Positions 1-64,000 of a stretch of 64,000 nucleotides of DNA are shown here, piece after piece; positions within the stretch are counted from its first letter, which is position 1, and each line of letters begins with the position of its first letter. Source of the stretch: Fibrobacter sp. UWB10. GTDB lineage: Bacteria > Fibrobacterota > Fibrobacteria > Fibrobacterales > Fibrobacteraceae. The stretch covers positions 124,001-188,000 of the forward strand of contig NZ_FXUE01000006.1 in NCBI RefSeq assembly GCF_900182935.1. Reading direction: 5' to 3'. Under the pieces are notes generated by a model. The model saw only the letters and a list, made by a program, of their open reading frames with translations, had not been told where the DNA came from and searched no databases. The position numbers and the translations under genes are program-made.

Positions 1-3000
1 TTATTCTACTACTCCTTCTCCTTGGGGGGGGACGACGACGAGTTTTACATCTGCGGGACAATGTGTTGCCTCTGTTGAAGATACTCCTGCGAACTTGGCC
101 GCCTTGCTCGAAGATAATTGGATTAATGGCGACTCTACGATGAAGAAAGTCCCGCTTGAATTGTGGTCCAATATTGACCTTAAGGAATTTGCAGCCAATA
201 CAAAGGTTGGCGAATGCGCTGTAAACCATGTGCCGCTTCCGATGATGGATAGCACATCGTTTAACGGTAATGGTTTTACGATTAGTCATCTTTGCTACAA
301 TGCGACTGTCACGACGGCAAAACCGATGGAAACTCCGGTAGGTTTTTTCAAGTCGGCATCGAATGTGTCCATGACGAATGTGAAACTTAACGGCGTTCGT
401 ATCTACATCAATGGTGAAAGTACCGATGGTGCCGATTATTACCCCGTAGGAGCTCTTGCGGGTTCTGTCAACTTGGTGACGGTCGATAGTGTAAACATTG
501 CTAACGATTCTATCCAGGCTCCAATTGCAGGTGGCGTTGTCGGTTTTGTCAAGAATTCTACGATTTCAAACATCACGGGCGACGACGATATCCATATTTC
601 GAACATCGTTTCGATTACCACGGGATATGCGGGCTCTGAGGAAATTAATAAGTCGGCTGGTACTTTGGTTGGCCATAATGTGTTCCTGGGTGGTATTGCC
701 GGTGTGGCGGTCCGTACGCAAAGCACAGAAGATGCCACGTTTAAAAACGATTCTGTAAAGGTCGATGTTCATGACTATGCCATGGGGCACAGGTCTGCCT
801 TGGGTGGCATTGCCGGTTTGAACCAGACCATTGGTGGTCCGGCCAACAACTTGTATGTTTACACGAAGAATAAAGACGGCGGCGAAGTGATCCCGACCAA
901 GATTTCGGGTGGCGCTTCGATGGGCGGTATTTTTGGTGCGTCGTATGTTCCGCGTGATAACAATGTCGCGGATGCAGGCAATTTTGTGGTGTCGAACAGC
1001 AGGTTCGACGGTAAAATTTACGACGCCGCTTCACCTAATGTGATTGCTGTGGGTGGTATTCTTGGTTATGATTCCTCCGATGCGCAGACCTCGGTTCGAG
1101 TGATGAACAGCGCTGCCAATATCGATGTCAAGGATTCTTTGAAGGATGCCCGTCTTTATCAGTATTATGCCGGTGGTATTGTGGGTTATGGTTCCTCTTG
1201 TGTGCAAGGTGGCTCAAATGGCGATGAATTTTTGAGCGTTACGGGAGCAAAAACGACCGGTTCGATTGCGCTTTCAGCATCGGGAGCGGCGGTTCCTGGA
1301 CTCCATAGTGATGCCTTCTTAGGTGGCGTCGTGGGTTCTGCGTGCATTGCCCAGACTAAAGGCTTGGGAATCACAAATGATACTTCGTCTGTCCAGATTA
1401 CCTCGAAGGTAAAAACCTCTGTTGATGGAAACAAGAAAGTCAATGGAGCCAATGCTCGTGATAGTGTGTATGTGGGCGGTATCGTCGGTTTTGCAAGCAT
1501 TATGATGTATAACGCTGCTGCAACCGTAGCTCACTTGTATTACGAAGGTTCTATTGTGGTTGAAGACAGCCTGAACAATGTATTTGTGGGTGGTGTTCTT
1601 GGCGGCTTTACGAATGACCAAGGTGGAAGGACTTTGATTTTGAACGATGTGATTGCTAAAGGCACAAACCAGTTGATCAAGTATACCGCAAAAGAAGCTG
1701 GAACGGTATCGACCTCGAATGTTCAGGTTGCAAATATCGGTGGCGTATGCGGCCTTTGCAATGAAATTAGCGAAATGAGCCTAGTGGCTGCCGTGGGCGA
1801 CATTAGTGTTGTTGGAAAGCATGCGGGCAACTATCTTTATGTGGGTGGTTTAATTGGTAATACGCAGGCAAACAATGTGAGGACTGTTGTTAAGAACACT
1901 TACAATGTGGGCGATATTTCGGTCACGGCCAACAATGCTTCCCTCAACAGTTACGACAAAAAGGTGGGTTACCTGATTGGTAAGGCTGAAGTGAACAAGG
2001 GCTATGAAATTAAGTCCAGTTACCATTTCGGTGAAGACGACGATGAAACTGTAACATTGCCGGTAGGATTCTTGAAGACGGAACAGGAGACGAATACCTG
2101 GGTTGATAGTGATTCCATTTCTTATGTGTTGAGAAACAGCTCTGCCTCGCAGCAATCGGCTCGCTATAACGGTACTGAAATTGCAAAGACCATGAAGTCT
2201 TCTCAATTTGCCGGAACCTTGAATGAGGCTTATGCCGATGCCGCTGATTACGTTTGGACGTTTGCGAAGGATAATAACAATAACCTTCCGTTCTTTGCCA
2301 ATGGCCAATACGAACCGATTGCTCCGACAACGGTTGTTAGTCATGTCGTTGTTTTTGCAGATATGAATGGTAAACCGATTGCACAGCAAACGGTGGTCCA
2401 TGGTGGCGCTGCAACGGCTCCGGTCGATTCTGTGGTGACTAAGATTGAAGGTTACACCTTTACGGGTTCGTGGGATAAAGATTTTGATAATATTATCAGT
2501 GACTTGACCGTAACGGCTGTTTACGATAAGAATTCGTATACAGTCCGGTTCTTTGACTTTGACGATACTCAGTTCGGAACGAATCAGTCGGTATTGTATC
2601 AAGAATCTGCAACGGCTCCGAATGACCCGGAACGCGTGGGTTATACCTTTGCCGGTTGGGATGATTCGACCTTTGTCAGCGTGACGAAGGATTTGGATGT
2701 TCATGCCACATATGTGCCGAATAAGTACTTGATTGTGTTTAAGGATTATGACGGAACAGCCTTGGATTCTGCTTATATTCCGTTTAATGCGGCTGTGCCT
2801 CAGCCGGTTGACGTGAAGCGTGAGGCTACCGCTGAATACACCTATGAATTCTTGGGTTGGACTCCTGAAGTGGTTAATGTGAATGGCGATGCCGTTTACA
2901 CTGCTACTTACGACTCGACCAAGGTTAAGTATGCTGTGACCTTTGTGGATTACGACGATACCCCGATTGGCGATGCCCAGATGGTGGAATACGGCGATTC

Positions 3001-5542
3001 TGCCGTGGCTCCTGCTGACCCGACTCGCGAAGGCTACGCATTCGTGGGTTGGGACCGTAAGTTCGACGTGATTACCAAGAGCATTGAAGTGAAGGCTGTC
3101 TATGAACTGCTCAAGTTCTGGATTGTGTTCAAGGACTTCGATGGCAGCGAACTCAAGGCAGACTCGCTTGTTTACGGTGCAACTGTTGTAACGCCGAAGG
3201 ATGTGAAACGTGCTTCTACGGCAGAATACAAGTACACGTTTAAGAGCTGGACTCCAGACGTTGCTGTTGTGAGTGCCGATGCTGAATATACGGCAGAGTA
3301 CGATTCTGCCAAGGTCAAGTATGCGGTGACCTTCGTTGATTACGATGAAACCCCGATTGGTGATACCGTTTGGGTGGAATACGGCTCTGCCGCTGTGGCA
3401 CCCGCTGCTCCGACTCGCGAAGGCTACAAGTTCACTGGTTGGGACCGTAAGTTCGATGTGATTACCAAGAGCATCGAAGTAAAGGCTGTCTACGAACGTC
3501 AGAAATACTGGGTTGTATTCCAGGATTACAATGGCGATCAAGTCAAGGCCGACTCCGTGCTTTACGAAGGTTCTGTTTCAGCTCCGAAAAACCTTACTCG
3601 TTCCTCGACTGCAGAATACAGCTACCTGTTCAAGGGTTGGGACCCTGTTGTGACCAAGGTGCTCGGAGATAAGGTCTATAAGGCTGTCTATGACTCCTTG
3701 AAGAATTCCTACTCGGTGACCTTCTTGGATTACGATGGAAGCCGCATTGGCGATGTCCAGACGGTTGAATACGGTGCTGCTGCTGTGGCGCCTGCCGAAC
3801 CGAAGCGTGATGGTTTTGCGTTCTTTGGTTGGGATGGCAGATTTGATAAGATTATCGAAGACACCGAAGTGAAGGCTCTCTATGAAAAGCTTCCGGAATC
3901 TTCTAGCTCTGCCGAAAGCTCCAGTTCTGTTGAATCCTCTAGTTCTGTTGGAAGTTCTAGCAGCGTGATTCCGGCCTCTAGCTCTAGCGTGTTCGAAGAA
4001 TCCTCTAGCTCTGTCGAAAGCTCTAGCAGCGTTCCGGAAGTCTCTAGCTCTAGCATTACTGGCGAAATCAAGATTGTAGAACCGACAATCAAGCAGTCTG
4101 GCAATGCAATCCTCTTGACCTTCGATACCGAAAATGCTGGCGAATTGGATTCTGCTCGCGTGGTGGTGACCGGCGAAAATGGTGGTATCTTGGATACTAT
4201 TATTAAGAAGTCGGTTGTGAACGGCGGTCAGTGGCAAATGACTCCGGCTCCGATTGGCAAGTTTACGGTAACCTTGACTGTGGGTGACCAAGTGAATTTC
4301 GCTGAATACGAAGGCAAGTTTGAAGTCGCCTCTGAAATCAAGGCCGCTCCGGGTAGCTGGCAGATGGTTTCTCTGTCGGCACTCGACAAAAAGAGTGTTA
4401 AGGCCGACGATGCTGCCTTCTACTGGTGGGATGAACGCAATCCGGTGGGCGATTACTGGCAGTACCGCGCCTTTGATGGCGGTGTCGTTGAGGGCACTCG
4501 CGGCTTCTGGTACGGCACGGCCGATGGCGAACCGTTGGTGATTCGTGAATCGACCGGCTCTAAGGAAAGCGAAATCGTGTGGGAACTCGATAGCCTGTAC
4601 AGCGGCTGGAACCTGGTGGCTAACCCGTACGGCTGGTATGTGGACATGTCTAAGGGCTCCGCCGATAATGATGCCCAGGTTACTTTCTGGCGCTGGAATT
4701 CTGCAACAGGCAATTACGACCCGATGCCTAAGGTGCTTGGCCCGTACGAAGCCGTGTGGGCAAAGGTTTCCAAGTCTACGATCTGGCGTATGTCTGCTGC
4801 TCCGGAATTCAAGATCGAAGAAAGAACGGTTGCCGAAACAAAGATGGCTATGCATAAGGATGCCGCTGGCATTAAGGGTGCATGGAGCCTGAAGGTGTCC
4901 CTTGCCGACGATTACGGTAAGCAGGATTCCTGGAACGTGATTGGTGCCGGTGCCGAAGAATCGCTCGAAGAACCGCCTGCAGGCATGGGTAACCATGTGG
5001 CGCTCGCAATCCGCAATAGCGAAAAGGGTGCTAAGCTTGCAAAGAGCATCAAGGCTGTTGCCGACGAATATAGCTGGATTCTCGATGTGAGCGCAAGCTC
5101 TGTGCGCGAAGGCAAACTTAAGTTTGAAGGCGTCAAGGAATTGAGCCGCCAGGGACTTAAGCTGTTCGTAACCGCAGACGGCGAAACGACTGAAGTCACG
5201 AATGAAAATTCCTTGAATGTGGCGCTCGCCAAGTCTGCTAAGCAGGTGGAAGTCCGCGTGGCAGCAGGCAATGCTGTGGTCGCCTCTTCCAAGATCAGCG
5301 GCTTTGGCTCTACCCTTGCGGGTGGCACGCTGCAGGTTGGTTTTACGGCTCCCGAGGCTTTGGCCGGGGCACGCGCAAGCTACGCTGTGGTCGGTGTCGA
5401 TGGCAAGAAGGTGGCTGCGGGCCAGTTCAAGGCAACGGCCGGTACGAACCAGTTTAGCCTGAACGCTCCGAAGTCTGGCGTGTACTTTGTGAAGATCAAG
5501 GTCGGCAGCCAGCTGCTCTCGGGCAAGGTACTTGTGAAATAA
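1..5542 (+). CDS. Giant secreted repeat protein (GLUG-like and InlB B-like repeats), 5' end missing
   Basis: The reading frame is open to the left edge (codons run from base 2), so this is the 3' part of a gene; the TTG at 95 is not a convincing start. Up to about 2300 the protein has many Gly-rich motifs of the type VGGIVG separated by 40-60 residues, as in GLUG-type surface repeats. Between about 2333 and 3890 there are eight modules of InlB B-repeat/Flg_new type (GYxFxGWDxxF core) in two alternating subtypes. A serine-run linker (3890-4065) follows, then a region starting at WQMVSLS near 4355 that is shared with the next gene, and a final beta-rich sorting-type domain ending GKVLVK. I infer an exported, surface-attached or secreted adhesin-like protein. 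The ligand is unknown. An intrinsic terminator follows the stop. Confidence 0.85.
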   Translation, partial: YSTTPSPWGGTTTSFTSAGQCVASVEDTPANLAALLEDNWINGDSTMKKVPLELWSNIDLKEFAANTKVGECAVNHVPLPMMDSTSFNGNGFTISHLCYNATVTTAKPMETPVGFFKSASNVSMTNVKLNGVRIYINGESTDGADYYPVGALAGSVNLVTVDSVNIANDSIQAPIAGGVVGFVKNSTISNITGDDDIHISNIVSITTGYAGSEEINKSAGTLVGHNVFLGGIAGVAVRTQSTEDATFKNDSVKVDVHDYAMGHRSALGGIAGLNQTIGGPANNLYVYTKNKDGGEVIPTKISGGASMGGIFGASYVPRDNNVADAGNFVVSNSRFDGKIYDAASPNVIAVGGILGYDSSDAQTSVRVMNSAANIDVKDSLKDARLYQYYAGGIVGYGSSCVQGGSNGDEFLSVTGAKTTGSIALSASGAAVPGLHSDAFLGGVVGSACIAQTKGLGITNDTSSVQITSKVKTSVDGNKKVNGANARDSVYVGGIVGFASIMMYNAAATVAHLYYEGSIVVEDSLNNVFVGGVLGGFTNDQGGRTLILNDVIAKGTNQLIKYTAKEAGTVSTSNVQVANIGGVCGLCNEISEMSLVAAVGDISVVGKHAGNYLYVGGLIGNTQANNVRTVVKNTYNVGDISVTANNASLNSYDKKVGYLIGKAEVNKGYEIKSSYHFGEDDDETVTLPVGFLKTEQETNTWVDSDSISYVLRNSSASQQSARYNGTEIAKTMKSSQFAGTLNEAYADAADYVWTFAKDNNNNLPFFANGQYEPIAPTTVVSHVVVFADMNGKPIAQQTVVHGGAATAPVDSVVTKIEGYTFTGSWDKDFDNIISDLTVTAVYDKNSYTVRFFDFDDTQFGTNQSVLYQESATAPNDPERVGYTFAGWDDSTFVSVTKDLDVHATYVPNKYLIVFKDYDGTALDSAYIPFNAAVPQPVDVKREATAEYTYEFLGWTPEVVNVNGDAVYTATYDSTKVKYAVTFVDYDDTPIGDAQMVEYGDSAVAPADPTREGYAFVGWDRKFDVITKSIEVKAVYELLKFWIVFKDFDGSELKADSLVYGATVVTPKDVKRASTAEYKYTFKSWTPDVAVVSADAEYTAEYDSAKVKYAVTFVDYDETPIGDTVWVEYGSAAVAPAAPTREGYKFTGWDRKFDVITKSIEVKAVYERQKYWVVFQDYNGDQVKADSVLYEGSVSAPKNLTRSSTAEYSYLFKGWDPVVTKVLGDKVYKAVYDSLKNSYSVTFLDYDGSRIGDVQTVEYGAAAVAPAEPKRDGFAFFGWDGRFDKIIEDTEVKALYEKLPESSSSAESSSSVESSSSVGSSSSVIPASSSSVFEESSSSVESSSSVPEVSSSSITGEIKIVEPTIKQSGNAILLTFDTENAGELDSARVVVTGENGGILDTIIKKSVVNGGQWQMTPAPIGKFTVTLTVGDQVNFAEYEGKFEVASEIKAAPGSWQMVSLSALDKKSVKADDAAFYWWDERNPVGDYWQYRAFDGGVVEGTRGFWYGTADGEPLVIRESTGSKESEIVWELDSLYSGWNLVANPYGWYVDMSKGSADNDAQVTFWRWNSATGNYDPMPKVLGPYEAVWAKVSKSTIWRMSAAPEFKIEERTVAETKMAMHKDAAGIKGAWSLKVSLADDYGKQDSWNVIGAGAEESLEEPPAGMGNHVALAIRNSEKGAKLAKSIKAVADEYSWILDVSASSVREGKLKFEGVKELSRQGLKLFVTADGETTEVTNENSLNVALAKSAKQVEVRVAAGNAVVASSKISGFGSTLAGGTLQVGFTAPEALAGARASYAVVGVDGKKVAAGQFKATAGTNQFSLNAPKSGVYFVKIKVGSQLLSGKVLVK
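2333..3890 (+). repeat. Eight InlB B-like protein repeats with a 390-bp higher-order period
   Basis: Two module types alternate: a longer one with TAEYxYxFxxW and a shorter one with REGYxFxGWDRKF. Equivalent positions of the short type fall at 2537, 2930, 3320 and 3710, giving a period of 390-393 bp (130-131 residues). The copies starting near 2927 and 3317 are close to identical at nucleotide level, which indicates duplication of a two-module unit. Confidence 0.8.
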
Positions 5543-5577
5543 CGCACAGAATTTTAAGCAAAAATGTGACACTTGTC

Positions 5578-5606
5578 AAAAGGCGGGCCTAGTGCCTGCC
5601 TTTTTT
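5578..5606 (+). terminator. Intrinsic terminator after the first giant gene
   Basis: A 7-bp stem GGCGGGC/GCCTGCC (one G-T pair, loop CTAGT) is followed by six T residues. It lies 36 bp after the stop codon at 5542. Confidence 0.8.
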
Positions 5607-5686
5607 GCGCTCGTTCTTACTTTTTTGTTGCATAAAAAATTATTATTAACTTGTAGCGTTTGGGATAAACGTTGTTGGAGGCTATG

Positions 5687-8600
5687 ATGGGAAAAATAGC
5701 GAAGCTCTTTTTGATTTGCACCCTGCTTTTGGTAGGGGTGTCTTTTGCTGATTTGCCGTATGCGCTTAAGTTTAGTTGTTCTAAGTCTACTGATGATGTC
5801 TATACTTGCGGTATTGAACAGCTTCAATCGTCAAAGCCGACTGCAAATACCTACACGACATGGGGAAGTTTTTTACAGGCTTTTCAGACTGAGATTGAAT
5901 CGAAATTGGATATTTCCAAAAATCCGTCTGCAAAAACTGAATATAATGGGTTTGTAATTCGTTTTAATTCTAATATCGACTTTGGTGGATACCAAAAAAC
6001 AGGCGATGTTATCACTTGTAGAGACGCTACTTTTGCTCCCATGAATTTTGGACCGCTTGCGTTCCAGCCGACGATTGATGGTAACGGTAAGACGATAAAG
6101 AATTTCTGCTATATTACCGAAAACATAAATGCTTCGTTCTTCGGGGATCTGCAAAATTCTAAGGTTCAAAATATTACATTCGATATGGCCTATGTCAAGG
6201 CGACGGTGACTTCAGGGACGAACTTCGATGCGGCGGTTGTGGCTTACAGGGTGGCAAATGTCAGCTTTAAGAATGTGACTGTGAGCAATTCGCTGGTGTA
6301 TGGTTGGCAGACCGCGGCTTTGGCTGTATATTCTGGAGCTTCGTCTAGTGACAGAGATAACCCTGCGGTTGCGCTTTCTAAAATTAAGATTCAGAATGTG
6401 ACTTTAGGCATAACTAAGGATGTTATTGCAGGTCACTCGACGTTTGGCTCTCTTGAAAATCTGCAGTCGGCAAGTGGTGGCGTTATTGCAAATATCGGTG
6501 GGTATCCTGTAATGGATAACATCGAAGTGTCGAAACTGAAAATTCCTGATGCTATTTCAGAAGTCTATAAGAGTGTTTCTGGCCATGAATATATTGGGGA
6601 TCGCTATGTCGGTGGCGTTGCGGGACGTTTCGAACCTTCGGCAGATGATGACGGTTTTACCTTAGGTAGAATAAGTGTGTCGGCTGATTTGAGCGGCCTT
6701 TGGGTGGGCGGCTTGTTTGGACGAGCTTATATTGACAATAATTCTCTTACGGGTGCGTCCTATTTTAAGCTGGCGAATGCGAAGGTGACTTTGAACTCGG
6801 CGGTGCATTCGGGTGGCAACAACAAAGCGCGTTTTTTTGGCGGCCTTGTTGGGGAATTGCATTGGTTAAGGGGACAGATTTCTTTGTCGAACGATACGGT
6901 TGATGTTTCGGCGACTTGGCATCGCGAAACGGATTATTTGAATTCCAAAGCCTGCATGGGTGGACTTGTTGGATATGTTTATGGTGAAGAGGATGATACT
7001 CCTGTTGATATTTATGCCGAAAATAATGTGGTGACGGCAGAAATGCAGACCTCTGCTGGCGTGGTTTATGCGGGCGGAGTTCTGGGACAGGTGGCATTTG
7101 TTCCCAGTCCTAATAACGAAACTAGTGGTGAAGTCCTTGTCAAGAAATCTAGTGTCAAGGCGAAAGCAACGAACTTGATTATGACTACGGCAGAAACGAT
7201 AAATACGGTCTGTGCGGGTTACCTGGTGGGCAATGCGGTGAGTCGTGGCGGAAATATCAATATCCTGCAAAACCATGCCGAAGGCAATATCTACATCGCT
7301 AACAGTGGGGTGGTTGCAGCTGGTGCCTTGGGAGCCGAAATCGGTTTGGGGTGGTTTAGTAGCATAGATGTAAGCAACAATTCCTCTATTGGTGATTTGT
7401 TTCCAAAAACTATTGTAGGCAATGATTTTGCATACAGAATATATCGGGGGTATGTCGCAGGAACTCTTGTGAGTGAAAATTCCGCAACAACCGTTAGCGT
7501 GAGGGACAATTTTCACTATGGCTCAATGGATATGTCTGTTGTTGATGCGGTGGACTCGCTGAAAATCGCGGGCCAGGGGAAGAAAAAATCGGATTGGAGA
7601 GACAAGTGTTCGGAAAATTTGAATATTTGCTTCAATTACCGTAATGAGTTGAAAGGCGATTCGGCGTTGTCGGTTTCTGGCGTCTTGAGTAAGGATGGCT
7701 CCGGTAAAATTATAGTGAATACAAAAGATGGTGATTATTGGTATAACGGCATTATCGATGCTGATGTCATGAAATCGCGCTTGTTCACTTATGTGATGAA
7801 TGCAACGCAACCGTCAGCCTCTGTTGCTTGGGATAATGAACCATCAAGTTTGCCGACTATTTCGTCGCAGAGAACGGCGTATAGGCTTGCAATAAGCCTG
7901 ACTGATGCGGATTATAAAGAATTGAAGGATGAAGACAAGGTTGCTTTAAAAGATTATTTGCCTGCAAAATGTGAGGCCGGAAAATGCTCTTTGTATGTCT
8001 ATACAGAAAAAGGATCCTCAGAAAATAAAGCTGTGCTAAAACCGGGCTTGAAATATGACTTTGACGCATTGAAGGCCGGTTTTATGGTCATTGATGAAGA
8101 CGGTGATGTCTATGATTTAAGTCGAACTTTTACCAAAGATGATAAAGCGAAAGGCCTGACAGATCGTGAAATAAAAGTGATTTGCTATATAGAAAATCCA
8201 GATCAGTTTGGCGGTTTTCCTACGCCCGTGCTAATGGATGATTATGTGGATGACGTGACTCTTGCGTGGCCAAAGGTGGAAAAAGTTCGCCTGTTATCTA
8301 GTAAGAATATCGTTCCGACGGCTCTTTTGGGTTATAACAATACCAAATATGATTTGGCTTTATATCAAGCGTATACGTGCCCGGCGAATGCAGTGTTCTT
8401 TGCTGGTTGCAAAAATGTTTTTTCAAGTGGTATTTCGTTGGCGCAAAAGCAAATGAATAATATTGAGGCTGTTCTTAAGGAGGTGAGAACGCATATAAAC
8501 GATAAAAATGGAGATGAAATACACTTATACTATAAGTTGTTTGCTTCGAGCGAGGACGTTAACTACTTGCCACAGGTAGAAGTTGGATTGTTTAATAGCA

Positions 8601-11600
8601 AAGCTAAAATCAATGTGTCCACATACGGCTATGATAAAAATGGGACGCTTACTGAGATTGATTCGTATGAACTAGGAAACACCAAATCTTTGCAACCTAA
8701 TGTAGACATTGTATCAAAGTACGGGATCGGCCTTGCTGAACGTGGTTTTATACTGGATTCTTTAAAAGTTGATTTCTGGGTCGATTTGTTCGATAAAACC
8801 ACTGACGTGATTAAAGAATGCTATAACGAAGTAAACAAACCTGCAAAGTGCGAAGAATCAAATCTTAATAAGTATGAAAATCTCACCGAGAATTATTTCG
8901 ATAGAGAATCAGTCTTAGAAAATCAGTTGAATGCAACGATAACCAACGGTTTGTCTCGGTTGATGGTGTGGTCGATGAAACTTGGTGCCGATGAAATGTT
9001 GGATTTGGATTCGATGGTCCAAGCCATGTCTATAGCTGCTCCCCAAAAGGCTCCGAATGCGCCAATGTTCTTGGGAATCGATTCCGTGCATGTGACAGCG
9101 ATCCCGTACAAGGTTACTTTCGATATCCGTGCGGGTAGTTCAGATGTGTTTTTGACGGACAAGTTTGTGATTAAAGAGAGTTATTCCCGTGAAAATGATG
9201 AAACGGCAAAACTCCCTGAAGGTCTGCTTTCGACAAAAGCCTGCTTTAAGGGCTGGGATAAAGATAAAATCGGCGTGATGGGTGAGTCTCATTATACATC
9301 TCTTGACGGAGACCTTCTTTTGAAAGCAAATCCGAGCGATGAAACATCGTTTAGCCTGTATGGATTCTGGGATTCTGCAGTTAAAGGCAATAAAGTTGCC
9401 TGCGAACCTCAAAATACCGAGATGATTTTGAAAGTGGTTGACAAAACGGGTGTCGAAGGCGATTACGGAACGGTTACTTTGAATCAGTCTTACAAAAAGC
9501 TCGGAAAAGACACTGAGACTTTTACGCATAAGTTTAACTCTGGAAAACTTGAAATTCCTGTTTCCGCAGATGCAATGACGTTGCATGTGGCATCTGTCCA
9601 GACCAATAAAGAATACGCTCTTGCAAAACTCACGTTGAAAAAGGCTGATGGAACTGAATTGCCAATTAAGTTTAAAACTGGCGACGCGTTGGAACCTGGT
9701 GACACGTCGTTCCAGATTGCGCCTGCGGCGGGTATGACATATACGCTCGAGGCCGTGTATGCAGGCTATATCGATGTCAGTGTTAAGGTCGGTCGAAACG
9801 ATGTCTTTTATGGCTCGGAATCTAAAGTGGACACGATTCGCTTGAAGGAAATCGGGACTACGCGTTTGCCTAAGTGGGTCTATACTCCGACGGAGTGTGT
9901 GCTTGGATGGTCTGTAACGCCTGATGGCGCAGATTATGATCATGGCGTTGTTTCGAGTAATGATTTGATTGCTAAGGTGACTAGTGAAAAGACTTTGTAT
10001 GGGGCATGGGGCAGTGCTGATGCTTGCGTGGAAAATGCGGGTTATCGTCGCCTGAAACTGGAATCGGAACATGGAACTGTGGAAATTGTCGAAATTGTTG
10101 AAATTAATAAGATCAAAGTTTCCGAAAAGACGCATGCCTTTGCTGAAGATTCTACGATGCTTTTACCGCAGGATTACGCTCATTCCACGTGGGTGGTTCG
10201 CGGTGCTCCAGAAAAGGGGTATAAGCTTGATTCCGTTGTGATAGACGGACGCATCAAGCTTGTCGAGGGAGATAAATTGGCTGATTCAATTCAGGGCTAT
10301 TTGCCGATGAAGGCCTACTTCTCGGAAGATAAAGCGCCGGTGGTTAGCCCAGGTGGTGATTTTGAGTTTGTGCGTCATGAACCGATTCTGTCTGGAAATG
10401 CAATGCGCCTGACTCTTGAATGGAAAGTGAAATCGGGCAAGGTTGCGGAATTGCGCGCGACTTTTGTGGATGCGTTGGGCGTGCCGCTTCCTGATCCAAA
10501 GATTGAAAGCGTTACAGATACTGGTTCTCTCGATTGGGATGTGTATCCGTTGTTACCGGGTGACTATAGGGTTAGGGTGGCTCTTAAGAATGATGCTGAT
10601 TCAATACCGCCGGTTGATTTCGGGCCGTTTACGGTGAGTTCCGAAATTGCGGCGGCTCCGGATACCTGGCAGATGGTTTCGCTTTCGGATGTAGATGAAA
10701 GTTCAATCGTTTGGGACGATGATCCGGCGTTCTATTACTGGGACGAATCTGCCGAATACGGCGTTGCCTGGAAGTACCAGAAGTATAATGGTGGTGCAGT
10801 GAATGCTCAGCAGGGCTACTGGTACAATTCCTTGGAAGGTCGACCGCTTGTGTTGCGCAAGGATGCGGTGACGGGTAGTGACGTGGCTTATGGTGCTCAT
10901 GAAATGGTATGGGAACTGGATAGCGGCTGGAATATGGTGGCCAATCCGTATGGCTGGAATATTTCGCTGGACGAGTATGCCCTTGAACTCTATAAATGGG
11001 AGGCCAGCACCGGACCTGTGCCTGTGTCTGTATTGGGACCGTACGAAGCCGTGTGGCTGCCATCCGATACCAAGAAAACGCTTCCTGTTAAAGCTGAACC
11101 TTGGTTCGGTGCGAACTTGAATGCCAAGGGCTTGCAGAAGGCCGCCTTGGCGAAGGCTACTCGCGAAAGCTGGACTTTGCAGGCAGTGCTTAACGATACC
11201 AAGGGCCATAGCGATTCTTGGAACGTGCTTGGAGTGGGTGAGGCTAACGAAAGGTTGGAACCGCCTGCAGGTATGGGAGACTACGTGAACCTGTCGGTGG
11301 TCGAGGGCAAGAAGGCCTTGTTGAAGTCTATCAAGAGCGCCGACGATGGCGATTATGAATGGAATTTGGCCTTGAGCGCGACAACTGACCGCGTGGGCTA
11401 CCTCAAATTCGAGGGCGTAAAGGCCCTGAATGAGATTGGACTGAGGGTTTATGTGACGGTTGACGGCAAGACGACTGAACTTGGCTCTGGGGATTCTCTG
11501 AGGGTCATGCTCAAGGCCGCAGGCTCTACGGCGACCGTCCGCGTCTCGGCGTCCGAAATCCAGACCGTCGCCTCGAAGCTCGAAAATCTGCGTTTCCAGC

Positions 11601-11830
11601 GCGTTCCGGGCGCCCTCCAGGTCGGATTCGACGTGTCTAGCGACCTGGCCGGCGCAAGCTACCGCGTGCAGCTCGTGGGCATAAACGGCAAGATTGCCGC
11701 CACCTACCGCGGCAAATCGACCGCTGGCCACAACACGCTCGCACTTACAGCCCCGAAACCGGGCCTGTACCTGCTCCGCGTGCGCGTAGGGGGACTCCAG
11801 GCCACCCGTAAAGTGGCGATTTCACGATAA
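5687..11830 (+). CDS. Giant secreted GLUG-like surface protein, paralogue of the preceding gene
   Basis: Start chosen at ATG 5687: GGAGG at 5677-5681 gives 5-base spacing and the product then opens with a clear signal peptide (MGKIAKLFLICTLLLVG, cleavage near SFA/DLPY). ATG 5684 is the alternative. The protein is 2047 residues. The first third has Gly-rich VGGLVG/AGGVLGQ motifs at 40-70 residue spacing. The middle third has one degenerate InlB-like module (CFKGWDKD, near 9245) and no recognised enzyme motif. The last 390 residues (from WQMVSLSDVD near 10665) align along their length with the C-terminus of the upstream gene, including the PPAGMGDYVNL stretch, and end in a sorting-type domain (GLYLLRVRVGG). 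There is no serine-run linker here. Likely exported and surface-associated; ligand unknown. Tandem arrangement suggests an old gene duplication. Confidence 0.88.
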   Translation: MGKIAKLFLICTLLLVGVSFADLPYALKFSCSKSTDDVYTCGIEQLQSSKPTANTYTTWGSFLQAFQTEIESKLDISKNPSAKTEYNGFVIRFNSNIDFGGYQKTGDVITCRDATFAPMNFGPLAFQPTIDGNGKTIKNFCYITENINASFFGDLQNSKVQNITFDMAYVKATVTSGTNFDAAVVAYRVANVSFKNVTVSNSLVYGWQTAALAVYSGASSSDRDNPAVALSKIKIQNVTLGITKDVIAGHSTFGSLENLQSASGGVIANIGGYPVMDNIEVSKLKIPDAISEVYKSVSGHEYIGDRYVGGVAGRFEPSADDDGFTLGRISVSADLSGLWVGGLFGRAYIDNNSLTGASYFKLANAKVTLNSAVHSGGNNKARFFGGLVGELHWLRGQISLSNDTVDVSATWHRETDYLNSKACMGGLVGYVYGEEDDTPVDIYAENNVVTAEMQTSAGVVYAGGVLGQVAFVPSPNNETSGEVLVKKSSVKAKATNLIMTTAETINTVCAGYLVGNAVSRGGNINILQNHAEGNIYIANSGVVAAGALGAEIGLGWFSSIDVSNNSSIGDLFPKTIVGNDFAYRIYRGYVAGTLVSENSATTVSVRDNFHYGSMDMSVVDAVDSLKIAGQGKKKSDWRDKCSENLNICFNYRNELKGDSALSVSGVLSKDGSGKIIVNTKDGDYWYNGIIDADVMKSRLFTYVMNATQPSASVAWDNEPSSLPTISSQRTAYRLAISLTDADYKELKDEDKVALKDYLPAKCEAGKCSLYVYTEKGSSENKAVLKPGLKYDFDALKAGFMVIDEDGDVYDLSRTFTKDDKAKGLTDREIKVICYIENPDQFGGFPTPVLMDDYVDDVTLAWPKVEKVRLLSSKNIVPTALLGYNNTKYDLALYQAYTCPANAVFFAGCKNVFSSGISLAQKQMNNIEAVLKEVRTHINDKNGDEIHLYYKLFASSEDVNYLPQVEVGLFNSKAKINVSTYGYDKNGTLTEIDSYELGNTKSLQPNVDIVSKYGIGLAERGFILDSLKVDFWVDLFDKTTDVIKECYNEVNKPAKCEESNLNKYENLTENYFDRESVLENQLNATITNGLSRLMVWSMKLGADEMLDLDSMVQAMSIAAPQKAPNAPMFLGIDSVHVTAIPYKVTFDIRAGSSDVFLTDKFVIKESYSRENDETAKLPEGLLSTKACFKGWDKDKIGVMGESHYTSLDGDLLLKANPSDETSFSLYGFWDSAVKGNKVACEPQNTEMILKVVDKTGVEGDYGTVTLNQSYKKLGKDTETFTHKFNSGKLEIPVSADAMTLHVASVQTNKEYALAKLTLKKADGTELPIKFKTGDALEPGDTSFQIAPAAGMTYTLEAVYAGYIDVSVKVGRNDVFYGSESKVDTIRLKEIGTTRLPKWVYTPTECVLGWSVTPDGADYDHGVVSSNDLIAKVTSEKTLYGAWGSADACVENAGYRRLKLESEHGTVEIVEIVEINKIKVSEKTHAFAEDSTMLLPQDYAHSTWVVRGAPEKGYKLDSVVIDGRIKLVEGDKLADSIQGYLPMKAYFSEDKAPVVSPGGDFEFVRHEPILSGNAMRLTLEWKVKSGKVAELRATFVDALGVPLPDPKIESVTDTGSLDWDVYPLLPGDYRVRVALKNDADSIPPVDFGPFTVSSEIAAAPDTWQMVSLSDVDESSIVWDDDPAFYYWDESAEYGVAWKYQKYNGGAVNAQQGYWYNSLEGRPLVLRKDAVTGSDVAYGAHEMVWELDSGWNMVANPYGWNISLDEYALELYKWEASTGPVPVSVLGPYEAVWLPSDTKKTLPVKAEPWFGANLNAKGLQKAALAKATRESWTLQAVLNDTKGHSDSWNVLGVGEANERLEPPAGMGDYVNLSVVEGKKALLKSIKSADDGDYEWNLALSATTDRVGYLKFEGVKALNEIGLRVYVTVDGKTTELGSGDSLRVMLKAAGSTATVRVSASEIQTVASKLENLRFQRVPGALQVGFDVSSDLAGASYRVQLVGINGKIAATYRGKSTAGHNTLALTAPKPGLYLLRVRVGGLQATRKVAISR

Positions 11831-11878
11831 TTCGGGGCGTTGCGGGGTGTCCCCGCAGTGGGGGTGGTGGAAGACCTT
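11831..11878. other. Left flank of repeat copy 1 with G/C hairpin
   Basis: GCGGGG (11842-11847), loop TGT and CCCCGC (11851-11856) form a perfect 6-bp hairpin just before the 81-bp core. There is no T tract, so it is probably not a simple terminator. The second copy has a different hairpin in the corresponding place. Confidence 0.6.
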
Positions 11879-11959
11879 GTGAGAGACTGGCCGCTAAGCG
11901 AACATTAGAGGCCGAAGGCCGAATCCATGTTCGTGTGCGGAGCAGGCTCGAGCAGGGGC
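11879..11959. repeat. 81-bp structured intergenic repeat, copy 1
   Basis: Identical over 81 bp to 13785-13865. Internal pairing is visible: CCGC (11891-11894) with GCGG (11937-11940), GCGAACAT (11898-11905) with ATGTTCGT (11927-11934), and inner GGCC-GAA-GGCC (11910-11920). A further hairpin GGGGGA-ATCT-TCCCCC (11968-11983) follows. This copy lies between the giant gene and the transporter start at 12043, so it is probably within the transporter 5' leader. Confidence 0.85.
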
Positions 11960-12042
11960 AGCAACCAGGGGGAATCTTCCCCCTTTGTAACAATGCCGTA
12001 ATCTTGCCATTAGGGCGGCATTTTTCTAAATTTGGCCGCACT

Positions 12043-13677
12043 ATGACAAAGGCTAAATTCATCAAGTTCATCATCGCGTCGGTGCTTGCCATCGCCGCTC
12101 TCTTCTTGCCCTACGAATCCCTCGGATTCGATGCCGCAAGCCCCATGGGAATCCTGAACCCGCTCGAAATTCGCGTTATTGGCGTTTTCGTGATGGCGGC
12201 CCTGTTCTGGATTCTGCAACCGTTCCCGATCTGGTCGACATCGATGCTTGTCATCGTGCTCATGATTGTGACGATGTCTGACTCCGCCCTTGCGCCTTTC
12301 CGCGTGGACGGCGTGACCATGATCAGCCATAAGTCCATTATGGCTACGTTTGCAAACCCGATCATCATGCTCTTCTTGGGCGGCTTCTTCCTTGCTGCTG
12401 CCGCTACCAAGTACAAGATGGACTTGAACCTTGCCCGCGTGCTCCTGAAGCCGTTCGGCAAGAACCCGAAGTTCGTGCTTCTTGGCCTCATGCTCATTAC
12501 TGCCGTGTTCTCCATGTTCATGAGCAACACTGCTACCGCTGCCATGATGCTTGCAATTCTTGCTCCGGTGCTCAAGCTCTTCGACGAAGATGACCGCGGT
12601 AAAGCTGCCTTTGCCCTCGCTATTCCGCTGGGCGCCAATATCGGTGGTATGGGTACCCCGATTGGTACGCCTCCTAACGCTATTGCCCTTGGCGCCTTGA
12701 ACGACGCTGTTGCCCGTGGCGACCTCGTTGCTAACCCGGTGAGCTTCGGTCAGTGGATGGCTTTCGGTATTCCGTATGTGATTATTTTGATGGTGATTGC
12801 TTGGGTCTTGCTCCTTAAGATTTACCCGATCAAGATGAAGGAAATGATCCTGAACATTGAAGGTGCCGGCAAGTTTGATACCAGCCCCAAGGCCATTATC
12901 GTGTACATTACCTTTGTCGTGTGCGTTGTCTTGTGGGTGACCGGTAAGGGTGTCCACGGCATTAACGATAACGCAATCGCTATGATCCCGATGGCTGTGT
13001 TTGCTTTGACCGGCGTGATTACCAAGAAAGACCTGAACGCAATGAGCTGGGACGTGCTCTGGCTCGTGGCTGGCGGTTTTGCTCTGGGTGTTGGCCTGAA
13101 CGCTACTGGCCTTGCCGCTCACTTGATCAAGACGATTCCGTTTGCAAGCTGGTCTCCGATCGCCCTCATGATCGGTTGCGGTATCATCTGCTTGTTCATG
13201 GCTAACTTCATGAGCCATACCTCTACGGCTACGCTCTTGGTTCCGATTCTTTGCGCCGTGGGCATTGCTTGCCAGGACAACCTCGTTGGCCTCGGTGGCG
13301 TGACCGCTCTGCTCGTTTCTGTTGCCTTTGCAAGCTCTCTCGGCATGAGCCTCCCGATTTCGACTCCGCCTAACGCCTTGGCCCACGCTACGGGTTACAC
13401 CGACACCAACGGCATGGCTAAGACCGGTGTTGTGATGGGTCTCTCCGGCCTCGTCCTCTCTTGGGTGATGATGATCTTCCTTGCCAAGGTGAACTTCTTC
13501 GGTACTCCGGTTCCTAAGGCTGCTGAAGCCGCTCCGGCTGCACCTGCTGCCGCCGAAAAGGTGGTTGAAGCTCCCGCCGCTCCCGCTGTCGCTGACAGCG
13601 CTGCCGCAGTTGCTGTTGATAGCGCCGCCGCAGCAAAGGTTGAAGTTGCCGCTCCGGCAGACTCTGCTGCTAAGTAA
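12043..13677 (+). CDS. SLC13/DASS-family sodium:anion (dicarboxylate/sulfate-like) symporter
   Basis: Inner-membrane transporter of 544 residues with about 11-12 hydrophobic segments. Diagnostic SLC13 features are seen twice, as expected from the inverted-repeat fold: SNTATAAMM followed by GTPIGTPPNAIALG, and SHTSTATLLVPI followed by SISTPPNALA-like PISTPPNALAHATG. These SNT and TPPNA motifs bind sodium and the carboxylate substrate in the family. Substrate cannot be read from sequence; succinate or another dicarboxylate is plausible in a succinate-forming bacterium, but this is inference. The last 50 residues form an unusual Ala/Pro/Glu-rich tail. ATG 12043 was preferred because upstream in-frame codons encode the repeat element and hairpin and have no hydrophobic start. 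No Shine-Dalgarno is evident; a small hairpin (GCGGC 12015-12019 with GCCGC 12035-12039) sits just before the start. Confidence 0.9.
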   Translation: MTKAKFIKFIIASVLAIAALFLPYESLGFDAASPMGILNPLEIRVIGVFVMAALFWILQPFPIWSTSMLVIVLMIVTMSDSALAPFRVDGVTMISHKSIMATFANPIIMLFLGGFFLAAAATKYKMDLNLARVLLKPFGKNPKFVLLGLMLITAVFSMFMSNTATAAMMLAILAPVLKLFDEDDRGKAAFALAIPLGANIGGMGTPIGTPPNAIALGALNDAVARGDLVANPVSFGQWMAFGIPYVIILMVIAWVLLLKIYPIKMKEMILNIEGAGKFDTSPKAIIVYITFVVCVVLWVTGKGVHGINDNAIAMIPMAVFALTGVITKKDLNAMSWDVLWLVAGGFALGVGLNATGLAAHLIKTIPFASWSPIALMIGCGIICLFMANFMSHTSTATLLVPILCAVGIACQDNLVGLGGVTALLVSVAFASSLGMSLPISTPPNALAHATGYTDTNGMAKTGVVMGLSGLVLSWVMMIFLAKVNFFGTPVPKAAEAAPAAPAAAEKVVEAPAAPAVADSAAAVAVDSAAAAKVEVAAPADSAAK

Positions 13678-13703
13678 TTGAAGGATTTTTCTTCCTGAAC
13701 AAA

Positions 13704-13732
13704 GACCGCCTCTCAGGCGGTTTTTGTTTTTT
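13704..13732 (+). terminator. Intrinsic terminator of the SLC13 gene
   Basis: ACCGCCT (13705-13711), loop CTC, AGGCGGT (13715-13721), followed by a T-rich tract TTTTGTTTTTT. Confidence 0.85.
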
Positions 13733-13784
13733 ATACGGGATTTTAAGGGCAGAGCCCTTAGGCGAAAGGGTAATGGAAAACCCG

Positions 13785-13865
13785 GTGAGAGACTGGCCGC
13801 TAAGCGAACATTAGAGGCCGAAGGCCGAATCCATGTTCGTGTGCGGAGCAGGCTCGAGCAGGGGC
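13785..13865. repeat. 81-bp structured intergenic repeat, copy 2
   Basis: Perfect copy of 11879-11959. It is preceded by TAAGGGC-AGA-GCCCTTA (13744-13760) and followed by AGGGAGA-GCCT-TCTCCCT (13873-13890). The flanking hairpins differ in sequence from those of copy 1 yet remain fully paired. It lies between the SLC13 terminator and the convergent tRNA terminator. Confidence 0.85.
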
Positions 13866-13919
13866 TGTAATTAGGGAGAGCCTTCTCCCTTTTAAATTTA
13901 AAGAGATGAATAAAAAAGT

Positions 13920-13956
13920 CTAGAAAACAAAGAAGCCTCGCTTGAAGCGAGGCTCT
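13920..13956 (-). terminator. Terminator of the tRNA-Val transcript
   Basis: Perfect 9-bp stem AGCCTCGCT (13934-13942) with AGCGAGGCT (13946-13954). On the minus strand it is followed by the T-rich run TTCTTTGTTTTCT. Confidence 0.8.
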
Positions 13957-13961
13957 TTCAG

Positions 13962-14035
<74 letters not shown>

Positions 14036-14084
14036 GAGGTGAGACCAAATATAGTAAACCGTTTTAGGCTTGTCAAGGGGTAAA

Positions 14085-14633
14085 TTATCGCTCTGAATCA
14101 GGAACCCAATAACGCAGGCGACCGGTTACATGGAGCGGGGGAAGCTTGTCGCTGCACAGTCCCGAGCGGCAATCCTTGAAATAAAGGTCCAAATCGGCCG
14201 TCCACAGGGAATCTCCGATGATTTCGTCGAATTTGATGGTGCTGCTGTCCGCGATAAGGGGGGCCTCGTCGGTCGTTTGCGCCCTGAACCACGTAACCGT
14301 CTCGTAGTGGCCGTTTATGCTTGCGCGGCTCACAGGAGTGAGGAATTTGCCCGTTTGCGGGTTGTTGACCATGAGCGCTAGCTGGTCACCGCGGTCGCTT
14401 TCTTCTAGGCGAGTGCAAAGGTAAAAGTAGTGGTGGCTGTTGTTTACGTAATACGGGGGTTCCACGTCGTTTTTAGCCAGTTCTATGGTAAAGGGGCCTT
14501 CGTCGTTTACGCTGTACTTGATATAGCCGCCGCCTTTGACTTCCCAGCTGCTGTTAATGTCGCCGCAGGCGCTGAGCGCAATCGCGATTGTCCCTAGGGC
14601 GATACAGGCTTTTTTGCGGAAAGTCAGGTTCAT
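14085..14633 (-). CDS. Small envelope lipoprotein of unknown function
   Basis: The 182-residue product starts with MNLTFRKKACIALGTIAIAL and a lipobox LSAC with Cys23, so it should be lipidated and envelope-anchored. The mature part (Gly-rich WEVKGGGYIKYSV opening, YYFYLC-like aromatic stretch, two paired Cys near the end at DCRSGLC) has no domain I recognise. It is divergent from the phosphopantetheinyl transferase, with only 38 bp between the starts, so promoters must overlap. No function is proposed. Confidence 0.8.
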   Translation of the reverse strand: MNLTFRKKACIALGTIAIALSACGDINSSWEVKGGGYIKYSVNDEGPFTIELAKNDVEPPYYVNNSHHYFYLCTRLEESDRGDQLALMVNNPQTGKFLTPVSRASINGHYETVTWFRAQTTDEAPLIADSSTIKFDEIIGDSLWTADLDLYFKDCRSGLCSDKLPPLHVTGRLRYWVPDSER

Positions 14634-14671
14634 ACCCCTAAAGTAGAAATTATCTTTGTGCTAGACTTATC

Positions 14672-15286
14672 ATGAACGAAAATACCGCCATAGACAATGC
14701 TCGTGAAATCCGTAAATTGGATGTGGAAACTCCTCTTGGGGTGGTCCATTTGGCGGGGTTCATGCAAAAGCCGGATCACCGCTCTGTGATATTCAAAATT
14801 CTGTCGGATTACCTAGGGCGCCCTGTAACCGCCGCCGACCTCGTAGAATCCAAAGAAGACACTCGGCCTCAATTTCCGAGCTTCGATTTCGACGTAAACT
14901 GGACGCATTCCGACGGCTACTGCGTGTGTGCCTATGGCAGCCGCGGTTCGCTTGGAACTTTGAGAATCGGCGTAGACCTGGAACGCTATTCGCCGAAACG
15001 CTTGCACCTCGCAGAGCGATTCTTTAGCAAAGAGGAGTCAACGGAACTCGCACGTCTCGAAGGTGAATGCGCCTTGAAGGAATTCTTTAAGCTCTGGTGC
15101 CGCAAAGAGGCTTTTTATAAGTGCGTGGGTGGTGAATTCTTTGAAGGCTCGCTCCGCCGGAACATGCTAAAAAGCCCGGTGCAGTTAGAAGCATCGGGCC
15201 ATGAAGTTCATTTTGTGGATTTGGACGCTGCGGTTGTCGGAATGCAGACTCCCGCAGCCTTATGCATTGCGGTCTCTCGTCTGTAG
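14672..15286 (+). CDS. 4'-phosphopantetheinyl transferase, Sfp-type
   Basis: A cytoplasmic enzyme of this family moves the phosphopantetheine arm from coenzyme A to a serine of a carrier protein. The signature is clear: NWTHS at residues 76-80 (the N-terminal HS motif), GVDLE at 100-104 (magnesium-binding Asp and Glu) and WCRKEAFYK at 142-150 (the WxxKEA motif). At 204 residues it has the length of the two-lobed Sfp class rather than the short AcpS class. No carrier protein or synthase gene is nearby, so the target could be the general fatty-acid ACP or a distant secondary-metabolite system. The next gene downstream is convergent, only 33 bp away. Confidence 0.88.
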   Translation: MNENTAIDNAREIRKLDVETPLGVVHLAGFMQKPDHRSVIFKILSDYLGRPVTAADLVESKEDTRPQFPSFDFDVNWTHSDGYCVCAYGSRGSLGTLRIGVDLERYSPKRLHLAERFFSKEESTELARLEGECALKEFFKLWCRKEAFYKCVGGEFFEGSLRRNMLKSPVQLEASGHEVHFVDLDAAVVGMQTPAALCIAVSRL

Positions 15287-15319
15287 CCGCATAGCGGCGT
15301 CCTTTCGTCTTTCGTCTAA

Positions 15320-15778
15320 TTAGGTGAGATCCTGTTCGCCGCTTGCAATCGGGGCATCCGGCGCAGCCTCTCCCGGCTGGTTCGGAGCTTCGAGTGCATA
15401 CAGCGGCAGACTCACGAGTTCTTCATTGTCGACCAGCAGGCGAATCATGTACTTGTCCGGGCGTTTAATCTGGAAGCGCTGCAGATTCAAGACCATGTTC
15501 ACCGCAGCCGTGTCAAAACCCTGGGCCACAGGTTCCAGCGGAATCTTAGACTGCATGGGCGGCACAATCGGCTTCCCGCATACGTCTTCGAATACAAGCG
15601 TCAGATCGTGCACTCCTGCCTCGCTACGCATGTAACGAATGCGGAAAGCCGTTGAACACTGCGGAATCACAAGCGGAAACTTTGCAAAAATTCGATCAAA
15701 TGCTCCAAGGATATTCAGGCGCCCGCCAACTCCGTTCGCGGTCGCGGCATCACAAATAGAAGCAATTTCAATATTCAT
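15320..15778 (-). CDS. DUF6941-like conserved protein
   Basis: A 152-residue soluble protein without signal peptide. The opening (MNIEIASICDAATANGVGG followed by RLNILGAFDRI) resembles the DUF6941 family as I remember it, whose members are beta-rich and of unknown function. Its ATG (15776-15778) overlaps the TAA of the 1777-residue lipoprotein gene in a TAATG arrangement, so the two are cotranscribed and probably translationally coupled. The link suggests a role tied to that surface protein, but none can be shown. Family assignment is from memory of the pattern. Confidence 0.7.
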   Translation of the reverse strand: MNIEIASICDAATANGVGGRLNILGAFDRIFAKFPLVIPQCSTAFRIRYMRSEAGVHDLTLVFEDVCGKPIVPPMQSKIPLEPVAQGFDTAAVNMVLNLQRFQIKRPDKYMIRLLVDNEELVSLPLYALEAPNQPGEAAPDAPIASGEQDLT

Positions 15779-18700
15779 TATTTAATCTCCCAGGTGTCGG
15801 CCACGTACTTCATAACGAGCGGGCCGTTGTTTTTGACTGTGTGTGTGCTGCCATACGCGGTTTCGCGGGCAAGCATCGAAACGTAAACCTTTCCGTTGCT
15901 GCTCGTTGCAATTGTCGGGCTCGAACCGCGCAGATAGTACTTGTTCATATTGTAGAATACAGAGCTGAAGTAGGGCAACTGGTTCTCACCATGCAGGTGC
16001 CATTTGCCACCTTCGAGCCTGTACACGTGAACCTGCGACAGGTTGGGACGTCCGGCGTCGTCCATGGCGACATACAGAATGTTTCCAGAGACGGCGAGAC
16101 TGATGTTGTAAGCAATCAAGCCTTCGTGGATGGACTTGCTGTATACTCCGGACTTGTCGAGGGTGAGACTATTGTTGGTAATCGTTCCCTTGTACAGGTA
16201 CGGACCATATTTACCATGTTCCACGTCGCGGTTTGCAAAGCCTAAGTACAGGGTGTTCGACTTTTCAGCGAGAGAAATCTTGCTCATGTGCTTGTCGATT
16301 TTTTCGGCATGAGTATTCTGATAACTGCTGCTGTAGATGAACTTGTATCCTGTGTAGTCAGAGGTGTTGTCGACCGCGATAATGACGAGGCTTCCGTTGC
16401 TAGCGAACAGAGCGTCGAATTCACGATAGTTTACTGTAGTCGTGTTATTGTTGCCGTTGCTAAAGCTGTACTTGAGGCGGTTGAAGGTGGAGTTGTTCTT
16501 CCAAGAACCACCGTTCAGTTCTGCCAGGTAAACAGCGTTGCTCTTGAGGTACATGACCATAGCGTTTGTAGCACCGCTCTTTACAAGAAGCTTTGCCTGC
16601 GTAACACCTTCAATGGTGTTGCCAATTTGAGTGTACGATTTGTACACGCTGTATTTGCCAGTGCTATCGAGTACGCCGACATAGACCGTAGAACCATCTG
16701 CAACCAACTGGATCGAAGCTACCGGTTGGGTAAAGCTAATGGAACCGAGGTCGCCCCAAGCGTTGCCTTGGAGTTGCTTTACAACAATCTTCTTGGCAGC
16801 GTCATCATGGTAGGCGACGGTAGGAGCGTCGTTTACAAGCGTCATGACCGACGGCGTGTTCGAATTGGTCTTTGCAATGACGGTGTCAGGGCCTTGATTG
16901 CGCCAAGCTTTGCTGAAGTATACCGTACGGCTGACTTCTTCGGCACGATGACGGCTGTAGAAGGCGTAGGTCGGTGCAGTCGTGGTACTGTCGCGGTAAT
17001 CCAAGGTGATGGTGATAGAGCCAGCCTTAGTCTTACGGATGAATGCCGTGTTGAATTCAGCGATGCTCGTGTCGAGGCTACCGTCAGTCTTGCCTTGATA
17101 GAAGCTTCCGTCGACGTTGCTGAATTTCCACCAGTAATCCTGCATCTTGTCGTTACCGAGTTCGCCCTTCTTGGAATTGAATCCGCCCCATTCCGGAGTG
17201 TAGAAGTAAATGGCTTCGTCGTCGACCGATTCGTCGCCGCTCCACAGGTACACGGTGTCTGCCGCGGTAATAACGCCCTGCGGGTGTTGCTTGAGAATCT
17301 TGACTTCGGTGGTGTCGCTCAGAACATCCTTGCCGCTTGTTTCGCGGGCCGAGATAATGCAAAGCATATCCTTGCCCTTTTCGGAGTAAGAAGAATCCTT
17401 GCTCATTCTGAACGATTGTCCGTTAAGGTCGTAGCTGAACTTGGTGGTGTCAGATTTCTTGATGAGAGCGCCGGTGTCTTTGTAACGGCATTCCCATTTG
17501 AACCAGTCGATTCCCTGCCATGCAGAGTTGGCCGAGGCGTCGAGCGTGAATGCATCGCCTACGTTGACATAGAGCAAGTCGTAGGAGACCTTCAGAGACG
17601 GAATTTCATTTGTGAACGAAATGCGTACCGTGTCGACAGCCGTATTGCCGTCGTTGTCGGTAGCTCTTGCGACGCAGTAGAATACGGTTTGCTGAGCCGG
17701 AGCTTTCCAAACGGTATCGAAGTCAACAACAGTTTTCCAGTTCTTTTCAATCTGTTCCGGCGTGCCGCAGCTCCATTCCTGCTTTACGATAGAACCCGGG
17801 TCAGAAGGCAGATTGTTGTTGTCGCTTGCGGTAGCATCAAGAGTAATGTTGAAGTCGGGGCGAACAGTCAACTTCTTGTTAGCGACCGTCACGGTAGGCG
17901 GTGCAAGAACGATGTCAATCTTTACCGTATCCTTGGCAATATTGCCGTCGTCGTCTGTCACACGTGCGATACACTGGTAACCGTTTTGTGCGGTTGCAGG
18001 CATGGTCATCGTGGTGCGCGGCGTTGTTGTCGAAGAATAGGTGAATCCGATATTTTCGGCGGACGAGGCTCCGCAGCCCCATTCGTACTTGACAATGCTA
18101 CCCAAGGAATCCTGAGCGTGTGCGTTCAGTTCCACCATGTCCTTGATGGTGACCTTGTTGTAGTTGACGTATGCAGTGACTGAGGGCATGCCGACAATGA
18201 CTTTGTAAATAGCAGTGTCGCGTGCAGTGTTGCCGTCATCGTCGGTGACCTGGACCACGCAGTAGTAAGCGTTCACGGCAGTCTGCGGCATGACCACAAC
18301 TGTCTGGGCTGAACTCATTTCGTCCCAAGTCGGGTTCTTGAGTTCGTTCAAGTTTTCGCTACAGGCGCTTTCGTATTTGGCGATATAGCCGAGCTTGTCA
18401 GACGCATTTGCCTTGATTGTCTGCTGACTGTTGATCTTGACCGTGTCTCTCTTGGTGTTCAGGCGAACGGTGGGCGGGTCGAGCAAAGTCTTGAAGGTAA
18501 GCGTGTCAAAGCCTTGTTCGCCGTCATCGTCGGTAGCCCTAAAGATGCAGCGGTGGTTGCTGACTTCAGTGCCCGGAAGTGTTAACTGGAGGGCGATGTC
18601 GCTGACCGATGCGGTGGGCGGATCAATGTCTTTCTTATAATCGTAACTGACCATGCCGTTGCTGCAACCCCATTCAATCTTGTTGATGGTGCCGAACTTG

Positions 18701-21111
18701 TCGCTTGCAGAAGCCTTCACGGTAACGACGCTGTTGATCTTGTATTCGTTCGTCTTGCTTTCGGTGGTTACATCGATTGTCGGCGGATCGCTAATTACGA
18801 TAATCTTGGTAGAGGCCGTACCAGATTTGCCGTCTTGGTCTGTGATGGTTGCGGTAATCGTGTAGGTCCCTACAGCCTTATAAGCAATGTTTGCTTCCTG
18901 AGTGTCATCTGCGGGGCAGGTGTAACCGGTTGCCATCTTGTCTACGTTGGAGCAGGTCCACTTGACAATCCAGCTTGTGCTAGCCTTGCCCGGGTAGGTC
19001 TTCACCTTGAATGCGACTGCGTCGTTAAGGCTTACGGTGTCATCGAAAGCGGGTTCCGTAAAGATGATTGTGGGGTTGTCTCCGCGGATACCGAATTTGA
19101 CCTGAGCTTTAACGTCTGCTCCGTTTTCGGTGTAAGCAACGGTCATCAGGTATTCTTCACCTGCGGTCGCCAAAGTCTTGAGCTCTTCATAAGTATAGGT
19201 GATTGTGGCCTTGCCGTCTTCATCGACATCGGCCGTTTTCTTGGTGTCATCCAAGTCCCAAGACCATTCGACCTTCTTGGGGGCCGGAATGGCTTCGCTG
19301 ACTGTTGCGGTAAATACGAGCGATTCGCCTTCGCCAATACGAGCGTTCTTGTCACCGTTAACATCGAGGGTAATCTTTGTTGCCTTGATGGTGATGGTCT
19401 GTTCCAGTTTCTCGAGGTTGCCGGCGTTATCCTTGGCGGTGTAAATGAACTTGTGGTCTCCGTCGAGTAGGTTGTTCAGGCTCAAGGCGCAGTTGTAGAT
19501 GGCGCCTTCTTCGCCGATGCTGCATGTTAAAGGCTTTGCTTCGCCATCGATGCTTGCTGTGACTGTATCGATGCCGGCACCCAGGTCGCGGGCGTAGACC
19601 GTCTGGTTAAAGGCGCGTGTTGTCAGGGTGTCGATGTTTTTCACAAGGAGCATGGGCGGTACGGTGTCTTTCAACACGATTTCTTCCAGTTCGATGGTGC
19701 TGCCCGATTCAATATAGAGGTCATCGATCGTGCGGCTCTGGTATTCCCTGAGCGAATCAGAAGTAATGGTGGCGGTATAGTTGCCTGCGTCGACCTTGAC
19801 GGTGTAGTTACCTTGATTACCGGTGTGGGCGTCGAAGGACTTGCTACCATTGTTGAATACGACGTGGATACCGGAGTGGGTCTGTTTGCCTTGGTACTTG
19901 ACAACGCCTGCAAAGGTTCCCTGAGACGAACTGAGGTCGCCAATGTAGAAGTTCCACGGGCGGCTAGAGCTTTCGCCTTCGTTCTTGATACGTTCGAGTC
20001 TTACAATATCATAACCGTCGGTAACGTACATGTCCCAGTAAATACGGCCTGTCAGGGCCTTGCCCGGATCGCTAATCAGAGTGATTCTGTTCTTTCCGTC
20101 TTTGTCAATCGGTTCGAATATGTTCGAGGTGAAAGCCTTTGCAATCAAGTCTTCGTCAGTGAATGCCTTTTGGGGCGGCTGACCGTTCTTGGAAACCTGC
20201 GCGTAAATAAAGTACTGCAAGTCCTGCGGGTTGTCGTCATCAATGCCTTCGTAGTAGAAGTAGAAACGGTCATTAATGTTGTGGCGGGCGCCGTCTTGCG
20301 GGTAAATAATCTTGAGCTTAGGAATGCGGTTGAAGTGCAGGTTCACGCTATCCTTGGTCTCGTTGCCGTCGTCGTCGGTCACGATGACGTAAATCTTTTG
20401 GTTGCCGAGGGAATCCATCCGGCTCTTGTCGTTCTTGATGGTCAGGTAGAGCGAATCGTTGTCTTCGTACCTCTTGTACTTGACGCTCTTGGCGGAATCT
20501 TTCTTGCCGCTTGCATCGAGGTCGACCTTTACATCTACAATCGTGCCAAAGGAGTCGCTTGCGAGGATCGGGAAGGTGATGTCACCGTCGTGCTTGGTCC
20601 AGAGGGTATCCTTAGGTACATATAAGACAGGCTTGGTGTCAATCACCTTGATCCATGCCTTGCGGGTGGCCGTACCGGCAGTGTCTGTTGCGTTGTTACC
20701 GTCAATGGCAATGAACTTAGGCTCGTAGAGCCCTGCCTTGGCGTAGGCCCAAGCCTGCAGTTTGGCATTGTCGCCGACAACAGTGGTGTCTTTGCCATTC
20801 TTTTTAGTCAGAGTCCACTGGAATCGGTAAATCTTGTCCACGTTGTAGGGGAGTAGACCAATCAGGTAGACCGTATCGTTTACAGTCACGGTTAAAGTGT
20901 CCGGAATGGTGTCCGCTTCGTTTACCGGGGTGTCCGCCATGGCGTCGATGAATGATTGTCCATCTTCGACGCGCTTGTCAAACGCAAAAACGCGGGAGTG
21001 GTTGTTTTTCAGGTTGACGTTTTCCTTGACGGAAGATTCCCTAGAACATCCGAAAAGGGCTAGTGCAGCGCTAAGGCCGAGGGTGAACATTAGGAAATGG
21101 GGTACACGCAT
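15778..21111 (-). CDS. Giant surface lipoprotein with PKD/Ig-like repeats and a propeller-like C-terminus
   Basis: The 1777-residue product has a signal peptide and lipobox LFGC (Cys22), so it should be anchored in the envelope. Roughly residues 60-560 contain Ig/cadherin-like segments with DDDGNETKDS-type calcium-site sequences. From about 660 to 1300 a module of about 100 residues recurs, each ending in a motif such as VTDDDGNTARDT or ATDNDGNTAVDT, typical of PKD-like beta-sandwiches. After about 1430 the sequence changes to short repeats such as APTVAYHDDA and STVYVGVLD, resembling sialidase-like propeller blades. No catalytic motif is evident; adhesion or polymer binding is the likely role. 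The start has a good GAGGATG ribosome site. It is the first gene of a two-gene operon with the DUF6941-like gene and is divergent from the prepilin peptidase. Confidence 0.88.
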   Translation of the reverse strand: MRVPHFLMFTLGLSAALALFGCSRESSVKENVNLKNNHSRVFAFDKRVEDGQSFIDAMADTPVNEADTIPDTLTVTVNDTVYLIGLLPYNVDKIYRFQWTLTKKNGKDTTVVGDNAKLQAWAYAKAGLYEPKFIAIDGNNATDTAGTATRKAWIKVIDTKPVLYVPKDTLWTKHDGDITFPILASDSFGTIVDVKVDLDASGKKDSAKSVKYKRYEDNDSLYLTIKNDKSRMDSLGNQKIYVIVTDDDGNETKDSVNLHFNRIPKLKIIYPQDGARHNINDRFYFYYEGIDDDNPQDLQYFIYAQVSKNGQPPQKAFTDEDLIAKAFTSNIFEPIDKDGKNRITLISDPGKALTGRIYWDMYVTDGYDIVRLERIKNEGESSSRPWNFYIGDLSSSQGTFAGVVKYQGKQTHSGIHVVFNNGSKSFDAHTGNQGNYTVKVDAGNYTATITSDSLREYQSRTIDDLYIESGSTIELEEIVLKDTVPPMLLVKNIDTLTTRAFNQTVYARDLGAGIDTVTASIDGEAKPLTCSIGEEGAIYNCALSLNNLLDGDHKFIYTAKDNAGNLEKLEQTITIKATKITLDVNGDKNARIGEGESLVFTATVSEAIPAPKKVEWSWDLDDTKKTADVDEDGKATITYTYEELKTLATAGEEYLMTVAYTENGADVKAQVKFGIRGDNPTIIFTEPAFDDTVSLNDAVAFKVKTYPGKASTSWIVKWTCSNVDKMATGYTCPADDTQEANIAYKAVGTYTITATITDQDGKSGTASTKIIVISDPPTIDVTTESKTNEYKINSVVTVKASASDKFGTINKIEWGCSNGMVSYDYKKDIDPPTASVSDIALQLTLPGTEVSNHRCIFRATDDDGEQGFDTLTFKTLLDPPTVRLNTKRDTVKINSQQTIKANASDKLGYIAKYESACSENLNELKNPTWDEMSSAQTVVVMPQTAVNAYYCVVQVTDDDGNTARDTAIYKVIVGMPSVTAYVNYNKVTIKDMVELNAHAQDSLGSIVKYEWGCGASSAENIGFTYSSTTTPRTTMTMPATAQNGYQCIARVTDDDGNIAKDTVKIDIVLAPPTVTVANKKLTVRPDFNITLDATASDNNNLPSDPGSIVKQEWSCGTPEQIEKNWKTVVDFDTVWKAPAQQTVFYCVARATDNDGNTAVDTVRISFTNEIPSLKVSYDLLYVNVGDAFTLDASANSAWQGIDWFKWECRYKDTGALIKKSDTTKFSYDLNGQSFRMSKDSSYSEKGKDMLCIISARETSGKDVLSDTTEVKILKQHPQGVITAADTVYLWSGDESVDDEAIYFYTPEWGGFNSKKGELGNDKMQDYWWKFSNVDGSFYQGKTDGSLDTSIAEFNTAFIRKTKAGSITITLDYRDSTTTAPTYAFYSRHRAEEVSRTVYFSKAWRNQGPDTVIAKTNSNTPSVMTLVNDAPTVAYHDDAAKKIVVKQLQGNAWGDLGSISFTQPVASIQLVADGSTVYVGVLDSTGKYSVYKSYTQIGNTIEGVTQAKLLVKSGATNAMVMYLKSNAVYLAELNGGSWKNNSTFNRLKYSFSNGNNNTTTVNYREFDALFASNGSLVIIAVDNTSDYTGYKFIYSSSYQNTHAEKIDKHMSKISLAEKSNTLYLGFANRDVEHGKYGPYLYKGTITNNSLTLDKSGVYSKSIHEGLIAYNISLAVSGNILYVAMDDAGRPNLSQVHVYRLEGGKWHLHGENQLPYFSSVFYNMNKYYLRGSSPTIATSSNGKVYVSMLARETAYGSTHTVKNNGPLVMKYVADTWEIK

Positions 21112-21210
21112 AGCACATCCTCAATGAAATACTAAACAATTTTTACACTTTAAATCTATCTTTTTTATTTGAAAAGCGTGAGTGAAAATTTACACTGAAG
21201 GAGCAAGTTT
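21112..21210. promoter_or_regulatory. Divergent promoter region of giant lipoprotein and prepilin peptidase
   Basis: 99 bp, AT-rich. TTTACACT occurs at about 21143 and TTTACACTGAAG at about 21190. Plus strand ends with AAGGAG, a strong ribosome site for 21211; minus strand with GAGGATG for 21111. I could not assign -35/-10 boxes with good spacing. Confidence 0.4.
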
Positions 21211-22113
21211 ATGGAAGAAATCCCTCTTTGGTATAGTTTGGCGGTATTTTTCGTGCTAGGAGCCTGCGTTGGCAGTTTCTACAATGTGATTGTATACCGC
21301 ATGCCCCGCGGAATTTCGCTGATAAATCCGCCTTCGCACTGTCCTTTGTGCAAAAAGCATATACCACTATATTATAACTTGCCTATTATAGGTTGGATTA
21401 TTCTAAGAGGGAAGAGTGCCTGCTGTAAACAGCCCATTAGTATTATATATCCGATTGGGGAAAGCTTGTGCGGTCTTTTGGGGGCTCTGGCCCTCTATGC
21501 GGCGACCGGTTTTACCACGAATTTTACGGCTCCGGTACAAAGCCTAGAAGTATGGGCCGATGCTCTGGCGCTTTTTTGGCTGTTGCTTGGCATTTACCCG
21601 GTGAGCGCCGTTGACTTTAAGTACAAATTAATTCCTGATTCTATTTCGGTGGGCGGTATTGTCGCTGGCCTTATCATTTCTTTTATCCCGGGCGGCTTGA
21701 CTCCGGTTGAAAGCATTGTGGGCGCTGTTGCAGCCGGTGGCGGACTTTATTTGCTCGGCTGGGTGGCGACCAAGGTGCTGAACAAGGCTGCCATGGGTTT
21801 TGGCGATGTCAAGCTCTTGGCCGGTTTCGGTGCCATCATGGGCGTGACCCGTGCGGTGGAAGTGCTGGTGGTTGCCTCGGTTCTCGGTATCTTGATTATG
21901 GTGCCGTACGCAAAGATTGCTGAAAAACGTGCCGCTAAAAAGGCTGTCCAAAGCAAGGCCTCGCAAAATAAAAATGCCTCCGCTGAGGAGGCAGAAGACG
22001 AAGGTGCTGGCCAGATTCCGTTTGGCCCGTTTCTTGCAGTGGCCGCCCCGTTTATGTACTTGTGGGGCGATGCTCTTAAAGAGTTGTATATGAAGTTCGT
22101 TGTCGGCGAATAA
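21211..22113 (+). CDS. pilD: Prepilin peptidase (type IV leader peptidase)
   Basis: This inner-membrane aspartyl protease cleaves type IV prepilin and type II pseudopilin leaders and usually N-methylates the new N-terminus. Visible features of the 300-residue product: N-terminal GSFYNVIVYRMPRG (residues 21-34), zinc-binding Cys44/Cys47, and the two catalytic Asp motifs, D135 in SAVDFKYKLIPD and D199 in GFGDVK. Seven to eight hydrophobic segments are present. The second cysteine pair is CC (71-72) rather than the usual CxxC. A Lys/Ala/Glu-rich insertion lies near residue 240. AAGGAG precedes the ATG. No pilin genes are adjacent, which is common for this gene. Confidence 0.93.
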   Translation: MEEIPLWYSLAVFFVLGACVGSFYNVIVYRMPRGISLINPPSHCPLCKKHIPLYYNLPIIGWIILRGKSACCKQPISIIYPIGESLCGLLGALALYAATGFTTNFTAPVQSLEVWADALALFWLLLGIYPVSAVDFKYKLIPDSISVGGIVAGLIISFIPGGLTPVESIVGAVAAGGGLYLLGWVATKVLNKAAMGFGDVKLLAGFGAIMGVTRAVEVLVVASVLGILIMVPYAKIAEKRAAKKAVQSKASQNKNASAEEAEDEGAGQIPFGPFLAVAAPFMYLWGDALKELYMKFVVGE

Positions 22114-22135
22114 AAATGTACGTTGATTTAATTGA

Positions 22136-22166
22136 AAATGCTCGCGGTTTCGCGAGCATTTCTTTT
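22136..22166. terminator. Bidirectional terminator between convergent genes
   Basis: AAATGCTCGCG (22136-22146), loop GTTT, CGCGAGCATTT (22151-22161) and then TCTTTT. The 11-bp stem has A/T runs on both sides and serves both pilD and the convergent lipoprotein gene. Confidence 0.9.
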
Positions 22167-23718
22167 ATAGATCTTTCTGCATTTCGTAGAATGCGTATAG
22201 CCAGGCTTTGAGGCGGTACCAGTTCTTTTCGCCGCTTTGCTTGATGTAATCTCCGAAGGAATAGAACATTACGTCTTGTACCGGGGCGCTACCGGTGTAG
22301 ATTTCTTCGAGATCGAAGAATTCTGTCGAAAGCTTGATGTCGGTGTCGCGGATGGTTTCTCCGTCGATGGCGATCGTCAAGTGTTTTTTGTGCATGACGA
22401 ATGAATAGTGGTGGCGTTTGCCGTCGATGACATTTGCCTTGCCGTATTCCATGGAGTCGGTCGAGGCGGTGTCGATTCCGTTATAAATCTTGACGCAGAG
22501 CGCGGTAGAATCCTTTTCAGAGCGACGGATTTCAAAGCCTAGGCTGTCGTTGCCCGAATAGAACAGACGGCCGTCTTTTTCGAGGCTATCCAGTTCAAAC
22601 CAGAAAGAAAGCGCGAAACTGTTGTTGTCGGTAAATACCTTGCGGGTTGTAAGGAGAGAATCGGTTACGGGCTCAGAAACGAATTCGCGAATGCGATCAT
22701 ACGAACTAGGAGCGTTGCCCCAGTTGATATCTCCTTCGAATGCGGTCAACGTCGTGACGGAATCCATTTTGGGAATCACATACCAGGCGTAAAAGGAGTC
22801 TTCTGCGAACACTCTGCTGTATCTTGGTCCAAGAAGAATGTTTTTCTGAGCGTCAATAAATTTATCTGTGTAGTAACTGGCGCTTCTTATGTAAGATTTG
22901 CTGTTGTACCAGAAATGGATCGGCACTATAAGCGAATCTAGCGAGTATTCACCCAGGGAATCGAACAGGTCTGACTTAGGCAGGGATAGCTCGATATCGT
23001 AAAGGCGCTTGATGTTAAGGACGTTGTCTACGAACAATGTGTCGCCGGCATTCAGGTCTAGGTTGACCCCGACGGCGCGGAAATCTTCGCCGTTGGAAAT
23101 TTCGATTTGTTTTGCGATGTCACCTTCGTTGAACAGCGGTATGTTATTGAGGGTGATGTAGCCTTGATCTAAGTCGTCTTTAGTGATTTGCTTGCAGGCA
23201 AGCGTGCCTGTGATGCAGAGCGTGTCGCCCTGGGCGAAAACGCTGACGGAATCGGAATTTTCCCAGATCTTGTAATCTGTCGAAATCTGTAGCGTGGCGG
23301 GTTCCTGCACGCTGACATAAACGGTGTCGGTATCGTTCCGTTTCAAGACGTCGACGCCGTAGAGAGTGTCTTTTTCGCCGTTTACCCCTGCTGCTGTAGC
23401 GACGACGCTATAGGCTCCGTGTACGTCTTCAAATACGGCAAAGTCGCCGTATTTCACGGTGGTGGAGTCGAATAGTTCTGTTTTGCCGTCTACAATTTTA
23501 GTGAGCGCGAAATGGACCGTACCCGATTTCTTGGCGGAAACGTTTATTTCGGAGATTTCTTTTTCAATAGCGAATGCAACCGTGTGGCCCGATTCGGTTT
23601 CGGTGAGCACGCCTGCGTGATCCGATTCATGGGAATCGTTCGGTAAAGTACATGCGGTAAAGAGTGTCGCCATAGAGAAGGCGAGCGTTGCAAATTTTGT
23701 CGTTTCTCGTCTTGTCAT
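22165..23718 (-). CDS. TIGR02147-partner lipoprotein with LamG-like C-terminal domain
   Basis: The 517-residue product has a signal peptide and lipobox-like FTAC (Cys23). The mature N-terminus contains beta-rich segments (SGTVHFALTKI, GAYSVVATAAG) like the carboxypeptidase-regulatory-type modules of the other two partner lipoproteins in this window. From about residue 330 the sequence reads as a concanavalin/LamG fold: SFALSFWFELDSLEKDGRLF, then HHYSFVMHKKHLTIAIDGE, then a distal DVMFYSFG. That fold commonly binds glycans. The ATG (23718) lies 3 bp after the stop of the TIGR02147 gene, and the ribosome site GGAG sits inside that gene's last codons, so the pair is translationally coupled. I infer an envelope glycan-binding or sensing lipoprotein. 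Confidence 0.82.
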   Translation of the reverse strand: MTRRETTKFATLAFSMATLFTACTLPNDSHESDHAGVLTETESGHTVAFAIEKEISEINVSAKKSGTVHFALTKIVDGKTELFDSTTVKYGDFAVFEDVHGAYSVVATAAGVNGEKDTLYGVDVLKRNDTDTVYVSVQEPATLQISTDYKIWENSDSVSVFAQGDTLCITGTLACKQITKDDLDQGYITLNNIPLFNEGDIAKQIEISNGEDFRAVGVNLDLNAGDTLFVDNVLNIKRLYDIELSLPKSDLFDSLGEYSLDSLIVPIHFWYNSKSYIRSASYYTDKFIDAQKNILLGPRYSRVFAEDSFYAWYVIPKMDSVTTLTAFEGDINWGNAPSSYDRIREFVSEPVTDSLLTTRKVFTDNNSFALSFWFELDSLEKDGRLFYSGNDSLGFEIRRSEKDSTALCVKIYNGIDTASTDSMEYGKANVIDGKRHHYSFVMHKKHLTIAIDGETIRDTDIKLSTEFFDLEEIYTGSAPVQDVMFYSFGDYIKQSGEKNWYRLKAWLYAFYEMQKDL

Positions 23719-23721
23719 GGT

Positions 23722-24561
23722 TTACTCCAAATTTGAGAACAGGTGGATGTTCATCTGATAAACGCCATCGGCTTTTTCTTTGTCTTCGCCAATAATGCGG
23801 CGGGCCTTCGCCTTGAATTCCTGCAGTTCGGCTTCGAGTTTTTTGTATGCGTCGCTTGAAATGCTGAAGGTAAGCGTGCTCATTACAGTTGGTTGCTTGG
23901 GCGGCGTCATGAGGGCTTGCTTCGAAAGTTCGAAACATTGCAATTGGTATTGCTTGATTAAGTCGGCGTTATTGTAGGGGCCGCTACTAATGCTTTCTTT
24001 AGTGGGTTTCCAGAATCCGGCTTCGTTTTTGCGGGCGAGTCCGAGTCTTTCCAAGAGGGCGAGGGAATCCTTGAGTTTTCCAAGCGGAACCTTCGGGAAA
24101 ATTCGCTTTTGCACGGGCGTCATGTCGTCATCTACGTCCATGGCGTCAAGAATTGCAAAAAGGGCGCTGTTATACCAGTGACTGTAGTATTCGTAGGCGT
24201 CTTCGTTTAAAATATGCTGCGGATTCGGATGCTGTTTCAAGAGCTCTTGCATCGCGGCATTTCGAATCGTTTCGTTTTTGGCTTGGTCGAGTTCTACCAG
24301 GGTTTCGAAATACTTGGCTTCTTTCTTGTCGAGTTCCAGAATTTCGATAAATTTGGCGACCATGCGGGGGGTGACCTTTTTACCTCTGACCACATCGGCG
24401 AAGTAGCTACGGCTCTTTTCGAGACCGAGCAAATTGCAGATTTCGGTACGGGTAAAACCGGGTTCCTCTTTGGCGCGGGCAACCTGGTATTCTTCCAAAA
24501 ATTTGCGGAAGTGCGTAAACTGGTATATGTCTAGAAAACGATTCACGACCTTAATATACAT
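23722..24561 (-). CDS. TIGR02147 / DUF4423 family protein (copy 1)
   Basis: Member of the paralogue family known from Fibrobacter, with an N-terminal FTHFRKFLEEYQ (family pattern DYRxFLxDYY), an HTH-like stretch FTRTEICNLLGLEKSRSYFADVVRG and a DUF4423-type C-terminal half. Two other members occur in this window. I infer a cytoplasmic transcription regulator because of the HTH-like segment; no experimental role is known to me. Start is uncertain: ATG 24561 is used here, but a good promoter (TTGACA, 18 bp, TATATT, minus strand 24582-24553) overlaps it, so GTG 24546 may be the real start. Upstream ATG 24576 is also in frame. It is followed at once by a coupled lipoprotein gene and is divergent from the M6 peptidase gene. 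Confidence 0.85.
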   Translation of the reverse strand: MYIKVVNRFLDIYQFTHFRKFLEEYQVARAKEEPGFTRTEICNLLGLEKSRSYFADVVRGKKVTPRMVAKFIEILELDKKEAKYFETLVELDQAKNETIRNAAMQELLKQHPNPQHILNEDAYEYYSHWYNSALFAILDAMDVDDDMTPVQKRIFPKVPLGKLKDSLALLERLGLARKNEAGFWKPTKESISSGPYNNADLIKQYQLQCFELSKQALMTPPKQPTVMSTLTFSISSDAYKKLEAELQEFKAKARRIIGEDKEKADGVYQMNIHLFSNLE

Positions 24562-24582
24562 AATTTTTGAGAACATTGTCAA
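24553..24582 (-). promoter_or_regulatory. Candidate sigma-70 promoter for the TIGR02147 gene
   Basis: Minus strand: -35 TTGACA (24582-24577), 18-bp spacer, -10 TATATT (24558-24553). A GAGAACATT motif overlaps the spacer. Transcription from here would begin near the in-frame GTG at 24546. Confidence 0.5.
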
Positions 24583-24780
24583 AAAATAATTGTCTTTTCG
24601 GGGCTTTGTTATGTTTATCACAAAATGGCCAAAAAGTGAAAAATTGGGGCGTTTTAGGCCATTTTCCTCAAAAAAAGATGATAAAAAAAACGTTTTTGCA
24701 CAGCGCTAACACGTTTTTACTTGCCGAGAACATACTTTTTATTCCAAAATGGATTATTTTTAAGGAAAAGGATTTTGGGT
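24562..24780. promoter_or_regulatory. Regulatory gap between TIGR02147 gene and M6 peptidase gene
   Basis: About 220 bp of AT-rich DNA. AAATGGCC near 24625 and GGCCATTT near 24657 form an inverted repeat with a loop of about 25 bases. GAGAACAT occurs near 24570 and again near 24726. The latter copy is about 50 bp before the M6 gene. A purine-rich AAGGAAAAGGA precedes the M6 start. Confidence 0.45.
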
Positions 24781-26832
24781 ATGAAAAAGGTGCTATTCAT
24801 ATATATGGTTGCGGCGGTGTGCGCTCTGGTGATTCCGGCAAATGCGCGTCCGGCTGCTCCAGGATTCCAGACAGTTTCCAATAAAGACGGTAGTTCTGTT
24901 TCGATTCGTCATTTTGGCGATGAACATTATCACTATACCGAAACCTCCGACGGAATGTTGGTGACGGGTAATGGTGACGGTAGCTATGTGTATGTGGGCG
25001 AAGATGGTACCGCAAGCGATGTTATCGCAAAAAACGTGGCTGATCGCACCTCCGAAGAAAAGTCATTCTTGAACAGTTTAAATCAGGAGGCGGTTCATCA
25101 GAAGCACCAAGAACTGAATGGGGGCCGATTTCCCGAGGAAGAAGGACTGAACGAAAACGAAAGCTTTAGCCATGCGCCAGTGATGTCTTATAATCAGGAT
25201 GGCGTGTCTACCAAGATGCTTCGCCGTCCGACTTCTGAAAAGTGGACAACTGGTGAGCGCTGGTTCCCCGTGCTTTTAATCGGGACAACCGACAAGGCTC
25301 ATGGTGATTCTGCTGAATTCTACAGTTTTTTGAACCAGCCTGGTTACACCAAGAATAATAATGTGGGAAGCCTGCGCGACTATTTCTTGTATGTCTCAGA
25401 CAGCCTGTTCGACCCGCATTTTGACGTATATCCGATAACGCTTAATAAAGCTTTGACCGACTTTGGAACGGGGGATAACTTTAAGGAAGGGCAGTTTACG
25501 GCAATGGGAATTGATTCCCTTGTCAAACGCAGTGATTTTTTGGCAAAGGCTAAAAAATACTGCATGAAAAACTCCAATGTCGATGGTTTTATTTTCTTGT
25601 TCCCCGGTATGGAGCAGGACGCCTTGAAACAAAGTGAACTTTTTTGGGGTCACCAGTTCTGGATGCAGAGCAACGGGTCTTCGTCGGGCTGGTTCCCATC
25701 GGCATACAAGGCCGGTGGCTATACCTTTGACAAGTACCTGTTTATAGCTCAATATGCCGATGGGTCTCGAAATGGTAAAATCAACAAAATGGGAATTTTC
25801 GCCCATGAATTCAGTCATGTGATGGGCTTGAATGATCACTACGGCAAAGATTCGAATAACCGTCAGGTCGATGGCCCGGGTGCCTATGACGTTATGTCGC
25901 TTGGCATGTATAACGGAACGACGTTTAACGAAGGCAATGCGCCTATGGGTTATTCCGCTTATGAAAAAGAAATTATGGGTTGGTTGAAGCTGACCGAATT
26001 GGAAGCGGACAAGGTATATTCCCTCAAGAAATTGAGCGAAATGCAGGCCTATTCTGTCACAAATCCGAATCAAAACGATGAATACTACATTGTTGAATAC
26101 CGCCCGGCGGAATCTTATGATTCTTATATAAAGAGCTCTATCAATTGGAACCAACGTGGCAACGGCGTGTATGTGTGGTATATCGATTACGATAAAACGA
26201 TTTGTGTGACAAACAATAATGCAAATGGCGATATTAATCACCAGCGCGTGGCGATCAAGGCGGTGCAGGCGGCCAAGGGTTATTATGCAGACTTTACCTA
26301 TGTGAACAAGAGTGGCAGGGCTTCTGTGCCGGGTATTTACAATATTGTGCTAGATGGTGATGAAAGGGCGTGCTTTACGACTTCGCAGGGAATGTCTTTG
26401 ACGGCTTGCCCCGAAGAATCGAGTTCGTCTGTTGCAAGCTCCAGCAGTGTTGCAAGTTCTAGCAGTGTGGCTAGAAGTTCCAGCAGCATCGCCAGAAGTT
26501 CTAGTAGTGTGAAATCGAGTTCTAGCCAGACTGTGGTAAAATCTTCTTCTAGCGAAAAGCTGGAGTCTAGTTCGTCTTCGGCTATTATGGGAATTGCAGC
26601 GACTGTTTCTATGTCGCAGGTGCAGTTCTTGCAGGAAGGTCGCTTGCTCCATGTGCTTGCAGATGTTCCTGGCCTCAAGAGTGTGCGCCTGTTCGATATG
26701 CAAGGTCACTTGCTCTATTCAGAAAAATTCTCTGGCAGTGCTGTGACGCTTGATCTCGGTGCCGTTGGCCGTGGCGCATTTGTGGTGCGCCTGACGGCTG
26801 GCAACAGAGTACTCGCGATGAAAAAACTTTAA
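24781..26832 (+). CDS. Secreted M6-family (immune inhibitor A-like) zinc metallopeptidase
   Basis: Start chosen at ATG 24781, which gives a signal peptide (MKKVLFIYMVAAVCALV, cleavage near ANA/RPAAP); product 683 residues. The active site HEFSHVMGLNDHYG (His342, Glu343, His346, with Asp352 nearby) matches the M6 pattern HExxHxxGxxD. The N-terminal part has the FGDEHYHYTETSDG segment typical of M6-domain proteins. The C-terminus has a serine-run linker (nt 26420-26580) and a sorting-type beta domain (SVRLFDMQGHLLY) ending MKKL. I infer secretion and cell-surface or extracellular proteolysis, possibly of host or plant protein. It is divergent from the TIGR02147/lipoprotein pair and ends only 6 bp from the convergent GH26 gene. 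Confidence 0.88.
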   Translation: MKKVLFIYMVAAVCALVIPANARPAAPGFQTVSNKDGSSVSIRHFGDEHYHYTETSDGMLVTGNGDGSYVYVGEDGTASDVIAKNVADRTSEEKSFLNSLNQEAVHQKHQELNGGRFPEEEGLNENESFSHAPVMSYNQDGVSTKMLRRPTSEKWTTGERWFPVLLIGTTDKAHGDSAEFYSFLNQPGYTKNNNVGSLRDYFLYVSDSLFDPHFDVYPITLNKALTDFGTGDNFKEGQFTAMGIDSLVKRSDFLAKAKKYCMKNSNVDGFIFLFPGMEQDALKQSELFWGHQFWMQSNGSSSGWFPSAYKAGGYTFDKYLFIAQYADGSRNGKINKMGIFAHEFSHVMGLNDHYGKDSNNRQVDGPGAYDVMSLGMYNGTTFNEGNAPMGYSAYEKEIMGWLKLTELEADKVYSLKKLSEMQAYSVTNPNQNDEYYIVEYRPAESYDSYIKSSINWNQRGNGVYVWYIDYDKTICVTNNNANGDINHQRVAIKAVQAAKGYYADFTYVNKSGRASVPGIYNIVLDGDERACFTTSQGMSLTACPEESSSSVASSSSVASSSSVARSSSSIARSSSSVKSSSSQTVVKSSSSEKLESSSSSAIMGIAATVSMSQVQFLQEGRLLHVLADVPGLKSVRLFDMQGHLLYSEKFSGSAVTLDLGAVGRGAFVVRLTAGNRVLAMKKL

Positions 26833-26838
26833 ATATAA

Positions 26839-27699
26839 TTACTTGGCTATTCCAGCTTTCCAGGCATCCACGGCGGCTTGCGATGTGTTGAGCGCCCAGT
26901 CGCCTTCGTAATCCTTGCTTTGGCTGAACCACATTACGGCGAATACTCTAGAAAAGTTTGTCTGGAACTGCTCGAACATGTCGGTAATCCATTCCGCTTT
27001 GTTGCCACCTTTTTCAGAACATGAAATTTCTGCAATAAAGAGCGGCTTGTTGATGGTGGAAAGCGCTTCGTAGGATTTTTTGAACACTTGCGTGAAGGTT
27101 TGCCAATTAGACCAATCTTGACTCTTGCCCCAGTTGTAGCCGTCGATGGAAATGTAGTCTACGTAATCGTCGCCGGGGTAGTTTCCTGTAAAGGTTGTGC
27201 CGTGGCCGTGATTTGAAGCGTTTGTAGTCCACACCCATTTGACATTTGTTACGCTTTCTTCGCGGAATATGTTCACGATATGGCGAAATGCTTCGGCTAC
27301 GTTTGCATCGGTGTTGCCAGCGTCTTTCTTGCCCACGCCCCAGTCGTACCAGTCGCCATTTGCCTCGTGCAACGGACGTAGCCAAATTTCGTCGCCAAAT
27401 TCCTTGACTCCCTTCGAAAATTCGCGAATGTAATTATCGGTCTTGCCGTCGACAATGTCTTGTGCTCCGTAGCCATTTGGCATCCATGTAATCACCAGTG
27501 TCGAACCGTTTGCCTTGGCAACATCGGCATATTGCTTCACGTTGTCCCAGTCGTTGATGTCGAACAGTGCGAAATGGTTGATGAGGTCAAGATGGCTGCC
27601 TTGCAAATCTTGAAATGCCTGTACGTTTTCGGCTGTGGGCTGCGGGGTTTCACCTGGGCCGCCGACCCAGGCGCCGATCTGGAATGCAAGTGTGTTCAT
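26839..27699 (-). CDS. GH26-family glycanase (mannanase-like) without signal peptide
   Basis: The 286-residue product is about the size of a bare GH26 (beta/alpha)8 domain. The acid/base Glu112 lies in LRPLHEANGDWYDWG and the nucleophile Glu224 in LFIAEISCSEKGG; the strand-4 and strand-7 positions fit. Family members cleave beta-1,4-mannan, with some acting on beta-1,3-1,4-glucan or beta-1,3-xylan. The protein opens MNTLAFQIGAWVGG with no hydrophobic leader, and the upstream in-frame codons (to about 27783) contain no start, so it appears cytoplasmic or exported by an unusual route. It lacks the serine linker and sorting domain of its neighbours. It is divergent from the double-winged-helix regulator, which probably controls it. 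Confidence 0.82.
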   Translation of the reverse strand: MNTLAFQIGAWVGGPGETPQPTAENVQAFQDLQGSHLDLINHFALFDINDWDNVKQYADVAKANGSTLVITWMPNGYGAQDIVDGKTDNYIREFSKGVKEFGDEIWLRPLHEANGDWYDWGVGKKDAGNTDANVAEAFRHIVNIFREESVTNVKWVWTTNASNHGHGTTFTGNYPGDDYVDYISIDGYNWGKSQDWSNWQTFTQVFKKSYEALSTINKPLFIAEISCSEKGGNKAEWITDMFEQFQTNFSRVFAVMWFSQSKDYEGDWALNTSQAAVDAWKAGIAK

Positions 27700-27846
27700 A
27701 GGCGGGATTCCTGGCGTAAAGAGAGTTGTCCATCTTTTTTTTGTAAAATAAATATGAAATTTCCCTTTGCTCGCGAAACTTGTTTATATTTGAATCAAAG
27801 TGTATCTAGTGTTCCTGATGGTAGGCATTAAGCGGTAGGAAACAAT

Positions 27847-29166
27847 ATGAAAGTCGAAGATTTTTGCAAATGGCTTGAATCTGCTGGGTTCAAAGATGGG
27901 GACAGACTCCCTTCTGTGCGTGATGTTGCCTCGTCTTCGGGGGCGTCAACGTGTACCGTTTTCCGCGCGTATAAAAAAATGGTGGAAGAGGGGAAAATCT
28001 ATGCCGAGCACGGGAATGGTCATTTTTGGGGGCGAAAACCCGAATTTGCCGTTGACGTGCATGAACGCGAAAGCGATCGATTGGAACGACTGCTATTGGA
28101 AGCGTGGAAATCCGGAAGAATTTCAACGAATGGCCCACTTCCCTCCATCAAGGAACTGAGCTCGACGTTTGAAACTTTGTCGAGTCAAATGCAGCGTGCA
28201 CTAGAGGCGTTACGTGGTAAAGGGGTACTTAAACGCAGGGGAAAAGGACGCTACTATTTCGTTAGTGCACAGCCCTCCTCGATGAAGTCTAAGGAAATCT
28301 TGTTGATTATGCGTTGCAATCCGAGTGGCGATTTTAATTGTCTCGGTGAACGAGAACTCCTGTTTGTGCAGAAGGTGTACGCAGAAGCTCACCGCAATAA
28401 TCTTAAGGTCAAACTACTTGGTTATTTTGAAAAAACGGGGGCCTTCCTGGATGCGAGCGGCAATCGTGTCGAGATGGAAAATTTCCGCGAATGTTTCGGA
28501 GCGATTATCTCGACAATGCTAGTGTTCAACATGAACAGACTGTTTGCTGAACTTGCTCGCACACGGTTCCCTGTGGCAGTGTGGTGGGAACACTCGCTTT
28601 CAACGATTCCACGTGCGCTCAAAAGTGAAAAACGTTACGCATTTTTCAACCTCGCCTTTGGTGAATTTCCGGGGCGTGCGGTGGGACGATTCTTGAAGGA
28701 ACGTGGTGTGGCGAGCGTGGCGTATGTTTCGCCATACCATTCCAGTTCTTGGTCCATTGACCGTTTGCATGGGCTAAAAAGGGCGGGATTACACGTGTAC
28801 GAGGCTACCGATGCAACGCATGCAAGTCCGTTTGATTTTATGCGTGAATCTCGTTCCAAGTCTCATTTCAGAAGCATCCTGTTGTCGCTTGCTAAAACTA
28901 TTCCGTCCGTAGATGCTTGGGTGGTGGCAAATGACTATGTGGGCGCGGAACTGCTTTCGCTCATAAAGCAGGGAAAACTCAAAAAGCCGCCTTACATGGT
29001 GTCATTTGACAATTCTACGGACAGCTACCGCATTCGCCTTGATTCTTTCGAATTCAACTTTGAATCGCTTGCCGCGCAGTCCATATACCACCTGATTTCT
29101 CCGGGCGTCACCTTGTATAAATCGAACGATTTCCGCGAGCTTTCGGGCCGCGTGGTGGAAAAATAA
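27847..29166 (+). CDS. Transcription regulator with two tandem GntR-like winged helices and a LacI-like sensor domain
   Basis: The 439-residue product begins with a GntR-type winged helix (GDRLPSVRDVASSSGAST, residues 18-35, followed by VFRAYKKMVEEG). A second segment of the same type follows at about 78-140 (GPLPSIKELSSTFETLSSQM, then LRGKGVLKRRGKGRYYFV). The remainder (about 148-439) reads as a periplasmic-binding-protein-like sugar sensor (LLIMRCNPSG start, SVDAWVVANDYVGAELLSL near the end), as in LacI-type or AraR-type repressors. I infer a sugar-responsive repressor of the divergent GH26 gene 147 bp away. The ribosome site is TAGGAAA. The 3' end abuts a decayed copy of an SGNH hydrolase gene. 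Confidence 0.83.
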   Translation: MKVEDFCKWLESAGFKDGDRLPSVRDVASSSGASTCTVFRAYKKMVEEGKIYAEHGNGHFWGRKPEFAVDVHERESDRLERLLLEAWKSGRISTNGPLPSIKELSSTFETLSSQMQRALEALRGKGVLKRRGKGRYYFVSAQPSSMKSKEILLIMRCNPSGDFNCLGERELLFVQKVYAEAHRNNLKVKLLGYFEKTGAFLDASGNRVEMENFRECFGAIISTMLVFNMNRLFAELARTRFPVAVWWEHSLSTIPRALKSEKRYAFFNLAFGEFPGRAVGRFLKERGVASVAYVSPYHSSSWSIDRLHGLKRAGLHVYEATDATHASPFDFMRESRSKSHFRSILLSLAKTIPSVDAWVVANDYVGAELLSLIKQGKLKKPPYMVSFDNSTDSYRIRLDSFEFNFESLAAQSIYHLISPGVTLYKSNDFRELSGRVVEK

Positions 29167-29170
29167 TGAG

Positions 29171-29333
29171 CCATCACGGGGTTGTTCTCGATGGTAGCGG
29201 CAACGTAGCCGTCGGTCAAGTAGTCGGTGGTGGTGGCGCCCGTATGTGCCGGAAGTCCGCCCGAAACCAACTTATTGGGGGTGATGGCGTTGGCGGTGCT
29301 GCATGTTAATGTCGCTATAATTGCTGTTGTCGC
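29171..29333 (-). pseudogene. Decayed N-terminal fragment of an SGNH hydrolase gene
   Basis: On the minus strand this piece encodes ITPNKLVSGGLPAHTGATTT, DYLTDGY, then VAATIENNPVMA, matching the N-terminal part of the intact gene at 49766-51130. An in-frame deletion of about 71 codons joins TDGY to VAATI. Upstream, a hydrophobic leader-like stretch (IIATTAIIATLTCSTANA) is preceded in frame by a stop, while a nearby ATG (minus strand, near 29370) is in another frame, so a frameshift is likely. The C-terminal three quarters are missing; the fragment runs into the regulator's last codons. Confidence 0.75.
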
Positions 29334-29390
29334 AATTATTCAAGAATATCTGTTGAAAACGGCTCATCATTGAATGATGGACGTTATCAT

Positions 29391-30923
29391 CTAGAATCCT
29401 GTATAGCTGAACGATTTGTAACCGAACTTTTGACCGCAACTGCTGACAAATACCGCTGTCAACTTACCGACTCGGATGCCTGCCAGGCTTCCGCCTTTTT
29501 CGCCGAATTCACGGACGAGATTTCCCTGCAAGTCGAATAAGCGAACCTTCGTGCCCTCGGGTGCACCTTGTACATGCAAGAAACCGTTTGATACAAACAT
29601 GTTCATTGACGGAGCGAGGTGTGCCATCTTCAGGGAGGTCTTCGAAGTGTCCTGTTTGGAAGTGTCCTGCACGGTCGTGTCCTGCTTGGAAGTGTCCGGC
29701 TTGGCTTCTTCGTACGGGAGCGAAGGCGTTTCCCAGTCAATCCAGTCGCCATAGTTGTCAATCTTGAAACCCTTGCCGTTCGTGGGCTTGACGTGAATAT
29801 CGGTATTGGCACTCTTGCCGCGCAGGAACTTGTCGACAAATGCTGTCACGGTGTTGTTCTGGCTGCTGGCTGCCTGGCAATGCTCGTGGCCGCCGGTAAA
29901 GTCAAAGCCGATGCGGTCCTCGATGCCCATGGACTTCCACACTTCGCTTGCTACCATCATGGACTTGTAGCCCGATTCGTCGCCCAGCCATTCGTAGCCG
30001 GGGTTTCCGAGCGCAACCACCGCACGCGGGGCAATCATCGCGATGAGTTCGTGGTGATCGTGCGGGAGCTTGTACGGGTCTTGGCTCTTGAGGCTCTGCA
30101 TGAACCAGCTGTAGTTTGTGTTGTCGATTTTTTCGATGTTCGTGCCGCGGCTTGCGAAGTCTGCGGAAGTGCGCCACGAGTTGATGCCGCCGCCACCCGA
30201 TTCCTGGGCAATGGTGAGCGTCACGCGTTCGTCAAAGGCGCCTGCGAAGAGTGCCATCTTGCCCGCATAGGAACAACCTGTGACTGCAATTTTGCTCATG
30301 TCCAGGTGGTACTGGTCGGCAATTTGCGCAAGGCCGTCAATCAGGCGGCTTACGCCCCAAGACCATGCGGAATAGTCACCGTTCTGGTTTTTGTTGCCGT
30401 AGAACTTGTAGAAGCCCACGTTCGTGTCCTTCTGACCGTTCATGGAGTATTTCGCCACCTGGTCGTGGCTGAAAGGCACCTGCACAAAGCCGCTGAACAG
30501 GCTCGAGGAAAGCGACCCCGTACCGCTATTCATGCCGATGATAATCGGGTGCGGGCCGTTGCCAGACGGAATGTTGAATTTCGATGTGATCGTCATCGTC
30601 TTGCCGCCTTCCTTGACGGTGACCGTAAGGGTGCCGCCGCTGTAAGTGGCGCTCACGTCGGAAGGAATCGGCTTGTCGCCAATTTCGTACTTTTCGATAT
30701 CGGCCTTGATTTCGTTACGGCGCTTGCTCCAGTCGCCATACTTGGTGACCTTGGAGCCGTCGTGGAATTCGAATGGGTTGGGGAGTTTTCTATTGCTCTT
30801 AAGTTCGCCCGCCTTGGCGCCAAGATCCTTGCCGCGGTTTTCGGTGTCGAAATTAAGCGGTATTTCTGCAAATACCATAGAACATAAACCAAAAAGAAGC
30901 GCCGTATGGAGGCCCTTTTTCAT
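29391..30923 (-). CDS. Secreted CE15-like glucuronoyl esterase with altered active-site motif
   Basis: CE15 enzymes hydrolyse esters between lignin alcohols and 4-O-methyl-glucuronoyl groups of xylan. The 510-residue product has a signal peptide (MKKGLHTALLFGLCSMVFA), then VTGCSYAGKMALFAGAFDER with nucleophile Ser218, TIAQESGGGG with candidate acid Glu241, HDHHELIAMIAPR, and GGHEHC with the candidate catalytic His. The usual CE15 motif is GCSRxGK; here the Arg position is Tyr219. After about residue 395 a linker of DTSKQDT-type repeats leads to a sorting-type C-terminal domain (KVRLFDLQGNLVREFG). It is divergent from the GH43 gene across 327 bp that contains a perfect palindrome at 31042-31061. 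Confidence 0.85.
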   Translation of the reverse strand: MKKGLHTALLFGLCSMVFAEIPLNFDTENRGKDLGAKAGELKSNRKLPNPFEFHDGSKVTKYGDWSKRRNEIKADIEKYEIGDKPIPSDVSATYSGGTLTVTVKEGGKTMTITSKFNIPSGNGPHPIIIGMNSGTGSLSSSLFSGFVQVPFSHDQVAKYSMNGQKDTNVGFYKFYGNKNQNGDYSAWSWGVSRLIDGLAQIADQYHLDMSKIAVTGCSYAGKMALFAGAFDERVTLTIAQESGGGGINSWRTSADFASRGTNIEKIDNTNYSWFMQSLKSQDPYKLPHDHHELIAMIAPRAVVALGNPGYEWLGDESGYKSMMVASEVWKSMGIEDRIGFDFTGGHEHCQAASSQNNTVTAFVDKFLRGKSANTDIHVKPTNGKGFKIDNYGDWIDWETPSLPYEEAKPDTSKQDTTVQDTSKQDTSKTSLKMAHLAPSMNMFVSNGFLHVQGAPEGTKVRLFDLQGNLVREFGEKGGSLAGIRVGKLTAVFVSSCGQKFGYKSFSYTGF

Positions 30924-31041
30924 GTTTCACTCCTTTCGCCAAACAGAAACCCAAACCCATTGTGTTAAACAACCTTAATTATAATGGGTACTTTAAATAT
31001 ATGCTTGAATAGCATAGATATGGTGTTCAAATTCTTTTTAC

Positions 31042-31061
31042 TGTGGACAAGTATGTCCACA
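31042..31061. promoter_or_regulatory. Palindromic operator candidate, site 1
   Basis: TGTGGACA-AGTA-TGTCCACA, a perfect inverted repeat, 119-138 bp upstream of the CE15 start. It shares its left flank (ATTCTTTTTAC) with site 2 at 49670. Confidence 0.7.
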
Positions 31062-31191
31062 TGTTTCGTGTCGTAGTCTGTGGGCTTAAAAGTAGGTCGT
31101 TTTGGAAATGAATTTTTGTAAAACGTGGACTTTTTTTTAATAAAAGTGTTGTAAAAACATCATCAAATTGTTTAAAACTATTGTAAAACTA

Positions 31192-31220
31192 TTGACTTTT
31201 AATTGCAAAAAGTGTAGATT
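31192..31220 (+). promoter_or_regulatory. Sigma-70-like promoter of the GH43 gene
   Basis: TTGACT (31192-31197), 17-bp spacer, TAGATT (31215-31220), 30 bp before the start codon. The same layout (TTGACT, 17 bp, TATATT) precedes the PL9 gene. Confidence 0.65.
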
Positions 31221-31250
31221 TTTTATATATTCTCTGGAAAGGAGTGTGGT

Positions 31251-34160
31251 ATGGGTGTATTGGAAACATTCAGGGCGGCGTGTGTCGCCTTATCTCTCGC
31301 GGCTGTTGCCGCATTTGCGGCCTCGGTCGCCGTTCACGATCCTTCCGTCATTGTGGTCTATAAGGACGCGGGCGGGAATTCGTATCCTGAAAACGATGCG
31401 GCCAAGTCGCGGACGAAGTATTATTACATATTCGGGACCATGAACGGGGCGGCATATTCCCGCGATATGCTGGACTGGACCCCGTTTACGCCGCAGCTTT
31501 CGAGGGGCGGCACGGTGTATGTCACTGGCAACGAGGCTAGGGACGATTACTACAGCGTGTTCAAGGCGGAAGCCGACTATGCGGAACATACGAATTCCGC
31601 GACCGCCAAGGGGAACCTGTGGGCGCCCGATATCGTGTGGAACAAGAAGCTGAAAAAGTGGTGCCTGTACTTTTCGATGGCGGGCGAGGACTGGAAAAGT
31701 TCCATTGTGCTCCTGACATCCGACAAGATCGAGGGACCGTACGAGTACAAGGGTGCGGTCGTCTACGGCGGGATGGACAAGCAGACGGCGGGTTCTGCCG
31801 CCAATGCCGACTACGCGAAGGTGACCGGTTCTTCGACAATCGACGAGCGTTACTATATCGCGAACAACGGTGTCACTAATTTGGGCAAGTGGGATGGCGG
31901 CTATGGTTCCAGCTGCATCGACCCGAACGTGTTCTACGACGAGGACGGAAACCTGTGGCTCCTGTACGGTTCGTGGAGCGGCGGGCTTTTCCTGGTCAAG
32001 CTCGATGAGTCTACCGGTCTCAGGGACTATTCGTACAAGTACGGGAACAACGGCGCTGCCAAGTGGAGCGGGACTTCGATGCTCGAGGACCCTTACATGG
32101 GCATCCACGTGGGTGGCGGTTATTATGTGAGTGGCGAGGGTTCGTACATCCAGTATTTCAAGGATGCGGACGGCAATGGCTACTACTACCTGTTCGTGAG
32201 TTACGGGTTCTATTCACCCGAGGGCGGCTACACCATGCGCGTGTTCCGCAGCAAGGACGTGAAGGGACCCTATGTCGATGTGGATGGGACTCCTGCGATT
32301 TTTGAAAAGTTTATCCTGAACTATTGGGGCAATACCGACCGCGGATTCCCGATTGTCGCGAATTACCGCTGGAGTTTCTGGGCCGAAGACCGGGCCGAAA
32401 TTGCGGACGGGCACAATTCGCTGTTGCGCGACGACGATGGCGGCATGTACCTGGTTTATCACCGCAAGTTCAACAACCATACGGGTTGGCACAATGTCGA
32501 GACTCACCAGCTGTTCTTTAACAGAATGGGCTGGATTGTGGCGGCACCTTTTGAGTATCACGAGGGTTACGGGCTACCGGCGCGTGCGCTCGACCGCAGC
32601 GATATCGCGGGCCCGTACAAGGTGATTATGCATAACCCGCCTAGGAACAACCCGCAGACCTGGGAAGATTCTGTGGCGGTGAACCAGGAACAGGACATGC
32701 AGCTCAATGCCGACGGTACGGTGACAGGCGCCTACACGGGAACCTGGGATTACGACTATGCGAAGGGCCGGAGCTACGTGACGCTTACTCTGGGTGGAAC
32801 TGTCTACGAGGGTGTGGAGCTTGACCAGTTGCAGAACGATATGAGCAAGCGGACGCTTACGTTCTCGGCGATGAACAAGGCGGGGAACCGTGCCTTCTGG
32901 GGTTACCGTGTGCCGAAAACCGAAGTGCTGCAGGATGCCCGCTATTACGGCGACAGCGTGAAGGTCGTTGGGAAAAAGGACTTTAGCACGGCATGGGATG
33001 CCTATGACGAATTTGAGTCCGTGAAGGTAAGCGGGAACTTTGTCGCGGAATTTGAATTCAGGAACAAGGTAAAGAGCGGAGCCGAAAACTGGAACAACTG
33101 GGTGCTCGTCTTTAGGAACGGTGGCGACATGTGGTACCTGCGTGCCGACGGCTATTCCGTGGAAACGCTCGGTGGAGAAAATACGGTGCACTACTGGAAC
33201 GCCTGGGGTGAAAACTGGGATGCCTTCAAGAAGATGTACGACGGTGCAAAAGTCCGCCTGCGTGCAGAAAAGGACGGCTACCTGATAAATGTGTATGCGT
33301 TCTTGCGCGGTGCGGCGAAGGATGGATCCGACTCGCTAGTGTATGCGGTTACGGCTACGGGGACACCGGTTGGTGATTACGAAATATTGCTCGGTGCCGA
33401 CGCGGCGTCGCTCGAGTTGAGCCGCGTTGCCTACGGGACGCTTGAAAATCGCATCGTGGCGGGTACGATAAACGACGGTGGCGAATACAATGTAGCGTTC
33501 AATGCGCAGAAGACGGCTGAATACAAGGTCTCGGGCGACTTTAGCGCAACATTCCGCTTTATGAATTACGGAAACAAGCCGGTTTACGGGCTTGCCGATG
33601 CGAACAAGGTGAACAACTGGGACAATTACATTGTGCGTGCGACTGCCGGCGGGGCGACAACGCTGTTGCGTGCCGATGCCTTTGCGATGGATAACGCGGG
33701 GACGTTCGATTACGATTTCGACTGGAACTGGGACGATTTCGCTGGCATCATGCGCAACGCCGAAGTGGTGATGGATGTCTCGCGCGAAAAGGATGTCGTT
33801 ACCTACTCGGCCCGCATCACGGCGCAAGATGGCAAGGCGTATCACTACAAGGCGGTAAACAGGGGCACATCGACTGCCGAGATGTTGCTCGGGTTTACTT
33901 GTGAGAAGAGTGTGGTCGACCTGCTTTCGGTTTCCGTGAATAGCGTGGCGGGCGACAGCACGCAAATCCAGGTGGAAGATCCTGATTCTTCGACCACGTC
34001 GTTTGCGGTTCGCAATGGCGTTGAAACGGGACGCAGCCTGCAGGATATGCGTGGCGCGAAGGTTTACGATGTGCGCGGGCGCCTGTTGGGAACTGCGGAC
34101 AGCCCGCGGGTAAAGGAAATGCGTTTGCGCAAGGCCCGACGGCCCGTTTTTGCGAAGTAA
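31251..34160 (+). CDS. Secreted GH43-family arabinan-degrading enzyme
   Basis: GH43 enzymes are five-bladed propellers that cleave arabinan, arabinoxylan or xylo-oligosaccharides. The 969-residue product has a signal peptide (cleavage near AFA/ASVAVHDP), catalytic base Asp30 in VHDPSV, GNLWAPDIVW, the pKa-modulating Asp224 in SCIDPNVFYDEDG and a catalytic-acid candidate Glu296 in SGEGSYI. The set resembles endo-arabinanase-like subfamilies. After the catalytic part (to about residue 460) there is a lipocalin-like stretch (residues 490-560) and then two homologous beta-sandwich segments (about 575-730 and 740-900, each with NNWDNYIVRA- or NWNNWVLVFR-like cores) that could bind sugar. It ends in a short basic tail (VYDVRGRLLG to RRPVFAK). 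AAAGGAG precedes the ATG. Confidence 0.87.
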   Translation: MGVLETFRAACVALSLAAVAAFAASVAVHDPSVIVVYKDAGGNSYPENDAAKSRTKYYYIFGTMNGAAYSRDMLDWTPFTPQLSRGGTVYVTGNEARDDYYSVFKAEADYAEHTNSATAKGNLWAPDIVWNKKLKKWCLYFSMAGEDWKSSIVLLTSDKIEGPYEYKGAVVYGGMDKQTAGSAANADYAKVTGSSTIDERYYIANNGVTNLGKWDGGYGSSCIDPNVFYDEDGNLWLLYGSWSGGLFLVKLDESTGLRDYSYKYGNNGAAKWSGTSMLEDPYMGIHVGGGYYVSGEGSYIQYFKDADGNGYYYLFVSYGFYSPEGGYTMRVFRSKDVKGPYVDVDGTPAIFEKFILNYWGNTDRGFPIVANYRWSFWAEDRAEIADGHNSLLRDDDGGMYLVYHRKFNNHTGWHNVETHQLFFNRMGWIVAAPFEYHEGYGLPARALDRSDIAGPYKVIMHNPPRNNPQTWEDSVAVNQEQDMQLNADGTVTGAYTGTWDYDYAKGRSYVTLTLGGTVYEGVELDQLQNDMSKRTLTFSAMNKAGNRAFWGYRVPKTEVLQDARYYGDSVKVVGKKDFSTAWDAYDEFESVKVSGNFVAEFEFRNKVKSGAENWNNWVLVFRNGGDMWYLRADGYSVETLGGENTVHYWNAWGENWDAFKKMYDGAKVRLRAEKDGYLINVYAFLRGAAKDGSDSLVYAVTATGTPVGDYEILLGADAASLELSRVAYGTLENRIVAGTINDGGEYNVAFNAQKTAEYKVSGDFSATFRFMNYGNKPVYGLADANKVNNWDNYIVRATAGGATTLLRADAFAMDNAGTFDYDFDWNWDDFAGIMRNAEVVMDVSREKDVVTYSARITAQDGKAYHYKAVNRGTSTAEMLLGFTCEKSVVDLLSVSVNSVAGDSTQIQVEDPDSSTTSFAVRNGVETGRSLQDMRGAKVYDVRGRLLGTADSPRVKEMRLRKARRPVFAK

Positions 34161-34183
34161 CAAAAGCACCGCAGGTGCCCGCC

Positions 34184-34244
34184 GTAGTCTGCGGACAACT
34201 GGAAATTTCTTTTACCCTACCTCCGGAGCAAATCCGAGGGTATT
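34184..34244 (+). promoter_or_regulatory. Leader element A: inverted repeat plus terminator-like hairpin
   Basis: GTAGTC-TGCG-GACAAC (34184-34199), AAATTTC, then a hairpin built on TACCCT/AGGGTA with an inner CGG/CCG stem, followed by TTTTT. Only about 25 bp separate the T tract from the start codon at 34269, with the ribosome site between. See also elements at 44476 and 55174. Confidence 0.55.
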
Positions 34245-34268
34245 TTTGTGGGCAGAAAGGAGTTATGT

Positions 34269-36938
34269 ATGGGATGTTTGAACTCTATTCGCGTATTGGG
34301 CCTCTCGGCGGCGCTTGCCTTTGCCGCATCGCCCGTCATCAAGGTCGATTTTGACATGAACGGGCGCAATTCGAGTGAAGTGACGGAACCGAATTACGTG
34401 CCTTGGGTGGTTTCAGGTGTTTCCTCCAAGGACACGTCCCTTTCGGGGGTGAAGGTGAATGTTTCTGGTAGCGGAAATCTTAAGGCGAATTGGTACAAGG
34501 CCGGGGTGCAGTCCCCAAGCTATGCACGCCTTGTATGCGATGGCGTGATGGTCGAAGGTGGCGGGGCGATTACGCTCACCTTCTCGAATCTTGCGGCAGG
34601 GACGCACAGCCTCCTTTTGTACCTGAACAATGTCGATGGGACGGCGGTAAGCAACAGCATCGATGTCTATGTGAACAACTCGAAGCAGGCGTCGGTCAAG
34701 CCCACGAATCGTGCGCTCTCGACAGGCGAGGCGGCGATTGCCTACGTGACTTTTAATGTAAGCGGTACGGGTGCCTCGACCGCGATAAAGTTGAATACGG
34801 GTACGGTTACTCTGAACGGCTTTGAACTGAACGTGCCCAATGCGGCGGCACAGGCGACAGGGCCTTCGCCTGCGGATTTGGATTATCACGCTCCGCACGA
34901 AAGCGGGGCGCTGACGCTTTCGTGGACGGCGGCGAAGTCGGCCGTAAAGCATCGCGTCTATTTCGGGACGGATTCGGCGGCTGTGCTTGCGGCAACGCCC
35001 TCGAGCACTGCGGTTTACATGGGTGAACAATCCGGCAGTTCGTATAAGGTGAGCGGAACGACTCCGCTCCAGACATATTACTGGCGCGTAGATGAGGTCG
35101 ATGCGAACGGAACGGCTACGGCAGGGAATGTCTGGTCGTTCAGGCCGGGCCGCCTCGCGTTCGAGGGTGCCGAAGGTTATGGCCGCAACGCCCTGGGTGG
35201 CCGCGGCGGCAAGGTGGTGTACGTGACGAACCTGAACGATGACGGTGCTGGCTCCTTGCGCGAGGCGTGCACGGCGGAAATTGGCCCGCGTACCATCATG
35301 TTCAAGGTGTCGGGCATGATCCAGCTGAAATCGCGCCTGGTCTGCAATCAGGATTACGTGACGATTGCGGGGCAGACGGCTCCCGGCAAGGGAATTACCA
35401 TCAAGAGCGCTCCCATCGGGTTCACGGGCAAGGATATGGTTATCCGCTTCATGCGCGTGCGCCTGGGTTACGGTGCCACTTACGACGGCATGGGGCTCAC
35501 CGGTGGCGACCACAGCATATTGGACCATGCGAGCATTAGCTGGACGATTGACGAAGCCTTCAGTAGCCGAGGCGGCAAGAACCTTACGCTGCAGCGCACG
35601 CTGATTTCGGAAGCCTTGAACATTGCGGACCACCAGAACTATGCAGCGGGAACGGGGCACGGGTACGCGGCGACTATCGGCGGCGATATCGGCAGTTTCC
35701 ACCACAACCTACTTGCGCACAATGCGGGCCGAAACTGGAGCCTGGGCGGTGGCCTCGACGGGAACGGCTACTATGCGGGTCGCCTCGACATATTCAACAA
35801 CGTTGTCTATAACTGGGTGAGCCGCGTGACCGATGGTGGTGCGCACGAGGTGAACTTCGTGGGCAATTACTACAAGGAGGGCGCCGCCACTACCTTGCAC
35901 GGCTATACATTGCGCGCGCAGTTCGAAGGTACGGGCAAAGGCTCGCAGGCGTATTACTACCACAACAACGTTCTCGAGGCTGCGGGCGGCAAGTTTACCT
36001 GCGACGGCACCAACGACAATTGCGGTCGCGAGTATTCGCTTTCCGGCGGGCAGGTGCTGGATTGGGAACCTTGGAACAGCAAGCCTTTCTTTGCCTCGTA
36101 TGCGACTGTCCAGAGCGCGAAGGCCGCCTACAAGGATGTGCTGAGCGATGTGGGCCAGCGCATGCCTGTACTTGACAATCACGACACCCGCGTGATAAAC
36201 GAGACCAAGAACGGAACCTACAGCATGAAGGGGTCCGTGGGCGGCATGGCGGGCATTCCCGATCGCGAAACCGACGTGAAGGATACGGCGAACATCAAGG
36301 GCTGGGAGCCTTACCCGAGCGAAATCCGGGCCGACGACTACGACAGCGATTTGGACGGGCTTCCGGACTGGTGGGAAAATATGTATGGCTACAATCCGAA
36401 ATCCAAGAGCGGGGACTTTAGCGATGCGAACAGGGACCGCCTGGGCGATGGCTGGACGGAACTGGAACGCTACCTGGAATGGATGGCCCGCGCGCACTAC
36501 ACCTTCGCGAAGGGCGAAACCCAGACGATTGATCTTGCTCAATTTACCAAAGGCTATGACAATGGAACCTATACCGTTTCTGCCCCCACGGGTGTGACCG
36601 CAACCGTGAACGGCTCCAAGATGACGGTAAAACTTACCGAAAACTTTGGCGGCGTAGGCTACGTGAAGTTTACGCTGAAGGACAACGCGGGCGATACCTT
36701 TAGCCGCTACATCGGCGTGACGCAGGGACTTGCCGTGAACGCTTCGCAGGACGGACAAGACGAAAACGACACGACATCTGTTGTCGCGGGCGATACGACT
36801 GCGACAGGAGATTCCACGACAACATCGTTAAGGCCGCGTGCGCAGAGAAAGCATGTAAATGGCCTTGGACGCATTTACGACACGCAGGGACGCCTCTTGA
36901 AGCAGCGAAAACATAGGGGCTTTTACCTGACGCGATAA
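34269..36938 (+). CDS. Secreted PL1-type pectate lyase with N-terminal binding module and FN3 domain
   Basis: Start chosen at ATG 34269 (GAAAGGAG 6 bp upstream, signal peptide MGCLNSIRVLGLSAALAFAA); 889 residues. Residues about 22-190 form a malectin/CBM-like beta-sandwich (VIKVDFDMNG to LNGFELNVP). Residues about 195-285 are an FN3 domain (LTLSWTAAKSAVKHRVYFGT to YYWRVDEVDANG). Then comes a right-handed beta-helix of pectate lyase type: GAEGYGRNALGGRGGKVVYV, NLNDDGAGSLREA, TIAGQTAPGKGI, SILDHASISWTIDEAF and VYNWVSRVTDGG. Family members cleave polygalacturonate by calcium-dependent beta-elimination. DYDSDLDGLPDWWE near residue 695 looks like a calcium-binding dockerin-like loop. The C-terminus is a short basic tail (YDTQGRLLKQRKHRGF). 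Confidence 0.85.
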   Translation: MGCLNSIRVLGLSAALAFAASPVIKVDFDMNGRNSSEVTEPNYVPWVVSGVSSKDTSLSGVKVNVSGSGNLKANWYKAGVQSPSYARLVCDGVMVEGGGAITLTFSNLAAGTHSLLLYLNNVDGTAVSNSIDVYVNNSKQASVKPTNRALSTGEAAIAYVTFNVSGTGASTAIKLNTGTVTLNGFELNVPNAAAQATGPSPADLDYHAPHESGALTLSWTAAKSAVKHRVYFGTDSAAVLAATPSSTAVYMGEQSGSSYKVSGTTPLQTYYWRVDEVDANGTATAGNVWSFRPGRLAFEGAEGYGRNALGGRGGKVVYVTNLNDDGAGSLREACTAEIGPRTIMFKVSGMIQLKSRLVCNQDYVTIAGQTAPGKGITIKSAPIGFTGKDMVIRFMRVRLGYGATYDGMGLTGGDHSILDHASISWTIDEAFSSRGGKNLTLQRTLISEALNIADHQNYAAGTGHGYAATIGGDIGSFHHNLLAHNAGRNWSLGGGLDGNGYYAGRLDIFNNVVYNWVSRVTDGGAHEVNFVGNYYKEGAATTLHGYTLRAQFEGTGKGSQAYYYHNNVLEAAGGKFTCDGTNDNCGREYSLSGGQVLDWEPWNSKPFFASYATVQSAKAAYKDVLSDVGQRMPVLDNHDTRVINETKNGTYSMKGSVGGMAGIPDRETDVKDTANIKGWEPYPSEIRADDYDSDLDGLPDWWENMYGYNPKSKSGDFSDANRDRLGDGWTELERYLEWMARAHYTFAKGETQTIDLAQFTKGYDNGTYTVSAPTGVTATVNGSKMTVKLTENFGGVGYVKFTLKDNAGDTFSRYIGVTQGLAVNASQDGQDENDTTSVVAGDTTATGDSTTTSLRPRAQRKHVNGLGRIYDTQGRLLKQRKHRGFYLTR

Positions 36939-36973
36939 ATTTTTAGTATAATAAGATGAAAGGATGGTCGATT

Positions 36974-38701
36974 ATGGGAATGTTTGGTACAAAAACGGCT
37001 GTTTCTGCGCTTTGCCTAACAGTGTTTGGTTTTATCGGGGCAGGTGCCGAGCCGCTGGCTTTTCCGGAGGCGCTCGGTTTTGGCGCGCAGGTCACGGGTG
37101 GCCGTGGCGGCAGTGTTTATCACGTAACGAACCTGAACGATGACGGTGCGGGTTCTTTCCGCGATGCGGTGAGCCAGGGCAACCGTATTGTGGTCTTTGA
37201 CGTGGGTGGCATCATCAACATCAAGACGGCGGTTTCTATCAAGAGTAACATTACCATCGCGGGGCAGACGGCTCCGGGCGAGGGGATCGCCATTCACGGC
37301 GGCAAGCTCAGTACCGGTAAACAGAGCAACATCATCATCCGTTACCTGCGTATACGCCCGGGCGAAAATACCGCCTCCGAAAAGGATGATGCGCTCAATC
37401 TTTACGATGCGAAGAACGTGATTGTGGATCACTGCTCGGTGGAACTTGCTCCGTGGAACAATTTCGGCGGAAGTTCTGATAATAAGGATTATCGCGTTAC
37501 GGGCATTACGGTGCAGAACTCGCTGATTGCAAACCCTATCGGGCAACAGTTCGGCGCGCACATCGAATCGGTGGATGGCACTTGGGCGTGGTACTACAAC
37601 GCCTTCGTGAATACGCATAACCGAAATCCGCTTGACAAGATTAACGACGTGTTCGTGAACAATATCCTCTACAACTTCGAGGCGGGCTACACGACACATA
37701 CGAGCACGCATTTCAATCACGATATCGTGAACAACTACTTTGTCTATGGCCCGAAGGGGAGTAACCCGTGGTTCCAGGTGGACAAGAACCAGAGTATCTA
37801 CGCGAGCGGCAACATGATCGACACGGACCGCGACGGAAAACTGAACGGCGGGCCTTCTAGTATTTACTACTACCAGGGCGTGGGCGAGGAACTTTTGAAA
37901 CCTTGGAGCGAACTTACGACGAGCGGCCCGATGCTCAGTGCGGCAAGCGCTTGGCGCTATGTGACGTCGCAGAGCGGCGTGCTCCCGTACGACGATATTG
38001 ATTCCCTGATATGGCACCAGGTGGGGACACTTGGGAAAGAAGGAGCCCTAGTGAAAAGCGTTGGTGCCATGGGAATCAAAACCAATAACGGCTGGGGCGA
38101 AGTGATGGCAGGGAAGACCGCGACCGATTCCGACAAGGACGGCATGCCCGATTACTTTGAAGACGCGATGGGTTACGACAAGTCGAAAGACGATGCCATG
38201 ACCAAAGAAAGCGATGGCTATGTGCGCATCGAGAAGTATATCAACTGGCTGGGCGCCATGCACGCGTCGGTTGCGGGCGGCACTCTCGATTTTGACCTGC
38301 GCACGATTACGCGCGGGTTCAAGGACGTGGCTCCGGCCTACAGCGTGTCTGCGGCCGAAAACGGAACCGTAGAACTTGCGGGAGACGGCTATACGGCGCG
38401 CTTTGCGCCTAGGGCGAATTTCAGCGGGCTTGCCTCGTTCAAGTACACCGTGAAGGGTAACGACGATACCGAATATACGGGCCGCGTCGAGGTGCTTGTG
38501 GAAAAATCTGCTGAAGCGGATTCGACTACTACGCGCCTCGCTGACAAGTATCATCTTCGTGCAGAAGCTGTTACGGTAGGCGTCTTTGACATGAACGGCC
38601 ATTATGTGGGCGTGACTACGCAGGGACTTCCGCAAAGCCGCTACATTGTCCGCCAGAAGGTGAATGGCCGAATTTTAAATAAGCTGTTCCGGAAAGACTA
38701 A
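36974..38701 (+). CDS. Secreted PL1-type pectate lyase
   Basis: Start chosen at ATG 36974 (AAAGGA 10 bp upstream, signal peptide ending near GAGA/EPLAF); ATG 36956 is the longer alternative. The 575-residue product lacks the N-terminal modules of the preceding gene but has the same beta-helix signature: GAQVTGGRGGSVYHVTNLND, DGAGSFRDAV, TIAGQTAPGEGIAI, NVIVDHCSVELAPWN and VYGPKGSNPWF. A DSDKDGMPDYFE calcium-type loop follows the helix, then a beta-rich segment and a C-terminal domain (GVFDMNGHYVGVTTQGLPQS) nearly identical to that of the GH26 enzyme at 51238. It lies 35 bp after the preceding lyase and is probably cotranscribed with it. A strong terminator follows. Confidence 0.85.
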   Translation: MGMFGTKTAVSALCLTVFGFIGAGAEPLAFPEALGFGAQVTGGRGGSVYHVTNLNDDGAGSFRDAVSQGNRIVVFDVGGIINIKTAVSIKSNITIAGQTAPGEGIAIHGGKLSTGKQSNIIIRYLRIRPGENTASEKDDALNLYDAKNVIVDHCSVELAPWNNFGGSSDNKDYRVTGITVQNSLIANPIGQQFGAHIESVDGTWAWYYNAFVNTHNRNPLDKINDVFVNNILYNFEAGYTTHTSTHFNHDIVNNYFVYGPKGSNPWFQVDKNQSIYASGNMIDTDRDGKLNGGPSSIYYYQGVGEELLKPWSELTTSGPMLSAASAWRYVTSQSGVLPYDDIDSLIWHQVGTLGKEGALVKSVGAMGIKTNNGWGEVMAGKTATDSDKDGMPDYFEDAMGYDKSKDDAMTKESDGYVRIEKYINWLGAMHASVAGGTLDFDLRTITRGFKDVAPAYSVSAAENGTVELAGDGYTARFAPRANFSGLASFKYTVKGNDDTEYTGRVEVLVEKSAEADSTTTRLADKYHLRAEAVTVGVFDMNGHYVGVTTQGLPQSRYIVRQKVNGRILNKLFRKD

Positions 38702-38721
38702 ATTGATAGAACCAAACAAGG

Positions 38722-38750
38722 CGTCCCGACGAATGTCGGGGCGTTTTTTA
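38722..38750 (+). terminator. Intrinsic terminator after the pectate lyase pair
   Basis: CGTCCCGAC (38722-38730), loop GAAT, GTCGGGGCG (38735-38743) and six T residues. The ACCAAACAAGGCG lead-in and GAAT loop recur at 46545-46585 with different stem bases. Confidence 0.85.
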
Positions 38751-38766
38751 TAAAGATTATGGAAAA

Positions 38767-39615
38767 TTATTTCCCGCCGACGGGGAACAGTGCAAATTCC
38801 AGTTGGAAAACTTTATCGCTCCCTTCGTCTTCTTCGGCGAGGAGCGCGATTTCTTTACGGAAGGCGTTGATTCGCTCTACAATGCGTTCGTAGCCTTCTT
38901 GGCTGATTCCAAGCGTAAGGCCCGAAACATGGCGCGTGCCAGGAGCGTCGCGGTCAATGGAATCTGCAGCGAGCTTTAGGCAATTCTGGTGATAGCCGCG
39001 GAGTGCGAGTTTCGAGGTGCGATCGCCGGTGGTAATGGCACTTTCGGTCAGCACGTACTTGCCCGATTCATCTTTCTTGATGAGTTGACATTCTTCGAGT
39101 AGCTTTACGGACTGTTTTGCCTGTTCGACAGTGATGTTCGGACGAACTTGCTTGGCGAGCGCCTCGTAGTTGCCGTCAAAACCGAACATTCCGATAAGGC
39201 TGCGGATCGTGAGATGCCGCCAGTCGGAATATACCATGTACTGAGCATGCCCGAGCAGGTGCTGCTTTTCGGCGAATCGTACGACTTTGAGTACGGCCTG
39301 CATTTGCTCGAAGGCGGCGTTGCGTTCGTCGGTTGTTTCGGCCTGGTTGAACTTGACAAGCGCTACGAAAAATTCGGTTTCGTGCTTGCCGAGGCGAAGC
39401 CCCGAAGCCACTTTGGGAATGCTTTGGCTCGAAAGGTTTTTGTCGCCGTTCATGACGCGGCTAATAAAGTCCTTGGCCTTGAAACCGATCTTGTCCGAAA
39501 ACACGCGAAGCGAAAAGGCGGGGTTCGCCTCTTTCTTTGCGTTGTAGTAATCTTTCAAAAATTCCCGGTAATCCAGGTATTCGAAGATCCTTTTTGTCGG
39601 TTTCTTTTCGCCCAT
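38767..39615 (-). CDS. TIGR02147 / DUF4423 family protein (copy 2)
   Basis: The 282-residue product opens MGEKKPTKRIFEYLDYREFL, the standard family start, followed by an HTH-like segment (FSLRVFSDKIGFKAKDFISR) and a DUF4423-type C-terminal region (GTRHVSGLTLGISQEGYERI and the closing QLEFALFPV). I infer a cytoplasmic regulator. Unlike the other two copies, its lipoprotein candidate is divergent (39745) rather than downstream. The 129-bp gap carries a TATAAT box and a GTTGTC-TAGA-AACAAC inverted repeat. The C-terminal pattern (QLxFxLFP) is shared with copy 3 (QLNFQLFPM), supporting a common fold. Confidence 0.87.
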   Translation of the reverse strand: MGEKKPTKRIFEYLDYREFLKDYYNAKKEANPAFSLRVFSDKIGFKAKDFISRVMNGDKNLSSQSIPKVASGLRLGKHETEFFVALVKFNQAETTDERNAAFEQMQAVLKVVRFAEKQHLLGHAQYMVYSDWRHLTIRSLIGMFGFDGNYEALAKQVRPNITVEQAKQSVKLLEECQLIKKDESGKYVLTESAITTGDRTSKLALRGYHQNCLKLAADSIDRDAPGTRHVSGLTLGISQEGYERIVERINAFRKEIALLAEEDEGSDKVFQLEFALFPVGGK

Positions 39616-39668
39616 GCCTTAAATGTAAGAAAAATGGTTGCGAAGAGGGGTGATAGTGCAATATTCCC

Positions 39669-39684
39669 GTTGTCTAGAAACAAC
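39669..39684. promoter_or_regulatory. Inverted repeat in the TIGR02147 copy 2 / lipoprotein divergent region
   Basis: GTTGTC-TAGA-AACAAC, one mismatch from the GTTGTC-N4-GACAAC form seen at 44476. TATAAT follows at about 39689. No terminator-like hairpin accompanies this copy. Confidence 0.45.
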
Positions 39685-39744
39685 GCGTTATAATAGGGAA
39701 TATTTGTTTTCCTTTTTAGCGAAACTATATTTATATTAGTGGTG

Positions 39745-41373
39745 ATGGATACTTTGAAATACTTTTTAGCGGGTTTCGTTGCCTTTTTTGTTGGTTGTTC
39801 TTCGGACAGCCAAGTGGCGGGCAATAGTGCCGAAACGGGTTCCCCGGAACTCGCGGGTATCTTGGTGCTTGACAATGGTAAGCCTGCCGCCCGTACGAAA
39901 GTTCAGTGTGTGCCGGGCAACTACAACATCATTGCCGCAAGCGAGGCTGAACAGGTTCTGCCTTCCGCGTTCGAAACCGAAACGGATGAAAACGGCAACT
40001 ACGAATTCGATTCCATCCCGGCGGGCAGTTTCTCTCTCGAGGCTTTCCATCAAGAATCGGGCCAGATGCTTCTAGTGCAGGACCTGAGTGCCGAAGAGGA
40101 CGAGCCCCTTGCTGTAAATGACACCTTGCGTAATTCCGGAACGGTCAAGCTTCTCGTATCGGGCGCGTTCCGCGAAAACCAGGGTGGCGAAGCCATCGTT
40201 ATCGGGACGACAATTCGCAGAAGGGTTTCTGTGCAGAACGGGAAAATCGTGGTCGATAGCCTCCCGGCAGACACGTTTGAACTTATTGTTTACATGGATG
40301 GCATGAGTCCGTTTGGATTTAAGGATGTTTCCGTAAAGCCTGAAGAGACTACAGTCTGGGGCGATTCGGTGACGTACACATTGAAAGCTCCGCTCGCGCT
40401 CCCCGAAGAAATCGATTCGCTCGGCACCGTCGTGAGCGATTTCCCGCTGGCCATTCGCTTGACGAAAAAAGAAATTGCTTTCGATTCTGCGGAGGTGGTG
40501 AACGGCCGCTGGGAGGCCGTGCGCATTTCGCAGGACGGAAACCGCAGCAAGAAACTCCCTATTGCGCGAACCTACTTTGATGCTCATGCCAAAGAGGCTG
40601 TGTTCTGGGTGCGTGTCGATTCGCTGAATATTTCAGATTCTCTGGAACTCCATTTTGACAACACCATGAACCCCGCGTACGCAAAGGATGTGTTCCCCAC
40701 GAACCGCAGCTATTCTTTGGTGTGGCATTTCGATAGCGGCCTTGAACCTGTAGGCGATGGAGCGGAAAAGGGATACTTCGAAGGTCTGCCGACAGGGGCC
40801 GTGGCTGCCGACGGTGTTGTTGGTAGGGGAGTGGAACTTGATGAAGGCGATGTTATTGTCGTCGAGAATTCGAGTGCGGCTGATTCCTCGCGCAAGGTGA
40901 ACTTGAATTACGACGGTAGCGAATATTTCTGCTTCTCGGTGTGGGTAAAACTTGACAATCTCGAAGAAAAACAGACCATCTTTGAAAAGTCCAAGGAATA
41001 TGCGTTGCGCTATGATCCGGAGAAGGGCTTTGTGGTTGACCTCTGGGTTCCCGATACGAGTTCCGATTCAATAAAATACGCCTGGGTGTCTGGAACGTCT
41101 GATATTAAGGCGGGCGAGTGGGTCTATGTTGCCTTCAGCCGCCACACGACTTCGCAGTCCAATTTCTACGTGAACGACCGCAAGATTGAAACGGAGCCGG
41201 AACAAATCGCTTGGACGGGCGTCCGTGAACTGGCCGACTTCAAAGTGGGCGGCTTTACCGGCATGATTGACGAACTCATGCTTGGGAGCTGTTACCGCGA
41301 TGACGACTGGACGCGCCTTACCTACCTGAACCAGCGTCCCGAAAATTACTGGCCAGCCCTTTCGGCCCGCTAG
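39745..41373 (+). CDS. Lipoprotein with regulatory-type, DUF2341-like and LamG-like domains
   Basis: ATG 39745 gives a signal peptide and lipobox FVGC (Cys near residue 19); 542 residues. Domains in order: a carboxypeptidase-regulatory-type beta-sandwich (GILVLDNGKPAARTKVQCVP to SIPAGSFSLEAF), a second beta segment, a DUF2341-like module (FPLAIRLTKKEIAFDS to SLELHFDNTMNPAYAKDVF), and a LamG/concanavalin domain (SLVWHFDSGLEP, FCFSVWVKLDNLEEKQTIFE, WVYVAFSRHT, GMIDELMLG). DUF2341-LamG pairs occur in envelope and secreted glycan-binding proteins. It is divergent from a TIGR02147 gene, and its build parallels the lipoproteins directly coupled to the other two TIGR02147 copies. I infer an envelope glycan-binding partner. 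Confidence 0.83.
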   Translation: MDTLKYFLAGFVAFFVGCSSDSQVAGNSAETGSPELAGILVLDNGKPAARTKVQCVPGNYNIIAASEAEQVLPSAFETETDENGNYEFDSIPAGSFSLEAFHQESGQMLLVQDLSAEEDEPLAVNDTLRNSGTVKLLVSGAFRENQGGEAIVIGTTIRRRVSVQNGKIVVDSLPADTFELIVYMDGMSPFGFKDVSVKPEETTVWGDSVTYTLKAPLALPEEIDSLGTVVSDFPLAIRLTKKEIAFDSAEVVNGRWEAVRISQDGNRSKKLPIARTYFDAHAKEAVFWVRVDSLNISDSLELHFDNTMNPAYAKDVFPTNRSYSLVWHFDSGLEPVGDGAEKGYFEGLPTGAVAADGVVGRGVELDEGDVIVVENSSAADSSRKVNLNYDGSEYFCFSVWVKLDNLEEKQTIFEKSKEYALRYDPEKGFVVDLWVPDTSSDSIKYAWVSGTSDIKAGEWVYVAFSRHTTSQSNFYVNDRKIETEPEQIAWTGVRELADFKVGGFTGMIDELMLGSCYRDDDWTRLTYLNQRPENYWPALSAR

Positions 41374-41547
41374 GCGTAATCCATAAATAATTATTTTTTT
41401 TTTGTAAAAATGAGAACATTTTTGCAAAAAAATCGCTGTATCTATTGACTTTGCGAAAAGAATAACTTATATTCTGTTTTGATATTTTGAGAACATTTTT
41501 GAGAACGGGAATGAATGTTTGTCGGAATATCAAAGGATGTACTTGGG
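41374..41547 (+). promoter_or_regulatory. Promoter region of the PL9/PL1 operon with GAGAACATTTTT repeats
   Basis: A good promoter is present: TTGACT (41445-41450), 17 bp, TATATT (41468-41473). GAGAACATTTTT occurs near 41412 and 41489, with a partial GAGAAC near 41501. The two downstream copies fall in the transcribed leader, the first lies about 30 bp upstream of the -35 box. AAAGGATG precedes the chosen ATG. Confidence 0.6.
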
Positions 41548-42933
41548 ATGAATTATTTGAAGAATATCCGCTTGGTGGAAATTTTGACGGCAGCTTTTGC
41601 CGTTTTGGCGCTTGCCGGGAATACCCATGTAAAGCCTGGCGACGATTTTATTTCGGCCATGACTAAGGCCTCCGCCGGAGATACCGTCTTTTTTGAAGCG
41701 GGAACATACCAGGTGCCCTATACAGAGGGTCAGGCGAATACGATTACACTTTCTAAGTCAGGAATGGCGGACAAGCCCATTGTGTTCTATGCGGCGGGCC
41801 ATGCGACTGCCGTGATAGACTTCCAGTTCCCGGAACTCACCTATGTCGACAAGGGCGTGGGGCTGAGCATGACCGGCAGTTATTACGAACTTCACGGTCT
41901 CGCCATTACCCGTGCGGGATACCAGGGAGCCTATGTGACAGGGTCGTACAACAAGTTCTACAACATGTCGTTTTTCGAAAACCGCAATTCCGGTTTGGAA
42001 ATTAACAAGGGCGGGAATCATACGCTGGTGGTCAACGTAGATGCGTACCGTAATTATGACCCCAAGAAAAAGGGCGGCATGGCTGACGGCTTTGCGAGCA
42101 AGCAGACTCAGGGAGCAGGAAATGTGTTCATCAACTGCCGTGCTTGGGAAAATTCCGACGACGGTTTTGACTTTTTTGATTCACCCGACAGTGTCATTGT
42201 CTATGATTCCTGGGCGTTCCGGAATGGGGTCAATGTTTTTGGCTATGCGGCCGAGCTCTTTGATGGAAACGGCAATGGCTTTAAGATGGGCGGCAATAAA
42301 GCCCAAGCGAATCACCGTTGCACGCGTTGTATTGCGTTTGACAATCCGGTAAAAGGCTTTGACCAGAACAACAATACGGGTGGCATTACGGTGGAACAGA
42401 GCCTTGCTTACCGCAACGGAAGCAGTGGTGCCGCCAATTATGGAATGGGTGGGGCGCTGAATGCGGGGCAAAAGCATCACTTGCGGAACAATATCTCTTA
42501 TAAGGGCAAAAATGCCGACTCTTTTGGTTCGTCTAGCGAACAGAAAACGAATTCCTGGAGCATTTCGGTGACTGTGAGTGACGATGACTTTGAGTCGTTG
42601 GACACGAGCCTTGCGACGATTGCCCGAAATGCGGATGGACTGCTCCCGTACACAAAGTTGTTCCGCCTGAAAAAAGGAAGCGTCTTGATTGACAAGGGGA
42701 CGGAAATTGGCTTTGATTATGTTGGCTCGGCACCGGATCTTGGACCTTACGAATATGGCGAAATTGCAGCAGAATCCAGTTCTTCGGAAGTGTCTTCTAG
42801 CAGTGCTACAACGACTGTTATTCGCCGCAGGGTGGCCCCTGCTGACAGGCGTAAAGATGCTCCGAGGTTCAATGCATTGGGGCGTTCGGTAAAATCCGCA
42901 GAACCTTTCCGTTGGAGCGTCAGTTGGTTTTAA
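41548..42933 (+). CDS. Secreted PL9-family pectate lyase
   Basis: Start chosen at ATG 41548 (AAAGGATG upstream; leader MNYLKNIRLVEILTAAFAVL); ATG 41515 is the alternative. The 461-residue protein is a parallel beta-helix of PL9 type: VKPGDDFISAMTKASAGDTV, YYELHGLAITRAGYQGAYV, NRNSGLEINKGGNHTLVVN, GMADGFASKQTQGAGNVF, CRAWENSDDGFDFFDSPDS, NGNGFKMGGN. PL9 enzymes cleave polygalacturonate or rhamnogalacturonan by calcium-assisted elimination with a catalytic Lys; the NSDDGFDFF stretch carries the calcium-site Asp residues. A serine run (ESSSSEVSSSSAT) and a short basic tail (RFNALGRSVKSAEPF) close the protein. It is first in an operon with the PL1 gene 15 bp downstream. Confidence 0.87.
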   Translation: MNYLKNIRLVEILTAAFAVLALAGNTHVKPGDDFISAMTKASAGDTVFFEAGTYQVPYTEGQANTITLSKSGMADKPIVFYAAGHATAVIDFQFPELTYVDKGVGLSMTGSYYELHGLAITRAGYQGAYVTGSYNKFYNMSFFENRNSGLEINKGGNHTLVVNVDAYRNYDPKKKGGMADGFASKQTQGAGNVFINCRAWENSDDGFDFFDSPDSVIVYDSWAFRNGVNVFGYAAELFDGNGNGFKMGGNKAQANHRCTRCIAFDNPVKGFDQNNNTGGITVEQSLAYRNGSSGAANYGMGGALNAGQKHHLRNNISYKGKNADSFGSSSEQKTNSWSISVTVSDDDFESLDTSLATIARNADGLLPYTKLFRLKKGSVLIDKGTEIGFDYVGSAPDLGPYEYGEIAAESSSSEVSSSSATTTVIRRRVAPADRRKDAPRFNALGRSVKSAEPFRWSVSWF

Positions 42934-42948
42934 TAAAGAGGTGGAAAA

Positions 42949-44460
42949 ATGAAAGCAAAATATTTGGCAATTCTCTTGATGAATGTGGGGCTCTTTGCGG
43001 CTACCCCTAACTTCGATATGGTGGGGTATGCCACTTTGGAAGGGGGCACTACCGGCGGTAACGGGGGCAAGGTTGTGGAAGTCTCCAACTTTGCAGAATT
43101 TAAACAGTACGCCGAAGATTTGGAAACTCCTTACGTCATTATCGTGAAGGGTGAAATCAATACCGGTATCAAGACGTTTATCGATGAAAATGGCCATGTG
43201 GCCTCTTCGGGTACGGCAACGACTTATGGCGAATTGGTCTTGGTCGGCAATAACAAGACGATCATCGGTAAAGGCGAATCGGCGTTCCTTAATCGAGTGG
43301 GCCTGATGATTCAGAATAAACATAACATCATCATTCGTAACATCAAGTTCACCATGAGCGATGTTCCCATTAGCAAGACCGACGAAAACAAGGTGATCGC
43401 TTTCCGCAATGGGGCAGAAGTTGTCCTCAATGACCCGGACTGCATCGCGATTTCTGCGGACTCTGCTGCCACTAACTGGGCTGACAAGAATAAGCAGGGA
43501 AGCCATAACATTTGGATCGATCACTGCGAATTCTATAATGCCTACACCAGCAACAAGGACCGCTACGATGGTCTGCTGGATGCCAAGAACAACATTTACA
43601 ATGCGACTTTTAGCTGGAATTATTTCCACAACCATCATAAGGGAAGCCTCATTGGCAATAGCAACGGAGATAGTCTTCGTCATGAAATAACTATCCACCA
43701 TAACTTTTATAAGGACCTGGATGCGCGTACTCCCATGATGCGCCATACTAAAATTCACCTTTATAACAACTATGTTCTCGGTCAGGGAACCGGCAACGGC
43801 CCGAATGTTCGCTATGGTTCTGACGACTACTTTGAAAATAATCACTATGCGGGCCTCAGCAAGGCGATTTTCGCTGGCGATGATGGCGTGGCTACCATTG
43901 TTGGAAACTATTACGAAGGCTGCGCCAACTTCCAGAGTAGTGGCTGTAACAGCAAAAAAATGAAGATTTCCGTAAATCCCGGTACTTCGCTTACTTCCAA
44001 GGATACCGCATGGGTCACTTACGATACGGAAATCCCTAAGGGAACTTTCAATCCCAAGAGCGTCTACAGCTATAGTGCAGATCCCGTAGGCGATGTGAAG
44101 GGCTTGGTGACAAATTATTCTGGCATTGGTAAAATTGATATCAGCGAATATGAAAAAGGAACGAAAATCGACCCGGTGATTGTTAGCTCAAGTTCTGTCG
44201 CCGAAGTAAGTTCTAGTAGCGTTACGAGTTCTTCAAGTAGCTCCGAAAACACAACGCGGTTGATTGCAACCGATGTCGAGTTCACCATTTCGCCTATGAC
44301 CAAGGTGCAAATTTTCTCCTTGACAGGAAAACTGATCAAGCAGGGCTTTTACAGCGAATGGGAACAATTGAAGTCTAGCCTCCCGCAAGGCCACTACATT
44401 GTGCGAGGGCTTCACCAAACATTAATATTCCAGTCCCGAAGAAAATGCTCTCGTCTTTAA
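42949..44460 (+). CDS. Secreted PL1-family pectate lyase
   Basis: The 503-residue product has a signal peptide (MKAKYLAILLMNVGLFA) and the classic extracellular pectate lyase core: NFDMVGYATLEGGTTGGNGG, NNKTIIGKGESAFL, NIIIRNIKFTMSD, IWIDHCEFYNAYTSNKDRYD, GLLDAKNNIYNATFSWNYF, HNHHKGSLIGNSNGD, ITIHHNFYKDLDARTPMMRH. The conserved Asp residues around WIDHCEF and DGLLD bind calcium, and the Arg of DARTPMMRH fits the catalytic base region. A serine linker follows (SSSSVAEVSSSSV), then a truncated-looking sorting domain (VQIFSLTGKLIKQGF). The last 20 residues look less conserved than in paralogues, and another frame encodes VPKKMLSSLR before a stop, so a small frameshift is possible. Ribosome site AGAGGTGG. 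Confidence 0.9.
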   Translation: MKAKYLAILLMNVGLFAATPNFDMVGYATLEGGTTGGNGGKVVEVSNFAEFKQYAEDLETPYVIIVKGEINTGIKTFIDENGHVASSGTATTYGELVLVGNNKTIIGKGESAFLNRVGLMIQNKHNIIIRNIKFTMSDVPISKTDENKVIAFRNGAEVVLNDPDCIAISADSAATNWADKNKQGSHNIWIDHCEFYNAYTSNKDRYDGLLDAKNNIYNATFSWNYFHNHHKGSLIGNSNGDSLRHEITIHHNFYKDLDARTPMMRHTKIHLYNNYVLGQGTGNGPNVRYGSDDYFENNHYAGLSKAIFAGDDGVATIVGNYYEGCANFQSSGCNSKKMKISVNPGTSLTSKDTAWVTYDTEIPKGTFNPKSVYSYSADPVGDVKGLVTNYSGIGKIDISEYEKGTKIDPVIVSSSSVAEVSSSSVTSSSSSSENTTRLIATDVEFTISPMTKVQIFSLTGKLIKQGFYSEWEQLKSSLPQGHYIVRGLHQTLIFQSRRKCSRL

Positions 44461-44475
44461 GGTAGTGGAGCAATC

Positions 44476-44540
44476 GTTGTCTGTAGACAACACGTAAACA
44501 AAGTTTTCGACACTCCTTAGCTTGCTAGGGAGTATTTTTT
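44476..44540 (+). promoter_or_regulatory. Leader element B: inverted repeat plus terminator-like hairpin
   Basis: Perfect GTTGTC-TGTA-GACAAC (44476-44491), then ACTCCTTAGC/GCTAGGGAGT hairpin (about 44512-44533) and TATTTTTTAT. It begins 16 bp after the upstream stop and ends about 28 bp before the downstream ATG, leaving no room for an independent promoter between hairpin and start. Confidence 0.6.
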
Positions 44541-44567
44541 ATGTCAGCATAAAAGTTGGAGTGTGTT

Positions 44568-46538
44568 ATGCGAAAAAGTTGTTTGGGATTGATTCCGGGC
44601 GCCGTTTTGTCGGCTGCCCTAGGTGTTCACACATACGCGGCGTCGGGTGATGCTTACACATGGCCCGGTTACCGCAGCGACCTGGATTACGACACAAAGT
44701 CTAATCTGGGCGACATTCAGCCGCCGACCAAGTTCAATAACAATTGTTCGGGCGTTACCGGAAAGAAGGCCGGTAAATGGTGGGCGTTTTATTGGGGCAA
44801 GGATCGCGACAGCCGCATTACCGACGTGACGATTGATTCGATCCTCAAGAAGTACGATACCGATTTCGAGTACCTGTACAATGAGATGGGATGGGCGCCG
44901 GATGCCCAGGCGCAAGAAGGCCAATACAGTGCCGTTTATTACTATGGCTCGGGCACTTGCGCAGGTGGTGCGAAGGAAGATACTACGGGTGGTTGGCAGA
45001 CATGGGTGGCAGGCTACACGGCGGTGGCGGCTTCGTTCTATCCGCTCTACAGTTTTAACACGAGTTGCCCCTACCGCGATCGCGTGGCACAGATGGATGC
45101 GATGATTCACGAGGGAATCCACTCGATGACGAACGGCTACCCTGGCGCAAAGGATGCGCACTGGTTCCAGGAAGCGGGTAACACCTGGATTCAGCAGGAT
45201 ATGTTCAGCCACCGCGATGGTGTATACAGCGGTATGGGATTTCTGAATGCGGCGACGGTTATTGCGCCGTTTATGCCTATTGAAACCTATTCGGGCTGGC
45301 TGATTGACGGCACTTTCGGTGGCCCTGGTGGCGGCGCCGATGGCGGTGGCGTGACCGGTAAGAATCAGCGTTACCTGCTGGGTGGCTCGCAGTATAGTAA
45401 CATCTTCCCGACGTTTATCGGAACGTGGATCGGTACGGGGGCTGTTCGCTGGATTTACGGAAACGCTTACGGTAAGACCAAATACCTGCTCGAGACCTAC
45501 GGCCTCGACAAGGGGCTGGGCGATGCGGGCGTGCGCAGGCTCATTACCGAATTCCGCGCAAGGCTTGCGATGCTCGACATGAAAAAATGGTCCGGCGAAA
45601 TCAGGAACCTGCTGAATCAGCATTTCGGAAGCGACACCTACTGGGAACAGGACATGTGGGACAACAACAGGAAAAGCTACACCTGGACCATGACGCCTTA
45701 CCAGACGGTTTCTGAAAACGGTGGTTACCTGGTTCCGGATCAGGAAACGACTCCGGGCTGGTCGGGCTCGAACGTGGTTCCGCTGAAAGTGCAAAACGGC
45801 GCAAAAGAAGTCACTGTGAGCTTCTACCCGAACGGCGCAAATTCCAACAACACGAATATGAACTTCTTGCTGTGCTACCGCGCGACCGATGGCACGCCTG
45901 TATACAGCGAACCCATTACGGGCGAGGGCTCTGCAACGCTTCGCCTGGACAAGACGCCTTCTTCGACAAACGGCACGCAGATGGTTTTCGCGGTCATCGT
46001 GAATACGGATTATCAGTACACCGGCAACACGGGGATTCGCAAGCTGCATTACGATTATAAGTTGAAACTGGAAACGGGCGTAAGTGGCGCGGGTGCAGCA
46101 AACGTCAAGTATTACAACGACTTTAAACTGGATTACAAGTGGCCCGAAATCGGCGAAACCCCGGTTGCGTCCAGTAGTTCTGTAGCATCGAGTAGTTCTA
46201 TCGCTCCCGCAAGTTCCAGCAGCGCGGAGCCGACTTCTTCGAGTAGCGAAACGTCGACGGCAATTGCTTTTGAACCGTTGAACGTGCCTTCGCATATCAA
46301 TGTCAAATTTAAACGTGGAATTGTAACGGTTGACTACGTTTTACCGCAGCGTGAAAATGTGATGGTTAGCTTGTTTACGGGATTTGGTGCTTTAATTGCC
46401 CAAGAAATGGTTGGCGTGCAGAATGCCGGTGCGCATACGCATTCTTTTGACCTAAGTCAAATGCCGGCGGGATCCTATATCGTGAAGGTGACAACCGGCG
46501 GCTACCGCGAAGCGAAATCAATAAACATTTTCCGATAA
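44568..46538 (+). CDS. Secreted putative zinc metallopeptidase (HEGIH...E), unknown family
   Basis: Start chosen at ATG 44568 (GGAG at 7-bp spacing, signal peptide MRKSCLGLIPGAVLSAALGV); 656 residues. The motif AMIHEGIHSMTNGYPGAKD contains HEGIH (181-185), and Glu202 in HWFQEAGNTW lies 17 residues further on, which fits a gluzincin-type HExxH...E zinc site. A Gly-rich stretch (GGPGGGADGGGVTGK) and aromatic-rich segments follow. After about residue 390 there is a beta-sandwich that may bind substrate. Then come a serine linker (nt 46170-46250) and a sorting-type domain (FGALIAQEMVG to SYIVKVTTGG). I do not recognise the family; DUF6055-like secreted peptidases are a possibility. Its position after the pectate lyases suggests processing of wall protein or of co-secreted enzymes. 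Confidence 0.72.
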   Translation: MRKSCLGLIPGAVLSAALGVHTYAASGDAYTWPGYRSDLDYDTKSNLGDIQPPTKFNNNCSGVTGKKAGKWWAFYWGKDRDSRITDVTIDSILKKYDTDFEYLYNEMGWAPDAQAQEGQYSAVYYYGSGTCAGGAKEDTTGGWQTWVAGYTAVAASFYPLYSFNTSCPYRDRVAQMDAMIHEGIHSMTNGYPGAKDAHWFQEAGNTWIQQDMFSHRDGVYSGMGFLNAATVIAPFMPIETYSGWLIDGTFGGPGGGADGGGVTGKNQRYLLGGSQYSNIFPTFIGTWIGTGAVRWIYGNAYGKTKYLLETYGLDKGLGDAGVRRLITEFRARLAMLDMKKWSGEIRNLLNQHFGSDTYWEQDMWDNNRKSYTWTMTPYQTVSENGGYLVPDQETTPGWSGSNVVPLKVQNGAKEVTVSFYPNGANSNNTNMNFLLCYRATDGTPVYSEPITGEGSATLRLDKTPSSTNGTQMVFAVIVNTDYQYTGNTGIRKLHYDYKLKLETGVSGAGAANVKYYNDFKLDYKWPEIGETPVASSSSVASSSSIAPASSSSAEPTSSSSETSTAIAFEPLNVPSHINVKFKRGIVTVDYVLPQRENVMVSLFTGFGALIAQEMVGVQNAGAHTHSFDLSQMPAGSYIVKVTTGGYREAKSINIFR

Positions 46539-46556
46539 ATCGATGATACCAAACAA

Positions 46557-46586
46557 AGGCGCCCCGGCGAATGCCGGGACGCTTTT
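46557..46586. terminator. Intrinsic terminator, likely bidirectional
   Basis: GCGCCCCGGC, loop GAAT, GCCGGGACGC, then TTTTT. The lead-in ACCAAACAAAGGCG and the loop are the same as at 38722 while stem bases differ. It separates the convergent metallopeptidase and phosphatase genes. Confidence 0.8.
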
Positions 46587-46608
46587 TGCTGTGGCTTGGG
46601 GAAATTTT

Positions 46609-47673
46609 CTATTTGGTGTAAATCTTGTGCTCTGCCATATAGATGGCCAGAAAGTCTATGACGCCGGAATCGGCGCCTTTTACAGGAATATAGCGCAGGT
46701 TGTTTTGCGCATCGGCAATAACGGCTAGCCCCGCGATGAAGTTAATCCAATGGTAATCCTCGTGATACTTGAGGGCGACCTTTTTCTGCGAACCGAAAAC
46801 GGCAAGCGGCATCACGAAGATGTCGTGCGACACCATGATGGTGACGCGTTTCCATCTGGATAAATTTTTCAGGATGACCGTTTGCATAAATTCCTGCGCA
46901 CGGGGCTCCATTTCGTAAAATGTTTCTGGGTATCCGCCTTCGTATGCCCAGCGAGCCATCAGTTCTATTGAACTGCCTTTTAGACCGAGCGCGGTCGCTT
47001 GCTTTGCGAGAGAATCGGCCGAAATTTTTAGGAACCAATTGCCAGTAATGTCGTAATTCGTGATGAGTTTCGGGGACGTCGCTTCGCCGCGTCCTTTCGA
47101 GATTTGGTTTGCGGTTTCGTTCGTGCGCACGAATCCCGAAGTGACGTACGAGAATTCCTCTTCACTCTTGAGTGTTGCTCCTAGATCCTGTGCCATCTGG
47201 ATTCCGTTTGCGGTGAGTTCGGTTTCCAAAGCCACGTCATCTTCACGTTCGGAATGGCGGATGATAAAAACCGCCTTTTCGTCGGGGGCGAGGCTCTTGT
47301 AGACGTCGGCGACGGTAGCGAATCCGTCTTTGTCCAAAACGATTTCCGGAGAGGTATCCATGATTGCGGACGAAGAAGATTCCTCAATCGAGGAGGAACT
47401 GCTGACTTGCAGTTCTGCTGAAGATGATAGGGCGTGCGGAATTTGCTCGCTTGAAGAGGATGCCGGAATGGCCGAGGATGACATTGCCAAAGAAGGCATT
47501 GTCGAAGACGACCATTCCGGGGAATCTTGCTCGGACGACGGCACGGGTATCCAGGAGTGATTGGAGGTTTTGTCGGACGAGCTTGATTCAATATCGGGAC
47601 TAGATACTTTGTCATTGCATGCCGTGAGTGCTGCAATGCATGCGGTGGCAAAGATGAAAATGTACGTGCGCAT
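46609..47673 (-). CDS. Histidine-phosphatase-fold lipoprotein
   Basis: ATG 47673 overlaps the TAA of the upstream SUMF1-domain gene (TAATG), so the two are translationally coupled. The 354-residue product has lipobox LTAC (Cys19), then a long Ser/Pro-rich spacer (SSSSSEQ, SSSSSIEESSSS) to about residue 115. The catalytic part has the branch-1 motif VFIIRHSERED (RHS in place of the common RHG), the branch-1 helix LTANGIQMAQDLG, FVRTNETA (the Arg-x-x-x-TA element) and a second His in TIMVSHDIFVMPL. Family members hydrolyse phosphomonoesters using a phosphohistidine. With an envelope anchor it should act outside the inner membrane; substrate is unknown. Confidence 0.82.
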   Translation of the reverse strand: MRTYIFIFATACIAALTACNDKVSSPDIESSSSDKTSNHSWIPVPSSEQDSPEWSSSTMPSLAMSSSAIPASSSSEQIPHALSSSAELQVSSSSSIEESSSSAIMDTSPEIVLDKDGFATVADVYKSLAPDEKAVFIIRHSEREDDVALETELTANGIQMAQDLGATLKSEEEFSYVTSGFVRTNETANQISKGRGEATSPKLITNYDITGNWFLKISADSLAKQATALGLKGSSIELMARWAYEGGYPETFYEMEPRAQEFMQTVILKNLSRWKRVTIMVSHDIFVMPLAVFGSQKKVALKYHEDYHWINFIAGLAVIADAQNNLRYIPVKGADSGVIDFLAIYMAEHKIYTK

Positions 47674-49586
47674 TATGACCCCCACTGGTAATCACCAGCT
47701 TCATAAACGGGGTTTTCTCCGTTGAAGCCGCGGGGACGCTTGATTTTGTCATCGTAAAGGGTCTTGTTGAATATGCGGAAGTCGCCTCGTTCATAACTTT
47801 GGAATGAAATGTGGCAGAAAATGGGGCCTGCAGGCATATATTCGCTGTAGCTCATGGTGCGTTCGCCAGCGGTGTAGAGGTAGTTGAAGTATTTCCCGTT
47901 CAGCACGATGTGTAGCCCGATGTTGCCCACAGTGAACCAGCGGCCCTTTGCGAGGATATTCTCGTGATGCGTGTCGTCGTAATCCATCACTACGAATTCG
48001 GCGTCCCCATTCTTGTCGAGGTGGAATCGGTATTTGTGGTTGCCGCCACAGCAACGCCCGTCAAAGAACCAGGTGTATCCACTTGCGGCAGCAATACGCG
48101 GGTCGCGTACGCTTGTATCGGGGTGGGCGAGTTGTTCGTCTGTCACGAGACGCTCGGGTTCTACGGCGGCAATCAACTGTTCCAGTGTTTTCGGGTTGCT
48201 TACGGTCGTAAGGCTTACCTTGTTCTTAGCTTCGCTTGCAGCACGGCGGTACAGTCGGTAAGGAATGCCGTCGTCACTAATCATGGTGAGTTCATCTTGG
48301 CTGAACACGTAGTAGGCGTACGTTTTGGTTCCGGTTTTGGTGACCACGTTGAAGCTGCGGTTGTTGAGCGTGTACCATTGGCCGGAAACGTTCGGGAATC
48401 CTGAAACCGCCGCAATTCCGTCTTCGCCGATGATAACGGTATAGTCGTCGCTGATCCAGGCTTCGTCTGCTGCGGTAATGAGGCGGCAGTCGCGGTTTTT
48501 GTCTCCGGCACAAACCGCGTCGCTCGGGTTCGCCGCTTCGCAGGCGCTGATCATTCCCGGCGGAAGTTCGGTAGAGGCCCCTAGCCTAAATCCCATGTCG
48601 GCGGCGCCATCGCGGCTACGGATGGCCCGGCGGCTCACCCGAGCGAATTCGGCGGGCTCGCCGTAACTGCCGCCACGTCGCGTCTTGTTGCCAGAACCCG
48701 TGAGCTGAACCGGGTTGACTTTATCGCCTGCAGTATAACCCACGAGCCAGTCGTACACCCATTCCCAGGAATTGCCACTCATGTCGTAAAGCCCGAGCTT
48801 GTTCGGCTTCTTGCTGGCGACGTCGTGTGCCTTGCCACCGCTGTTTTCGGAATACCAGGCGACATCGTCAATGGCGTTGCCTCCTGAGAATTTGAAGCTG
48901 TCGGCAATCCCATCCTTACCTCCGCGAGCAGCAAATTCCCATTCGGCATCGGTAAGCAGGCGGTATTGCCTGCCTGTCAATTGCCCTAATTTACAAGCAA
49001 AATTATTCGCATCAAACCAGCTTACACCTATTTTGGGGGCGTTTCCTGATTCCCAAGCGTTTTTCTTGCCGCCCATGACGGCGTTCCATTGGCTGACTGT
49101 GACTTCGGTTTTGGCGGCAAAGTAGTCGCTGACGGTTACCTTGTGCGCGGGTGTCTCGTAAATTTTGTCTTGTTCGGCGCAGTTGTCGCACCCGCGTGTG
49201 TACGAACCTCCCGGAACATGAACCATGTCAAATAAGACGCCGTTTACAGTGTCGGAAAAATTTGCAGGTGCAATATATGAAAATCCTGTTCCGCTTGATG
49301 AAACTGGGGGGACAGCAAGTTCACCAGACGAGGAGGAGCTAATAAATAAAACGTCCGATGAACTTGTTGCAGTGAGTCCGCTCGAAGAATGGGTGTCGCC
49401 TGCGCTGAAAGCGGTTTCGGAACTGATTCCCTGAAGAGAATCAGCGTTTGACGAATCCGGAAAATTCGTTGCTGAGGAATCGCCCTCGGTGGGGGGAGTT
49501 AACCCACTTTCGGGCGATTCCGAGCAACCTCCAAACATCCCGGCGATAAAAGTAACCGCTATAACACCCGAGGAAAACTTGTGCAT
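47673..49586 (-). CDS. SUMF1 (formylglycine-generating-enzyme-like) domain lipoprotein
   Basis: Start chosen at ATG 49586 so that the signal peptide (MHKFSSGVIAVTFIAGMF) leads into lipobox FGGC (Cys about 21); 637 residues. A Ser-rich spacer with SSSSS runs to about residue 110. Then comes a SUMF1/FGE-sulfatase domain: MVHVPGGSYTRGC, YFAAKTEVTVSQWNAVMG, YRLLTDAEWEFAARGG, GLYDMSGNSWEWVYDW, TRRGGSYGE and MGFRLG. Many bacterial members of this fold are binding or maturation proteins rather than true formylglycine enzymes, and no sulfatase is nearby. The last 250 residues are unfamiliar (WYTLNNRSFNVVTKTG, WFFDGRCCGGNHKYRFHLDK). It is coupled to the histidine-phosphatase lipoprotein. A palindrome (49670) lies about 85-100 bp upstream. 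Confidence 0.82.
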   Translation of the reverse strand: MHKFSSGVIAVTFIAGMFGGCSESPESGLTPPTEGDSSATNFPDSSNADSLQGISSETAFSAGDTHSSSGLTATSSSDVLFISSSSSGELAVPPVSSSGTGFSYIAPANFSDTVNGVLFDMVHVPGGSYTRGCDNCAEQDKIYETPAHKVTVSDYFAAKTEVTVSQWNAVMGGKKNAWESGNAPKIGVSWFDANNFACKLGQLTGRQYRLLTDAEWEFAARGGKDGIADSFKFSGGNAIDDVAWYSENSGGKAHDVASKKPNKLGLYDMSGNSWEWVYDWLVGYTAGDKVNPVQLTGSGNKTRRGGSYGEPAEFARVSRRAIRSRDGAADMGFRLGASTELPPGMISACEAANPSDAVCAGDKNRDCRLITAADEAWISDDYTVIIGEDGIAAVSGFPNVSGQWYTLNNRSFNVVTKTGTKTYAYYVFSQDELTMISDDGIPYRLYRRAASEAKNKVSLTTVSNPKTLEQLIAAVEPERLVTDEQLAHPDTSVRDPRIAAASGYTWFFDGRCCGGNHKYRFHLDKNGDAEFVVMDYDDTHHENILAKGRWFTVGNIGLHIVLNGKYFNYLYTAGERTMSYSEYMPAGPIFCHISFQSYERGDFRIFNKTLYDDKIKRPRGFNGENPVYEAGDYQWGS

Positions 49587-49669
49587 ACGCACCCCCATCG
49601 AGTCTACATCCTTAACCGGTTTTAATATAAACTTAAACTAAAAGGAAAAGGCGTTATTTATTCTTTTAC

Positions 49670-49689
49670 TGTGGACAATTGTGTCAACA
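49670..49689. promoter_or_regulatory. Palindromic operator candidate, site 2
   Basis: TGTGGACA-ATTG-TGTCAACA (7 of 8 pairs), with flank ATTCTTTTAC like site 1. It lies 84-103 bp upstream of the SUMF1 lipoprotein start. Confidence 0.65.
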
Positions 49690-49705
49690 CCAATGTTTGC
49701 GTTTC

Positions 49706-49738
49706 AAAAAAAAGAAGCACTCCGTTCGGGGTGCCTCT
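49706..49738 (-). terminator. Intrinsic terminator of the SGNH hydrolase gene
   Basis: On the minus strand: GCACCCCG/CGGAGTGC stem with one mismatch, followed by CTTCTTTTTTTT. It lies just after the stop of the gene ending at 49766. Confidence 0.75.
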
Positions 49739-49765
49739 TTGTTTGGTTTAGGAAGTTTTGCTCTT

Positions 49766-51130
49766 TTACTTTGCCCGTACGATACTTGTCTGCACCGCAT
49801 TTTTGCCACGGATAATGACTATGTACTGCCCCGTCGGGATGTTTTCAAATTGTACCTGTCCGTAATTCTTAGAAAGGGCCTTTTGAGAAATGAGTTGCCC
49901 CGTTGCAGAAACAAGGGTTACGGAGGTTGCATTTAGTAAGTTGCCCTCAACGAAAATACTCTTCCCTTGCGCGTAAATTCGGGGGACCATAAACGTACTT
50001 GTCGCCTTTAAAGTCGTGGAGGAGTCTGGCGTTTTGGCGGCGGTGTCACCTACAGCGTATAAGGGCGCCAGTGCTTCTGCCCACAAGTGGTGCATGGCTT
50101 GACCGCCCTTGGTTTCGGCATTCGGGTGTACACCGTCGCTCGCCAACAATTCGGGATGTTCCTTAAAGTAACTGTAGAAATCAGGACCCTGCGGCAGGTC
50201 GTTATTTTCGACGAGTTTGTCTACGGCTTTCAAGAATGCCGGATTGATTTGCCAGCCCGCCTTTGCGGAATCGGTCGCGATAATCCGTGCAATCACGGGC
50301 GTGATTCCGTGAGCCTTTGCAGAGTCGATAATCGTCTGCATGTTGCTCACGTAGGTGTTCAGGTTCCAATCGCCACCGCCCCAGGCATCGTTGGTACCCA
50401 TTTCGATTGCCCAGAATTTGACGTTGCCAGCGTATTCCAGATATTCGTTCAGGTGTTCCACGACTTCGGTGCTGTTGATGCAGCCAATGCCACCGCGCAA
50501 CATGGCGGGCGTGTATTCCGGGAACTTTGCATGAATGAGCTGCGCCGTGGTGGAATCGGTATCCTGTTGCTTGATTCCCATCTGACTGATGCTTGTGCCC
50601 ATAAAGAACCAGGTGTCGGTTCCGCCTGCGCTCATGTCGAAGGCTTCAATTTCAAGAATTTTGCCCACATCGCCTTCGCTTGCGATCTTGAACCAGGATT
50701 TGCCCGCAAAGTCGATGGTTACGCCACGTGCCATCACGGGGTTGTTCTGGATGGTGGCGGCCACTTCCCAGTCTCCGTCGGTACCGTCGGTGGAATTCGC
50801 CGAAGTCAAAATCTTGAAATTCGAGAGTGCGACTCCCGAGTGCCCGCAACCGCTCGTGAAATCGGTCGCCCAAGCACAATCGCCGAACGATTCCCAGTTG
50901 ATCAAGAGCTTTTGGGGGCCTTCGCCCACGTTCAACGCGATTTCCTTGGCGCTGCTACTCTTCCAGTTGGTCAAGTAACCATCCGTCAGGTAATCTGTCG
51001 TTGTGGCTCCTGTATGAGCCGGCAAACCGCCAGAAACCAACTTGTTCGGGGTAATCCCGTAAGAGGCGCACATTCCGCATAACAAAAAAGCTGCGGTTGT
51101 GTTCGCCTTTTTTAAAGTAAAACAACCCAT
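49766..51130 (-). CDS. Secreted SGNH/GDSL-like esterase with N-terminal binding module
   Basis: ATG 51130 follows TTGGAGTG; 454 residues with a signal peptide (cleavage near SYG/ITPNK). Residues about 27-168 form a discoidin/CBM-like beta-sandwich (LVSGGLPAHTGATTTDYLTD to KILEIEAFDM). The hydrolase part shows FFMGTSISQMG with the nucleophile Ser in block I (GTS for GDS), GGIG in block II, EMGTNDAWGGGD (block III GxND) and SDGVHPN (block V DxxH). SGNH esterases near such enzymes typically remove acetyl groups from pectin or hemicellulose. A sorting-type domain (ATSVTLVSATGQLISQKAL) ends the protein. A broken copy of the N-terminal module lies at 29171-29333. The upstream neighbour on the same strand is the GH26 gene. 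Confidence 0.85.
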   Translation of the reverse strand: MGCFTLKKANTTAAFLLCGMCASYGITPNKLVSGGLPAHTGATTTDYLTDGYLTNWKSSSAKEIALNVGEGPQKLLINWESFGDCAWATDFTSGCGHSGVALSNFKILTSANSTDGTDGDWEVAATIQNNPVMARGVTIDFAGKSWFKIASEGDVGKILEIEAFDMSAGGTDTWFFMGTSISQMGIKQQDTDSTTAQLIHAKFPEYTPAMLRGGIGCINSTEVVEHLNEYLEYAGNVKFWAIEMGTNDAWGGGDWNLNTYVSNMQTIIDSAKAHGITPVIARIIATDSAKAGWQINPAFLKAVDKLVENNDLPQGPDFYSYFKEHPELLASDGVHPNAETKGGQAMHHLWAEALAPLYAVGDTAAKTPDSSTTLKATSTFMVPRIYAQGKSIFVEGNLLNATSVTLVSATGQLISQKALSKNYGQVQFENIPTGQYIVIIRGKNAVQTSIVRAK

Positions 51131-51237
51131 AAACACTCCAATTCAAAAAAGCGACGCTCCAAAAATAAACTCCAACCCCCGTTGTGTATTCATTTTTTTC
51201 GCGTCGCCTGTAAAATTCGTTGAAACCGACTCAATAG

Positions 51238-52887
51238 TTATTTTTTGATGTATACCGCATTCAAGTTGCGTCCCTGGATTCTTTGACGCACGATGTAGCG
51301 CCCCTGCGGAAGTCCCTGCGTAGTGAGTCCCACATAGTGGCCGTTCATGTCAAAGATGCCGATTGTTGTTGCAGGGCCGTAGAACGGCGATACCTTTGCA
51401 AGACGTGTCGTAGAGGTATCCTGGTTGGGCTTGTATTTGTCCCAGCCGGGCATGTCCTCGAGCGAAATAACACGTTCGTCACCCATGTTGCTCTTCCACA
51501 CGGCATCCTTCGTCTGGCCGGGCCAGGTTCCGCTCCAGGTGCTGTACCACGGCATCCACCAGCTCCATACGGCTTCGTCGGTGTGCATGTTGTTCACGTC
51601 GGGAATGGGACCGTTTTCGCTGAGTGCGATAATCTTCGTGGCATTAGATGCGTTCTTGAACTTGTCAAAGGCGCTCGCGTTGCTTGAATGGTCGTTTGCG
51701 CTGTTGTAGATGTCGATAGAAAGCACGTCGTAGTATTCGCTGCCCGGATCCCAGGTGGTAACGGTAGAACCTTCGGGGTTGAACACCCAGATCATGTTCT
51801 TCACGCCCTTGACCTTCACCATGCGGTCAAATACCAGGCGGTAGAGGGCCGCGAACTGCTCGCCCGAATTGATACTCCACCAGAACCACTTTCCGCCCGC
51901 TTCGTGCAGGGGGCGGAAAATGCCTGCAACGCCATCTTTCTGCAGTTCGAGGAAGTAATCGGCAATATGGTCAATGTCGGCGATAATTCCCTTGTAGGCC
52001 GCACTTTCGGTGTCCCATTCGGTGGTGCCGCTCTTGAATCCGGTAGAGAAGTCGAAGTCCGTATATTCGTTGGTCCCTGCCGCACTCTGGATGTAGAATG
52101 CGTCCTTCTTGTCGAGGGGATCCTTCCAGTGCCAGGTGAATGCGGGAATGCCGCCTGCTTTCCAGAGACCCTTCGCTATAGAAATCGCCTTGTCGGTGTA
52201 TTCCATGTTCCAGCTACCGGAAGCGTTCGGGCCCGTTGCAAAAAGGAAGTCGAGGCCGACGAGTGCCGGGTACTTGCCCGTGCGCGTGTAGATGTACTTT
52301 ACGTCGTCGTGGGTCTTGAAGTCGGCTCCCAGCGTGTAGCCGCTCATGTCGCCGGTCATGATTCCGCTAATTGTTTTCTTGCCGAAGTTTTCGCGCAAGA
52401 AACTGTAGAGTTTTACTGCGCTTTCGGTCGCGTTCGGGGTGACCGGGCTTGCGGAGAGCTCGAAGGGCTTTGATTCGTAGGCAGAAATGTCGATGTAGTC
52501 CACGTCGATCCAACCCCAGTATTTTTCGATAGCGACGGTATTTGCACCTGCCTTGAGCGTTACGGCCGTTGTGATGTCCGCCCACCCGGTCGTTGCCGCA
52601 AAGTCAATCGTGCCTGCGGTCGCTCCGTTTACCTTGAGGTAGTTTGCCTTGAAATCGCCCGCCTTGTAGCGGATGGTGAGCGTGTACTTGCCTGCGGATT
52701 CGGCGGTGACTCCCGTGAAGGTAATGTTGCCTTCTTGGAGGCTTGCGTACCCTGTGCCAGAGACGCCGCTGCTGTTGACAATTTTTGCCTCGCTAGATAC
52801 GGTTGCCGATTCGGCTTCGTACTTGGTGGCGAAAGCTGTTGTTGCGAGGGTTGCCGCAAGAATTGCGACTGTATTTCTTTTAAACAT
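51238..52887 (-). CDS. Secreted GH26 beta-mannanase with N-terminal CBM35-like module
   Basis: GH26 mannanases cleave beta-1,4-mannosidic bonds of mannan and galactomannan with retention. The 549-residue product has a signal peptide (MFKRNTVAILAATLATTAFA), a CBM35-like module at about 22-138 (YEAESATVSSEAKIVNSSG to DVDYIDISAYE) and a GH26 catalytic domain from about 150. The acid/base Glu329 sits in IFRPLHEAGGKWFWW and the nucleophile Glu424 in IIALSENGP. The C-terminus (IGIFDMNGHYVGLTTQGLPQ) is nearly the same as in the pectate lyase at 36974, a shared sorting-type domain. AAGGAG precedes the ATG. A palindrome lies 77-96 bp upstream, and a TIGR02147 gene is divergent. Confidence 0.92.
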   Translation of the reverse strand: MFKRNTVAILAATLATTAFATKYEAESATVSSEAKIVNSSGVSGTGYASLQEGNITFTGVTAESAGKYTLTIRYKAGDFKANYLKVNGATAGTIDFAATTGWADITTAVTLKAGANTVAIEKYWGWIDVDYIDISAYESKPFELSASPVTPNATESAVKLYSFLRENFGKKTISGIMTGDMSGYTLGADFKTHDDVKYIYTRTGKYPALVGLDFLFATGPNASGSWNMEYTDKAISIAKGLWKAGGIPAFTWHWKDPLDKKDAFYIQSAAGTNEYTDFDFSTGFKSGTTEWDTESAAYKGIIADIDHIADYFLELQKDGVAGIFRPLHEAGGKWFWWSINSGEQFAALYRLVFDRMVKVKGVKNMIWVFNPEGSTVTTWDPGSEYYDVLSIDIYNSANDHSSNASAFDKFKNASNATKIIALSENGPIPDVNNMHTDEAVWSWWMPWYSTWSGTWPGQTKDAVWKSNMGDERVISLEDMPGWDKYKPNQDTSTTRLAKVSPFYGPATTIGIFDMNGHYVGLTTQGLPQGRYIVRQRIQGRNLNAVYIKK

Positions 52888-52963
52888 TCAAACTCCTTGA
52901 TACACCATTGTACCCTAAATTTATGCTTGTGAATGCATTTCGAGGAGTTTTTTTTGGGAAGGG

Positions 52964-52983
52964 CGTGGACAAAAATGTCAACA
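52964..52983. promoter_or_regulatory. Palindromic operator candidate, site 3
   Basis: CGTGGACA-AAAA-TGTCAACA, between the divergent GH26 and TIGR02147 genes and 77-96 bp upstream of the GH26 start. It matches sites 1 and 2 in both half-sites and in the 4-bp spacing. Confidence 0.65.
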
Positions 52984-53065
52984 ACTCCGAAAAAAAACAT
53001 TAAAAAGCAGTTACGAAAATAGATTATTTTGATAATAGAAACTATATTATTGGGACGGGTCAACC

Positions 53066-53914
53066 ATGTTCGCAAGAAACAAAATCAACATATACGATTA
53101 CACCGACTACCGTAAATTCCTGCAGGACTTTTACGAACTCGAAAAGTCGCTCGATCCGACCTTCAGCTATCGGGTCTTTGCGTCTGCTGTGGACATGGAC
53201 GCAAGTCTCTTGGTGAAAATCTTGCAGGGTAAGCGTCATGTGTCTTCGAAAGGTGTTGAACCATTCGTTGAATTGTTCCGTTTCAAAGAGGCGAAGGCTG
53301 AATATTTCCGCGAAATGGTCGCTTACGGCAAGGCAAAGACCGACGAAGAGGTGCGCAAACATTTTGAAATACTCCAGAAAATGCGCCCCGCTGCTTGCCG
53401 CGAACTTGATGAGGCTCGCTACCGTTATTTTCAACAGTGGTACTATCCGATGATTCGCTCGGCGCTCGATGTATTTGATTATCGGGGCCCGCAAAATGCC
53501 GCCGCACTCGCCGAGACATGCATTCCGAAACTTACCGCTACGCAGGTTGAAAAAGCGGTCGAGGCGTTGCTGCAGTTGGGGCTTGCCCGCCAACGCAAGG
53601 ATGGCCGCGTGGAACCCACCGAGGCGCATCTCCGCACGCAGGAACACTGGCTGAGTGCCACCATTAGCGACTACCAGGGACGTATTGCGGAACTGGCGCG
53701 CGACTCGATAGCCAACACGCCGAAGGAAAAGCGCGATATCAGCACGCTCACCATGGCGCTTGACTCAAAACAGATCCAAAAAATCCGCGATATCCTCGCC
53801 GAAACGCGAAAATCCATCGTAAATGTGGTCAATGCGATGCCTTCGCAAATTTGCGACAGCGTTTATCAATTAAATTTCCAGTTATTCCCGATGATGAAAA
53901 AGGAAGAACGGTAA
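53066..53914 (+). CDS. TIGR02147 / DUF4423 family protein (copy 3)
   Basis: The 282-residue product opens MFARNKINIYDYTDYRKFLQ, followed by the HTH-like FSYRVFASAVDMDASLLVKI and a recognition-like segment LQGKRHVSSKGVEPFVELF. A DUF4423-type C-terminal region runs from about residue 110 (YFQQWYYPMIRSALDVFDY) to the closing QLNFQLFPM. I infer a cytoplasmic regulator. The start is clear because upstream sequence is AT-rich promoter DNA. Its stop is 2 bp before the ATG of the downstream lipoprotein gene, and that gene's ribosome site (AAGGAAG) lies in its last codons. It is divergent from the GH26 mannanase gene, with operator candidate site 3 between them. Confidence 0.88.
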   Translation: MFARNKINIYDYTDYRKFLQDFYELEKSLDPTFSYRVFASAVDMDASLLVKILQGKRHVSSKGVEPFVELFRFKEAKAEYFREMVAYGKAKTDEEVRKHFEILQKMRPAACRELDEARYRYFQQWYYPMIRSALDVFDYRGPQNAAALAETCIPKLTATQVEKAVEALLQLGLARQRKDGRVEPTEAHLRTQEHWLSATISDYQGRIAELARDSIANTPKEKRDISTLTMALDSKQIQKIRDILAETRKSIVNVVNAMPSQICDSVYQLNFQLFPMMKKEER

Positions 53915-53916
53915 AA

Positions 53917-55158
53917 ATGTTCCAGGTGTTTAGGATTCATAAATTGTTTTATTTCGTGCTCGGCCTGATTCTGGCGGCGTTTTCGGGCTGTTCCGACAGC
54001 GGCCCTGAAACTGCCGGAGCCACGAGCGAAACGACGAACGGGATTGCGGTCGTTGCGCTTGATGGAGTTCACAAGCCTGTGCCACAAGCGCGCGTCACTT
54101 TGTATCAGCGTGCTGGTTTCACTCCTGCGGAAAGTCCGTCCGAAGACGTGAATATCCAGGATGTGAGTCAGTTCCTCCCGTCTTATGTCACTGCGCTGGA
54201 AACCTCCACGGCAGATGATTCCGGAATGGTGCAGTTCGAGACTCGGCTGGATCAGTGCCAAGGTGCAAGGTGCTATGTCGAGGGAATTGCCGGCGAGGAC
54301 TCCTCGCTTATGGTGTGGACAAAAATCAATGCGGCAGATTCCTTGGCAGATGAAATCGAGCTCTTGCCGTCTGTATCGCTTACGGTGCGTACCGGGGCGG
54401 CCGTTTCCGATTCTACTGTCTTGGGCAGTTCCGTGATGCTTGATGCGACTCCCTATTGCGCCAAAAATGATGGAAACGATTTCGTATTCACGCATGTTCC
54501 GGCGGGTCTATATACCATTGTCGCGAATAGTCAGCCCGTTGGCGATATTTCGCTTGACGCGGGCACTTCTGTTGACACGCTCCTGTGGTTCCAGGATTTG
54601 TCTCACGAATACGTTTTCGAGGATTTTGATGACGGTGACAATCTGAACAATTTGGCGAAAATATACCCGAATTACGGTTGGTACTACATACCGCACAAGG
54701 GGGCTACCTTCGAAAGTCCCGATAGTACGGGCTTTACGAGTGCGCTGATTGATGACGTTGCTAGCGGAAAGTATCTTTCGCTGAAGTTTACCATCCAGGA
54801 TTCGGGCTACGTGATGCTCGGGACGCACCTTGGGCTTGATTCCGGCTACTATGATTTGAGCGCACTTTCCGCAGTCCGTATGAAAGTCCGCGGTGACTGC
54901 ATGTTTGCCGTTGCGCTTGAACATTACCGCCAAATCGAGAATAACAACTATAACAAGGCGCTGTGGTTTACGAAGGCGAGCGATGGATGGACCGAACTGG
55001 TCTTACGCCCAGGCGAAGAAATCGTGGACAGTAAGAATTATCAAGTCTCTTGGGACGAAATCTCAAGCGAAATTGGCATATTCAGCATCTTTATCTATAA
55101 CGGATCTTTCCTGGAAATAGATGAAATTGTATTCGAAGGGATTGGCTCGATTGAATAA
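53917..55158 (+). CDS. TIGR02147-partner lipoprotein with CBM11-like C-terminal domain
   Basis: ATG 53917 gives a 413-residue product with signal peptide and lipobox FSGC (Cys about 25). The mature part has a carboxypeptidase-regulatory-type module (GIAVVALDGVHKPVPQARVT to ARCYVEGIAGEDSS), a second small beta module (VFTHVPAGLYTIVANSQPVG), and from about residue 228 a jelly-roll resembling CBM11/CIA30 domains: YVFEDFDDGDNLNNLAKIYP, YDLSALSAVRMKVRGD, WTELVLRPGEEI. Such domains bind beta-glucans or other polysaccharides. Translation is coupled to the TIGR02147 gene. I infer an envelope glycan-binding partner; whether it signals to that protein is unknown. Leader element C lies directly downstream. 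Confidence 0.82.
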   Translation: MFQVFRIHKLFYFVLGLILAAFSGCSDSGPETAGATSETTNGIAVVALDGVHKPVPQARVTLYQRAGFTPAESPSEDVNIQDVSQFLPSYVTALETSTADDSGMVQFETRLDQCQGARCYVEGIAGEDSSLMVWTKINAADSLADEIELLPSVSLTVRTGAAVSDSTVLGSSVMLDATPYCAKNDGNDFVFTHVPAGLYTIVANSQPVGDISLDAGTSVDTLLWFQDLSHEYVFEDFDDGDNLNNLAKIYPNYGWYYIPHKGATFESPDSTGFTSALIDDVASGKYLSLKFTIQDSGYVMLGTHLGLDSGYYDLSALSAVRMKVRGDCMFAVALEHYRQIENNNYNKALWFTKASDGWTELVLRPGEEIVDSKNYQVSWDEISSEIGIFSIFIYNGSFLEIDEIVFEGIGSIE

Positions 55159-55173
55159 TAGACGGTTTCGGCC

Positions 55174-55242
55174 GTAGTCCGCGGACAACCCTAAATTTCG
55201 AAAACCCTACCCAGCACTCCGATAGGAGTGTATTTTTTTTGC
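55174..55242 (+). promoter_or_regulatory. Leader element C: inverted repeat plus terminator hairpin
   Basis: GTAGTC-CGCG-GACAAC (55174-55189), AAATTTC, ACCCTACC, then CACTCC-GATA-GGAGTG and TATTTTTTTT. It matches element A in the first 30 bp apart from a few bases. Here 130 bp remain before the next start, so it can act as an ordinary terminator of the lipoprotein gene. GTTGTCAACAAC (55265-55276) follows. Confidence 0.6.
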
Positions 55243-55307
55243 GTAAAACGATTTTTTACAAGTCGTTGTCAACAACCAAACACATATTAACGTGCTTGGC
55301 AGATAAC

Positions 55308-55345
55308 GTTTTGAAAATAGAAGTGTCATAGTTAGATTATAAATG
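55308..55345 (+). promoter_or_regulatory. Candidate promoter of the downstream pectate lyase-like gene
   Basis: TTGAAA near 55311, 16-bp spacer, TAGATT near 55333, about 35 bp before the start codon. The TAGATT box is the same as in the GH43 promoter. AAGAGG precedes the ATG. Confidence 0.45.
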
Positions 55346-55372
55346 GTGTAATAGCTCAAAAAAGAGGAAAAA

Positions 55373-57673
55373 ATGGGAGTAAAAAAGGATGTTGGGTTGG
55401 CTTTGGCGGGCGTTGTCTCGCTTTTTGGAATTTCTACCGCCGCAATTCCGGCGACAGAGGTGGTGACGCTTCCGTCGGAAGCCGCTTATGGCGGTGGTGA
55501 CAAAGTTGGTTCGCAGTTGGTTGCCGCGACATACAATGCGGGCGAGGGTCCGGGTATCTGGATCGTGGCCGATGGCGGCTACAGGCTCTACCATAATGGC
55601 GCGCTCCTTGCCGAAGATAATCAGGCGGGCCGCGTACGCTTTGTTCCGATGACGTTCCTCCCTGGCGAAAATGCAATTTCGGTCGTGGGCGTGAACGGTA
55701 AGGGCGCCCCGGGCGTCTTGGTGCAAATTGATGACCTCGACAAGTCTTACTATTCCGGCAGTGACTGGAAATCGAAACCTTCGGTCGGTAACGCTTCTTG
55801 GAAAAACAAGGGCCGCGACCTTTCGCAGTGGGGTGGCGCTACTGCCCTCAGCTATTCTAGCGACAAGCTCCCGAGCGGCGGCTCACTTTCTGGCTTTGCT
55901 GCAAACACGCAAGCCAAGTGGATTTGGACCTCTGCCGAAACAGACCCGACGGCGGTTCTGTTGTTCACATTCAATGTGAAGGCCGAAGGCTTCGGTGCTT
56001 CTACGACGGGTGGCGCCGCTGGCAATATCGTTTTCGCAAGCGATTCCGCAAGCATTCGCAAGTATTTGCAGAGTAACGATGCCGTGACGATTCTGGTACC
56101 CGAAGGCACTTACGACTTTAGACAGCTCAGGAATGCCGTTACCGAAGCCAAGAGCAAGAGCCGCACTTGGTGCAAAAAGACTTGTGACGAAAAGAACGCT
56201 GTCACGGGCAAGACCAATACGTTCTACCGCATTACTTTTAAGGCAAATAGCTGCGCCGACTTGAACGAAAGCGGCGTGCAGATTGTGCAAGAAAGCGAAA
56301 ATTTGAAACAGTGGGACAACTGGATTACTACCAAGGCGAATAAGACTTTGGTGGGTATGGGCCGCGGCGCGAACTTGCGCGGGGCCGCTATTGCCATTCG
56401 CAGCAATGAAGGCTCGTACAACCACATTTACCGCAACCTCGCCATTTACGACGTGAACCCGCACTTGATCGAAGGCGGCGACGGCCTTGAAACGGTGGGA
56501 ACCGCCTCGAAGCATGTGAAAGGTTTTTGGGCTGACCATATTAGCTACAAGTGGATTAGCGATGGCATGGATATGGAATTCTTGGACGATGCGACCATCA
56601 GCTATCTGGATTTTGACGGAGCAAATGAATACAACTGCTGGGGTACCGACCCTTACATGGCTCTTGTCGAAGACGCCCATTTGACTTATGCAAATAACTA
56701 CTGGCACAATACCTATGGCCGCGTGCCGAAGGTCACCGGCGAAAACAACGGTTCGCAGGTGCATTTGTACAACCAGTATGTGGATTATAACCGATTCTTT
56801 GTGGCAGGTGCTAACGGCCATAGCGCAAGCGCCAAGGCTTACGTGCGCTACGAAAACAGCTACATCGATAACGGCAACGGTTACCTCGCTGAATGGGGCG
56901 ATTATGGCTATGTGTACTTTAGCGGAGTTACGCTGGGTAGCAAGACCAAGCAACAGCACCGCTACAACGGTACGGTAACGCAGGGCATTCCGCAGGCAGA
57001 AACCTTCAACCCGAGCTACAGTTTTGAAAAGCGCACCGTCGCAAACCTCCCGAAAGAAATTCCGAACCTCTCGGGCGTGGGTGGCCGTTACGGCAAAATG
57101 CCTGAATACGACCAGGGCTTTGGTCAAAGCAACAAGGCTGCAAGCGTCTCGATGACGGCGCCTTCTGCCGGTGCCAAGTTCGATGCCGGCAAGGCTGTCA
57201 CCTTGAGTGCCATCGCCAAGGATAACGACGGCTCTGTCAAGAAGGTTGATTTTTATGTCGGAACGACTTTAGTCGGCTCTGCGACGGCGTCGCCTTACCA
57301 GGTGAATGCCGAAGGCCTTGCTCCGGGCACGCATTCTGCTGTCGCTGTCGTGACGGATAACTCCGGGCTCACTTGGATGTCGGAATACGTTACGTTTACG
57401 GTCGAGGGAACGCTTGTAGAATCTTCATCAAGCGTAGTGCCTGAATCCAGCTCTTCTGAAATGGAATCTAGCAGCAGCGCAACGACCGCGATTGCCCAAC
57501 GCGTGAATCTCGGCACTGAAGCAGAAACAGCCTACTATCGCATATTTGACCTGCAAGGCCGCCCGTTGTTTACGGGTATGCAAATGCCGGCCAAAATGCC
57601 GGCAGCCCACGTGATGGTGGTTGAATATTCGAAAAACGGTAGTGTTAATCGCCGTTATTTGAAGAATCGGTAA
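55373..57673 (+). CDS. Secreted PL1-like pectate lyase with N-terminal module and Ig-like domain
   Basis: The 766-residue product has a signal peptide (cleavage near STA/AIPAT). Residues about 28-205 are a beta-rich module with WIVADGGYRLYHNG and WKNKGRDLSQWGG, like the jelly-roll modules before some pectate lyases. The beta-helix core follows: VTILVPEGTYDFRQLRN, NKTLVGMGRGANLRGAAIAI, HIYRNLAIYDVNPHLIEGGD, FWADHISYKWISDGMDMEFL, ANNYWHNTYGRVPKVTG. WADHISYKWISDGMD is the counterpart of the WIDHC...DGxxD calcium site. An Ig-like domain (VSMTAPSAGAKFDAGKAVTL to YVTFTV), a serine linker and a sorting-type domain (YYRIFDLQGRPLFTGM) complete it. Its last 29 bp overlap the convergent TPR gene. Confidence 0.86.
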   Translation: MGVKKDVGLALAGVVSLFGISTAAIPATEVVTLPSEAAYGGGDKVGSQLVAATYNAGEGPGIWIVADGGYRLYHNGALLAEDNQAGRVRFVPMTFLPGENAISVVGVNGKGAPGVLVQIDDLDKSYYSGSDWKSKPSVGNASWKNKGRDLSQWGGATALSYSSDKLPSGGSLSGFAANTQAKWIWTSAETDPTAVLLFTFNVKAEGFGASTTGGAAGNIVFASDSASIRKYLQSNDAVTILVPEGTYDFRQLRNAVTEAKSKSRTWCKKTCDEKNAVTGKTNTFYRITFKANSCADLNESGVQIVQESENLKQWDNWITTKANKTLVGMGRGANLRGAAIAIRSNEGSYNHIYRNLAIYDVNPHLIEGGDGLETVGTASKHVKGFWADHISYKWISDGMDMEFLDDATISYLDFDGANEYNCWGTDPYMALVEDAHLTYANNYWHNTYGRVPKVTGENNGSQVHLYNQYVDYNRFFVAGANGHSASAKAYVRYENSYIDNGNGYLAEWGDYGYVYFSGVTLGSKTKQQHRYNGTVTQGIPQAETFNPSYSFEKRTVANLPKEIPNLSGVGGRYGKMPEYDQGFGQSNKAASVSMTAPSAGAKFDAGKAVTLSAIAKDNDGSVKKVDFYVGTTLVGSATASPYQVNAEGLAPGTHSAVAVVTDNSGLTWMSEYVTFTVEGTLVESSSSVVPESSSSEMESSSSATTAIAQRVNLGTEAETAYYRIFDLQGRPLFTGMQMPAKMPAAHVMVVEYSKNGSVNRRYLKNR

Positions 57674-59132
57674 GGGCCTTGTAGGAATCCAGGATCTTTT
57701 GCGCTTGCTTAGCCAAGATGTCGGTTTTGTTCATCTCGATGACTTTTCGCAAGTGCTTAAGACCGTCTTCAACGTCAATTTCGCGAATGACGCAGGTCTC
57801 GCCCAAGGTATAGAGGGCGCGCCTTGCGAAGTTCTTGTCTTTTTCAAGCGAAAGGCCTTTCTTTAAGAGCATGATGGCTGCTTCGGGAGCGTTCTTGGTC
57901 TTCGCGATTTCGCCCCATTCAAGCCACTGGTTGCTTGAAACTTCGATGTAGAGCTTATTCATGCTATCTGCCAACGAAAGAACCGCAGCCTTGTCGATGG
58001 GATGTTCCTGCAAAAGCTGGACCATCGATTGCGTCAGCAAGCTCAGAGCCTGTTCGGGGCGACCGCCCTTGGCATTTTCAATACCCGATTGAATCATGGC
58101 TCGAGTCTTACTCTTCATTTCGGCCATGGGGTTGCGCTTTTCTATGCGGCGCGCCCTTTCTGCCAAAGCTTCTTGCTTGAGTTCAAAACGGGTCTTGCGA
58201 CGAGTCTCGATTTTCAGGCCGGCAAATGCGCCTGCTCCAAAGGCAACGGGCGAAAGCACGGTGACGGCGCCGAAAATATTCGGATTGATAAACCAGTTAA
58301 CCGCCATGTCGAGCACGAGTCCGGTAAAGCAAATTGCCGAAAGAATCTGTGATGTCAGTTCCTTGCGCGGGGCGAATGCGGTTGCGCCAAGCAAGAATGC
58401 AATAGTCAGGCTCATGCCCATGTAGCGTTCACCGCTGTAATGGTCAAAGAAACTCGTGCCGGTCATGAGGTTTACAAAAATACCGCCAGCGAGTGCCCAG
58501 CCTACAATGCAACCCCACAGAATAAACCATTGCCAGCGCTTTTCCAAGTGCACCAGCGCAAATACAAAGAGTCCGGCGAACAGAATGTAGCTCCATACGC
58601 TCGGGAACAGAATCCAGCTAGTGAGCAGACGATCGTACTGTTCTTTCTTGGGCACGAATGCCATATTGTAGCGTGCGAATTTGTCGGTGTAGCTATCAAT
58701 CCATTTTGCAAGTTCTTGCCTAAAGTCAGATTCGCTCGGGTAGCGGTTATTCTTTGATATAAATTCTTCTTTGCCGCCTTTGATTTCCCACCATTCTCGG
58801 AAATCTTTTCTCATGACTTCTACGCGGTCTTCGATAATGTACGAAGGCTTGATAGAAAGAGCCCTGTTGCGGAACTGCTCAAATTCTTCTTGTCTGACTT
58901 TTTCGGTCGGTTCGACTCCGACGACCTTGAACTGGTTTGCGCCTTCTTCTTCCCACCACTTGTTGAAAGATTTTTCGATTCCCCTTTCGTAGCGGCCTTG
59001 CTTGATTTGCGGCATGACTCCGGTGACGGCATTAAAAATGCCAATGCCAATAATTGCCAAAACGACCAAGTAATGAATTGGCTTAACTTTTTTCAAAAGA
59101 GCGATAACATTCGAGATAGAGGGCTTTTTCAT
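57645..59132 (-). CDS. Membrane protein with TPR-like C-terminal repeats
   Basis: The 495-residue product has one N-terminal membrane segment (PIHYLVVLAIIGIGIFNAV), a charged extracytoplasmic-type region to about 165 (Trp/Glu-rich SFNKWWEEEG, WWEIKGGKEE), then five to six hydrophobic segments to about 310. The rest is helical and TPR-like (RPEQALSLLTQSMVQLLQEH; AAIMLLKKGLSLEKDKNFAR). I do not recognise the family. A rhomboid was considered, but no GxSG motif is present. It lies 46 bp downstream of the kinase gene on the same strand and is probably cotranscribed, so it may be a kinase substrate or scaffold. The stop codon lies inside the 3' end of the convergent lyase gene. Confidence 0.78.
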   Translation of the reverse strand: MKKPSISNVIALLKKVKPIHYLVVLAIIGIGIFNAVTGVMPQIKQGRYERGIEKSFNKWWEEEGANQFKVVGVEPTEKVRQEEFEQFRNRALSIKPSYIIEDRVEVMRKDFREWWEIKGGKEEFISKNNRYPSESDFRQELAKWIDSYTDKFARYNMAFVPKKEQYDRLLTSWILFPSVWSYILFAGLFVFALVHLEKRWQWFILWGCIVGWALAGGIFVNLMTGTSFFDHYSGERYMGMSLTIAFLLGATAFAPRKELTSQILSAICFTGLVLDMAVNWFINPNIFGAVTVLSPVAFGAGAFAGLKIETRRKTRFELKQEALAERARRIEKRNPMAEMKSKTRAMIQSGIENAKGGRPEQALSLLTQSMVQLLQEHPIDKAAVLSLADSMNKLYIEVSSNQWLEWGEIAKTKNAPEAAIMLLKKGLSLEKDKNFARRALYTLGETCVIREIDVEDGLKHLRKVIEMNKTDILAKQAQKILDSYKALTDSSNNGD

Positions 59133-59178
59133 ACCCTGAATATAACTAATGAATTAGAAAGTGAAAATTTTATTTTTA

Positions 59179-60279
59179 TTAAAAACGATTGTATTCGCGC
59201 AGCTGATTCCACAAGAAGTCCGTGTTCACGTCGCGGTAGCCTTGGGCGTTTACGCGTTCGCGCAATTTGTGAGCGATATCAAACAAATTCGGACAACTTT
59301 GCATACGTTCAAAGCTGTCGAAAATGGTGAGGTTGTCAATCCACTGCGTGAGTTCCGGGAATCTCGGATCGTGGAAGCGGTTTTCGCGACCGGTCTTCAG
59401 ATATTCCAAGTAACGGTCGGTAATGCGGTAGCCGTCTTCGATAAAGATGTCCATTGAATGCGGGAACAGCTTTTCGCCGGTCAGGTATTCGTGTACGATA
59501 ATGCCGAAGCTGAAGTAGTCCACCGAGGCCGACAGGTTTTCACCCATGATAGCCTGTTCGGGAGCGCTGTAGCAAGGCGTCATCTGTCCACCGTACTCGG
59601 TGATGGTGTCGCGCATTTTTGCCTGAGCGTAACCGAAGTCGCACACGAGAATCTTGTGGTTGTTCTTGTGTTGCGGATTTTGGCACAAGAGCAAGTTCTT
59701 GGGCTTTAAATCTTTGTGCACCACTTGGTAGTAATGCAACTGGCTAATCGTATTTGCCAGGTAGGCGAGTTGGGCGACTCGATGCAGGATTTCGTCGTCA
59801 CTTAGTTCTTTCTTGAATAACCTATCCAGAGAGCAACCCTTAATAAACTCCATCTTGAGGTAAGGGTGTCTGCCGGCAATGCCGCCGCCCATGCTCTGCA
59901 CCACGCCTTCGATATTGGTGGCGTGAATCAGGTTGTTAATGCGGATTTCGTCTTGGAAAGCGCTCAAGAGACTGTTCAGACGGTGAAGTCTGTTCTTGCC
60001 GGGGCTTGCCCAGAACTTGCAAATCTTGACGACGATTTCTTGCTCCACATAGCGGCTGGGGTCGTTCGGGTGTTCCAGCCAGTATTGGGCGCGGTAAAGG
60101 TTGTTGGTGCCTTCGAGTGTCAGGGGCTCGACGAGCTGAATGTGCTGCATGGCACCGTTGTGCATGTATTCTGGATTCTGGTCGAACCACCGCTGGTATT
60201 CTTCCATGGTGTAGTTCGGGCGGAGAGCCAAATTTCTAGATACTCGATCTAATGTTTCTGCCAGAATGTTTCGAATCAT
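59179..60279 (-). CDS. Hanks-type Ser/Thr protein kinase
   Basis: The 366-residue cytoplasmic protein has a eukaryote-like kinase domain: ATP-binding Lys85 in EIVVKICKFW, catalytic loop VVHKDLKPKNLLL with Asp190, metal-binding DFG (214-216, VCDFGYAQ), the APE motif as CYSAPEQ (236-242) and DYFSFGIIVHEYLTG for the helix-F Asp. The N-terminal 50 residues are an extra segment (YQRWFDQNPEYMH). A glycine-rich loop is not obvious (LEGTNNLYRAQYW), which is a departure from the standard kinase. No membrane segment or sensor domain is seen, so its signal input may come through the downstream TPR membrane protein. Confidence 0.9.
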   Translation of the reverse strand: MIRNILAETLDRVSRNLALRPNYTMEEYQRWFDQNPEYMHNGAMQHIQLVEPLTLEGTNNLYRAQYWLEHPNDPSRYVEQEIVVKICKFWASPGKNRLHRLNSLLSAFQDEIRINNLIHATNIEGVVQSMGGGIAGRHPYLKMEFIKGCSLDRLFKKELSDDEILHRVAQLAYLANTISQLHYYQVVHKDLKPKNLLLCQNPQHKNNHKILVCDFGYAQAKMRDTITEYGGQMTPCYSAPEQAIMGENLSASVDYFSFGIIVHEYLTGEKLFPHSMDIFIEDGYRITDRYLEYLKTGRENRFHDPRFPELTQWIDNLTIFDSFERMQSCPNLFDIAHKLRERVNAQGYRDVNTDFLWNQLREYNRF

Positions 60280-60302
60280 GCCCCAAATTTAGCTAATCCC
60301 CA

Positions 60303-60335
60303 AAACAAAACAAGGTGCCGCAGAGCGACACCTTG
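60303..60335 (-). terminator. Intrinsic terminator of the LOG-family gene
   Basis: Minus strand: CAAGGTG/CACCTTG stem with an 11-base loop, followed by TTTTGTTTTG. Confidence 0.75.
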
Positions 60336-60354
60336 CAATAAAAGTTATTTGAGA

Positions 60355-61152
60355 TTAATCCATAGTCTTTTCGAGAGCCGTTGTAATGACATTGTAAGCA
60401 TCTTCTACGGTATCGCAGAAATGGAACAGCTTGAGGTCGTCCTTGTCGATCATGCCTGTTTCGGCGATGTAGTTCCAGTTGATGACCTTGTTCCAGTACT
60501 TGCTGCCGTAAATCACGACGGGCATCTTGTCGCCGTATTTTTTTGTCTGGATCAGCGTCAAGATTTCGAACATTTCGTCGAGCGTGCCGAAACCGCCAGG
60601 GAACACCACGAGTGCTCTGGCCATTTTCATGAACCAGTACTTACGGATAAAGAAGTAGCGGAACTGCAGGTTCAGATCGTCGTCGATGTAGGGGTTCGGG
60701 TGCTGCTCGAAGGGAAGCTTGATGTTCAGGCCAACCGAAGAGGTGCCCACATCGTTTGCGCCACGGTTACCCGCTTCCATAATGCCCGGACCGCCACCGG
60801 TCATCACCGCAAATCCGTGGTCGTGTTGCTTGTTTGCCCAACGGCCAAGTTTTGCGCCGAGTTCGCGTGCGGCGTCGTAGTATTCAGCGACGGCTTCCAG
60901 TCGTTTGAGTCGGGCAAGTTCGGCTTTGTTCTTGCAGCTCTTTTGGCGTTTCTTGAGTTCGGCCATGGGGAGCGTGCGGGCAGAACCGAAGAACACGATG
61001 GTGTTCTTGATGCCTTCTTGTGCAAAAATCTGGTACGGACCCATGAATTCGGAAAGAATTCTAATCGGGCGCCCGACATCGCTATCGATAAATTCCAGAT
61101 TATGGTAGATCATTTTGCCGGGGGTCAGTTTGATTGCCTTTTTCGTTGCCAT
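60355..61152 (-). CDS. LOG-family protein (cytokinin riboside 5'-monophosphate phosphoribohydrolase-like)
   Basis: Start chosen at ATG 61152 (AAGGAG at 7 bp); 265 residues, cytoplasmic. LOG-type enzymes cleave the N-glycosidic bond of (modified) nucleoside 5'-monophosphates. The two diagnostic motifs are seen: AVMTGGGPGIMEAGNRGA and ALVVFPGGFGTLDEMFEILT (PGGxGTxxE). NTIVFFGSAR near the start is the first Rossmann strand. The length matches the longer bacterial type rather than the 190-residue plant-like type. True substrate in this bacterium is unknown; such proteins were once misnamed lysine decarboxylases. Confidence 0.9.
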   Translation of the reverse strand: MATKKAIKLTPGKMIYHNLEFIDSDVGRPIRILSEFMGPYQIFAQEGIKNTIVFFGSARTLPMAELKKRQKSCKNKAELARLKRLEAVAEYYDAARELGAKLGRWANKQHDHGFAVMTGGGPGIMEAGNRGANDVGTSSVGLNIKLPFEQHPNPYIDDDLNLQFRYFFIRKYWFMKMARALVVFPGGFGTLDEMFEILTLIQTKKYGDKMPVVIYGSKYWNKVINWNYIAETGMIDKDDLKLFHFCDTVEDAYNVITTALEKTMD

Positions 61153-61279
61153 GGTAAACTCCTTGGTTGGGAACACCCAACAGCTATATTATATCCCTAA
61201 AATACACTCAAAAAGGCAAAAAGCAACAAAAAAACGCTTTTTTTCTACTTGCAAACAAAAAAAACTTTATATTTATAGC

Positions 61280-61492
61280 ATGCTAGTAAAAATTTGGACC
61301 GACAGCTTTATCATCACGGGCGAAATCGATACGCTCCGCGATGAACGTCTCACGGACTACATCCGTGAAAACAAGGACTTTATTGCCGTCACGCAAGTGC
61401 GTGTGAGTGACAGGAGCGAAAAGGACCTGTTCCGTACGCACTTCTTGAACGTGAGTACGCGACATATCGAAATTATCTTACCTGCGGAATAA
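61280..61492 (+). CDS. Small DUF6812-like protein
   Basis: ATG 61280 gives a 70-residue soluble protein: MLVKIWTDSFIITGEIDTL, then RLTDYIRENKDFIAVTQVRV and a closing HIEIILPAE. The pattern of a short beta-strand opening and an RLxDYxxxxxxFIAVTxV core resembles DUF6812 as I recall it, a family of small proteins of unknown function. A longer in-frame reading from 61115 is rejected because it would run through AT-rich promoter DNA and the ribosome site of the LOG gene. TATATT lies just before the start, with little space for a leader. Confidence 0.7.
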   Translation: MLVKIWTDSFIITGEIDTLRDERLTDYIRENKDFIAVTQVRVSDRSEKDLFRTHFLNVSTRHIEIILPAE

Positions 61493-61504
61493 TGCCAAGC
61501 GAAT

Positions 61505-61528
61505 GCAATAGGCCCGGTAGCCTATTGC
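61505..61528. other. Perfect hairpin downstream of the DUF6812-like gene
   Basis: GCAATAGGC (61505-61513), loop CCGGTA, GCCTATTGC (61520-61528). There is no T tract of its own; a true terminator follows at 61552. Confidence 0.6.
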
Positions 61529-61551
61529 CGAAGCGCTGGATGAACATAAAA

Positions 61552-61585
61552 AGACCGCCCTAGTGGACGGTCTAAATTTTTTTTG
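61552..61585. terminator. Bidirectional terminator between convergent genes
   Basis: AGACCG (61552-61557) pairs with CGGTCT (61568-61573), with inner CC/GG, followed by AAATTTTTTTT on the plus strand and preceded by AAAAA (T tract for the minus-strand gene). Confidence 0.8.
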
Positions 61586-61604
61586 CCTTAACAGGTCTTC
61601 TTGA

Positions 61605-62342
61605 TTACATGAAGAACCAAGAGGCGTAAACGCCGGCCTTCAGGCCAAAGTCTAAGCGAGAATTGTCGACCGTGACAGAACCAAGAGCGTTGCTGGCTTC
61701 GGTGGATGTATAGGTGTAGTCGAAGCCGAGTCCAACCTTCCCCGTCAGAATAAAGTTGGGAACGATTTCTGCGTGGACGCCGAACATGAGGTCAATCAGG
61801 AAGTCGCCAGAAGATGCGGTCGTTTTGGTGTTGCTTGCAACATCGGTGGTTTCCGTTTCGCCGTTGCTCACGTAAATGAGGTCAATGCCAGCAGAGGTCA
61901 GCATAAGCGGCATGGGCAAGAAGTAGTCAAAGCCTGCGCCGATTGCAAGTCCGGTGTAGTTGTCTTCTGCATCCACTTCGGAAGAGACACCGCCAGCCGT
62001 GGTTTCGGTTGTGGTTTCGCCGTGGTGATAAAGGCCGATGATGCCGGTTACCATCATGCTTTCGTTGAGCTTAATCTTAACGTCGATTTGCTTCAGTTGC
62101 ATATCGTTAAAATTCGAGGTGAGGCCCATGCCGATACCGAGGAATGCGGAACCGTCGGATTTGGCTTTCTTGGTGGCCTTAGTCGGCTTTGCAGGAGCTT
62201 CATCTTCTTCGTCGTCTGCAGCAGGTGCTTCAACGCGAGCCGGGGCGTCGTCTTCGTATTCATCTTCGTATTCGTCGTCCTGTGCGTAGCTGTAGGAGCA
62301 CAAGGCGAGAGCCGTCACGGCTGCAAGAAACATTTTTTTCAT
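61605..62342 (-). CDS. Outer-membrane beta-barrel protein
   Basis: The 245-residue product has a signal peptide (MKKMFLAAVTALALCSYSYA), then an acidic and Ala/Pro/Lys-rich periplasmic linker (DDEYEDEYEDDAPAR) to about residue 63. The rest alternates hydrophobic and polar residues in barrel-type strands (AFLGIGMGLTSNF, VTGIIGLYHHGE, GLAIGAGFDYFL, FLIDLMFGVHAEI, LTGKVGLGFDYTY) and ends in aromatic WFFM, the usual C-terminal barrel signal. It resembles small OmpA/Opa-like barrels; a transport or adhesion role cannot be read. AAGGAG precedes the start. Confidence 0.83.
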   Translation of the reverse strand: MKKMFLAAVTALALCSYSYAQDDEYEDEYEDDAPARVEAPAADDEEDEAPAKPTKATKKAKSDGSAFLGIGMGLTSNFNDMQLKQIDVKIKLNESMMVTGIIGLYHHGETTTETTAGGVSSEVDAEDNYTGLAIGAGFDYFLPMPLMLTSAGIDLIYVSNGETETTDVASNTKTTASSGDFLIDLMFGVHAEIVPNFILTGKVGLGFDYTYTSTEASNALGSVTVDNSRLDFGLKAGVYASWFFM

Positions 62343-62428
62343 AAGTTACTCCTTAAATGGGGGTTTCAAAAATCCATAAGGAATACTAATAAAAAATGTC
62401 CAAAAGTGTTATAACTTTTGCTAAAGTT

Positions 62429-64000
62429 TTACCATTCCATCGCAATTTTCTTGATAAGGAAGCGTCTTGACGCCTCGTCAAGCTTCTTGGGATCGAAATT
62501 GACGCCCATCAGGGCTGCGTAAATGTTGAACGGGCTGGCGGTGGTGCCCATGTTGTTACACTTGATTTTAAGGATAATGGCGCCGCCTGCAATTTGAATT
62601 CCAAGAATATGCTCGTTCAAGTTGATTTCTTGACCGCGGTGGTTGAGTACCACGGGGAGCGTCTTGCTTTCAAACTTTTCCATGATGCCTTCGGGAATGG
62701 ATTCAGGCGTGAATGAATAAATCATTGCCGTCGGCATGTGCTTCGATAGCTTTTCCTTGAGCGGTTCTATGTTCACGATTTCCATGCCGCGCGGGAAGGG
62801 CCTCGAAAGTTCGGCCATAATCTTTGGCAGATTTTCCTTGGATATGTCGAGCGGTTGCAGAAGGTCTACGCTGATGACTTCGCAGTAGGTTTCAAGACCG
62901 AGCGGGAGTGCGCCCATGTTCGAAATGCGGGGTTTCGGACTGAAGCCTTCGCTGAACTTGATGGGAATGCCTGCGCAAAGGAACGTGCGTTCGAAGAAAC
63001 TGAGCATGTTCTGGTGCGGCAAGAATCGGCTGAGGCCTGTTTTCTTGAAGGTAATCTTGTAGCTGTGGCAGCTCTTTTGCGTGGGGCGGCGTTCAGCGAC
63101 AAGTTTCTTGATTTCTTCGGGCGTGCGGCTCGGAGCCTTGTGACGTACCGGGTCGTTAGCGAGTTTGATTTCGGCGCCGAAGCCCGGAATACCGCACTTC
63201 TGGCAATCACCCCATTTGCAGTTGGGCACGGGGGCGGAATCTTCCTTGAATGCTTTTTCCCATTCGCCGCGCAGGTACTGTTTGCTTGTACCGGCGTGAA
63301 TGAAATCCCATGGGAACACTTCGTCTTTTTCGCGCATGCGGTACACCCAGCTGGTGTCATAGCCACATTCTTCCCAGACCTGCTGCCATTTTTCAAAATC
63401 AAAACGGTAAGAGTCGCTTTCGAAGATAATTCCCTTCTTGTAGGCGGCGTAAATCACGGGGCCGAGCCTGCGGTCGCCGCGGCTGTATATGGCTTCGAGG
63501 AAGCTTGTTTCCCAGCCGGCCCAGTTCACCTTCACGTTCGGGTGTCTAAAGAATCGTTCGCGCACGTAGCGGATATGCTTGAGGGCGGTTTCCTTGTCCA
63601 TGAACGGAGCCCATTGCAGACCGGTAAAGGACTTCGGGATCAGAATGCCCATGCTCACGGCAATCTGGCATCCGCGCAGGTACTTGCGACCGATTTTCAC
63701 GAGGTTTTCAATCAGGTTGCAGAACGCTTCCATATCCTGCTCGTTTTCGGTCGGGAAACCGATCATTGTGTACAACTTAATCTTGTTGAATCCGCTACTA
63801 AAGGCGTGTTCGGCGGCGTTGTACATGTCTTGGTCGCTGATGGTCTTATTGATCATCTTGCGGATTCGTTCGGAACCCGTTTCGGGAGCGAAGGTCGCGC
63901 TGCGGCCACCCTTGAGGGCAGAAATCTTTTGGGCGAGCGTTTCGCCGAAGGCGTTCACGCGGATACTCGGGAGACTTACATCTACAGTGTCGAAGAACGG
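62429..64000 (-). CDS. TIGR03960-type radical SAM protein fused to DUF2344, N-terminus missing
   Basis: The frame is open to the right edge, so the start and the B12-binding and CxxxCxxC iron-sulfur parts lie outside the window. What remains has the end of a radical SAM barrel (RSATFAPETGSERIRKMINK, GFNKIKLYTMIGFPTENEQD), a Cys cluster (NCKWGDCQKCGIPGF) and a C-terminal DUF2344 domain (YKITFKKTGLSRFLPHQNML, FSEGFSPKPRISNMGALPLG). This fusion is typical of the TIGR03960/TIGR03936 family, often found beside ribonuclease G and ribosomal protein L21/L27 genes; a role in RNA modification has been suggested but is not settled. These neighbours would lie beyond either edge. Confidence 0.87.
   Translation of the reverse strand, partial: PFFDTVDVSLPSIRVNAFGETLAQKISALKGGRSATFAPETGSERIRKMINKTISDQDMYNAAEHAFSSGFNKIKLYTMIGFPTENEQDMEAFCNLIENLVKIGRKYLRGCQIAVSMGILIPKSFTGLQWAPFMDKETALKHIRYVRERFFRHPNVKVNWAGWETSFLEAIYSRGDRRLGPVIYAAYKKGIIFESDSYRFDFEKWQQVWEECGYDTSWVYRMREKDEVFPWDFIHAGTSKQYLRGEWEKAFKEDSAPVPNCKWGDCQKCGIPGFGAEIKLANDPVRHKAPSRTPEEIKKLVAERRPTQKSCHSYKITFKKTGLSRFLPHQNMLSFFERTFLCAGIPIKFSEGFSPKPRISNMGALPLGLETYCEVISVDLLQPLDISKENLPKIMAELSRPFPRGMEIVNIEPLKEKLSKHMPTAMIYSFTPESIPEGIMEKFESKTLPVVLNHRGQEINLNEHILGIQIAGGAIILKIKCNNMGTTASPFNIYAALMGVNFDPKKLDEASRRFLIKKIAMEW

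Follow-up and report, generated by a model that had tools for sequence, protein, structure and literature searches.

The near-obligate pairing of TIGR02147 genes with lipoprotein genes, a short tag common to these lipoproteins and predicted operators that track their regulators across genomes make it most likely that the TIGR02147 proteins of Fibrobacter sp. UWB10 are paralogue-specific transcription factors. As we read the sequences, they are probably cytoplasmic one-component regulators that recognize 18-bp operators of their own and control the tagged lipoprotein as well as local enzymes. The window, i.e., the whole stretch of 64,000 nucleotides that was analysed (C6:124001-188000 of the 3.48-Mb genome), holds three such modules, A, B, and C, whose features are collected in Table 1. 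The pairing, the tag, the conserved footprints and the match between site and regulator profiles were established by computation.

Table 1 Features of the three TIGR02147 modules and their predicted sites and targets in the window.
Feature	Coordinates	Strand	Basis
Regulator A, TIGR02147/DUF4423	53066..53914	+	NCBIfam 241 bits, Pfam DUF4423 109 bits, AF2, fold matches
Partner lipoprotein A	53917..55158	+	lipobox FSGC, tag, beta modules, C-terminal CIA30/CBM11-like region
GATSETTNG tag in lipoprotein A, 9 residues past the lipidated Cys	54016..54042	+	20-orthologue block; PWM
GH26 + CBM35 enzyme, divergent from regulator A	51238..52887	-	domain matches; linkage in 18/20 loci
Predicted operator A1 GTGGACAAAAATGTCAAC, GH26/regulator A divergent promoter	52965..52982	+	19/20 orthologous loci; genome-wide search
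Predicted operator A2 GTGGACAATTGTGTCAAC, 73 nt upstream of gene 47673-49598 (-)	49671..49688	+	conserved upstream of orthologues
Predicted operator A3 GTGGACAAGTATGTCCAC, palindrome between CE15 and GH43 genes	31043..31060	+	pattern search
Lipoprotein with FGE-sulfatase-type domain, putative A2 target	47673..49598	-	lipobox, domain match
Glucuronyl esterase (CE15-type), putative A3 target	29391..30923	-	domain match
GH43 enzyme, putative A3 target	31251..34160	+	domain match
Regulator B, TIGR02147/DUF4423	38767..39615	-	NCBIfam 305 bits
Partner lipoprotein B, divergent; LamG_3, CarboxypepD_reg	39745..41373	+	domain matches, lipobox
Tag GNSAETGSP of lipoprotein B	39820..39846	+	profile A6, E 9e-5
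Predicted operator B CGTTGTTTCTAGACAACG, between regulator B and lipoprotein B	39668..39685	-	20/20 loci; genome profile
Possible second B-type site, 1 mismatch, before gene 44556-46538	44475..44492	+	weak
Regulator C, TIGR02147/DUF4423	23722..24561 (start uncertain, up to 24621)	-	NCBIfam 288 bits
Partner lipoprotein C, LamG_3	22165..23718	-	domain match, lipobox
Divergent tag GVLTETESG of lipoprotein C	23587..23613	-	weak PWM score -4.3
M6-type peptidase, divergent from regulator C	24721..26832	+	domain match

TIGR02147 genes are paired with lipoprotein genes

An earlier note on this DNA had described three TIGR02147 genes, each with a lipoprotein partner; all three indeed score above the family cut-off and each partner has a lipobox. 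Stop and start codons lie 2-3 nt apart in modules A (regulator stop ending at 53914, lipoprotein ATG at 53917) and C (stop 23722, ATG 23718), with the lipoprotein ribosome site inside the TIGR02147 gene (AAGGAAG and GGAG, respectively), and module B is divergent (39615/39745), as the note had it. The genome contains 28 TIGR02147 genes, 3 of them within the window. We took the surroundings of all 28 and analysed them with a home-made gene caller and a home-made lipobox detector: a lipobox-protein gene adjoins 28/28 (in 27 cases 3' of the regulator in the same orientation, in one case divergently; the count includes caller misses read by hand), as compared with 32 lipoproteins among 272 genes (~12%) in 16 random 20-kb stretches of the same genome (Fisher p 5e-23). 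A fully automatic rule gave 25/28 TIGR02147 genes with an adjacent lipoprotein versus 48/257 controls (p 8e-14). Among the genes around the 28 copies, only the regulator and the lipoprotein make up the modules. The abundance of lipoproteins in Fibrobacter (about 12% of sampled genes with our detector) might suggest that the pattern is an artefact of family annotation or a chance cluster where CAZyme genes abound; we reject this explanation, to which we give practically no credence, because of the 28/28 adjacency, the occurrence in other phyla, and the motif and operator evidence.

TIGR02147 is present in 141/151 Fibrobacterota genomes, with 1 to 88 copies per genome according to first-look candidate counts. 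The automatic rule found an adjacent lipoprotein at 37/44 loci in other Fibrobacterota, 76/85 loci from a species-genome scan and 21/25 loci in non-Fibrobacterota genomes, three locus sets that overlap slightly. The non-Fibrobacterota genomes were labelled Desulfobacterales, Desulfosudis, Deltaproteobacteria, Proteobacteria, and Bdellovibrionales; some of these records are metagenome bins, so that misbinning is possible for single contigs. Several misses of the automatic rule proved to be lipoproteins on hand reading; L099, L141, and L172 are among the possible or true exceptions. An enrichment of lipoproteins beside TIGR02147 genes in other genomes had been named beforehand as one of two tests on which the idea would stand or fall, and it revealed a near-obligate pairing. 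The pairing recurs throughout Fibrobacterota and in Desulfobacterota/Bdellovibrionota-like genomes. Two Fibrobacterota genera, g18 (G003, G044) and g22 (G010, G014, G018, G036), lack TIGR02147 and serve as natural negative controls for phylogenetic profiling.

The commonest spacing between the two genes is a 4-nt stop/start overlap. Gene order is reversed in G012 and G074 (L066, L198), with the partner lipoprotein still adjacent or close; since the pair survives both this reversal and the divergent layout of module B in the window, it is more than one frozen operon. Lipoprotein A lies beside regulator A in 20/20 orthologous loci, the lipoproteins being 37-81% identical and the regulators 73-95%, and a similar lipoprotein gene lies downstream of regulator C in 20/20 orthologous loci, with identity down to 24%. 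At L005:1508-4940, a TIGR02147-lipoprotein pair is followed by three more lipoproteins in a row with AGGxxEE-like N-termini, which looks like a lengthening of the cassette through duplication; three tandem modules each are present in L005 and L007.

Regulator family and predicted fold

By score, the window regulators belong to TIGR02147 (241-305 bits against a cut-off of 50) and DUF4423 (89-118 bits against 30), that is, to a family of paralogues without stated function (TIGR02147 is also named Fsuc_second). A search of published papers returned none on TIGR02147, its lipoprotein partner or GTETGNP; the family's curator notes may contain an earlier remark on the lipoprotein neighbours of TIGR02147. 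DUF4423 had a single passing mention in the searched literature, for Bd3700 (PMC12546842).

The AF2 model of regulator A (mean pLDDT 89, above 90 in residues 12-97), together with fold matches, showed an XRE-type HTH (residues 12-97), a winged helix (112-195), and a C-terminal domain, in agreement with the HTH-type regulator proposed earlier. Residues 12-97 matched HigA/GraA-type HTH chains (Z up to 8.8, rmsd 2.4 over 75 residues) and residues 112-195 matched ArsR/BlaI-type winged helices (Z about 8), moderate values that support the predicted fold and not a function; it is at this fold level only that the regulator A model has the lambda-repressor-like HTH of XRE-type factors. Foldseek alone gave no significant whole-length match for regulator A. 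The C-terminal half is conserved and common to all TIGR02147 paralogues. Across the A, B, and C ortholog groups, within-group minus between-group identity was highest in XRE helices 2-3 (residues 33-56), by a small margin over the other regulator regions; being constant among orthologs and variable among paralogs, these helices show the pattern expected if the XRE HTH reads the operator.

TIGR02147 units resemble HigA-type XRE regulators in their five-helix HTH, in a palindromic predicted operator upstream of their own gene and in their small operon, but they differ by the extra winged-helix and C-terminal domains and by having an exported lipoprotein, and not an RNase toxin, as partner. A toxin-antitoxin-like or selfish two-gene cassette, composed of a HigA-like regulator and a harmful lipoprotein, would agree with HigA/GraA antitoxins being the nearest fold match to the N-terminal domain (Z about 8.8), the many copies, the overlapping genes and the autoregulatory palindrome. 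However, the partners are lipoproteins where HigBA has a small HigB-type RNase, and they are large modular proteins of diverse make-up (with LamG, FISUMP or pectate-lyase domains), the linkage to enzymes is conserved, and many XRE regulators have a HigA-like fold; we consider such a cassette very improbable.

Predicted operators and target genes

The intergenic alignment of module A orthologues has decayed except for the palindrome GTGGACAAAAATGTCMAC, located at -97 to -103 in 19/20 orthologous loci, and the predicted A operator has 18 bp in a 6-N6-6 arrangement (GTGGAC-N6-GTCMAC). The pattern GTGGACA-N4-TGTCMAC has exactly three sites in the genome, all in the window (52965, 49671, and 31043), and a reversed-pattern control gave none in the whole genome. 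The A2 site is conserved upstream of the 47673-49598 orthologue in most loci having that gene. When we compared site and regulator profiles in 71 Fibrobacter genomes, an A site occurred in 43/45 genomes with a regulator A orthologue versus 2/26 without (p 2e-14, ignoring kinship, the related species not being independent); as A1 sits in the promoter of regulator A itself, part of this match is linkage. In module B, the predicted operator is the palindrome CGTTGT-N6-ACAACG at -72, kept in 20/20 loci (in one or two of them with one base altered) and found in 43/45 Fibrobacter genomes with a regulator B orthologue versus 0/26 without (p 2e-17). We assigned these operators from their position and their joint inheritance with the regulators. 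For module C, many orthologues show a direct repeat TTCTCA-N6-TTCTCA that is degenerate in the window's own clade, and we hold it only loosely to be a candidate operator. The same repeat occurs exactly at 41488-41505 (-), just before a PL9-like gene (41515-42933) that could be a target of regulator C. For TIGR02147 genes in general, inverted repeats were only slightly more frequent upstream (30%) than in control intergenic DNA (21%), and their excess over shuffled sequences mostly vanished against control intergenic regions.

The conserved predicted operators in divergent enzyme promoters agree with the idea, put forward in the earlier note, that the modules control nearby enzymes. Its observation that modules abut secreted enzymes was confirmed for the Peptidase_M6, PL1s, PL9-like, and GH26+CBM35 proteins; the exception was gene 55373-57673, 3' of module A, a PL1 by homology to relatives only, in which Pfam finds just Big_7. 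Abutment is true of this CAZyme-rich window, but we found no enrichment in secreted neighbours over the 28 modules, so that enzyme control would be a feature of some modules. The divergent GH26 gene is kept in 18/20 orthologous module A loci, the linkage of the PL1 gene 55373 is not kept beyond near relatives among these 20 loci, and an M6-type peptidase lies beside regulator C in 8/20 orthologous loci, three of these peptidases being only 29% identical. Most B orthologues have a gene for a secreted PL1-like protein divergent from the regulator, with the tagged lipoprotein behind it in several, so that the layout in the window looks like a shortened form. The product of 55373-57673 resembles the protein divergent from regulator B, before lipoprotein B, in other Fibrobacter species, and the window seems to hold a rearranged copy of that PL1-type gene. 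Also beside module A is a eukaryote-like Ser/Thr protein kinase gene (59179-60279, -), adjoining a gene for a 495-residue putative membrane protein (57645-59132); its linkage to the module is not conserved in the orthologous loci examined.

Partner lipoproteins and their tag

The sugar-binding-type C-termini attributed to the three window lipoproteins were borne out in part: LamG_3 was above cut-off in two of them (22165-23718 and 39745-41373), and CIA30 (53917-55158) and DUF2341 were below threshold. The CIA30 (CBM11-type) match of lipoprotein A had an E value of 0.014, reaching 1.4e-4 in orthologues; the structural model of this lipoprotein, built from two sequences only, was poor (pLDDT 50), and PDB sequence searches with this protein gave nothing useful. 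As a general feature of the partners, glycan-binding domains did not hold up, Pfam finding LamG in 3/28 and a CBM in 1/28 and, in the others, FISUMP, carboxypeptidase-regulatory-like or no known domains. In the F. succinogenes proteome, lipoproteins with carboxypeptidase-regulatory-like domains are reported to change between cellulose and glucose, in a study that makes no mention of TIGR02147 (PMC6851124); these changes are compatible with regulated partners.

With mature lengths of ~170-640 residues in this genome, the partner lipoproteins can scarcely be aligned (column identity averages 12%), with one common block, ACSxxxxxxAGGxxExxN, after the lipobox. Just after the lipidated cysteine, these otherwise unrelated proteins have in common a tag with the consensus G-[ST]-E-T-x-N-[GP] (in its PWM form G-[GTS]-[GS]-[ST]-E-T-[GTV]-N-[GP], mostly 5-10 residues after Cys). 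A PWM trained on other genomes only separated the partners from the other lipoproteins of the genome with an AUC of 0.88 (p 7e-9), lipoprotein A having the highest score in the genome; we used it instead of a strict regular expression, which was too narrow (11/28 vs 3/54). Profile A6, which covers signal peptide and tag (36 rows, three from this genome), had nine matches below E 0.05 in the genome, all beside TIGR02147 genes, and the next one (E 0.24) covers the signal peptide only. Outside the modules, the tag was found in 1/257 control gene ends and is thus nearly absent from other lipoproteins, and in the six Fibrobacterota genomes without TIGR02147 the best profile matches had no E-T-x-N core when read. 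Outside Fibrobacterota the tag takes the form GTExGNP (e.g., CGTEIGNP and CYGGGTEIGNP). GATSETTNG is invariant in 20 lipoprotein A orthologues that are 41-81% identical to lipoprotein A, its distance to Cys being variable. Codons are used in the tag as they are elsewhere in the gene, which places the constraint on the protein and led us to reject a DNA or RNA operator inside the gene. A natural tag repeat, with three consecutive tags GGSEVGNPDPEQGGSEVGNPDPEGGGAEAGNP, occurs in a lipoprotein after TIGR02147 (L164; G153, C358). The sole orphan seen, in L195 (G008 C14:56500-62000), is a lipoprotein, CTNNVAGNSIKKGNP, whose tag is degenerate and which has no TIGR02147 gene within the stretch retrieved; this may reflect tag decay after regulator loss.

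Since the tag is confined to TIGR02147 partners and disappears with TIGR02147, we lean slightly towards its being functionally coupled to these regulators. It is nevertheless quite possible that the lipoprotein is an output only, TIGR02147 sensing an unknown cytoplasmic ligand (e.g., an imported oligosaccharide) and the tag being a sorting or processing signal for surface display: the modules encode no trans-envelope component, the tag lies within a few residues of Cys, at the usual place of lipoprotein sorting signals, and the operators account for control without feedback. However, a general sorting signal would be expected on surface lipoproteins outside the modules, where the tag is nearly absent, and relatives without TIGR02147 showed no tag. 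We consider it rather unlikely that TIGR02147 reads the tag as its ligand, either in the unexported precursor or in a surface-released and re-imported N-terminal peptide, as feedback on export or surface binding. Its close tie to TIGR02147 partners, the constraint at the protein level and the conserved C-terminal half of all paralogues would fit, but no peptide site was identified in TIGR02147, and a tag similar in all paralogues cannot alone give cognate specificity.

Proposed mechanism

Our preferred reading is that of a paralogue-specific transcription factor, in which each regulator and one tagged lipoprotein would form a fixed unit. The regulator would bind its own 18-bp operator (two 6-bp half-sites with a 6-bp spacer), ~70-100 bp upstream of the gene, probably as a dimer through its N-terminal XRE-type HTH, and would control its own operon with the lipoprotein and, in the window, also divergent or nearby plant-polymer enzymes; here we infer DNA binding, the dimer and the direction of control. 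The lipoprotein would be held by its lipid anchor after export, would carry the tag in the segment that separates this anchor from the first domain, and would have a variable outer domain. The regulatory half of the earlier idea of a surface-sensing system is, at the level of predicted sites, well supported for modules A and B. As to its sensing half, the lipoprotein may sense glycans and may signal back to the regulator; we tentatively propose that it could also be an input, whose tag, in the precursor or in a peptide clipped from it, would be recognized by the conserved C-terminal half of the regulator or by common processing machinery. No route from the outer membrane to the cytoplasm was identified in the modules, and the 28 regulators have no membrane segment (no 19-residue stretch above 1.43 hydropathy). 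That TIGR02147 and its tagged lipoproteins are an undescribed trans-envelope signalling family extending over at least Fibrobacterota and Desulfobacterota/Bdellovibrionota-like lineages, with the tag of the surface lipoprotein as input to a cytoplasmic DNA-binding protein that has no membrane-spanning intermediary of its own, seems to us doubtful.

Two known types of system offer points of comparison. The polysaccharide utilisation loci of Bacteroidota have SusCD and are controlled by hybrid two-component systems or ECF-sigma/anti-sigma pairs. As in these loci, a surface glycan-binding lipoprotein, a local regulator and secreted glycan enzymes occur together here, but the TIGR02147 unit has no SusC/TonB receptor, no membrane-spanning sensor and no anti-sigma factor, and no membrane-spanning signalling protein of the ECF-sigma/anti-sigma or hybrid two-component kind. 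In Gram-positive bacteria, lipoprotein-derived peptides signal to cytoplasmic RRNPP-type receptors, a scheme that would likewise connect an HTH regulator in the cytoplasm with a lipoprotein that is exported; however, the conserved stretch of TIGR02147 partners is in the mature lipoprotein and not in the signal peptide, and no TPR domain is evident. The C-terminal part of regulator A was modelled as a winged helix plus helices, and TPR receptors were not among the listed fold matches, which excludes nothing.

Fibrobacter is a chief fibre digester of the rumen, and our literature search found no described regulator of its enzymes. The present analysis proposes a likely function for a multi-copy family found across the phylum, predicts its operators and target genes, and adds a new lipoprotein tag. 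Should this tag act as a signal input, it would represent a new kind of coupling between outer membrane and nucleoid; if it is a surface-display signal, it would represent a new lipoprotein sorting rule. Our results suggest that TIGR02147-tagged lipoprotein units tie surface proteins to gene control in a manner that is widespread and undescribed.
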